DNA of 36,940 bases from a virus. The position numbers and the translations under genes were made by a program. Positions 1 to 36,940 of this stretch are shown piece by piece. Within the stretch, counting starts at the first letter, position 1; every line of letters begins with the position of its first letter. The notes under the pieces are model-generated. The model was given only the letters and a program-made list of their open reading frames with translations, searched no databases and was not told where the DNA came from. The stretch is from positions 1-36,940 of the IMG/VR virus record IMGVR_UViG_3300033182_000109, one strand, 5' to 3'.

Positions 1-801
1 ACGAATTTTATTTTCGTCTTTTAAACGTCTTACAGTATTAGCAAGTTTTTGTACAAGGCTATGCTTAACACCTAAGTTACTATTAAGTTCTATTTGAATG
101 TGTGGCTTAGGATCTGCATCTAAGCGTTCAAAAAGTTCCCAAGTACTCTTATGCATTAAGGGCTCTCCACCAGTAATGCGTAAAATGTTTAGCGTTTTGC
201 TTACTTCAGGCCACCATTTCCACCATGCATCTACATAGGGATTTTCTTCTTCCTTCTGATAGACCTTAAACCAGTCTATGTCTTGCCGGTGGTCGGTGCT
301 CGTGTCGTACGGACCATATTGTTTGATTTCATTCCAGTATCTGCTCGAGGCTTTTGGATGACAGTAGCCGCACTTAAAGTTACATTCATTCGAGAAACTA
401 ATTTCGATATATTCAGGGTTGACATTATAATTAAATCCATTCTTTTTTATTTCTTCTAAACGCTGCGGAGTATAGATACTCGCAGTCTTAATATGCCTGT
501 CGCTGATGTAATCCTTTCCCATTGCTTCTATCTTCCAACAATAAGAACATCCTTCAGGCTGCTTGCCTTCTAACATTTGCCTACGCTGATCTTTCTTTTC
601 TTTTGTATTGTGTAATGCACTTGGATCTACTGCAATCTCTTCCAAAGGAATGGAGTGAGGTGCAGGATGATAACACGAGTGCGTTTCGCCTGTCTGTAAA
701 TAAATTGTAGTGTGATGCCATTTAGCCATACAAAACGTAGAACTAATCGCTGCATCTGTAATAGGAAGTATTTCCTTTATCTTAATAAGCTCGTTATTCA
801 T
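1..801 (-). CDS. Radical SAM protein with N-terminal twitch/SPASM-like Cys cluster (partial, C-terminus off the left edge)
   Basis: The frame is open from the ATG at 801 to the window edge, giving 267 codons with no stop. The radical SAM cluster motif C140-x3-C144-x2-C147 (ECNFKCGYC) is clear, followed by the SAM-binding GGEP motif at 211-214. Before it lies a second Cys/His set, HSCYHP (C43) and GCSYC (C85, C88) with KIE after it, joined by an R-x-x-ML-x-GK-x-P segment; this arrangement is typical of twitch/SPASM-type radical SAM proteins that hold an auxiliary Fe-S cluster. The enzyme should cleave S-adenosylmethionine to start a radical reaction; the substrate is unknown. Its ATG overlaps the stop of the upstream glycosyltransferase by 4 nt (ATGA), so the two are translationally coupled. 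That context suggests glycan or peptide modification, which is inference. The family is secure; the function is not. Confidence 0.88.
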   Translation of the reverse strand, partial: MNNELIKIKEILPITDAAISSTFCMAKWHHTTIYLQTGETHSCYHPAPHSIPLEEIAVDPSALHNTKEKKDQRRQMLEGKQPEGCSYCWKIEAMGKDYISDRHIKTASIYTPQRLEEIKKNGFNYNVNPEYIEISFSNECNFKCGYCHPKASSRYWNEIKQYGPYDTSTDHRQDIDWFKVYQKEEENPYVDAWWKWWPEVSKTLNILRITGGEPLMHKSTWELFERLDADPKPHIQIELNSNLGVKHSLVQKLANTVRRLKDENKIR

Positions 802-1694
802 CTACGCTTTCTTATTACTCTTGGTGTATTATGATATAGTGCTTTAAAGAAGTGGCTACCATTTGCATCTAACTCTGCAATTTCAATGCCAAGTTCTGAT
901 CTTAACAAATCGCCTTGTCCTTCGATGGCTCCTAACAAGTCTTCTTCATCTAATATGTCTTTACTTTCCCACTGTTTGTTTAACCAAGTAAAGTCACGCA
1001 CTTCTGCATGATTCCAATCTGTTAACATAGTCTTAATAAGACCTTCGCGAGCACCGTGAATGCTCCATAGACCATTTTCTACGTCAGCACCTACACTACA
1101 CCAAATTCTTAACCTATCAAAGTTTTGCCACCAAGTCTCTTTTAAATCTGTTACCTTAGTACCTTGGTCTAAGCACATTTTAACACCTTCACGGAATCCT
1201 GCTCTCCATGCCTGCCACGGTGTTGCGTTTGTAAAGCTCTCCGAGTAGTTTTCATTAAACTGATAATACTTGTCGTCAAAGCAAAACTCTACTAAACCTT
1301 TATCATCACCGTCTACTGAGTTTTCATGAGTACGCATATTGTGGACAAACTTTCTTGTCCACAATTTTAATCCGCCATTACCGTACATGAGACCGTTAAC
1401 ATGTACTTTTCCACACCAACTAAAAACGTGCTCTGGCGTTAATCCTAGTTCGTCTAAATCTATTTCAACATTAAGAAAGTTTGGATCAATGATATTATCA
1501 GCATCTACTGTAACAAAATACTCTGTTTCACTCATATCTGCACAGACTTTGTGCGCAGCGTCACTACCTTCAACTCCGTGAACACGTTTTGCCCAAGGTA
1601 CTTTTTGACATAGATCTGCATAATTCTTTTCTGCGTTTGGTTCGTCATAACTTAAAAATATTATGTCCTGATCTACTATTCGTATCTTACTCAT
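798..1694 (-). CDS. GT-A-like glycosyltransferase (GT2-type)
   Basis: This 298-aa protein starts like a nucleotide-sugar transferase, with a beta strand (IIFLSYDEPN, 11-20) and then VTVDADN at 61-67. D64-A-D66 is the DxD motif that binds metal and sugar nucleotide in GT-A enzymes. Conserved-looking stretches follow: WCGKVHVNGLMYGNGGLKLW near 93-112 and AWRAGFREGVKM near 162-173. No signal peptide or membrane segment is evident, so it should act in the cytoplasm. Similar proteins, as I recall, recur in marine T4-like phages near other glycosyltransferases. The acceptor could be phage DNA, a virion protein or host surface glycan; the sequence does not say. Its start (SD AGAGGAT) overlaps the upstream gene by 8 nt and its stop overlaps the radical SAM start. 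Confidence 0.8.
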   Translation of the reverse strand: MSKIRIVDQDIIFLSYDEPNAEKNYADLCQKVPWAKRVHGVEGSDAAHKVCADMSETEYFVTVDADNIIDPNFLNVEIDLDELGLTPEHVFSWCGKVHVNGLMYGNGGLKLWTRKFVHNMRTHENSVDGDDKGLVEFCFDDKYYQFNENYSESFTNATPWQAWRAGFREGVKMCLDQGTKVTDLKETWWQNFDRLRIWCSVGADVENGLWSIHGAREGLIKTMLTDWNHAEVRDFTWLNKQWESKDILDEEDLLGAIEGQGDLLRSELGIEIAELDANGSHFFKALYHNTPRVIRKRR

Positions 1695-2262
1695 ATATCC
1701 TCTTTAACTGATAAGTGTCGAATCGTTTTGACGTATAAACACTAAGTGGCATGCTTACTTCTTCAAAAGGCATCGTGAATGGTATTATATAATAGTTATC
1801 GACTACTGCTCGTCCAAAGTCTACAAACAGAGTTTTATACAAAACGTTTGGGTCATTTTTTTCAGTAACGCTAAACATTAAATTTGCATTTAGACTGACT
1901 CCTTTAGATTTAAGATTTTTCTTAAATTCACTTCCAATTTTTACCTTCCAGCAAGTATTTGGAATATCTTGAATTACCAACACATCTGGATCAGTGTCGT
2001 CAGTATCTATCACTTCGTATATTAATTCGTTTACTGAGCAGTTGTCATAAACAAATTCAAATCGTGATACAAATTCTAGACTTTTAGTCTTAGGATCAAA
2101 CTGTACGATATAATTCTTTGCTGGTTCTACACCTTCTAAAATATTAATTACTTTGCTTAGAGGAACGGTAATATAACTAGTAGTTTCATCTACTTCGTTG
2201 CCAATACTAATAACATCTCCTGTATCTTTGTTAAAAGACACATACATCATTTGTTCAGACAT
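1687..2262 (-). CDS. Unknown protein in the glycosyltransferase cassette
   Basis: A 191-aa protein I do not recognise. It looks soluble and acidic, with alternating beta-type strands, a DTDDTDPD acidic turn near residue 90 and a single Trp in the NTCWKVKIG segment near 104-112. There is no signal peptide, membrane helix or catalytic motif that I can name. The ATG at 2262 lies inside the 3' end of the preceding glycosyltransferase (16-nt overlap, shared ATGTCTGAACAAATGA), and its own 3' end overlaps the next gene by 8 nt, so it is certainly part of the same translational unit. A role as an accessory or binding protein for the neighbouring transferases is only a guess from position. Its beta-rich look would also allow a small structural protein. 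Confidence 0.75.
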   Translation of the reverse strand: MSEQMMYVSFNKDTGDVISIGNEVDETTSYITVPLSKVINILEGVEPAKNYIVQFDPKTKSLEFVSRFEFVYDNCSVNELIYEVIDTDDTDPDVLVIQDIPNTCWKVKIGSEFKKNLKSKGVSLNANLMFSVTEKNDPNVLYKTLFVDFGRAVVDNYYIIPFTMPFEEVSMPLSVYTSKRFDTYQLKRIYE

Positions 2263-3077
2263 ACTTCATACTTTCCTATTATATTATCAGTTACAAAATC
2301 ATCTTCTGTATAGTGGAATACCGTAGTTTGTAGATGGTTTCCTATCTTCAGTTTTAAATCATCTGTTAAGTAAACACCAACACGATTTTGCCATTTAGTT
2401 ACACCTTCTTTCCAATTCTGTATTGCTGGTTTCATATGTACTAGCATCGGCAAATCTTGTCTAGCGTTTGTAATTTCAGTATCGATATCCATAATCTTTG
2501 CAGCAATGGCACAAGTAATGTCCATGCTTGCTGTTTTAGGAAAATAACTTTTACAGAAGTGTCCATAAAACAATTCCCAATTGTTATTGATAAGTTCTAC
2601 CCATGCATAATATTCTTTACATTTGTCGCATTTTTTAAAGTAATGTAAAGTATTATATACATTTGGCAGATTATTTGCAACAAATGCTTTACGATAATAA
2701 TTGTCAGTAACTAGTTCCTGTCTGTATGTAAATACCCGGGTTGGATAATATAGATCATAGTTTTTAAAAAATTTCCATAGATAATCCAAGTCCTGTAATA
2801 CAAGTACGTCTGCGTCTAAAACAATAGTTTCTTCGTATGGAGTCGCATGGTACAATTTCCATCTATGTTCTGTTTGAAATCTACTGTCTGTATTTTCGTA
2901 CCAAGGAATAGGAATTATTTGATCAAATACCCATTTATATCCGTCTGGAACATCATCGCATGTAACGACACTGACTGGAAATTTATTTTTTGATGCATGT
3001 ATGCTCATTGCACACAGGTATGCTTGTTTAACATACTCTTGGCCTTTAGCATATATTACAAAACCCTTATTGCTCAT
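2247..3077 (-). CDS. GT8-like glycosyltransferase
   Basis: A 276-aa protein. The frame extends to a TTG at 3080, but the ATG at 3077 sits better behind the AGGTG ribosome site, so I start there. The N-terminal strand GFVIYAKGQEYVKQAYLCA resembles the nucleotide-binding start of glycogenin/GT8-like enzymes, and IVLDADVLVLQDL carries the D88-A-D90 metal-binding motif followed by the typical VLxxDLxxLW continuation. It transfers a sugar from a nucleotide donor; donor and acceptor are unknown. It is a distant paralogue of the gene immediately upstream: same fold order, and the same ET-LD-D-V core. It overlaps that gene by 11 nt. No membrane segment is visible. Confidence 0.75.
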   Translation of the reverse strand: MSNKGFVIYAKGQEYVKQAYLCAMSIHASKNKFPVSVVTCDDVPDGYKWVFDQIIPIPWYENTDSRFQTEHRWKLYHATPYEETIVLDADVLVLQDLDYLWKFFKNYDLYYPTRVFTYRQELVTDNYYRKAFVANNLPNVYNTLHYFKKCDKCKEYYAWVELINNNWELFYGHFCKSYFPKTASMDITCAIAAKIMDIDTEITNARQDLPMLVHMKPAIQNWKEGVTKWQNRVGVYLTDDLKLKIGNHLQTTVFHYTEDDFVTDNIIGKYEVCLNK

Positions 3078-3951
3078 CAATGCACCTATTTAAACTAAAC
3101 TTATTCATAACGTGAAGATTGGCGTTTTTGATTTTCATTAACGTGTATTCGCCAGTATAACCTTGCTTTTCTAACAGCATTAATATGTCATTATTCTTAA
3201 TTTGCCAGCAAATGCTTTTGTCTGTTGCAAAATACAGCGTTCCTGGCATAGGTTTAGCAAAATCACCTTCTTGGTATCCATTCATTATGTGTATAGCAAT
3301 AGCAAAACTATAATCATTACGATAGTAAGGAGTATTAATCTGAAACATCCTATCATAGTGTTTCCAATTTTCTTGTATGTGCTGTAATAGATTAAAGAAG
3401 ATTTTATTTTCAACTGTCTTTCTAAAAAATACACAAGTTGCCCAATAAAATTTTACTGACGTATCAGATACACGATCAAATATTCCTTCTCTATCAACAT
3501 CTATTAATTCATATGAAATATCGTAGATTAAGAAATCATGTTCTTGATCAAAACAGTATTTAAAAATATCATTGCATATAACAACATCTGTATCTAAAAT
3601 TAATGTCTCGTCATAAGGACTAAGATCATATGCAAGTGTGCGTGTTTCATTTTTAAATTGTAATTTCTTTTCAACTAAACTGCCATCAAAGAACGTGCGA
3701 ATGCCGTGGTATTCTGTTTTTGATAGCGTAGTATCTTCTTTTAATTCGTCTTCTTTCCAAACAATAGATATGATCTTATCGAATACATCCGTTGCATCTG
3801 GATATTCATTCAATAAGAATTCAGTACTATCTGTTACGATAGTAGTCGGAAGTCCTAAGAATTGTTTTACACGCTTTGCTAGAAACAGTGCTTGTTTACA
3901 GTAATCAATTTGGGCATTATTACGAGCAAAGACCAGTACGCCTTTACTCAT
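3067..3951 (-). CDS. GT8-like glycosyltransferase, paralogue of the next gene
   Basis: A 294-aa protein beginning GVLVFARNNAQIDYCKQA, a nucleotide-sugar-binding type start, with ETLILDTDVVICND at about 115-128. D120-T-D122 is the DxD motif. The layout (N-terminal strand, about 75 residues to the DxD, then FFRKT and the HIMNGYQEG segment) parallels the 276-aa protein encoded just downstream, so the pair probably arose by an old duplication. The long gap of sequence divergence suggests different donor or acceptor specificity (inference). It starts at ATG 3951, overlapping the upstream 117-aa gene by 8 nt. It is probably cytoplasmic. A role in modifying DNA, virion or host glycan is equally possible from what can be seen. 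Confidence 0.72.
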   Translation of the reverse strand: MSKGVLVFARNNAQIDYCKQALFLAKRVKQFLGLPTTIVTDSTEFLLNEYPDATDVFDKIISIVWKEDELKEDTTLSKTEYHGIRTFFDGSLVEKKLQFKNETRTLAYDLSPYDETLILDTDVVICNDIFKYCFDQEHDFLIYDISYELIDVDREGIFDRVSDTSVKFYWATCVFFRKTVENKIFFNLLQHIQENWKHYDRMFQINTPYYRNDYSFAIAIHIMNGYQEGDFAKPMPGTLYFATDKSICWQIKNNDILMLLEKQGYTGEYTLMKIKNANLHVMNKFSLNRCIDEQ

Positions 3952-4297
3952 ACTCTACCAATTTCTCCACGCTTCTGTTTTTACGCAACTTTTCGTACTC
4001 TGCATGATATTCGTTTGCTGCTGTAAAATATGTATTGACAATTTCAACTGCAAAATCATTTAAATCTTTTACCATTACCGGTGTTTCGTTATCGTCAACT
4101 AGAACAATATCTTCATCATTGCCGCGTTCAACTAACATATTAACAAAAGTTATAAGATCCTTTGTTACAGTAAACTGGCCGCCACCGTGATAATAAACAG
4201 TTTGTTCGCGATAACGTTCTTTAAGAACACGTTTTTGATTGTTTAGAGTTACCATATAATTGGAAAACTCTAGTGCTTTTTCTAATCTTTCATCCAT
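3944..4297 (-). CDS. Small unknown protein, first gene of the accessory operon
   Basis: A 117-aa soluble protein with no family I can name. The N-terminus (1-30) and C-terminus (about 80-117, AANEYHAEYEKLRKNRSVEK) look helical and charged; the middle contains GGGQFTVTKDLITFV and an acidic DIVLVDDNETPV stretch. The start at ATG 4297 is set by an AGGGG ribosome site 6 nt upstream. It is the first gene after a consensus sigma-70 promoter and is coupled by an 8-nt overlap to the glycosyltransferases, so it is likely expressed early with them. Small leading genes in such operons can be regulators or adaptors, but there is no helix-turn-helix I can point to. Confidence 0.75.
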   Translation of the reverse strand: MDERLEKALEFSNYMVTLNNQKRVLKERYREQTVYYHGGGQFTVTKDLITFVNMLVERGNDEDIVLVDDNETPVMVKDLNDFAVEIVNTYFTAANEYHAEYEKLRKNRSVEKLVEYE

Positions 4298-4303
4298 AAG
4301 AAA

Positions 4304-4338
4304 CCCCTATTCATGCTATTATTATATATGAATAGGGG
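4304..4338 (-). terminator. 11-bp inverted repeat: hairpin terminator and/or operator around a -10 box
   Basis: CCCCTATTCAT (4304-4314) and ATGAATAGGGG (4328-4338) are perfect reverse complements separated by 13 nt. In a transcript coming from the structural genes the hairpin ends in a GGGG arm followed by UUUCUU, as expected for a weak intrinsic terminator 15 nt after the 339-aa gene. At the same time the dyad centre (4321) falls on the -10 hexamer of the sigma-70 promoter, and the left RNA arm lies upstream of the expected start site, so for that promoter it can only act as DNA, for example as an operator. The right arm also carries the AGGGG ribosome site. The two roles are not exclusive; neither is proven. 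Confidence 0.6.
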
Positions 4339-4349
4339 CACTATGTCAA
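4321..4349 (-). promoter_or_regulatory. Consensus sigma-70 promoter of the glycosyltransferase/radical SAM operon
   Basis: On the minus strand TTGACA (4344-4349) and TATAAT (4321-4326) are separated by exactly 17 nt: both hexamers match the bacterial housekeeping consensus perfectly. Transcription should start near 4314, leaving a leader of about 16 nt that already contains the AGGGG ribosome site of the 117-aa gene. This is a host-polymerase (early-type) promoter placed directly after the late tail genes. The inference of early timing comes from the promoter class only. Confidence 0.82.
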
Positions 4350-4352
4350 GTA

Positions 4353-5372
4353 TTATTCGAGTGTATTTGTTGTTGCAAAACTTGGGTTGTTTACTGCTAC
4401 ATTTGATCCAGATGCTCTACGAGTTGACATTGTTATAGTAATATCTGCGGTTATATCTTCGTCAACTAAAGGACCATATGGTGGAGGTGGGCTCGGAACT
4501 GGTCTATCACCAGCATCATTATCCGTTAATGTTACTTTAAATTCTATAACAGAACTGCTGTTCTCTTTTGCTTCTACCTTATAGACGTTTTCTGCATATA
4601 CGCCAGATCCAGATTTTGTAAATATTTCTTGATATGATGTTGTTAAATCAGAGTTACCAATTGTACTGCCTGTTCCACTACTTGCTGTTGTTGCAGTATA
4701 ATTAAAGCGTATAGCGCCTGTATTTGTAAGCATGCTATTCCAGTCTGTATCTTTGGCGCCGCCACCTGCTGCCATAGAACCTGTAACACGAATTTCACCA
4801 CCGGAGTTAAAGAAATAACGTCTATGGTCTGCATCTGTAAATGTACAAGTAAACGTCATATCAATAGTACCATTCCATGTGCTAGTTCTAACATCTGTTG
4901 CAATATCTGCTACAGTTTGCTGGCTTGCTGCAATGCTAAATTTGCTCGATTCTATTGCAGACATCGCTGAAAGATAATCATTGAAGCCGCCTTTTGTGTT
5001 CTCACCGTCGAACGTATAAGATCCGTTAACTGCATAAGTTAAATCTGTACCGGTTACATCTGCACCAATAACATTGCCATCCCCTGCTCCAGCAGTAGTT
5101 TCGCCAGAAACCTTATATAAAATAGCAGAAATATCGTTGCCCGTTTGGTGAGTGTATGCTTTGTTCATGTCATCATAAAGATCTCTCATGAATTGTGCTT
5201 CAACCGTATCACCATCTCCTGCACCTGGACTAGTTGGAGGAGTTACTTGGCCGCTGCTAAGTGCTTGGCCATATCCATCTTCACCAGATCCAACACCAAG
5301 GATGTTGCTTATTCTTCCTTGTAATGTATTATACTGTGATGCTGTAATTGTATCACCAACATTAACTGCCAT
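4353..5372 (-). CDS. Probable virion structural protein (fibre/tail associated)
   Basis: A 339-aa protein that I place with structural proteins from position and composition rather than from a named domain. The N-terminus (VNVGDTITASQYNTLQGRI) is of a type I associate with structural proteins of marine T4-like phages. The body is Gly/Thr/Ser/Ala-rich and beta-prone, with short GAGDGD and GAGDGN turns at about 50 and 97, and a Pro-rich segment VPSPPPPYGP near residue 291-300. No Cys pair, signal or membrane helix is evident. Its ATG follows GAGGA, and a perfect late promoter TATAAATA ends 26 nt upstream, so it can be expressed independently as a late gene. It closes the structural block, just before the inverted repeat. 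Fibre tip, adhesin or decoration protein are all possible. Confidence 0.7.
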   Translation of the reverse strand: MAVNVGDTITASQYNTLQGRISNILGVGSGEDGYGQALSSGQVTPPTSPGAGDGDTVEAQFMRDLYDDMNKAYTHQTGNDISAILYKVSGETTAGAGDGNVIGADVTGTDLTYAVNGSYTFDGENTKGGFNDYLSAMSAIESSKFSIAASQQTVADIATDVRTSTWNGTIDMTFTCTFTDADHRRYFFNSGGEIRVTGSMAAGGGAKDTDWNSMLTNTGAIRFNYTATTASSGTGSTIGNSDLTTSYQEIFTKSGSGVYAENVYKVEAKENSSSVIEFKVTLTDNDAGDRPVPSPPPPYGPLVDEDITADITITMSTRRASGSNVAVNNPSFATTNTLE

Positions 5373-5398
5373 CTTAAATCCTCATTATATATGTACTT

Positions 5399-5406
5399 TA
5401 TTTATA
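5399..5406 (-). promoter_or_regulatory. T4-type late promoter TATAAATA
   Basis: The minus strand reads TATAAATA, the exact T4 late consensus, ending 26 nt before the ATG of the 339-aa gene. The TAA stop codon of the preceding 500-aa fibre gene (5404-5402) lies within the motif. No -35 element is expected, since late promoters are recognised by gp55-type sigma with the sliding clamp. Confidence 0.75.
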
Positions 5407-6904
5407 CCTTCAGTAGGCACTCTACTAATTTTTCTTCTGCTGAGTCGTTTGTTTCAAGTGCTATTCCAACCAAAGAGACGGAAGCAATAGTTGTACATAC
5501 TCCGTTCTCACTGGCATATACCGCCATTCCTTTAGAAACTGGGCCAACAATCCTTACCGGAACACGACCTTTTAGTGCAACTGCTTGGCCTCCTTCAAGA
5601 TCGCTATTCATTAAGTATGCCGGTTCTGCAGAAATAACGCCAACGGCAATGTCTTTTGCAGATGCTGCTTCAAGTTCATGGTCTGCATGACTACATACTG
5701 CCATCACTGTTCCTGTAGGATGTTCTTTATCTGTAGTATATTTTTCTGCTAAGTCAGCATATTTTGCTTGCGTAGCAACACCAACAAATAGATTTGCTTT
5801 TAAGTCGCCTGTTGTTGTACGAACTGCTACTGTATTTGCCGTAGCATTAACATCACCCGATCTATTATTGCCAGAAACAACTAATGTACTTGCTTTTTCT
5901 GCGAGACCAGTGAAGTTATTTGCATAAACATTATTAAAAATTCTAGTAGCACTACCTAATGTAACTGTTTCTGTAGTAACACCGTCAGCCTGTAAACCAG
6001 GTAACACTGAATTTGCCTGGACGATAAGCGGATTAATTAATGAACCGCCTGAATTCTTTACTTTTAAGAATATCTTTTGTCCAACTTCATTTGATATAAC
6101 GCCTTCATTGTCGTTTTGAATTTGAAGTCTTAGGTCGTTTGAATCACCGATTGCAATACCAACATCAGCAAATTCTGCTAGTGTTGCAAATGAAGCACTG
6201 CCTGCTTGTACAAACTGGTCTGCAGAAACAAATGCTCCGCTGATAACTAATCCTTTTGCTGCAGAGGCCGTTCCCCAATACTGATGATTTGTAGATGTTA
6301 CACCATTTGTTGATGCAAGGGTATTAACCATTGTAATACCTTGTTTAACAACGTCGAAACCAGGGATTGTATTTTCGGCGTCAGTATTATCGATAGTAAA
6401 TGCATCATTTGAAATAATAGATACAACAGTGTCATTAACAATAGAAGTAATAACAGCGTGAGCTGTACCGCTTAAATCACGTACTGTACGTGATTTCATC
6501 TGCGTAATACCATCGCCTGCATCTTGCGGGCCAACTAGAACATAATCTGTACCATTATAAGCATATAATTGCTCGTTTGCTGTATCCCACCAAAAATCGC
6601 CTTCTGTGAGGCCGGTTGGTGTTCCGCTGTTTACTTCTGCGCCTCCAGTTGTGCGCCATTTACTGCCATCATAGAATTTAAGTTTACTTGTTCCTGAATC
6701 AAACCATACTTGACCACTTATTGGTCTAGACGGTGCAGTTCCACTTGCAAAATTTTCTAGCAAGTATACAAAATTCTCATTTTGTATTTCACCGTATCCA
6801 GCGTAGTTTTTACCAACTAGTTTTAAATCGGTGCTCTGATCAATAGTACCGTCTTCTACGACTGTTAGTACTGTTCTGTTGTATCTATCGATAGTATAAG
6901 CCAT
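5402..6904 (-). CDS. Tail fibre-like protein with C-terminal G2-peptidase/chaperone-like domain
   Basis: A 500-aa protein. Residues 1 to about 240 are the head shared with the two upstream fibre genes: ENFVYLLENFAS near 43-54, GQVWFDSG, LKFYDGSKW, GDFWWDT, QLYAYNGTDYVLVGP, then SNDAFT and a YWGTA segment. This head probably docks the protein to the baseplate (inference). After a beta-rich middle, residues about 375-500 start with ATQAKYADLAEKY and continue through IAVGVISAEPAY and KGMAVYASENG. That C-terminus resembles the IMC/Peptidase_G2 type of intramolecular chaperone on trimeric fibres; I cannot confirm the autocleavage residues. It uses AGGGG as ribosome site and has its own late promoter. 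It is probably trimeric, in the host-recognition apparatus. Confidence 0.78.
   Translation of the reverse strand: MAYTIDRYNRTVLTVVEDGTIDQSTDLKLVGKNYAGYGEIQNENFVYLLENFASGTAPSRPISGQVWFDSGTSKLKFYDGSKWRTTGGAEVNSGTPTGLTEGDFWWDTANEQLYAYNGTDYVLVGPQDAGDGITQMKSRTVRDLSGTAHAVITSIVNDTVVSIISNDAFTIDNTDAENTIPGFDVVKQGITMVNTLASTNGVTSTNHQYWGTASAAKGLVISGAFVSADQFVQAGSASFATLAEFADVGIAIGDSNDLRLQIQNDNEGVISNEVGQKIFLKVKNSGGSLINPLIVQANSVLPGLQADGVTTETVTLGSATRIFNNVYANNFTGLAEKASTLVVSGNNRSGDVNATANTVAVRTTTGDLKANLFVGVATQAKYADLAEKYTTDKEHPTGTVMAVCSHADHELEAASAKDIAVGVISAEPAYLMNSDLEGGQAVALKGRVPVRIVGPVSKGMAVYASENGVCTTIASVSLVGIALETNDSAEEKLVECLLKV
6743..6759 (-). repeat. 17-bp identity shared by three fibre genes
   Basis: The 17-mer acttgcaaaattttcta (plus strand) occurs at 6743-6759, 8660-8676 and 10682-10698, at the same codons of the three fibre paralogues (the LENFAS segment of the shared head). 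It is the longest exact match I see between them and is a trace of common origin, and could serve as a recombination point for swapping fibre bodies (inference). Confidence 0.7.
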
Positions 6905-6928
6905 CTGCTAAACCCCTGTTATATAACA

Positions 6929-6936
6929 TATTTATC
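6929..6936 (-). promoter_or_regulatory. T4-type late promoter GATAAATA
   Basis: The minus strand reads GATAAATA in the 51-nt gap between the 622-aa and 500-aa fibre genes, ending 24 nt before the ATG at 6904. It fits the NATAAATA form of the late consensus. A 10-bp palindrome GTTATATAAC (6918-6927) sits between it and the AGGGG ribosome site. Confidence 0.7.
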
Positions 6937-6955
6937 GTATTCCGTTCGTTTTACA

Positions 6956-8824
6956 TTACGGTGTGTACGGTACTGCTGTGCCAATCTGTGCCCAAACACC
7001 ACTTTGTATTTCATAAGTTCTTACAAATCTTGCAGGTGTTGGCGTAATCGTACCTGATGCTGCAACAAACGCAACGTCTTGAACAACAGATACATCGTTA
7101 ACTACACCATTTTTGTCTACATCAATGTAACTCTTAGTCATAGCACTTTCAATATCAATACCAGTAACTGTTGCACTTGTGTATGTAGTACAATGGATCA
7201 CTGCTCTTTTTCCATTTGCTGCTACAGTAGCAGGATACATATTTTCTAATATAGCCTTAACATCCACATCTGGATCTGCTAAACCTGTAGTATCTAAAGA
7301 AAATATAATTCTTTCGTCTGCAATCTGTGTATCAACATAATTCTTAGTAGCAGCATCCTGAGCACTGCTAGGATCTACTACATTTGTAATTCTAGAAGTA
7401 GTAACATTAACTATTTTTGTAGCAGGATTTATAGTTAAATCTGTACTCGAACCTGTGGAAATAATGTTGCCATCTAAGTTAATATTATCAACATCTAAAT
7501 ACTCTAGTGTATCTTCTATCTTGGTCAAACCTTTTGCGGTTTTAACAGTAAAACCTAATTCTGTGGCACTAAGCACAGAATTATTATTAATCTTAAATTC
7601 TTTTCCTACATCAAGGTTAACATCCTGGTTTGACGTCCAACATTTTGTACTGTTGTCCCAAGTCCAATCTTTACTACCTTCTGATGATCGAACTATGATA
7701 CCTGCTCCGTCTACTTCAGTGTCTGCACCTTCTGTACTATCATCCAATAAACCTAACTCAATGTTTTTATCTTGTACTGTTAATTTAGAAACATTAAAAT
7801 ATGTTGCTGAGCCAGAGACCTTTAAATCTCCATCAACATATGCATCACCGGTACATCTAAAGGTGCCGTCTACATCTAATGTATACGATGGGTCATTTCT
7901 GTATATTCCAACACGTTCAGTAGAACTATCTACATAAATTGAATCTTTAAATTGGTTTCCTACGCGAGTTTTAATAGAAAAATCTGTTCCGCTTTGTTGT
8001 GTTTCAAGAGTACTTGTAGTTCCAACAATCTTTAATACAACATACTCAGTATCCGCAATACCTACAGATAAACCTGCTGAATTTTTAATTTTTAAACTAC
8101 CTGTAGTTTCTCCATTTTCATCGGATGGAATAAAGTTTGCTGCTGTTTTAGCATTTCCTGCAACATCAACAAGAGCTCTAGCATTTGCAACAGTACCTTG
8201 ATACCAGTAATCTTCTGATACTAAATTAAAGCCTTTTAGTATTAATTGCCTTGCAGGAACAACAACATCATCAGGGTCATCAGGATATCCTGCGATCTTA
8301 TTATCACCTCTTAATCTAAATTCTTCATTTGCAATTACGCCAAATAATGTTCCGCCAACCCATATTTTAAGTATCACACGTTCACGTGAAGAAATATCAA
8401 TAACAGACGAAACTTCAAATCCTGTTTGTCCTTGGCCTGCATTATATTCCGGTCCTACTAAAACAAGATCTGTACCGTCATAGAAGTACATCTTATTATT
8501 TTCGTTATCAATCCAAATGTCTCCAGCAACCATAGACGGTTGTGTATTGCTTATGATAGGACCGTTTGCCTTAAATGAGCTACCATCGTATACTTTTAAT
8601 CTTCCTTGAGAAGTGTCGTACCATAATTGTCCTTGCAATGGAGAACCCGGTGGTGCAGTACTTGCAAAATTTTCTAACATTTGAACAAAGTTCTCATTGA
8701 ACAGTTCGCCAAATCCTTTATAATTTCTGCCAATAAGTGTAATATCAGTCGACGTAGTATCTATCTGGCCGTCTGCTAGTTCTATTAATAGTTCACCGTC
8801 TGTTTTATTAATTTTATAACTCAT
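6956..8824 (-). CDS. Tail fibre-like protein, second paralogue
   Basis: A 622-aa protein. Residues 1 to about 230 are the shared fibre head (NENFVQMLENFAS, GQLWYDTS, LKVYDGSSF, GDIWIDN, KMYFYDGTDLVLVGP). The middle has the pattern seen in long phage fibres: RVGIYRNDPSYTLDVDGTF, then AYVDGDLKVSGSATYFNVSK and VQDKNIELGL, followed by DGAGIIVRSSEGSKDWTWD and a PSSAQDAATKNYVDTQIA segment near 490-506. The last is a common trimer-stalk motif in fibres. The C-terminus ends in a small beta domain. No collar or protease motif is visible. The start ATG 8824 is 3 nt after the upstream stop, so translation is probably coupled. Role inferred: structural, receptor-binding or connecting fibre. Confidence 0.78.
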   Translation of the reverse strand: MSYKINKTDGELLIELADGQIDTTSTDITLIGRNYKGFGELFNENFVQMLENFASTAPPGSPLQGQLWYDTSQGRLKVYDGSSFKANGPIISNTQPSMVAGDIWIDNENNKMYFYDGTDLVLVGPEYNAGQGQTGFEVSSVIDISSRERVILKIWVGGTLFGVIANEEFRLRGDNKIAGYPDDPDDVVVPARQLILKGFNLVSEDYWYQGTVANARALVDVAGNAKTAANFIPSDENGETTGSLKIKNSAGLSVGIADTEYVVLKIVGTTSTLETQQSGTDFSIKTRVGNQFKDSIYVDSSTERVGIYRNDPSYTLDVDGTFRCTGDAYVDGDLKVSGSATYFNVSKLTVQDKNIELGLLDDSTEGADTEVDGAGIIVRSSEGSKDWTWDNSTKCWTSNQDVNLDVGKEFKINNNSVLSATELGFTVKTAKGLTKIEDTLEYLDVDNINLDGNIISTGSSTDLTINPATKIVNVTTSRITNVVDPSSAQDAATKNYVDTQIADERIIFSLDTTGLADPDVDVKAILENMYPATVAANGKRAVIHCTTYTSATVTGIDIESAMTKSYIDVDKNGVVNDVSVVQDVAFVAASGTITPTPARFVRTYEIQSGVWAQIGTAVPYTP

Positions 8825-8827
8825 TTA

Positions 8828-10849
8828 TTAATCCCTACCAGTATAGATAATATAACTTAATGTCAATGTTGGGTTCATTATATTCAATGGATCGCCTAAG
8901 TCTCCGTCTGTCAATATTCCGCCACTGTTTGGAAGTGCTTGTCCGTTACCTAACGCTGTAGGTGCATCGTACACTATTGCATCGTTGTCGTTTGGTGTTC
9001 CTGAAATGTCACGTAACGCATAGTACTGGTCACCAGAATCTCCACGCATATCGTGTTTGTGTTCAGGTAAATTATTAATATTAATATTTTGTGTTTCTGA
9101 ACCGCCAGTTGAACCTATTGCATCGGCATATGTTGCTGTTGTTACATCTGCACTTGTTCCGCCCATACTATCCATACCTAATGGCATTCTACCTCTCATA
9201 TCAGGAACCTTAAAGAAACCCGATGTTACTGTAGGAGCTGCACCAAATGAATAACCAACTACATCAAATAATTCTGAGTATTCGGATATGCGTACTTCCG
9301 AACCATCACATAACAACCATCCTACTGGTGCTGTTATTCCTGCATATGGTAAAAGTACACCAACCGGATTTATAGGAATTGCCTTTAATAAGTTTGATCT
9401 AGTAATCTTATATAAACCAGTAGATCCTGTTGTTCTGTTTAATATTAATTCATCATCTGTTTGGCTTACTGTTGTTTCATCTTTGCTAGAAATAATAGCA
9501 TTACCAATCGTAGTGTTAAATGTCTTTAATGATCCGCCAGTTTGTCCATCAAAAGTAACGTCATCAGCAACAACGTCGCCTGTTATTCTAAAAGTACTTG
9601 CTGAAGTTAACTTGTTTGCACTACCAGCGATACCAGATACTGTACCATTAACATTACCTGTTAAATTACCTACAAATGTAGTTGAATACACATTTTGCCA
9701 TTTCTGCGTAGCAGTACCTAAGTTTCTTGTATTATTTCCATCAGGAACGATGTTACTAGTAGTTGTTAAATTCTTTAATGTTGTATTTCCTGCAACATTT
9801 AAACTTTTTCCAATGCCAACGCCGCCTTTGGTAATAAGTGAACCTGTTCCGCTAGTATCACTTTCTGTTGTGCCGTTAATAAAAATAGAAGAATCTGTTT
9901 GTATATTACCTACAACGTCTAGTGCTTCGTCGGGTGCTTCATTGTTAACACCTAAACGCTGTGTTGAATCTACACGCAAAACTGTTTTCGTTGTGCCAGA
10001 CGACTTAATTTGAATATCAATATTTGATCCTTCAATCTGGTGTCTGATAATGCCTGCTTGACCTTCAACGCCGATGTTTAACGCAGCGTCAGTACCAATA
10101 ATAAGACCTGTATTATTTTGTACATTTATCGGAAATAACGATGTACTTGTAACGTCTCCACGTAAAAAGTTGCCTGCTGCAACTGTTTCGTTGCTTACAA
10201 CTAATGCTTCTGCTTTTTCTGCTGTTCCGTAATACTTTCCAGCACCGTCTCCGGCAATATCTCTTGTTGATAAATTAAAGCCTGGCTTAATTGTAGTAAA
10301 TCCTGCAATAACTGCCTTTGGAGTAAATTGATCGTTTGAAATAATTGCTACTGGCTGTGCTTCAACTTCTATCAATACAACTGTATATTCTTGGTTGTCT
10401 GTTCCTATAACACTTAATGGACTAGCACCTGTTGATAAACCGTCACTGAATGTAGGTCCCACTAGTACCCAGCCCGATCCAGAGTTAAGATAAAGTTGTT
10501 GATTATCCGTGTCTACCCAAAGATCGCCTGCTTGCGATAGAACTACATCTGGTTCAGATGCACCTTTGTTTAATCCGCCCGACGGAACCCAACTAGTTCC
10601 ATCGTACACTTTCAACTGTTCTGCACCAGGGGTGGTATCATACCAACACTGTCCTTCGGTAGGACGGGCTGGTTCTGTAGCACTTGCAAAATTTTCTAAT
10701 AAATGTAGGAAATTTTCTGCAATAGCAGTACCATAACTAGTGGTATTTTTGCCAGGCAATTTTAAAGTTGTAGTTTGATCTATTGTCTGATCAACTACTG
10801 TAATAGTACCATTGTTTGCTTCGTCTGTATATGCTATAGTATATGGCAT
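8828..10849 (-). CDS. Tail fibre-like protein with phage tail-collar domain
   Basis: A 673-aa protein. Residues 1 to about 245 carry the shared fibre head (AENFLHLLENFAS, GQCWYDTT, LKVYDGTSW, GDLWVDTDNQQLY). A beta-rich shaft follows, with TQKWQNVYSTTFVGNLTGNV near 380-400. A tail-collar domain spans about 490-560: PVGVLLPYAG, then GWLLCDGSEV and FKVPDMRGRMPLGMDS. It is followed by NLPEHKHDM; the H-x-H at about 597-599 recalls metal-binding HxH motifs of T4-type fibre tips. The collar domain occurs in T4 gp12 short tail fibres, so this is the best candidate for a gp12-like fibre, but the head is different. Its ribosome site GAGGTG is formed by the last codons of the gene upstream. Confidence 0.85.
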   Translation of the reverse strand: MPYTIAYTDEANNGTITVVDQTIDQTTTLKLPGKNTTSYGTAIAENFLHLLENFASATEPARPTEGQCWYDTTPGAEQLKVYDGTSWVPSGGLNKGASEPDVVLSQAGDLWVDTDNQQLYLNSGSGWVLVGPTFSDGLSTGASPLSVIGTDNQEYTVVLIEVEAQPVAIISNDQFTPKAVIAGFTTIKPGFNLSTRDIAGDGAGKYYGTAEKAEALVVSNETVAAGNFLRGDVTSTSLFPINVQNNTGLIIGTDAALNIGVEGQAGIIRHQIEGSNIDIQIKSSGTTKTVLRVDSTQRLGVNNEAPDEALDVVGNIQTDSSIFINGTTESDTSGTGSLITKGGVGIGKSLNVAGNTTLKNLTTTSNIVPDGNNTRNLGTATQKWQNVYSTTFVGNLTGNVNGTVSGIAGSANKLTSASTFRITGDVVADDVTFDGQTGGSLKTFNTTIGNAIISSKDETTVSQTDDELILNRTTGSTGLYKITRSNLLKAIPINPVGVLLPYAGITAPVGWLLCDGSEVRISEYSELFDVVGYSFGAAPTVTSGFFKVPDMRGRMPLGMDSMGGTSADVTTATYADAIGSTGGSETQNININNLPEHKHDMRGDSGDQYYALRDISGTPNDNDAIVYDAPTALGNGQALPNSGGILTDGDLGDPLNIMNPTLTLSYIIYTGRD

Positions 10850-10852
10850 CTA

Positions 10853-11467
10853 TTACACCTCATTAAAACCTGATAGAGATTGTACTCTAACTGTATAGTC
10901 AACCTGAATAAGTCTATTCAACGACTTTTGTACAGGATGGAAGATAACGTGTGTAAGTAAACGTCCTGTACCAGTTGCTGAATAAGCTCTTAATCCTAAT
11001 TCATCGAATATGTATGAACTATTTTCATCAGTAGCATTATCAAATGCATCTTGTCCCGACGGTTCACCATAATCTAATAAACAAGTAATAACGATATCAG
11101 TGTAGTTGGTTCCACTAACGTGTCTAGTTTCAATCTTGTTACGGATTGGATCTAGATTATTAACGCTTCTATCGTCAATTACCTTTGAATATGTTTCATT
11201 ATATAAACTAGCATTTGTACCAGTGCTATTCGGTGTTAAGTATGTAATAATACCTGTTGGGTCAACAGAAGTGCCACCGTTACCAAACGCCATCTCATAA
11301 ATCCATCCAGCACCACCGTTACCGATACTCTCTGCTAGAGATATACTCATGTTCTCATAGTGTATAGCATTGCGCTTATCAATCAATACTTCGCCCGTTT
11401 CTGGGTTGTGTATTTTGATATGCCCTTGGAGCAATACACCGTTTAAATCGTTAAAATTGTCTGCCAT
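10853..11467 (-). CDS. Virion structural protein after the giant gene (baseplate/tail, gene-8 position)
   Basis: A 204-aa protein with the N-terminal pattern LQGHIKIHNPETGEVLIDKRNAIHYENM, which I recognise from structural proteins of marine T4-like phages, then EMAFGNGGTSVDPTGIITYL near 65-85 and a beta-rich C-terminus (VDYTVRVQSLSG). No catalytic motif. In T4 the genes after 6 and 7 are 8, 9 and 10 (wedge and fibre-attachment proteins), and this gene occupies that position. Whether it is a true gp8 homologue cannot be told from sequence alone. It has its own late promoter 19 nt upstream and an AGGAAG ribosome site; it is separated by 3 nt from the collar fibre gene. Confidence 0.72.
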   Translation of the reverse strand: MADNFNDLNGVLLQGHIKIHNPETGEVLIDKRNAIHYENMSISLAESIGNGGAGWIYEMAFGNGGTSVDPTGIITYLTPNSTGTNASLYNETYSKVIDDRSVNNLDPIRNKIETRHVSGTNYTDIVITCLLDYGEPSGQDAFDNATDENSSYIFDELGLRAYSATGTGRLLTHVIFHPVQKSLNRLIQVDYTVRVQSLSGFNEV

Positions 11468-11486
11468 TTTTATCTTCCTGCTATAC

Positions 11487-11494
11487 TATTTATC
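11487..11494 (-). promoter_or_regulatory. T4-type late promoter GATAAATA
   Basis: The minus strand reads GATAAATA, ending 19 nt before ATG 11467. The TAA stop of the giant gene (11492-11490) is inside the motif, the same overlap seen at 5399-5406. It gives the fibre genes a transcript independent of the 15-kb gene upstream. Confidence 0.72.
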
Positions 11495-14400
11495 GTGGTA
11501 GATCCGTTGTCTTGTCTAGCAAGAAACGAGCTATGTCTGAATCACTTTGAGATAGTGATATTCCTGCCGGAGACCACGATTTACCTAGTTTTCTAATTAT
11601 GCTAACCTTTAATCCTTCATCTGGTGCAGTTGCTAGTGTCAAAACATTACCGTTAACTGTAAATTCTTCAGCATGTGTTTCGTCTCCTTCCGGACTATCT
11701 TGTGCAATTTCTTTATTATAAATTTCAACTGCATCTTTACGCAATCTGCGGCCACCAACGAATACTTCAATTAAATCACTCGGTAAACCAAATCTCATAT
11801 TAAATAGACCCGAATCAAACGGTAACTCAAACGTTGATGTTGTTCCGTCTGCTGTAATTGTTATAGTTTCGGTCTCGTCTTTATAAGGAATGGTAGTATC
11901 TGCACCTTGTTCTATAAGAGTAGAACCTGCATCATACACTTCTTTAACACCAGTACCTAAAGTTCCTCTACGTAGTTGATTTAAAGTATTTCCAGTTCTA
12001 TTAAAGAACTCAATACGCTCTCCTTCGATGAAAATTACGCCAGGTTGTTTTGCATCGTATTCCGGCTCTGGTAATCCATTACCGTCGACTAGTTCAATGG
12101 TTTTATCGTACCAATTTAAATCTTCTGCTAGTGTATATACATCATCTAGGCGCTTATAGTGCGTTCTATTGAGCATATCTTTAAACTGTCTCCAACCAAA
12201 TTTATTTGTTACTGTTTCACCGCCAAAATGGATAACTTCAATTTTATCATTTGTACTAGGAGGCGTAACCAATTTAACATAACGTCTGTTATCTGTTAAA
12301 CTATAATCAATGCTAGGCGTTAATAATGTACCATTAACTGCTATCCACACGTACTGCGCATCTCTTACTTGCTCTCGTAGAGCTATTATACCTCTTTCTA
12401 ACAGTGCGAAATTATAATAGCCAGGTGTTCCATAAGTCATTTCAGTCTTTTCATCAACTTCCAATGTCCAACGTTCAATGCCTTGACTATTATGATTGCT
12501 AAACTGATATACTGTTATTATATCATTATCACTATAAGCATTATTCAAGTATAGAGTGTTCGGTGTGCTAACAAACTCATTGCTGCTATCAAAGTAACCA
12601 AAGTTATAATCACTACCGGACATAACAAATACTTTTAGTTCATCACCATCTTGAGCTATTCCTCTTTCAAGTGTAACTGTACTTCCTGGCTGCGATGCTG
12701 GCGGTAAACTAGAATCAAAACTACCTGCACCTTCAAACGACCATTCTTGTAGATATTCTAATTTTCTATCATTTAGATATACTTCTAAATCATAGTAGTT
12801 TAAACTTGCAACAGGAACTTGTGCTAAATCTAACTGGTATTCACGCTGGCTACCTGTAATAGTAAATTCTTGACTATATCCTGCACTTAATACTGTTTCA
12901 TTAACCTTAACTATTGTATAAAACTGTAGTGGTTCCTGTGCAAACGGTCCGCTCGAATCTGGCATGTCAAACATTGTTGTACAACCATCTGCTACAAGAG
13001 TATCGATTCTAACCTGGCTGTATTCAACATTTACATCTCCGCCAACTGTTATCATAACACTGATTCGAGCACCATCTGCTGCTGGTGTAGGAATTTTTAC
13101 AACAAAATTATTTGGATATTCATAAGAGCTGTCTGATTTAATTAATGTTGTTTCTACTACTTCTCCGTTAATTGTAACAAATGAATCTGCGTTATCTTCC
13201 CAACGTGCATTTGTTAAGAATTCAATAGTTGCACCATCGCCTTCAAATGAAGTGATTTCTAAAATTTCAGCCGCCGAATTCTCTAATGTTACTAAACTAA
13301 CAGCGGCGCCTGATGCAGGCGGAGTAACAAATTTTACTTTTCCGGTTGTATAGTCGATAGTGTAATCTGTTACAAGACTCATTCTAAGATTGTTTACTTT
13401 AACAAATACACCTTCTTCTTGTACTGGTATAGTTCCAATGTCATATTGTGTAGTTACACCGTCGCCTGTATAATTTCTAGCAACGATTTGGCTTGACCCA
13501 CCTCTTGGTTTTTCGTATACTGTAATGTCCACTGTGTCTAACACTTGTCCAGGAACGACTTCTTCCGGTCCTTTACTAGTTGTAGGAGTAACAAATCCAT
13601 CTCCGTCGATGTTAATATCTGCTGCTGTTAAACCTGTAGCAGTTTGATAAGCAATGTCGCCGCCTTGTATTAAAGTGTCGTAACTGTCAGGGTCTGGTAA
13701 GAACGAGCCGTCTGATGTTTTCTTGCGAACAATAATTACAACTAAGTCTTCATCAACCTGTGTAGATGTAGGAATATTGTATTCGTCTAAGAATATTGTA
13801 GTTGTTGCTCCGTCTCCTGTTAACGGTAACATTCTTGCTGATGGATTAAACTCTGTTCCTATTGTTGAACCGTCCCAAAGAGGATCATCCATTCTTTCAT
13901 TTCTTACAAGAATGTTGTTAATATCATAGCCTAATCTATAAACATTATATTCAACTCCATCTTCGAGCGGTTTACTTAATTCAATACTAACTGTAGAACC
14001 GTCTAATTTGAAGATCTCATCTTCAAACGCAGTGTCATATATATCCCAACCTTGTGTAAACCAAGGTACTGAATCCCAACCAGTAGTGCCGCCAAATTCA
14101 AATGAACGAACTTCTACGCCACCATAGTCAACACCGTCCATTAATTGGCCGAGTGTTTTACCAAACTGATCAGTAGTTGGTTCATATGCTAAATTAATGC
14201 GATCCTGTGCATTAAGCATTTTAAGATCTTTATAATATTCAACACGTAATTCTTGACCGCTTTCTGGTGGATCAATAAATTCTATCTGTCCTAGGTATCG
14301 ATCGTAACCCTTAGATTGATCTAATACATTCGAATACGTATATCTTCTACCCAATACCTCATCATTGTCTAAGTATACAGCAACACGAGTTGTTCTTAAG

Positions 14401-17400
14401 TCCATTGGCCATAATAACTTAAACACTTCCTTATTACCAGTAGTTGCAAATGTTTCTGTTGTATCAAGTGTCACAAATTCATACGTTCCAGATACTCTAT
14501 CAAACTTCATCACTGTATGAAGTGTTCTAATTGGAGTTTCACCAATTATTGCAACCGCTTTTGCTTCGCTTCCAGTTGCTTCAATATTTCCGTTTATTAT
14601 AACTGTAGGAGCACTTAGATACCCACTACCTTCAGAAGTAATAGTAATTGCATTAATTGTTCCATTTCGTCCTAACGATGCTTTTGCTTTTGCACCTGTG
14701 CCGCCGCCGCCGGTTATTTCAATAACAGGTATTCCTGTATACCTAGCACCTGGGTCAGATACTTCAATACGCAATACTTTATATCCTACATTATTGGCCC
14801 AAGTTTTGTTTGGATAAATGTCAAGGTCTGCATTTTCTTCTACTAAAACATCGTCAATAACTTTAACAGTTTGCGGGATAATTCCTTCAAATCTATCAAC
14901 GTATCTTGCAGGTAAATCAAAGTCAGAAACAACAGATCCCGTACCTTCTATCTTTTCGTACGAACTTAGATATTCGCGAATCTTAGTCTTATAAGGTTTA
15001 ACTTCAAGAACATAATCTTCATAACTTGATAAATTATCATTTTGGAAGTTTGTATGCTGTTCTAATTCACCAACATTGTGTTGTGCTTTTACAAAACTAG
15101 TTTTGAACGCCCAGTCAACATAATTTTGTTCAGAGAATACGTAACGCAAACTAGCAAAGAATAATTTGTTATATTCTATCTCTAGTTCGTCAACAAATAT
15201 ATTATCTCTTAATGTTTCTAAAATAATACGTGTTTCAGTAGACGGAACACTATCAAACAATAATGCATCGTATGAAGTTTCATCATAACCGATCAAACTT
15301 GCTGACGCATCATATAACGTATTTTTAAACTGTAATGTACCGTTTTGGCGGCCTACTGTTTTATAATTTACAGAATAATCTGCTCCTGTTTGATCGTCTA
15401 CTTTTTCAAGCAGTAACCATCCTCCGGTTCCTACCGTTTCAATCTTAACTATATCTCCAGTAGTATCATTAACCGAATCTAAATTATAGGAATAATCAAT
15501 TAAATGATCTATTTCCGTAAATTTACTATACCCAGTATCGTACCAATCAGCATATTCCCAGTATAGAGAAACGTCATAAGACTGACTTTCAACTCTGATC
15601 CATTCTTTAGCAACTGAATCTCTTTCATATAAAGTCCATTTACCATTTAATGTTTCATCGTTGTTAACAAGGACTGTAAATCTTCTAACAGTTAATCGTG
15701 TGTTTGAATCATAATACTGTCCGCTATTTTCAACGTTTGCTGCTATAACGCTTCCAGTATTATCAATCTCTGTAGTAATAACAGCATTCTCTCCTGTTCC
15801 AAAAACAGTTACCGTAGGAGGATTGGTATATCCTCTACCTGCATTGGTTATATTAACACGCACAATTTTACCGTCTTCAATTATCGGAGTTAATGCTGCT
15901 TGTTGTGCTTTAGCAACACCTACAAATTGTAACTCAATGTAAGAATCGATTGCTCTATCATATAAATTGCTAGTTGCTAATGGTGGTTCTTCTCTTTGCG
16001 TTAACGCTGAAATATCTTTATCGTCTATGATTAATGTATCAATTAAAACGCTATTAACTCTGTCAATTAATTGTTTTAGTGCTTCCGTTCTATTAATAAA
16101 CCAACCTTGTCTTGGAGAATTAAGAATACCGTATTTTTCTTTTAGACTCAATTCCGGAGCAGGTACTTGTCTATTTCCAGCATCATATCCTACTAAACTA
16201 TCAAACCATTTTGCCTCAATGTCTCTACTAGGTTTACTAGACTCTAACCCTTCTGTTATAAGTTGATATTGATTGTGTATGTTAATGTTTTGATCTTCAA
16301 TCTTCCAGTATTGTATGCTAAGTGCAACATCGTCAGCACGAATTAAATCATTACAATTATGTAAAGCAAATTCTGTAGGACTAATAAAACTTACATATCT
16401 ATAACCTTCATTATCTGGATCTGCGATTAAGTTTGCTACTGTCTGAGCGGACAATGTTCTACCTTCTACACTAGGCAATGTAGTTTTATCTTTAACCCAA
16501 TAATAGAAATAACTCTTAAATGTCTTAGTTGCGCTATCGTAAATACGTTTAGTGACATACTGATCATCACCATAACGACTTGTCCCTGTAATACCCGCTG
16601 CAACACCATTTTCTGTTCCGCTTAAATCATCCCATTCGCTCGGCAAATAAGTTGATCTAACCCATTCATAAACATCTATGGTATTAACCGAAGAGAATGA
16701 TTTGTTCCAGTTATTTGTACTAAAGATTACATTTCCTTGGTAAGGATTAATATATTTTGCATTTGTTAAATCCCACCATAGTTTACCAACTTGATCGTTG
16801 CCCCAGCCATTTGTATCGTATGCTGCTGGATCAAAATAAGTCTTAAAGGATAACTCTTGATCCGCTAAACCTGCAATCTTTCCTTGCAAGATATCAATGT
16901 AATCTACATATTGTATCAACTCGTTTGTTTTAACATTATAAAGCATTACACGTTTAATCTTGTTCACGTCAACAGTATCTTTAGTACTGCGTAAAACATT
17001 CCAAATGGTAGTATTATCTACGATTCTAAAATCGGCTACAGTTCCTTCTCTTGTAGGATTGTAATTTAAACGAGGCATGCCTACATATAAATGATTGTTT
17101 GATAGCAAAGTATTTCTGCCAAAATATTTGACCATTTCTGCATTAACTTCATCATTAAAATCAAAATCAAGCATATGACCGTATAATAGGGTATCGTCGA
17201 TACGCTGATATATCTTAACTGTTCCTGCGTCTTTATTATAATTCTTAAATTCTGTAAACCCTCTATCAAAGGTCGTTGGAGAATCATTCTTTGAAGCAGT
17301 AGGACTTAGTATGTAACCTTCTAACGGCTCACTGTAAACATCAAATGTTGTAGTTATGTTTGCATCTCCATTTCGACTAGAGATTGCAAGTCTGTTACCA

Positions 17401-20400
17401 TCAAATTGTACTTTATATCCAAAGTATTCTGCTCTATCATTATCACTAGAATATAGTTCTTGAGATAGAACAAATCTTCCATTTACTTGTTTATATACAT
17501 AAACTATGCCGCTATCGATATCCTTAGTGTCATCTAGTGGTGCACCCACTGCTAATACTTTTCCGTCGGCGCTCAATGATACACTAGTTCCAAAATCAAC
17601 AAAGTTTACCGGTGCATGAATTGTTTGCGATAGTTCATATTGCCCAGTATAGTTTCTGTACACAGCAATAGCAGGACGTTTAGAATTTGCATATATTGCA
17701 GTTGCTACAACAACTTCGCCGTCTGCACTAACGTCGAAGTCTGTAGCAAAATCTACTAGCAATTCTTGATCAAGAACTACGCTATCAAATGTATCAAGTC
17801 TCGAGCTATCATGGACATATATTTCTTGATCGTTTGGCATATAGCCTATATACGATCTAGACCCTTCAATTAATGCCCAGTCGCTACCCGATCCTGGTAA
17901 AGTTTCATACGGATTGATAAATGTTTGTGCCTGATATAAATTATTATCAAAATATACAATGTCGTGGCTATAATAAGTTCTTTCTTCGGAAAATACACCC
18001 TTGTATTCTTTATCTTTACCTAAGTCCCAAGTATAGTCATATCCATTTTCCTCCCCGTACTTAATGACGTAAATTTTTCCAGCGTTAATTGTACTATCTT
18101 CTGCGCCTTCTGTTTTAACAAACAATCTATAAAAATCATTTAGTTTACTTAATTTTACATCAGTACCTAAACGCTTATTATTTGCTCGTTCAGGTATAGT
18201 AAATGAATTAATCTTTATAAATTGTCCTACACCTCTTCTTTCAAAGATATGATACAATCCTTCATTTATTAATCCGCTTACTGATCCAGAAGAGGCCGCC
18301 GGAATATTGAATACTTGTTCCCAGTCGTTATTATTTTCTGATGGTACACTCGGCGATCTAGGTATACCTTGAACTATGTCAGTATCGTATAACCAATATT
18401 CTGCATCTAAAATTGTATAATATTCGTCAGTTAATGCAGCATTCGAAGGACGAGTCAAATCAATATTTGACCCGTTATCTATTACAATGAGTTTACCAAT
18501 GCCTGCACTATCCAGACCTAAACTACGTGATTGTATCTGGCCAAAAATACGGAATCCAGCACTAGGATCATAAAGAGGATCACCAGACCCATCTGCTAAA
18601 AATTGTATTTCTCTATTTTCGCCGAACAAGTTACCTTGTGCCCAATTACCAGATACGTTTTTAACGTAGATTCTAATGTTCTGTGTGTCAAATCTCTGGA
18701 AGAATGTTACTTCTGCTGTTCCAAGATTTGTTACATCCTGTACGGTTAATCCCACTTTAGGTTCGATATATTCGCCTGTAGGAACATATGTTTTAGTTAA
18801 TTCGATGTCAATATAACCATCCCATAAATCATATACTGTTTGCTCACCATTAATACTACTTAAAGGCAAGCCGATCGTAGACGGATCTTTCCAAGGCAGG
18901 TCATTTAATGGTTCGTATAACGAAGTATCATATGTATAGTCATTTGGATCTACTGTTGTAGGATCTAAGAATAAGAAATTTTCACCGCTAGTGTGGTCTT
19001 TCTTAACTCTCCAATAGAGATTAGAAAATATGCTAGTTACATATTTTAAAATTGTATCTTCTTTATAAACAACATCCTGTTCCCATTCTGCATTTTCAAA
19101 TAAAGGTAAAGAATTATAAAATAGATTAAATTTAGAACCAGGAGATAGCACATCAGTATACGCCTTAGGAGATCTAATAACCCACAGTGGTGACTGATAT
19201 GTTCCTGCTGCCAGGCCAGGAATACCTTCATATGTTAAAACTGTAACTTGACTATTACGAGTATTGTAACTAGATAATGCTGTTGTAGTATAATCTAAAC
19301 AATTATAATATGATCTGTCAGTGCTGTCGCCAGGACCTTCGTATTTAGTAATAACATCTTGTATTACAAACCCTCTTCCTTGGTCAACCGTATAAGTTCC
19401 TACATCATATTCAGGAGTTCCGATCAACCAATATCCATTGTAATAATCGTCAACTCCAGCAGTTTGTTCTGTTGGTGCAACAGTTACATACTCACCAACA
19501 TATTCGCCAATTGTTGTAGTTAAAGACCCTTGTAATCCAAAAGAACCATTTACATCTTTAAGATATATCGTAGTATTTGCAGTTACGGTACTAGAATCCG
19601 ATGGATTAAATGTGTACGCAACCGTACCAAAGCCTCCTGCTACTTCAACAATCTGTCCTTCTAAAGGAACGGTATTTGCTTCTTGTACATATAAAATAGC
19701 ATCAATCTTACCTTTAATTGTTAAGTATCCGGTAAAGAAGTCGCTATCTAATTCAGGAATGTTACCTCCAAACGGTTGTATCTCATCCGTAGATTCTGCA
19801 CTTTGATTTGCAAAAGAATATTTGTTCCATTTAGTTTGTATCACATCATCAAACTTAGTACCTTCGTACATACTTGTAGGTGCTTTTATTAATATGTGAT
19901 CAGTAAGCACATTTTCAAAAGGATAATTACCTGTTAAAATTGTCTTTAACTCTTCGTCATCGCTTTCAGTTAGTGCCAAACTTACTAATGTAGGAGCAGT
20001 AGCAAAAAAACTATTAAATTCAATATTATCTACTTCACCATCAATGCGTTCTTGCGCTTTCCATAACGAATCTTGATATCTTACTATAGAGTTTGTTCCA
20101 TAATTTTCATCAGGTACATAATCACCAGTATATAAAGTTTTTACATTTGATGCTGCCGGTGAACCTACTGCTAGGAATTTACCATCTGACGATATTGTTA
20201 AACTTGCGCCGAATCTCTCTAGGTCATCAGCCAATCCTTCCTCAGGAGTTATTTCTTGCATCAGTTGATACGAACCGCCGTTACCTGCTCTAGTATAAAT
20301 GAAAACTTTTCCGTCACCGTTATCAGGAGCACCAATTGCCAGTACTGTATTCTTGTTATCAGCAGCCAATGCTGTTCCATAACTATGATTTACTCCTAAA

Positions 20401-23400
20401 TCGTTGTTTGTAACTATTTGATGTTCGTTGAATCTATTTTTATTTTCTAAAACATTCCAGGCACCTGTACCAATATCATCAATCCATAATCTATTCAACG
20501 GAGTAGGATTGTTATTTTGCAATAAAATATTGGCTTCTTCAACGTTTCCTACACGTACACCTAACAGTCTTGTAATCTTTCCTTCAATACCACTTACACT
20601 GCTTGATATTGCAACTGTTGTTTGTATCTGAATCGTTGTACCAGATATGTCTAAAATCTTATAGAAGTTATTGACTAACCCGTCTACATTGTAAACACCG
20701 ATAATATCGCCTACAACTAAATTATCAGGAGTTGTTTTTAAGGTTAATTTTACTATAGTAGCAGATATTTCCTCTCCTGAAACAACCGTTAAATCTGTAT
20801 TAACATGAGTATATACATTCCATTGTAAAGAATCATTGCCTACCCAAATTGTATCGCCAATGCTACAAGTTAAAAATGCTATTCCTAAAATTGCATCATA
20901 ACTTTCTACGATAAAGTCAACATCGTCAGGATTTACATATCCACTGTTCTTAACAAATGTTTCATTAACAGTAGTACTTGGAAACGGTGCGTGGTCGTAA
21001 TCTCTAGGACTTAGATATGCCTGATACGGTAATATTCTATATACTAAATCCGTTTCATCGCCTGTAACACTGTTTACTAATTCAAAACTCTGGGGCTCGA
21101 GACGCATTTTAGATTCATCTAAAATATATTCTACTTCATCAAACCCATCTGCCGAACCGTACTGTCCTACCTTAATTGCCCATTCTTCGTAAAACTCTAA
21201 ACTATCTTTATTTGCTGATCCTAGTACATCAAACAATTTATCAAGTGCATTGCGAGTACCTTTATCTTGAATCATACCTTGATAGAATTTATATTGCGAT
21301 ACATCATCATTAATGATGTTTGCTAGATATCTTCTATTCTGATAACCAATTAAGTGTTGTGCAAACTTTTGTTGCTCTAAATCAAAATTGTCAGTGTCTA
21401 AATCATAAAAATCTGCAAATTGATTTGTCTTATATTCAAAATTAGGAATCAAACCCATTTCTGGTTTTTCGTCAAGCCTTGCCCAATCGTTTGCATTAAA
21501 GTTTTCAGTTCCAGAAATTTTAGTTCTGGCTGTATAATAAAACTCTTTGTATTTTACAAGATCACCAATAGCATAATCAGTCCAAGACGTCCATTCTGTA
21601 ACTTTAGCATTATCAAATATAAATCCAGGAATATTAATCGAACCGTCCCAGTCAGTTGTTCTGTAACCTAATACACGAATACGTTCTTGTCTATAACCGG
21701 GCTCCTGATCATAAATGACATCACCAAACACAGTTGTATTGTCAAGAATTACAGCATGTTCTTTTTGGACTAAAGATAAGCGAACAGCAAAAATTCCATC
21801 TTCAGTAATTTTTGTCTTGAGAATAAACTCTTGAGGATTTTCTCTCGTTAAAGAAACATACTCCGGTATTAACTTCTTGCCGTCTGCTTTTAACAATCTA
21901 TAACCATAGAATGTGTCATAAATGTCGTCTACCGCTGCATACTTAGATATAAATTTAAGTTGATACGCACCCGGACTTAACGTAATAACAGAACCTGCTT
22001 TCCAATTTTGTGTAGTCCAAAACATGAACTCCTTAGCACTAGTATTCCAGTCAGCAACAAACTCATCCTCTGGCGAATAGTAATCAAATACAAAACCTTG
22101 TTGCTCTAAGTAATGGCCATAACCTAACATAAAATCTACAACATCTTGTATTGTTTTTAGTACAGAGCCATATGGAAGAACGCTTACCTTAGATTGGAAT
22201 TTCTTACGGAAATATGCATCATGGCCACCAACCAATGGCAATGCGGCTAACTTGGTAAACTTAGTCCCGTCAAAATCTGTTCCACTAGTATGCGCTTCAG
22301 TAGCTCTATAATAATCATTACCAAAATCAACAATAGTACCCTTTGTATACAATTTATTTGGTGTCCAGTACACAAAGCTCTGGCTGATGCCGCCAACATT
22401 AACTTGCGGATCGCTTGCTAGTGCGTTTGGTTTGTTATAATAAAAATATGGTTGATCATTATTATAACCTTTAACAATAAATCCGTAAGATTGCTTTTCT
22501 AAAATAACTCCGCTATAATAAACATTCTTTATAGGTACACTCTTGTTTAAAACAATTTTATAATTTTCGTCAGGTACAAACACGTTACCTTCGTTCAGCG
22601 GAGTTCTGCTGTCAAGGATTAACTTAAACTTGTCTTTTGATGTAAAGCCTGCAAGTTTAAAGCCTATCTGATTTGTAATTGCTTGTAAATTATTAACATA
22701 AGATTCGTATGTTACTGTAACATTTGATGCTAGGTAATCGTACACATAATTTATGTAACCAGATGTATATGTTCTATCCTTTGCATTTATTGTATTTGGA
22801 AATTGTAAGTCTGTTAAACGCAACTGTCTGTTTGGTGCATTATAGATTATATCTCCTACAAGACCGCGTTTTTGACGCAATCTGTCAAATCCAGTAGACA
22901 ATGCTCTTGCAGGCTGGTTCAATAATATTGAAGTTAATAATGCAAACGGAAACTCTGAATTGCGGCGCCATGCTGTTTCTACAGGACTTTGATCACCGTA
23001 AGCAAAGTTGTCATTTAATCGTGTAGTTCCGTAATCTTTAACATATCCGCTTAAAACAGGACTGATTAAGTTACCGTCTTCGTCAACTGGCAAATGTGTA
23101 GTCAACCCCGGACGAATATATTTTTCGTTTACATAAGGTAGTTCGCCTGGCTGTCTAATTATACCGCCTTCTAAATCTTCCCATAAAATAAAGTTATTGC
23201 TAGTATATGGGGCTGGGCCATATACTTCTTCCCACCAGATAGGTTTAATAGTATACCCTAGCATTTCCCAAGGATGGCTATGAGGACGATCGGTGTCATA
23301 AGCGTACTTGTATACTGCTCTCCAGTAACCTCTTATTGGATTTCCTAAAGGACTAGTCATTCCTACGTGATTAAACGTAAACGGATCTTCTCTTAAATAA

Positions 23401-26400
23401 TCAGGATTTGCAGTATAATCTTCGTCTGTTAATTGCAACCACTGTACAAAGTCTCCGATCATAGTATTATTAACATTATCATATAACAAGCCAGTTTCTC
23501 TATGTTCCGAAGCAACAAAGTTGTGGATATCAAATAATTCCGGATCGTAACTTACTTTTAAATTATTGTATATTCTTTTTTCTAATTCTAATAATAGATC
23601 ATCTCTATAATCGCCAAATGTAAACACAATGCTTCCGTCGTGTCCTTGTATCACTTCGCGGCTTTCTAAATACGTGTCGTCAATAAACGTAGTAGGCTCG
23701 TACTTAGGATACAAACCTAACTTAGTCGGAGTTGGCGGAACATAACAACCATTCGTTGTTTCGTATTCATAGATCTCAATAGTATCACCGATCTGCTTTT
23801 CTGTTGTGACGATAATAAATCCTTGATCGTTAAACGTGTAATCCTTATCGTGTAATAATTGTATGCCATTTTGATATACATGCACAGCCTTATCACTGGC
23901 AGTACTATTATCAAAAATTGCACTTAACGCAAAATATACATTATCTGGATCTTCGACTTCAATTAGATTATATTTTGCTGCGCCGAATGGCACCATGTCA
24001 GAAAAATAAAATGGCATGACCTTTGTTTTGTCTTTTACCATTTCAGTTAATATCTTATCTACATGTTCCTTTACAGGTCCACTATATCCTAAATCGTGTG
24101 CAATTTTTAAGAAGTTTCTTTTAAATTTACTGTATTCACGTCTAGCATACTTTAATGCCTTTACCATATTAGCATCTTTGTCAACAAGATGATATAAAGG
24201 TAAGTTAAGTGGGCACGAATGTTTAACAATTCGTTTACCGTATTTTGATACATTACCTAGATCTCTAAGATTACTAAGTCCAGGAAATGTTCCATTAAAG
24301 TTTTGGATTTCTTCAATTATAGTTCCTACATGGTCATTAACTTCGCCCAATGTAAATTGTGTTATATCTTCATTAAGTGGATTTCTTTCTAAGTTACTCG
24401 GTACTTCATAAAGTCCGTTGTTATTTTTTGGTGCAGACGAACGAGTCTTAATAATAATGTTATCGCCGGTAGTTAGACTACTTGTAAATTTAATAGAATA
24501 TCTCTGTTGAGAATCTACACTAAGAGTATAATCAGTATTTTCAAATTGCAAATAATTATTAACGTATACCTTAACCCACAGGTCTGTTAACAATCCGCTC
24601 TTGGTATAAACGTCTATAGGATAAGAAGTTCTTGTATTATCTACTATATACTGACGAATAACAGACTGCTGACTTAACGAATCTACTTTCTCCCAGCCAT
24701 TAATATTATCGTAAGAATCTCTTGCTGTATATCTTCTAAGATATCCTGAACCCGTAATCAATTCTTCTGTTCCAGATGCAAATGGACAATATGTCATTGA
24801 ATCAGATAACAAATCAAATTCAAATACAATATCGCCCACATTTTCGATGCTTCTATACTTTAACGGAAATCCTAACTCACTGTCAGTTGCACCTGATCCA
24901 ATAGCATAAGAAAACACTTCTGTTCCAGTAAATGTAGACGATTCGTATATCGTAGTATCTGCATAACTATTTTCTTCGCAGTCATAAACATCAAACAACG
25001 GAGGCTGGTTAATAGTTGTTTTATTTTGTGCAAGTACCCACTTGCTTCCATTAAACCAAAGCATTTTACCTGTATAGTTACTACCTTGTTTACATAATAA
25101 TGTTTCGTTTAGTAACGGAGTTGAGTCATCAGTTTCGACTAAAGATATCTGACGGTTATTATTAAATGTAAGGAATTTTACTTCGTATATTTTGCTTTGT
25201 ACTAGAGGATCTGGATCTGCTGTAAAAACAATACGCATGCCGTTTGTTAGATCTACTCCGTCAACGTTATAACCAGAGGCTCCTTCGATTGTACTAAATG
25301 CATCTTTAGTAAAATCGTCGATTAAATCGATATTTGCCTTAGTTTGTGTACCAAAGTTAAAAAGTTTCAATCCTGGTTCAAATTCAATAATAGGTCGTGT
25401 TGCTCTAGCAGTTTGATCTAACTCTGGAGTCTGACCGTTAAGTGTCTCTGCTAGTTCAATAACAGATTTATGGAACCATCTATTATACTTTGACCATAGG
25501 TTTCCGTCTGGGCTTCCACGATTAATTGTAATGTAATCTTTATTAATTGGATAACCTAATGCTTCAGAATATGGTAATCTATCAAACCCTTCATTATCAA
25601 ACTGTACCATTAAATCTTCTGTAAATGCACTAGGCACATTCAGTTCTTCTTCTGAAATTAATTTAATCTCAGAACCAACACCTTCAACATACCAAGCACC
25701 TATACCATATTTTTCAGGTATTACTGTTCCACCAAAAGAAATTTTCATTCCATTTGTTAATGCAAATCCGGAACCAGTAGTATAATCTTTCTTATTTAAA
25801 ATTTCTAATTCAACATTAATGAATGTTGCATCTGCTAAATCTTTAACTATTATATCGCCCGAAGCATAGATATCTTTATCGGACATATAATAAATTACAT
25901 CAGGTGTAGCAGCATCTAATGTAATCTCTATCGTACCTGTTGCAACGCTTTGTTGCGACACTTGCGAGGTTAAATTAAACGAAGTATCTAAAGACCACTT
26001 ATCAGCATCTTGTACAAACGTATCTCTTGATAAGTGAGTATCTGTTACTACATAGATACTTCCGTCAACTATTGCCTTTTCGCCTACATCATAATATTTT
26101 CCGCTAGTCCATCTATCTGCTTCAACTTTGCTAGTTCTAAATGAAATAGGATTGTTTGGAGCATTAATTTCAAACTTATACGTGATTCCTCTATACAAAA
26201 CAAGTTCGGGATTTTGAGTATTACCATCAGGTGTAAACACGTACCCATAGTTATCACCATTGTTAACTTCTTTAACTTTATACGTGCTTTCAACCTCAGC
26301 AGTTTGACCAATAACTTCAACAGTTTGAGGGCCGCTTGGCAACCAGTAATATTCACGGAAATTTACAAACTTATCCCAATCGATATGCGGATTCCATGCA

Positions 26401-26792
26401 TAATATTCTTGCGCATTTAACACGCTATGATTATCTACATTACCGTCTAAGTTGCGAATTTGATTTATGTAATCATTATAGTCAGCATAAAAGTTTACAT
26501 TATCAAGTTCATCTTTTATTAAGGCAACCGGTTCTAATTGATAATCTTCTCTAGACTTACTTACATCTCCAATGTAATTGTCGCCAGACTTATACCCCTT
26601 GGCTGCATTGCGACCAATATATCCGTTTAATTTTTCTGCTGTACCAGGTTGTATTAATTGATCTAACGTGCTAGATAAAAATTTGTTGTTAACATCTGTC
26701 CTAAAATATCTTGGAAGATGGTTTGCACTTTTACGAGGCTCATTTCCATCAACTGGTAATGGAACTTCGTTTTGATCGTTATCGTAAGCCAT
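11490..26792 (-). CDS. Giant 5100-aa virion/baseplate protein with carbohydrate-binding-like and propeller-like modules
   Basis: One uninterrupted frame of 5100 codons at the gene-7 position, directly after gp6 (T4 gp7, the wedge initiator, is about 1030 aa; homology is inferred from synteny only). The N-terminus (NHLPRYFRTDVNNKFLSSTL, 24-43) matches large structural proteins of marine T4-like phages as I know them. Visible modules, rough residues: CBM5/12-like segments near 225, 1475, 1730, 2222, 2567 and 2930; FG-GAP-like repeats (SSDGKFLAVGSP, SADGKVLAVGAP) near 2130-2215 and 3010-3240; GxGY repeats near 3640-3700 and 4005-4070; GDGxTTxF adhesin-like repeats from about 4320 to 5060; FIEGERIEFF and LRRGTLGTG near 4920. 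No signal peptide or membrane span seen. Its ATG overlaps the gp6 stop (TAATG), with GGAGG upstream, so it is co-expressed with gp6. Likely an extended baseplate or fibre structure that contacts host glycans (inference). Confidence 0.88.
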   Translation of the reverse strand: MAYDNDQNEVPLPVDGNEPRKSANHLPRYFRTDVNNKFLSSTLDQLIQPGTAEKLNGYIGRNAAKGYKSGDNYIGDVSKSREDYQLEPVALIKDELDNVNFYADYNDYINQIRNLDGNVDNHSVLNAQEYYAWNPHIDWDKFVNFREYYWLPSGPQTVEVIGQTAEVESTYKVKEVNNGDNYGYVFTPDGNTQNPELVLYRGITYKFEINAPNNPISFRTSKVEADRWTSGKYYDVGEKAIVDGSIYVVTDTHLSRDTFVQDADKWSLDTSFNLTSQVSQQSVATGTIEITLDAATPDVIYYMSDKDIYASGDIIVKDLADATFINVELEILNKKDYTTGSGFALTNGMKISFGGTVIPEKYGIGAWYVEGVGSEIKLISEEELNVPSAFTEDLMVQFDNEGFDRLPYSEALGYPINKDYITINRGSPDGNLWSKYNRWFHKSVIELAETLNGQTPELDQTARATRPIIEFEPGLKLFNFGTQTKANIDLIDDFTKDAFSTIEGASGYNVDGVDLTNGMRIVFTADPDPLVQSKIYEVKFLTFNNNRQISLVETDDSTPLLNETLLCKQGSNYTGKMLWFNGSKWVLAQNKTTINQPPLFDVYDCEENSYADTTIYESSTFTGTEVFSYAIGSGATDSELGFPLKYRSIENVGDIVFEFDLLSDSMTYCPFASGTEELITGSGYLRRYTARDSYDNINGWEKVDSLSQQSVIRQYIVDNTRTSYPIDVYTKSGLLTDLWVKVYVNNYLQFENTDYTLSVDSQQRYSIKFTSSLTTGDNIIIKTRSSAPKNNNGLYEVPSNLERNPLNEDITQFTLGEVNDHVGTIIEEIQNFNGTFPGLSNLRDLGNVSKYGKRIVKHSCPLNLPLYHLVDKDANMVKALKYARREYSKFKRNFLKIAHDLGYSGPVKEHVDKILTEMVKDKTKVMPFYFSDMVPFGAAKYNLIEVEDPDNVYFALSAIFDNSTASDKAVHVYQNGIQLLHDKDYTFNDQGFIIVTTEKQIGDTIEIYEYETTNGCYVPPTPTKLGLYPKYEPTTFIDDTYLESREVIQGHDGSIVFTFGDYRDDLLLELEKRIYNNLKVSYDPELFDIHNFVASEHRETGLLYDNVNNTMIGDFVQWLQLTDEDYTANPDYLREDPFTFNHVGMTSPLGNPIRGYWRAVYKYAYDTDRPHSHPWEMLGYTIKPIWWEEVYGPAPYTSNNFILWEDLEGGIIRQPGELPYVNEKYIRPGLTTHLPVDEDGNLISPVLSGYVKDYGTTRLNDNFAYGDQSPVETAWRRNSEFPFALLTSILLNQPARALSTGFDRLRQKRGLVGDIIYNAPNRQLRLTDLQFPNTINAKDRTYTSGYINYVYDYLASNVTVTYESYVNNLQAITNQIGFKLAGFTSKDKFKLILDSRTPLNEGNVFVPDENYKIVLNKSVPIKNVYYSGVILEKQSYGFIVKGYNNDQPYFYYNKPNALASDPQVNVGGISQSFVYWTPNKLYTKGTIVDFGNDYYRATEAHTSGTDFDGTKFTKLAALPLVGGHDAYFRKKFQSKVSVLPYGSVLKTIQDVVDFMLGYGHYLEQQGFVFDYYSPEDEFVADWNTSAKEFMFWTTQNWKAGSVITLSPGAYQLKFISKYAAVDDIYDTFYGYRLLKADGKKLIPEYVSLTRENPQEFILKTKITEDGIFAVRLSLVQKEHAVILDNTTVFGDVIYDQEPGYRQERIRVLGYRTTDWDGSINIPGFIFDNAKVTEWTSWTDYAIGDLVKYKEFYYTARTKISGTENFNANDWARLDEKPEMGLIPNFEYKTNQFADFYDLDTDNFDLEQQKFAQHLIGYQNRRYLANIINDDVSQYKFYQGMIQDKGTRNALDKLFDVLGSANKDSLEFYEEWAIKVGQYGSADGFDEVEYILDESKMRLEPQSFELVNSVTGDETDLVYRILPYQAYLSPRDYDHAPFPSTTVNETFVKNSGYVNPDDVDFIVESYDAILGIAFLTCSIGDTIWVGNDSLQWNVYTHVNTDLTVVSGEEISATIVKLTLKTTPDNLVVGDIIGVYNVDGLVNNFYKILDISGTTIQIQTTVAISSSVSGIEGKITRLLGVRVGNVEEANILLQNNNPTPLNRLWIDDIGTGAWNVLENKNRFNEHQIVTNNDLGVNHSYGTALAADNKNTVLAIGAPDNGDGKVFIYTRAGNGGSYQLMQEITPEEGLADDLERFGASLTISSDGKFLAVGSPAASNVKTLYTGDYVPDENYGTNSIVRYQDSLWKAQERIDGEVDNIEFNSFFATAPTLVSLALTESDDEELKTILTGNYPFENVLTDHILIKAPTSMYEGTKFDDVIQTKWNKYSFANQSAESTDEIQPFGGNIPELDSDFFTGYLTIKGKIDAILYVQEANTVPLEGQIVEVAGGFGTVAYTFNPSDSSTVTANTTIYLKDVNGSFGLQGSLTTTIGEYVGEYVTVAPTEQTAGVDDYYNGYWLIGTPEYDVGTYTVDQGRGFVIQDVITKYEGPGDSTDRSYYNCLDYTTTALSSYNTRNSQVTVLTYEGIPGLAAGTYQSPLWVIRSPKAYTDVLSPGSKFNLFYNSLPLFENAEWEQDVVYKEDTILKYVTSIFSNLYWRVKKDHTSGENFLFLDPTTVDPNDYTYDTSLYEPLNDLPWKDPSTIGLPLSSINGEQTVYDLWDGYIDIELTKTYVPTGEYIEPKVGLTVQDVTNLGTAEVTFFQRFDTQNIRIYVKNVSGNWAQGNLFGENREIQFLADGSGDPLYDPSAGFRIFGQIQSRSLGLDSAGIGKLIVIDNGSNIDLTRPSNAALTDEYYTILDAEYWLYDTDIVQGIPRSPSVPSENNNDWEQVFNIPAASSGSVSGLINEGLYHIFERRGVGQFIKINSFTIPERANNKRLGTDVKLSKLNDFYRLFVKTEGAEDSTINAGKIYVIKYGEENGYDYTWDLGKDKEYKGVFSEERTYYSHDIVYFDNNLYQAQTFINPYETLPGSGSDWALIEGSRSYIGYMPNDQEIYVHDSSRLDTFDSVVLDQELLVDFATDFDVSADGEVVVATAIYANSKRPAIAVYRNYTGQYELSQTIHAPVNFVDFGTSVSLSADGKVLAVGAPLDDTKDIDSGIVYVYKQVNGRFVLSQELYSSDNDRAEYFGYKVQFDGNRLAISSRNGDANITTTFDVYSEPLEGYILSPTASKNDSPTTFDRGFTEFKNYNKDAGTVKIYQRIDDTLLYGHMLDFDFNDEVNAEMVKYFGRNTLLSNNHLYVGMPRLNYNPTREGTVADFRIVDNTTIWNVLRSTKDTVDVNKIKRVMLYNVKTNELIQYVDYIDILQGKIAGLADQELSFKTYFDPAAYDTNGWGNDQVGKLWWDLTNAKYINPYQGNVIFSTNNWNKSFSSVNTIDVYEWVRSTYLPSEWDDLSGTENGVAAGITGTSRYGDDQYVTKRIYDSATKTFKSYFYYWVKDKTTLPSVEGRTLSAQTVANLIADPDNEGYRYVSFISPTEFALHNCNDLIRADDVALSIQYWKIEDQNINIHNQYQLITEGLESSKPSRDIEAKWFDSLVGYDAGNRQVPAPELSLKEKYGILNSPRQGWFINRTEALKQLIDRVNSVLIDTLIIDDKDISALTQREEPPLATSNLYDRAIDSYIELQFVGVAKAQQAALTPIIEDGKIVRVNITNAGRGYTNPPTVTVFGTGENAVITTEIDNTGSVIAANVENSGQYYDSNTRLTVRRFTVLVNNDETLNGKWTLYERDSVAKEWIRVESQSYDVSLYWEYADWYDTGYSKFTEIDHLIDYSYNLDSVNDTTGDIVKIETVGTGGWLLLEKVDDQTGADYSVNYKTVGRQNGTLQFKNTLYDASASLIGYDETSYDALLFDSVPSTETRIILETLRDNIFVDELEIEYNKLFFASLRYVFSEQNYVDWAFKTSFVKAQHNVGELEQHTNFQNDNLSSYEDYVLEVKPYKTKIREYLSSYEKIEGTGSVVSDFDLPARYVDRFEGIIPQTVKVIDDVLVEENADLDIYPNKTWANNVGYKVLRIEVSDPGARYTGIPVIEITGGGGTGAKAKASLGRNGTINAITITSEGSGYLSAPTVIINGNIEATGSEAKAVAIIGETPIRTLHTVMKFDRVSGTYEFVTLDTTETFATTGNKEVFKLLWPMDLRTTRVAVYLDNDEVLGRRYTYSNVLDQSKGYDRYLGQIEFIDPPESGQELRVEYYKDLKMLNAQDRINLAYEPTTDQFGKTLGQLMDGVDYGGVEVRSFEFGGTTGWDSVPWFTQGWDIYDTAFEDEIFKLDGSTVSIELSKPLEDGVEYNVYRLGYDINNILVRNERMDDPLWDGSTIGTEFNPSARMLPLTGDGATTTIFLDEYNIPTSTQVDEDLVVIIVRKKTSDGSFLPDPDSYDTLIQGGDIAYQTATGLTAADINIDGDGFVTPTTSKGPEEVVPGQVLDTVDITVYEKPRGGSSQIVARNYTGDGVTTQYDIGTIPVQEEGVFVKVNNLRMSLVTDYTIDYTTGKVKFVTPPASGAAVSLVTLENSAAEILEITSFEGDGATIEFLTNARWEDNADSFVTINGEVVETTLIKSDSSYEYPNNFVVKIPTPAADGARISVMITVGGDVNVEYSQVRIDTLVADGCTTMFDMPDSSGPFAQEPLQFYTIVKVNETVLSAGYSQEFTITGSQREYQLDLAQVPVASLNYYDLEVYLNDRKLEYLQEWSFEGAGSFDSSLPPASQPGSTVTLERGIAQDGDELKVFVMSGSDYNFGYFDSSNEFVSTPNTLYLNNAYSDNDIITVYQFSNHNSQGIERWTLEVDEKTEMTYGTPGYYNFALLERGIIALREQVRDAQYVWIAVNGTLLTPSIDYSLTDNRRYVKLVTPPSTNDKIEVIHFGGETVTNKFGWRQFKDMLNRTHYKRLDDVYTLAEDLNWYDKTIELVDGNGLPEPEYDAKQPGVIFIEGERIEFFNRTGNTLNQLRRGTLGTGVKEVYDAGSTLIEQGADTTIPYKDETETITITADGTTSTFELPFDSGLFNMRFGLPSDLIEVFVGGRRLRKDAVEIYNKEIAQDSPEGDETHAEEFTVNGNVLTLATAPDEGLKVSIIRKLGKSWSPAGISLSQSDSDIARFLLDKTTDLPR

Positions 26793-29700
26793 TAGTAGGT
26801 TAGACCTCCGCCTGTTGAGCTGCTATAAGTACCACTTTGAATACCTGTGTTTGGTGTTGTTAATTCAGTAACTACTGCACCACTCGCTTTTAATCTGCTT
26901 GCTGTAACAGAATCTATAATATCAATATTACTTACTGTTGCTGAACTGATAAAAATTTCATCTGCTTCTGATTTTACTTCGTACAGTGATCCAAATGCTT
27001 GATCTTCCTGCACAGGAACTATAACAAATGTAACTAAGTCAGGACTTAATTCATTCATTACATAACTTGCTAGTTCTGAGAAATAAAACTTGTCGCCAAA
27101 ATCCCAATTTTCTAATGCAAAAAATCTATTTACTGCATTAATAATATCCGATTTAAGTTGATTGTCATTAATAACTAGATTTGGATTTTTAACTGCTTTA
27201 AAACGTGCTTGCAAATCTGCCTCCGCTTGTCCACCAAACAATGCTTTATACTTTACCGGATGATAGATAATTTCATCGCTTAAAGACTTAATCTTGTTAA
27301 GTTCCGTTGCATAACTTATATACAAGTTATCGCTACTTGGCGGCAATGGTTTAGAACTAATTGTTCCGTCTAACCACGATCTATATTGTGTATCATAAGA
27401 TCTGGTTAACAAATATGTATCGATGATATTGCTTGCACTTGGATCAATTCTATTATTTTGATCTGCTGCGTGTGTATATTGGAACTTAATATTATCTCTA
27501 CCAATTCTTGCTTTGTAATTTGTTTCTATAGTAAACGTATACGTAGAAGAATCTAGTCGTTCAAAAATATCTTCATCTATATAATAAAATAGTTGCCCAT
27601 CTTCGTATTCGCTTAACGGTTGTCTATCAGATTTTGAACTTAAAATTGTCTCAGTTGTTAAACCAAGATATTCTTTAGTAACATAAACATAGTCATTTAC
27701 ACCATCTGCACTTGTAACCTTTTCTAAGAATACTAACTTTGTTGTTGGGTTGGTGGTTTCGTCTATAATTTCCTTAAAAATATCAGGATTATCAACAACT
27801 CCATCATCGTCATCGTCATAGAACGATATTTGAATTTTTTTACTATCTACATAACCTTCTGCATCACGGTATTCTTCTATGATTTCCCAATCTAAGTCGT
27901 ATGTAAAAGGAGTAAGTGCATCTGGTTGTGTATTGATGTTCAGAACCGTAATTTTATCTTTAACAATTTTTCCTGTTTTATTATTGTATATTCTATCACT
28001 AGAATCATAATAAAATCTAATTTGTGTATCGCTTTCAAACACATAACGTAATGCACGATATGTTACAGTATACTTTTCACCGTCTGTATTGAATACCAGT
28101 AACCAACTTGCATCTAATTGCTGGTTTGTTGTATCGCCTGTTTTACCTGTTGAAAACGGGTCTGCAATATTCAAGTTATTTTCTGTGACCAGTCTCCATT
28201 CGCCTTGGCCTTGCGCATAACGTAAACCAAATGTTTTATATGCAAAAATTTGATCCGTTACCTGTGCTTGTACATCTGCTGTTAATGTACTAGGCAATGC
28301 TGTTCTAATTTCAACTAGTTTAGGTCTCAAATTAACGTCAGAAGCATTACCAGGAATCACATCGTTGAGTACTATTGGCCCTGAACCATCGGTTTGTGTT
28401 TCTGTACCGTTGCCGACAACAGATATAACCTTAACCCAATGATACTTGCTACCGCCTCTATAATCAGGTTGACCGGCTTCAAGTTTTCCGTTTAAGAAAT
28501 GATATCCGGTTGGTGGTTCAAACTTTAATAATGAATTTGGTTTTACAAACTTCATGTTTGATGTTGTATAGTTACCGACCCTAACCCTTACACCATTTGC
28601 ATTAATTAAATAACCTGTAGAAATATTCGTGCTACTTGTTGATTGGACCCATGTTGCGCCTAAATCTTCAACTAATAGTTGTGGGAATTTATCTAAGTAA
28701 TAATTTCTAACCTTTACGTCACCTAGTATAGGCTCAATAGTGTTAACTATGGCTCCTTCGATATCTGTTAAGTTATCAAACGTAAACGATGTTTTTAAAT
28801 TAAGGTATTCTTTATATAATGCACCATCTGTTCCAAACAAATTGGTAGAAGAATATTTTCCTGTCGCATCAATCAAATCAAAATATCTTGATATACCGCT
28901 TGCAGTTCTGTTAACTGATTTTGCTTTAACAATTTCTTGGCTTATCGTTAACGGACCAATTTGGTAATCTTCCGCTGTAATCATTCTATTTTGTGTATAG
29001 TAAGTTGCTGGAGCATTATTTTTAATGCTTGAATTTGATTCTGCAACAGTACCATTATCAACAGTATATTTTAATTCTAAAGTTAAGGTAATAGTTTCGG
29101 CTTTACCTGCTTTAGAAACATAAGGAATACGTATGCTAATGCCGCGCATGTCATCAGGAGTAACAATTAATCTTTGATTTTTGCTTACTCTATAATAAAC
29201 ACGGAAACTGCCCTGAGGTAGGTTACCAAAAGTACCGTCTGAGAAGATTAAACTGATTCTGTCTTCAACACGACTTAACACTGAATAAATGTTACGGATA
29301 TTTTTATTCAAACTATTGTAAATGATATTGTTTCCTTCAATAGCATCTACCTTGGTCCATAATTCTTCTTCATTGCCTAAACTATCTAACTTGTATAACC
29401 AAACATCAGTATTGTTTACATTACGTGCATCAACTGCTACAATTTGGTTTGTTGATGCTGATGTGATGTTAAATGTTCCTTGATCTAACGTTCCTTGGCG
29501 GAAATGACAAAAGAATCCTGTATTTGAACTTGCATATCCTCTACCATCGTCTCTATAAACAAATGCAAAATTGTTGCCTGGGAATGGTGCTTCTTCTCCG
29601 ATAGCGTCAGTTGTTAAATCAGTCGACACTACTTCAAACATTGCTGACTTTCCGTCAACTGTTTTACTAAAGTTATATGCTGGAACTGTAATGTTGGTAC

Positions 29701-30271
29701 TATTAAAACGATATTGTTCCGTAGGAATACCATTAATTGTTTCTTTTCTATTTGGTCTACCAAAGGTACCATTAACAGGCAGTGCTGCGTTCATTACACG
29801 TATAAATTGTTCGTACCAATCTGTGTTACTTGGATCATTCCAAAGAATGGTTTGATTCTCTAAATTAATGTTATTTGAATCAACTATTTCTTCTGTAGTA
29901 GAAACTGATTCTATTTTTAATATGCCATTTGCTGCTTGGTTACGCTTAGGATTATATGACAATAATCTTGCCAATCTTAAAATACTTTCGCGACGTTCTG
30001 CTAATTCTAAGTAGTTTTCGCGAGCGTTTAGATCGATACGGAATGCAATGTTTTGTCCTAAAAATGCAATAAGATCTATCAGTGCAAGATATTCTGATGA
30101 TTCAATGTAGTCATTAAAATCTTCTGGATAATTTTCACGCAAATATGCGATCATCGTACGACGTAAATTGTCAAAGTCATACGATTTAAAATCAGCGTTG
30201 CGGAATGATTGGTAAACTCGTTTCCAATCTTCTGCTGCTAGTAATCTGTTCTGTCTATCAGTTGATGACAT
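26792..30271 (-). CDS. 6: Baseplate wedge subunit gp6-like
   Basis: An 1159-aa protein whose first 150 residues (RQNRLLAAEDWKRVYQSFRN, then YLALIDLIAFLGQNIAFRID and ESILRLARLLSYNPKR) are the signature of gp6-type wedge proteins in marine T4-like phages. Gp6 dimers form the inner iris of the hexagonal baseplate and change conformation at sheath contraction. It is nearly twice the length of T4 gp6 (about 660 aa); the extra sequence is beta-rich (residues about 500-1000, with acidic DDDDDGVVDN near 815). The C-terminal third contains an ALENWDFGDKFYFSELASYV segment as in baseplate J-type proteins. Context agrees: gp25 upstream, giant protein downstream. GAGGAA ribosome site; AATAAATA late promoter 20 nt upstream. 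Confidence 0.88.
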   Translation of the reverse strand: MSSTDRQNRLLAAEDWKRVYQSFRNADFKSYDFDNLRRTMIAYLRENYPEDFNDYIESSEYLALIDLIAFLGQNIAFRIDLNARENYLELAERRESILRLARLLSYNPKRNQAANGILKIESVSTTEEIVDSNNINLENQTILWNDPSNTDWYEQFIRVMNAALPVNGTFGRPNRKETINGIPTEQYRFNSTNITVPAYNFSKTVDGKSAMFEVVSTDLTTDAIGEEAPFPGNNFAFVYRDDGRGYASSNTGFFCHFRQGTLDQGTFNITSASTNQIVAVDARNVNNTDVWLYKLDSLGNEEELWTKVDAIEGNNIIYNSLNKNIRNIYSVLSRVEDRISLIFSDGTFGNLPQGSFRVYYRVSKNQRLIVTPDDMRGISIRIPYVSKAGKAETITLTLELKYTVDNGTVAESNSSIKNNAPATYYTQNRMITAEDYQIGPLTISQEIVKAKSVNRTASGISRYFDLIDATGKYSSTNLFGTDGALYKEYLNLKTSFTFDNLTDIEGAIVNTIEPILGDVKVRNYYLDKFPQLLVEDLGATWVQSTSSTNISTGYLINANGVRVRVGNYTTSNMKFVKPNSLLKFEPPTGYHFLNGKLEAGQPDYRGGSKYHWVKVISVVGNGTETQTDGSGPIVLNDVIPGNASDVNLRPKLVEIRTALPSTLTADVQAQVTDQIFAYKTFGLRYAQGQGEWRLVTENNLNIADPFSTGKTGDTTNQQLDASWLLVFNTDGEKYTVTYRALRYVFESDTQIRFYYDSSDRIYNNKTGKIVKDKITVLNINTQPDALTPFTYDLDWEIIEEYRDAEGYVDSKKIQISFYDDDDDGVVDNPDIFKEIIDETTNPTTKLVFLEKVTSADGVNDYVYVTKEYLGLTTETILSSKSDRQPLSEYEDGQLFYYIDEDIFERLDSSTYTFTIETNYKARIGRDNIKFQYTHAADQNNRIDPSASNIIDTYLLTRSYDTQYRSWLDGTISSKPLPPSSDNLYISYATELNKIKSLSDEIIYHPVKYKALFGGQAEADLQARFKAVKNPNLVINDNQLKSDIINAVNRFFALENWDFGDKFYFSELASYVMNELSPDLVTFVIVPVQEDQAFGSLYEVKSEADEIFISSATVSNIDIIDSVTASRLKASGAVVTELTTPNTGIQSGTYSSSTGGGLTY

Positions 30272-30291
30272 AATGCATTCCTCTTATACTA

Positions 30292-30299
30292 TATTTATT
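30292..30299 (-). promoter_or_regulatory. Late promoter variant AATAAATA before gp6
   Basis: The minus strand reads AATAAATA, ending 20 nt before the gp6 ATG, in the 54-nt gap after gp25. One base differs from TATAAATA but it fits NATAAATA, with the same spacing as the other copies in this window. Confidence 0.6.
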
Positions 30300-30309
30300 T
30301 GTTATAGTT

Positions 30310-30321
30310 AACTGCGCAGTT
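30310..30321. repeat. 12-bp perfect palindrome between gp25 and gp6
   Basis: AACTGCGCAGTT is its own reverse complement and lies 4 nt after the gp25 stop codon. As RNA it can only form a 4-bp stem with a GCGC loop and lacks a U-tract, so it is a poor terminator. It could be a protein-binding site or chance. Confidence 0.35.
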
Positions 30322-30325
30322 TATT

Positions 30326-30772
30326 TTACGACAAGAAGCCTGCTTTCTCATCAAATTTCATGCGCATACTTTCTGAGATATTATATGGAAGATAAGTTAA
30401 AGTGCATTCTATTTGCAGCCCGCTTTCATAGTCGCTTACAATAATATTATCAACACTTACACGGGGGTCATAATTAATAATCTTAGTCACGTTCTTAATA
30501 ATTACGTCCTTTAACTGTTCTGTTAAGGGTTCAAAAATAGCGTCCCAAATAATGGTTCCAAACTCCGGATCTGACAACTTCTCACCTTGTCTTATATGAA
30601 AATTATTAATGATATCTTGTTTAATTAATTCAATGTCGTACAATGTCCAGTCCGTTGCATTAGGATTAACTGTACTAATGCCTCGATAGGCTCTACTTTC
30701 CGGAACGGCCTTGTGTTTTTGATTACTAGGAACCGTTATTTGTTTATAGATATTTTTCTCTATTGTACTCAT
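30326..30772 (-). CDS. 25: Baseplate wedge subunit gp25-like
   Basis: A 148-aa protein matching the GPW/gp25 family: the NFHIRQGEKLSDPEFGTIIW stretch, then DAIFEPLTEQL (about 55-85) corresponds to the family's GER--P-FG---W-LIFEP core, followed by VTKIINYDPRVSVDNIIV and a final beta strand. Length is typical (T4 gp25 132 aa). Gp25 joins the wedge to the first sheath ring and is conserved in all contractile injection systems. Despite the historic lysozyme label of the family, no catalytic activity is implied. The ATG overlaps the stop of the gp5-like gene (TAATG), and AGGAGA precedes it. Order gp5-gp25-gp6 matches T4-like marine phages. Confidence 0.92.
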   Translation of the reverse strand: MSTIEKNIYKQITVPSNQKHKAVPESRAYRGISTVNPNATDWTLYDIELIKQDIINNFHIRQGEKLSDPEFGTIIWDAIFEPLTEQLKDVIIKNVTKIINYDPRVSVDNIIVSDYESGLQIECTLTYLPYNISESMRMKFDEKAGFLS

Positions 30773-32928
30773 TAAACGTAATCTCCTAGGTTATCGTCCC
30801 ATTCTTTTCCGGCACTAGACGTATTTATCTTGGCTAATTTTGTCCTTACGGTCAATAATGCACTAGATGCAGCAACGGTTGCTGCATCATATAATTCTAC
30901 GCCTGCATTAACAACCGCTTTAAGGCTTGACGGAACATGAACGCTATCAAGATCTTTCATTACAGATTGTGCTGCTGCAAATCCCATCTCTTCTCCTGCT
31001 ACTGCTTTATCAACAGCAGTATCTAATGTCGCTACGTTTTCTGTTGTAAGATCTTGTTTAACTGCATCTGCTGCTGCACCTACTGCTGCTGGAGGTGCTG
31101 ATGCATCAGCAGTTTTCTCTTTGATAGGCGGCGGTGTTTCTTCAGTATCTGCAAGCAGATCTTCTTTAGGTTTTTGCGGGGTTGTACTCTTACCTTTACG
31201 GAACGTATCAGGAGTTTTATTGTAATCTGTAGGATTAATTACAATAGGTTCCTTAACAACTTCTGGAGAATCTAAAGGTTCTTCTTCAGATTGTGCAGCG
31301 TCATCTTCTGCTTGTAATGCTTCTTCTGCTGCTAATGCTGCTGCTTCTTCTTCTGCTGCAATTTGCTCGTCAACTAATTCTCTCAATTCTTCATTACTCA
31401 ATGTTGAATCAAGAGTTATGTCTGTCTTTAGATAGGTGCATTCTAATGGATTAAGATTTTCGTGTCCATACCATGGTTCATGCATAGGTACACGTTTCAT
31501 AATACTAAATGTCTTAGATTCTTCGTCGCGAGAACTATAATCGTCGCCCGATTCCATGTCGCCTACTGCCCAATACTTAGGATCAGGTATATCGTAGGTT
31601 TGAAATACTTCAAGTTCTTGTGCTAAGTCTGCTTCTGTTTGCTCCTCTGTATTCATATGGATTTCGGTAGCGTGTTCGACAATATTTCCTCTAGCAGTAG
31701 TACGTTTATTACCTATTACTTTGTTTTCGTCCTCGCCAAGAACCTTTACTAACTTATCTTTAGTAACATACAAATGGTAGTTTTCTACTGTTTCCATTTG
31801 TATATTTTTATTTGCTTTAACATTAAAATTTCTGCCTGCTTCTATATTAACGTCGCGTCCTGCATTAAAATTTAAATCTTGTTCGGTATGTACGCTGATA
31901 CTATCTTGAGCATAAATGTCTATCTTGCCTGCAGAAGTTAATTCTATCCAAGTAGTGCCTTTAGCATTTGCAATGTAAATTAAATCTTCTGAATTATGGA
32001 GCATTATTTGATGTCCGGTTCGAGTTTTAATTTTTAACATTTCGTTATGGGGTAACTCTACATTGCCACCTTTCTCTCCCATTTCTGCATTTGCATATTC
32101 TGAAGGGCCAACACCATCTACCCATGGATCTACCGGATTTCCTGAACCAGGTAATGACTTTCTTAATAGTGTAGGATCTCCGTCATCAAGTACTATAGAG
32201 CTCCCTCCTAATCTACTATAAGGAACGCTTGATTGCGCAAAGTTTTCACCGTATCTAATGCCAGGTGAGTCGGGTCTACGATCGTATGGCCCAGGTGTAC
32301 TAAGACCAAAAACTGAACTAGGTATTTCTCTCCTTGCGCTCGATGTAGTGGTTCCTCGTGTTTCGTCTGACGAAAGTCCTTGAATATCTAAAATATTAAG
32401 TGCATCTAGGTTTACCGGTTTTACAAATCTTGTTGGATCTCTTCCGGTTCCTTTTTCAACTTTTTTATTGTACTCACCAACTGGTAACTTTTCTGTATTA
32501 TCTTGATTATTATATGTTGTTACAGGAGTAACTGCTGGTAGCATAAAGTTCATGTAATCATCTTGTACACAACCGATCCAATAACCGTTACCTCGAATAC
32601 CTTCAGCAAATATAACTAGCACACGAGTACCAACGTCGGGTGGTATAAACCACATACCGTAACTTTTTTGTGTGTACTTGAAAGAAGCGTTTTCAGTTAA
32701 ACCATCATATGATGTTACTCCATAAAACGGACTTAGGTATCTTACCTGTGCTAAACGTCCAGGAACATTTGGAGAGTTACCAGATTCGTTTGTAAACAAA
32801 ACTTCAACTTCTAATGTACCCATGTACTTAGAGTCAAGATGATTTCTTACAATGGCTAAGTAAGGTCCAGGGCTTCCTTTAGGATCAAATAGTTCCGAAC
32901 TTGTTCTTGCTGATTCTGGTTTTGCCAT
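30772..32928 (-). CDS. 5: gp5-like baseplate spike (OB-fold and beta-helix, no lysozyme domain)
   Basis: A 718-aa protein. Residues about 20-130 are a gp5/VgrG-type OB-fold (GPYLAIVRNHLDSKYMGTLE; MWFIPPDVGTRVLVIFAEG; GYWIGCVQDDYM). A flexible linker follows (about 130-290), then a beta-prism start, TGHQIMLHNSEDLIYIANAK near 300-320, and octapeptide repeats (DLNFNAGR, DVNIEAGR, NFNVKANK) near 350-390, as in the T4 gp5 needle. The T4 lysozyme domain is absent: nothing between OB-fold and needle resembles it. The C-terminal part (about 500-718) is unusual: an Ala/Glu-rich helix near 520-548 and an Ala-rich end. It sits 9 nt downstream of the hub gene. It forms the puncturing tip of the tail. Confidence 0.85.
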   Translation of the reverse strand: MAKPESARTSSELFDPKGSPGPYLAIVRNHLDSKYMGTLEVEVLFTNESGNSPNVPGRLAQVRYLSPFYGVTSYDGLTENASFKYTQKSYGMWFIPPDVGTRVLVIFAEGIRGNGYWIGCVQDDYMNFMLPAVTPVTTYNNQDNTEKLPVGEYNKKVEKGTGRDPTRFVKPVNLDALNILDIQGLSSDETRGTTTSSARREIPSSVFGLSTPGPYDRRPDSPGIRYGENFAQSSVPYSRLGGSSIVLDDGDPTLLRKSLPGSGNPVDPWVDGVGPSEYANAEMGEKGGNVELPHNEMLKIKTRTGHQIMLHNSEDLIYIANAKGTTWIELTSAGKIDIYAQDSISVHTEQDLNFNAGRDVNIEAGRNFNVKANKNIQMETVENYHLYVTKDKLVKVLGEDENKVIGNKRTTARGNIVEHATEIHMNTEEQTEADLAQELEVFQTYDIPDPKYWAVGDMESGDDYSSRDEESKTFSIMKRVPMHEPWYGHENLNPLECTYLKTDITLDSTLSNEELRELVDEQIAAEEEAAALAAEEALQAEDDAAQSEEEPLDSPEVVKEPIVINPTDYNKTPDTFRKGKSTTPQKPKEDLLADTEETPPPIKEKTADASAPPAAVGAAADAVKQDLTTENVATLDTAVDKAVAGEEMGFAAAQSVMKDLDSVHVPSSLKAVVNAGVELYDAATVAASSALLTVRTKLAKINTSSAGKEWDDNLGDYV
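30822..30829 (-). promoter_or_regulatory. Possible internal late promoter GATAAATA before gp25
   Basis: GATAAATA on the minus strand within the 3' end of the gp5-like gene, ending 49 nt before the gp25 ATG. The distance is about twice that of the other late promoters here and the motif lies in coding sequence, so it is a weak candidate. Confidence 0.35.
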
Positions 32929-32937
32929 TATTCTACC

Positions 32938-35562
32938 TTATAACTTTAAATTATTCAATGCACTAGTTGCATTATTTAGAGCAGTTTGCGCACTATTGGC
33001 AGCGTCTTTGGCTGCACTTAATAAGTTTGTTGGTAATTTACCGCTCGATAAGTTACTGACCAATCCATTAATACCTGCGTTAAGTTGGCCATTCAATCCT
33101 GATAATGCTCCTGATATGTCAGACTGTATTCCTGACAGTATTCCGCCTAGTTGATTTAAACTAGCAACTGCTGTTTGAACTTCTGGCGGAATATAATCTG
33201 CTATTGACTGGTCAATAACTGGCGAAATAACTGCACCTGGTTTTTCAATTATCGATGAGCTGTTAACTGCTGGTTGAGCTCCACCGGTATCGCTTTCTTG
33301 ATTACGTCTACGAATAGTGCTTAATGTTTGTGTAAATCTGCCTTGGGCAAATTTATTTTGTGCAGATACAACTTTATACAATCCGCTAAATGCCCCTACT
33401 GGTGTTGATTTTACTTCTGGGAAGATCATATACCCGTCTGTTCCAATGTCTAACGGTGTTCTAAAATTAATAACAATATCTACTTCAGATGTCTGATACT
33501 CCATGCTGCCATCTGCGGTCATATTTAGAACTCCGGATAATTCAGAAGCATTATAGTTTCCTTGACCGCTATCTGCAATATAATACGGATCTCCCCAAAT
33601 TTCTAAATCTACGCTAACCAAGTCAGTATTACTGTTTACAATGGCATCATTAAACGATCTTGCAATCTGTGTTTCTGGATGTGTTTCTGCACCATAACCC
33701 AGTCCACCCGACGATGCTTTAGTTGTTTCCTTTGATGTTACCGTGCCAGAAGACGACGACACATCGCTGCGACCTTCTGGCGCACCACCTGTAAACGGTT
33801 CGTTTCCTTTTACAGATTTATCCCTACCTCCACTAACTGCATCAGCGTGTTGTTGTCCATAGTCGCCCATTAACGCATTAAAAAATGCTGTGTTAATGTC
33901 TATGTCAAACTTAATAATATCATCATTTTTTCCGGTATAGATATAATTGTATTCTTTTAATGCCTGTTTAACTAAATTTTTATATCCTGGTGGAACTTGC
34001 GTTGGGCCTGCAATCGTTGACGATTGAATTCCGTACGGAACAACTCTATAAACAAAAACTTTAGGCGAGTCGCCTGTTTGCTCAACGTTTTTAGTGTCTT
34101 TTACAAGATAGCAATCTGCTTCTATCTTAAACCATTTTTTCATGCCAACGCTATCAGGCTCTTCTGTAATAAATTGACGACCATATTCTGATATTAATAC
34201 CAATTCTTCAATAATGTCTTGTATTTTTGCACCTTTTGGAAATTGTATTTTCTTTGCTTCGTTTGATATCACAATATCACCGCGTTTAAACACTCCTGTA
34301 TTTTCTTCATCTTGGACAAAGCCAGGTTTACCAAAATAGGTTTTACCACTATCAAGATAACTTTTAGCAATCTTTGATAAACCTATCTTATTAGAATTTG
34401 CTTCATCTTCTGCAAATTCTCTCACCGTTTCACCTAACGCACTTCTTGTTACTACAATACCCAACAGTTTCTCAAGCTCAGTATCAAAATCTGCAGGCAA
34501 TTCGCCGTCTGCTATTCCGGTAAGAGACTGATAAATGTCTTTTTTCTGTTCTTCAGTTAACTGTCTTATCTCGCCTTTGCCCGACTGAGTGTTGGCTCCG
34601 CCGCCTCCTTCAGTAGCACCTAGTAATTGTTCATCTGCTGTGCTTCTAATTTTTGGAAATAATATTACATACTGATCGCCGGTTACCTTATTACCAGATT
34701 GTTCTAATTCAAGTTGTCTTGAATTTAATTGTGATGCAAGGCTATTTGATCCAGTCTGTAACATTTCTATTAATGTTTCACCTTCTAGGTCAAGATCGGT
34801 CATTATATTTTGTGTTTCATCCGCAAATGCTTGCTCATGCCAGCCTATTGCATCAACATGATACACGCTTCCTCCTTCCGAAACACTAAACTCTATATTG
34901 TTTAATGTTAAAGGGAACATTCGTTTGGCTTTAGTTAAATTTGTCAGCTTTCCGTCATCGTCCCAGCCTAAAAATTCAACCTGCAACAGAAACGGTGCTT
35001 TAGTGTAATTTTTATGCCCTGCTTTTTTAGCAGCAATTTGAAGTGTTTGTAAAAACATTCCCATCGAATATGGTTCATGAACAGTGAAATTGATGCTAGT
35101 TGCATTCGTATGTTTAGTTTTTCCGTTTGGTGACATTAAGGTTTCTATTTCTACATCATCAATAAAATATTCTGTAGTAATTCCGTGTGTCGATTCTAAC
35201 GTTGTTTTTACTTGATCATTTCCTGTTCCGCCTGATTCTAGTACAATGACGCTAGGTCCGTTTTTTCTGTATGTAGAATCTGGAAAATTTGTTTCTGTGA
35301 CTGTTAATGGTCCAAATGTAAACTTATATGTAAAACTTGCAAACTTAGAAAGCATATTTTCTATCGGGCCACCAGTGTATGCTGACGACCCTAATGCTGC
35401 TGCAATCGTTTCTACCGTTGCACTTGCTGATTTTAAGGTGCTTCCTAGATCTGACAATCCGTTTATTGCGCCTTCTATCTTATCAGCAGTTGCAGATATC
35501 GTATTTGCTGCATCAACAATAATGTTTTGCGTATTTTTTAATGATCCGATGATGTCTGCCAT
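32938..35562 (-). CDS. Baseplate hub protein (gp27/gpD-like, inferred)
   Basis: An 874-aa protein between gp53 and the gp5-like spike, where the hub ring that carries the spike would be expected. Around residues 190-235 it has APFLLQVEFLGWDDDGK, RMFPLTLNNIEFSVSEGGS and YHVDAIGWHEQAF, and at about 690-755 VVINFRTPLDIGT, SGLYKVVSAQNKFAQG and FTQTLSTIRRR; such strands with a final TLSxxRRR are typical of tail-hub (gpD/gp27-type) folds. Both ends are unusual: residues 3-58 and about 790-874 are Ala/Leu/Ser/Asn-rich amphipathic helices, suggesting coiled coils or flexible contacts with neighbours. It is larger than T4 gp27 (about 390 aa). SD TAGGAT; ATG directly after the gp53 stop. The hub call rests on synteny and strand pattern. 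Confidence 0.68.
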   Translation of the reverse strand: MADIIGSLKNTQNIIVDAANTISATADKIEGAINGLSDLGSTLKSASATVETIAAALGSSAYTGGPIENMLSKFASFTYKFTFGPLTVTETNFPDSTYRKNGPSVIVLESGGTGNDQVKTTLESTHGITTEYFIDDVEIETLMSPNGKTKHTNATSINFTVHEPYSMGMFLQTLQIAAKKAGHKNYTKAPFLLQVEFLGWDDDGKLTNLTKAKRMFPLTLNNIEFSVSEGGSVYHVDAIGWHEQAFADETQNIMTDLDLEGETLIEMLQTGSNSLASQLNSRQLELEQSGNKVTGDQYVILFPKIRSTADEQLLGATEGGGGANTQSGKGEIRQLTEEQKKDIYQSLTGIADGELPADFDTELEKLLGIVVTRSALGETVREFAEDEANSNKIGLSKIAKSYLDSGKTYFGKPGFVQDEENTGVFKRGDIVISNEAKKIQFPKGAKIQDIIEELVLISEYGRQFITEEPDSVGMKKWFKIEADCYLVKDTKNVEQTGDSPKVFVYRVVPYGIQSSTIAGPTQVPPGYKNLVKQALKEYNYIYTGKNDDIIKFDIDINTAFFNALMGDYGQQHADAVSGGRDKSVKGNEPFTGGAPEGRSDVSSSSGTVTSKETTKASSGGLGYGAETHPETQIARSFNDAIVNSNTDLVSVDLEIWGDPYYIADSGQGNYNASELSGVLNMTADGSMEYQTSEVDIVINFRTPLDIGTDGYMIFPEVKSTPVGAFSGLYKVVSAQNKFAQGRFTQTLSTIRRRNQESDTGGAQPAVNSSSIIEKPGAVISPVIDQSIADYIPPEVQTAVASLNQLGGILSGIQSDISGALSGLNGQLNAGINGLVSNLSSGKLPTNLLSAAKDAANSAQTALNNATSALNNLKL

Positions 35563-35865
35563 TTAAGATCCTATTAAAGATTGTAAGTATCGTCCTTGTG
35601 GAATATAAATTTCAGTCCCGGCAACAAAATCATATATAGGGTCTTTTAAAATATCCATGTTTCGTTGGGCAAATACCCACCATAATTTGTGATCTCCGTA
35701 CAAAGCATAGGCTAACAGATCTGGTCTATACGTAAATGGTGTCTGTATACTATACAAAATATCGTCGTTGTGCGCAGGAACAGACCGTATAGACAAAACA
35801 TCTAGATATTGGTTATTGATAACCTTTGTTTTATTCCAAGGACTTGATCCACCGTATTGTGCCAT
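35563..35865 (-). CDS. 53: Baseplate wedge subunit gp53-like
   Basis: A 100-aa protein with the gp53 core: the FTYRPDLLAYALYGDHKLWW stretch, then VFAQRNMDILKDPIYDFVAGTEIYIP, about 43-88. The last part is the LysM-like end seen in gp53 proteins. It is shorter than T4 gp53 (about 196 aa) but like the versions in marine T4-like phages as I recall them. Gp53 links neighbouring wedges in the baseplate. The start ATG overlaps the gp48 stop (TAATG) and the stop abuts the hub ATG, so the three are translated as a unit. Confidence 0.88.
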   Translation of the reverse strand: MAQYGGSSPWNKTKVINNQYLDVLSIRSVPAHNDDILYSIQTPFTYRPDLLAYALYGDHKLWWVFAQRNMDILKDPIYDFVAGTEIYIPQGRYLQSLIGS

Positions 35866-36668
35866 TATAAATATCCGCCGTTAATATCTGTAATATATTT
35901 GCCATTGACAAATGCTTCAAGACTAAATTTGTTAACCTTGTCTCTGCTGTAAGCAGGCATCAGTGTAACTGTTATTGTTGATCTAGCAGGAGCCCAACTT
36001 CCGTCTGGACCTATAGGTGCTTGTATGTAGTCAACATCTTGTTCCAAGTTTACCGTAAAGTTCGTAATAACTACCGGAACGTCGTTGAATACGTAATCGC
36101 CATATCCATTTAATTTTACCACAGGAGGCGGTGCACCGTTATTCGGTGATTCGCCGTATGCCATTTTAGTTACAGATTTTAAATAGTGTACTGCGCCAAT
36201 CCAGTACTCTGCTTCTCTAGAGTTTTCAACAGTAAACTCACCTGATATAGTAAACTGATCCACACTGCTATTTGTATATACTGGAAACGGATAATTACTA
36301 TGTGTAGGATGTACTGTATTGTATGCCGCAGAATGTTGAATGTAGACTGTTGGAGTATATGGAAAAACAAAGCCGCCTGTTTCTTTTAACGGATTTAAAA
36401 GATTGCTATCTTGGTATTCTGCAGATGTTGGTAAGGACAACTTTACCCTCCAATCTGCTGCACCGCCCGTATCCCAGGCACCAAAAGCAAAACTACCCGA
36501 AGCAGCGTTGCCGCCAGGCAATATTCCAGCCATTGATAACACTCTGCCAAGGTTTGTTTGTGCAACATCGTTTATTACATTTTGTGTAGCACGTTCAACA
36601 ATGTTCGTTGGTGCTGATGCAACTTCTGAACCAATGTTATTGATCGCACTTTGAATGATATTTGTCAT
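35865..36668 (-). CDS. 48: Tail-tube cap / baseplate protein gp48-like
   Basis: A 267-aa protein with, from about residue 55, a tail-tube-like domain: WRVKLSLPTSAEYQ, FVFPYTPTVYIQHSA, FTISGEFTVENSREAEYWIG (about 137-156), NGYGDYVFNDVPVVITNFTV and DVDYIQAP, then RSTITVTLMPAYSRDKVNKF. This pattern matches gp48 of marine T4-like phages; gp48 sits on the hub, closes the baseplate and starts tube assembly. The first 48 residues are an amphipathic helix rich in Ala, Asn and Ile. It is the first gene of the late operon, with AGGAG 10 nt before the ATG and a late-promoter-like ACTAAATA 21 nt upstream. The alternative, gp54 (paralogous fold), is less likely because of the gp53 neighbour. Confidence 0.8.
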   Translation of the reverse strand: MTNIIQSAINNIGSEVASAPTNIVERATQNVINDVAQTNLGRVLSMAGILPGGNAASGSFAFGAWDTGGAADWRVKLSLPTSAEYQDSNLLNPLKETGGFVFPYTPTVYIQHSAAYNTVHPTHSNYPFPVYTNSSVDQFTISGEFTVENSREAEYWIGAVHYLKSVTKMAYGESPNNGAPPPVVKLNGYGDYVFNDVPVVITNFTVNLEQDVDYIQAPIGPDGSWAPARSTITVTLMPAYSRDKVNKFSLEAFVNGKYITDINGGYL

Positions 36669-36689
36669 ATTTTTAGTCTCCTACAGTAA

Positions 36690-36697
36690 TATTTAGT
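36690..36697 (-). promoter_or_regulatory. Late-promoter-like ACTAAATA upstream of gp48
   Basis: The minus strand reads ACTAAATA, ending 21 nt before the gp48 ATG; spacing agrees with the other late promoters, but the second base differs from NATAAATA. It is the only candidate for the long gp48-to-gp25 transcript in the 83-nt divergent gap and touches the -35 box of the opposite promoter at 36697. Confidence 0.5.
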
Positions 36698-36725
36698 TGA
36701 CTTTTTAAACTGCGTATATTATAAT
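36697..36725 (+). promoter_or_regulatory. Sigma-70 promoter of the plus-strand gene
   Basis: TTGACT (36697-36702) and TATAAT (36720-36725) are 17 nt apart: five of six and six of six consensus matches. Expected start near 36732, leaving a leader of about 20 nt to the TTG start. A host-polymerase, early-type promoter diverging from the late tail operon. Confidence 0.78.
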
Positions 36726-36739
36726 ATGTAGTATATTTT

Positions 36740-36744
36740 AGGAG
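36740..36744 (+). promoter_or_regulatory. Ribosome binding site that fixes a TTG start
   Basis: AGGAG lies 7 nt before TTG 36752. The only upstream ATG (36727) is followed at once by a TAG stop, and there is no other start codon in frame nearby, so TTG is the best start. Confidence 0.75.
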
Positions 36745-36751
36745 AAAACCA

Positions 36752-36940
36752 TTGAGGAAAGTAAATTACTTAAACAACAAGGACTTATTAGCAGAAATTC
36801 ATAAATCTAAAAATACATTTAGCGAATATGTTCAACCAGAATTCCATCAATACGATATTATCTTAGAAGATCTAGACAAGATTAATATTCGTACTATTGC
36901 AGAAGCGAAACGTAACAAAGCAAAGCGCCTTTCGCAGGAA
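36752..36940 (+). CDS. Unknown early gene on the opposite strand (partial, right edge)
   Basis: An open frame of 63 codons from TTG to the window edge, the only gene on the plus strand. The peptide begins RKVNYLNNKDLLAEIHKSKN and continues with YDIILEDLDKINIRTIAEAK and a basic KRNKAKRL end. It is soluble, charged and probably helical. I do not recognise it with confidence; the NNKDLL start faintly recalls the N-terminus of T4 gp55 (NNKELL), but the match is too short to use. Expression should be early from the sigma-70 promoter just upstream. Codon usage looks like its neighbours. Confidence 0.75.
   Translation, partial: MRKVNYLNNKDLLAEIHKSKNTFSEYVQPEFHQYDIILEDLDKINIRTIAEAKRNKAKRLSQE

Follow-up and report, generated by a model that had tools for sequence, protein, structure and literature searches.

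What is the function of a consensus host-type promoter that lies against an inverted repeat, directly ahead of a small gene and immediately behind the tail genes of a phage? The question is posed by a 46-bp element on the minus strand of a virus record of 36,940 nucleotides (hereinafter the window, that is, the entire stretch of DNA that was analysed). The window is linear, encodes T4-like baseplate proteins and carries all its large open reading frames on the minus strand, including, in the tail region, a single open reading frame of 5100 aa (11490-26792, minus strand). The nearest annotated relatives of the baseplate genes belong to jumbo phages, among them Sinorhizobium phage Phosso, Agrobacterium phage Atu_ph07, Erwinia phages and CBB. 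The element, which is present exactly where a preliminary description of the window had placed it, reads TTGACATAGTGCCCCTATTCATATATAATAATAGCATGAATAGGGG from position 4349 to position 4304 and precedes the ATG (4297-4295, minus strand) of a gene for a 117-aa protein (Table 1). The perfect sigma-70 promoter claimed in that description is indeed there: TTGACA-N17-TATAAT is the sole 12/12 match in the window, where dinucleotide shuffles predict 0.105, and a sigma70-type promoter is identified by match score in 57 of 99 related lineages, with TTGAC of the -35 box kept in most relatives. The two arms of the repeat are complementary at 11 of 11 positions and enclose a loop of 13 nt; the window holds one inverted repeat of 11 bp that has five or more G/C in each arm and a loop of up to 30 nt, against 0.03 in shuffled sequences. 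The placement of the promoter inside the repeat holds for the -10 box, which lies between the arms, but not for the -35 box, which is outside, and the arms are centred near the -10 box although not exactly on it.

Table 1. The 46-bp element and neighbouring genes, with positions in the window
Feature	Position	Strand	Remarks
T4-late-type promoter TATAAATA	5399-5406	minus	TAAATA 32 nt before ATG of the 339-aa gene
Upstream 339-aa gene, tail-fibre region	4353-5372	minus	presumed source of the read-through transcript
-35 hexamer TTGACA	4344-4349	minus	starts 3 nt past the stop codon of the 339-aa gene
Upstream arm CCCCTATTCAT	4328-4338	minus	within the -35/-10 spacer; only in read-through RNA
-10 hexamer TATAAT	4321-4326	minus	in the hairpin loop; spacer to -35 of 17
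Predicted transcription start (+/- 2 nt)	4314	minus	inferred as 7th nt past -10; the downstream arm begins here
Downstream arm ATGAATAGGGG	4304-4314	minus	in read-through RNA and in the promoter's own RNA; covariation
Shine-Dalgarno (SD) sequence AGGGG	4304-4308	minus	inside the downstream arm; predicted to be paired in read-through RNA
SD-ATG spacer TTTCTT	4298-4303	minus	6 nt between SD and ATG; terminator tail of the preliminary description
117-aa gene	3944-4297	minus	putatively under the control of the element; AF2 model with pLDDT 90, no named family
Downstream genes (294, 277, 191, 298 aa)	798-3951	minus	each overlaps its neighbour by several bases; order kept in relatives
Probable radical SAM protein gene	1-801	minus	next gene; CNFKCGYC motif read by eye; runs off the window end

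The upstream 339-aa gene is preceded by a perfect match to the T4-type late promoter (TATAAATA), which is compatible with the late tail transcript envisaged in the preliminary description, and five structural genes in the window have TAAATA 25-32 nt ahead of their start codons. Among 492 open reading frames of the related loci, this motif occurs 25-34 nt before the ATG 73 times, compared to about 2.6 expected, and all 10 large contigs tested encode a match to a gp55-like T4-type sigma factor. In CBB, an ATAAATA motif has been reported before structural genes (PMC5259590). As for near-consensus host-type promoters, 31 of the 36 that precede open reading frames in the related loci are at the 117-aa gene; the gene order around this gene is kept in the relatives, and the promoter fills most of the intergenic gap of 36-75 nt in front of it. 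The overlaps between the downstream genes make translational coupling possible. The product of 277 aa has a match to phrog_1903 and a weak one to Mannosyl_trans3, and a probable radical SAM gene follows this small enzyme-like operon behind the tail genes. The 117-aa protein showed no tblastn match in phage records, no convincing family in PHROG, Pfam or NCBIfam, and no matching fold in the PDB; a Foldseek search of BFVD produced one close, uncharacterised match (A0A6J7WG19, TM 0.81/0.91) along with weaker matches to DUF4376 proteins, which we treat as a lead only. A relationship to T4 gp33 was considered as well, and nothing was found in its support.

Given that transcription is predicted to start where the downstream arm begins, RNA made from the embedded promoter would lack the upstream arm, so that, as the preliminary description had it and as the geometry bears out for the deduced start, both arms are present only in RNA that reads through from upstream. 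That description also correctly assigned the ribosome site to the element, with the SD sequence sitting in the repeat, but it missed the probable translational role, namely, that read-through RNA would hide the SD. In our view, the element is very probably an SD-sequestering hairpin with a promoter nested in it, an arrangement that would insulate the operon from read-through and make it dependent on its own promoter. Under this scheme, RNA from the upstream tail genes, assuming that read-through occurs, would contain both arms and fold such that the SD of the 117-aa gene is hidden; this gene would then be poorly translated from the read-through RNA and so, probably, would the overlapping operon, through the loss of translational coupling. 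RNA that starts at the downstream arm would keep the SD open. With a host-type promoter, as in the window and most of the relatives, the operon would likely be expressed before the late phase and stay silent on late RNA, whereas other lineages appear to employ a late-type promoter in the same place. The start site, read-through, the effect on translation and the timing are all deduced here from the sequence, and we infer the early and late timing of the two transcripts from the promoter type alone.

The evidence bearing on this scheme was computed, comprising the sequence itself, conservation of pairing, predicted SD accessibility, promoter motifs and synteny. In the window, the sequence between the -35 box and the ATG folds at -18.1 kcal/mol as opposed to -5.8 with shuffled spacers, and a longer RNA across the element folds at -22.1 versus -12.1 kcal/mol (z -3.45); a search of Rfam 15 with the element yielded no match at the gathering score, only matches at chance level. 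For the comparison among relatives, the 117-aa gene was collected from 70 loci and then from additional ones, resulting in 43 + 56 = 99 distinct upstream regions from viral contigs. The letters of the arms change between lineages while pairing is kept, and the SD itself shows compensatory changes; the preliminary description had proposed to look for compensating changes across related phages, and by this token the arms are conserved as pairs. Pairing exceeded that of shuffled spacers at p<0.05 in 16 of the 32 sigma70-type lineages (Fisher 4e-16), in 11 of 23 sigma70-type lineages fetched later (3e-14) and in 17 of 24 further late-type lineages (6e-21), the p-values being guides inasmuch as the lineages are related to one another and the tests are not fully independent. 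When spacers were swapped between lineages, the energy changed from -9.3 kcal/mol for the native combination to -5.0 (z -10, 0/20,000 permutations), and the larger sets gave z -12.1 (55 sigma70-type lineages) and z -10.2 (31 late-type lineages); on average, such swaps cost 3.6-5.5 kcal/mol and the native pairing was never matched in 20,000 permutations. In the nearest clade, made up of the eight distinct sequences that are closest, both sides are altered in 5 of the 11 pairs, and covariation amounts to 0.224 compared to 0.126 +- 0.030 in shuffles (0/500), with slid controls at or below 0.097. Between the window and L007, three pairs differ, all of them compensated, one within the SD.

Chance pairing, whereby a promoter spacer of a certain composition would happen to complement the purine-rich leader, is the explanation to be weighed against these results. 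About half of the sigma70-type lineages individually fail to beat shuffles (for example, L017, L031, L035 and L060), and T-rich spacers pair to some extent with SDs even after shuffling, which is why SD pairing of at least 3 nt with the upstream arm, found in 43 of 55 lineages versus 58% expected, is only moderately in excess; in several lineages, the arm adjoins the SD instead of covering it. Nevertheless, the outcome of the swaps, the replication in lineages fetched later, the compensatory changes and the negative control, in which 20 further sigma70 promoters of these phages displayed little pairing (mean z -0.58, with 4 of the 20 passing p<0.05), render coincidence extremely improbable.

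Several variants of the element were observed. In L063 and L067 (around 8001), the -10 box of the promoter ends 6-7 nt before the ATG, and in this small clade the mRNA may be leaderless. No clear promoter motif was found upstream of the 117-aa gene in L151, where a long stem, CCCTCCTTATT/AATAAGGAGGG, extends over the SD and is followed by TTTTTA. Apart from these variants, L079 and L086, as well as L074, have a further host-type promoter whose -10 box is flanked by arms that pair; downstream of it, a GGCAATCCACTGCC stem-loop recurs together with CATCGGAG, and this may be a regulatory RNA in its own right.

A dyad that acts as DNA is expected to be equally good on both strands. In this family, the mRNA strand exceeds its shuffles in pairing by more than the complementary strand does (the difference has z -5.5 in the 55 sigma70-type lineages and -2.8 in the 31 late-type ones), and those arm positions that depart from Watson-Crick pairing have a GU:AC ratio of 25:5 versus 21.9:10.8 in shuffles; the stronger signal on the mRNA strand and the preference for GU over AC suggest that the conserved pairing acts as RNA. 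Strand asymmetry and the GU bias support an RNA role, with which an additional role of the DNA would still be compatible. The preliminary description had listed such a role among its possibilities, the element binding a repressor as DNA. The dyad over the -10 box would then be an operator, and the 117-aa protein might be its own repressor. The dyad is perfect, and I-TevI is a documented case of autorepression at a promoter (PMC2988022). The arm letters, however, are not conserved even among phages with 82-90% identical proteins, so that the dyad sequence diverges while pairing is kept; furthermore, the arms shift position between lineages, the pairing excess is on the side of the mRNA, and family and structure searches revealed no DNA-binding family for the 117-aa protein, all of which makes a repressor site very unlikely.

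The nested arrangement also agrees with the predicted accessibility of the SD. The predicted cost of opening the SD falls from 5.84 kcal/mol in read-through RNA to 1.50 when the RNA starts at the promoter, and for the window itself, from 12.15 to 1.27 kcal/mol; by these energies, the SD is paired in the former RNA and free in the latter. The difference exceeds 2 kcal/mol in 23 of 32 lineages; among 329 other genes of these loci, the share is 16%, the leader lengths being slightly different between the two sets.

According to the main reading in the preliminary description, the tail transcript would end at an intrinsic terminator overlapping the promoter. The stem in the window is followed by TTTCTT, the corresponding sequences in L002 and L007 are GGGGTTTTTT and GGAGTTTCTT, respectively, and L151 combines a strong stem with a T-rich tail. 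However, the T-rich stretch is the spacer between SD and ATG, the loop comprises 13 nt, the element is absent from the list produced by a terminator scan, and at least five T among the last 7 nt before the ATG are found in only 13 of the 55 sigma70-type and none of the 31 late-type lineages. Thus, the stem is kept among the relatives but the U tract is not, and termination as a conserved function is unlikely. Because the T-rich stretch is present in the window and its close relatives and not across the family, termination would be, at most, a local addition, possible within the window itself.

Concealment of a ribosome site in read-through RNA is not without parallel. The insertion sequences IS10 and IS50 are protected from external promoters in a similar way: a promoter is located near the inverted repeat, and read-through RNA folds over the ribosome site of the transposase gene whereas the element's own RNA does not, although, unlike the case at hand, the gene is at the end of a mobile element and there is no homology. 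The most relevant counterparts are the T4 genes e, 49, I-TevI/II/III and segB, together with mobE of Aeh1, in which SD-sequestering hairpins with an embedded late promoter have been described (PMC3014915, PMC2988022). There, as predicted here, read-through RNA hides the SD, and transcription from a promoter located within the 5' arm or the loop yields RNA without that arm, an arrangement that the window reproduces by its geometry, given the deduced start. T4 e, 49 and I-TevII yield the same signature as the element in the same pairing test; soc, a cited case of the mechanism, did not score in the fold test. The T4 layout is matched by late-type lineages, for instance L062, L277 and L306, with TAAATA in the loop. 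Apart from the different gene and phage group, the window differs from T4 in that its embedded promoter is sigma70-type, not a T4 late promoter, and is located in a late region, so that the read-through RNA would be late and the RNA made from the operon's promoter earlier, opposite to the order in T4; besides, lineages here differ in promoter class and yet keep the hairpin. A literature search that covered few subscription journals, aimed at SD hairpins of late phage operons that enclose a host-type promoter, returned only the T4 reviews PMC3014915 and PMC2988022.

The late-type TAAATA replaces the sigma70-type promoter in 31 of the 99 lineages, and the hairpin is usually kept. On the tree of the 117-aa protein (99 rows), the sigma70 label requires 9 changes and the late label 6, of which at least 4 for each label are on supported branches, where the labels vary with the motif thresholds chosen and the resolution obtained from 117 columns is poor; taken at face value, the tree needs several promoter exchanges. 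The sequence TAAATAGTGTATAAT, present upstream of the 117-aa gene in L140, L142 and L159, combines late-type and host-type -10 motifs and is a plausible intermediate of such an exchange. Elsewhere in the window, a second near-consensus promoter, TTGACT-N17-TATAAT (36697-36725, plus strand), points rightward and overlaps the late-type TAAATA (36690-36695, minus strand) of a leftward structural gene; a spacer ending akin to that of this promoter, TATATTATAAT, recurs in five loci (G001, G003, G004, G010 and G011), so this promoter, too, looks conserved.

In the late-type lineages, the genes upstream are presumably late as well, such that both promoters would be late and timing cannot be the general purpose of the arrangement; insulation from read-through seems to be a better description of the common function than a clock. 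There is, in our estimate, an even chance that the element is a family-wide read-through insulator of jumbo-like phages, with a constant SD hairpin in which the nested promoter was swapped between host-type and late-type several times, serving opposite temporal programmes, and with the T4 order reversed in the window. These observations suggest that T4's way of concealing a ribosome site in read-through RNA has a wider use than the delay of late genes: it appears to tie one operon to its own promoter only, whatever the class of that promoter. The element family offers many natural compensatory variants for testing, and within the same 46 bases, promoter identity and RNA structure appear to have evolved separately.
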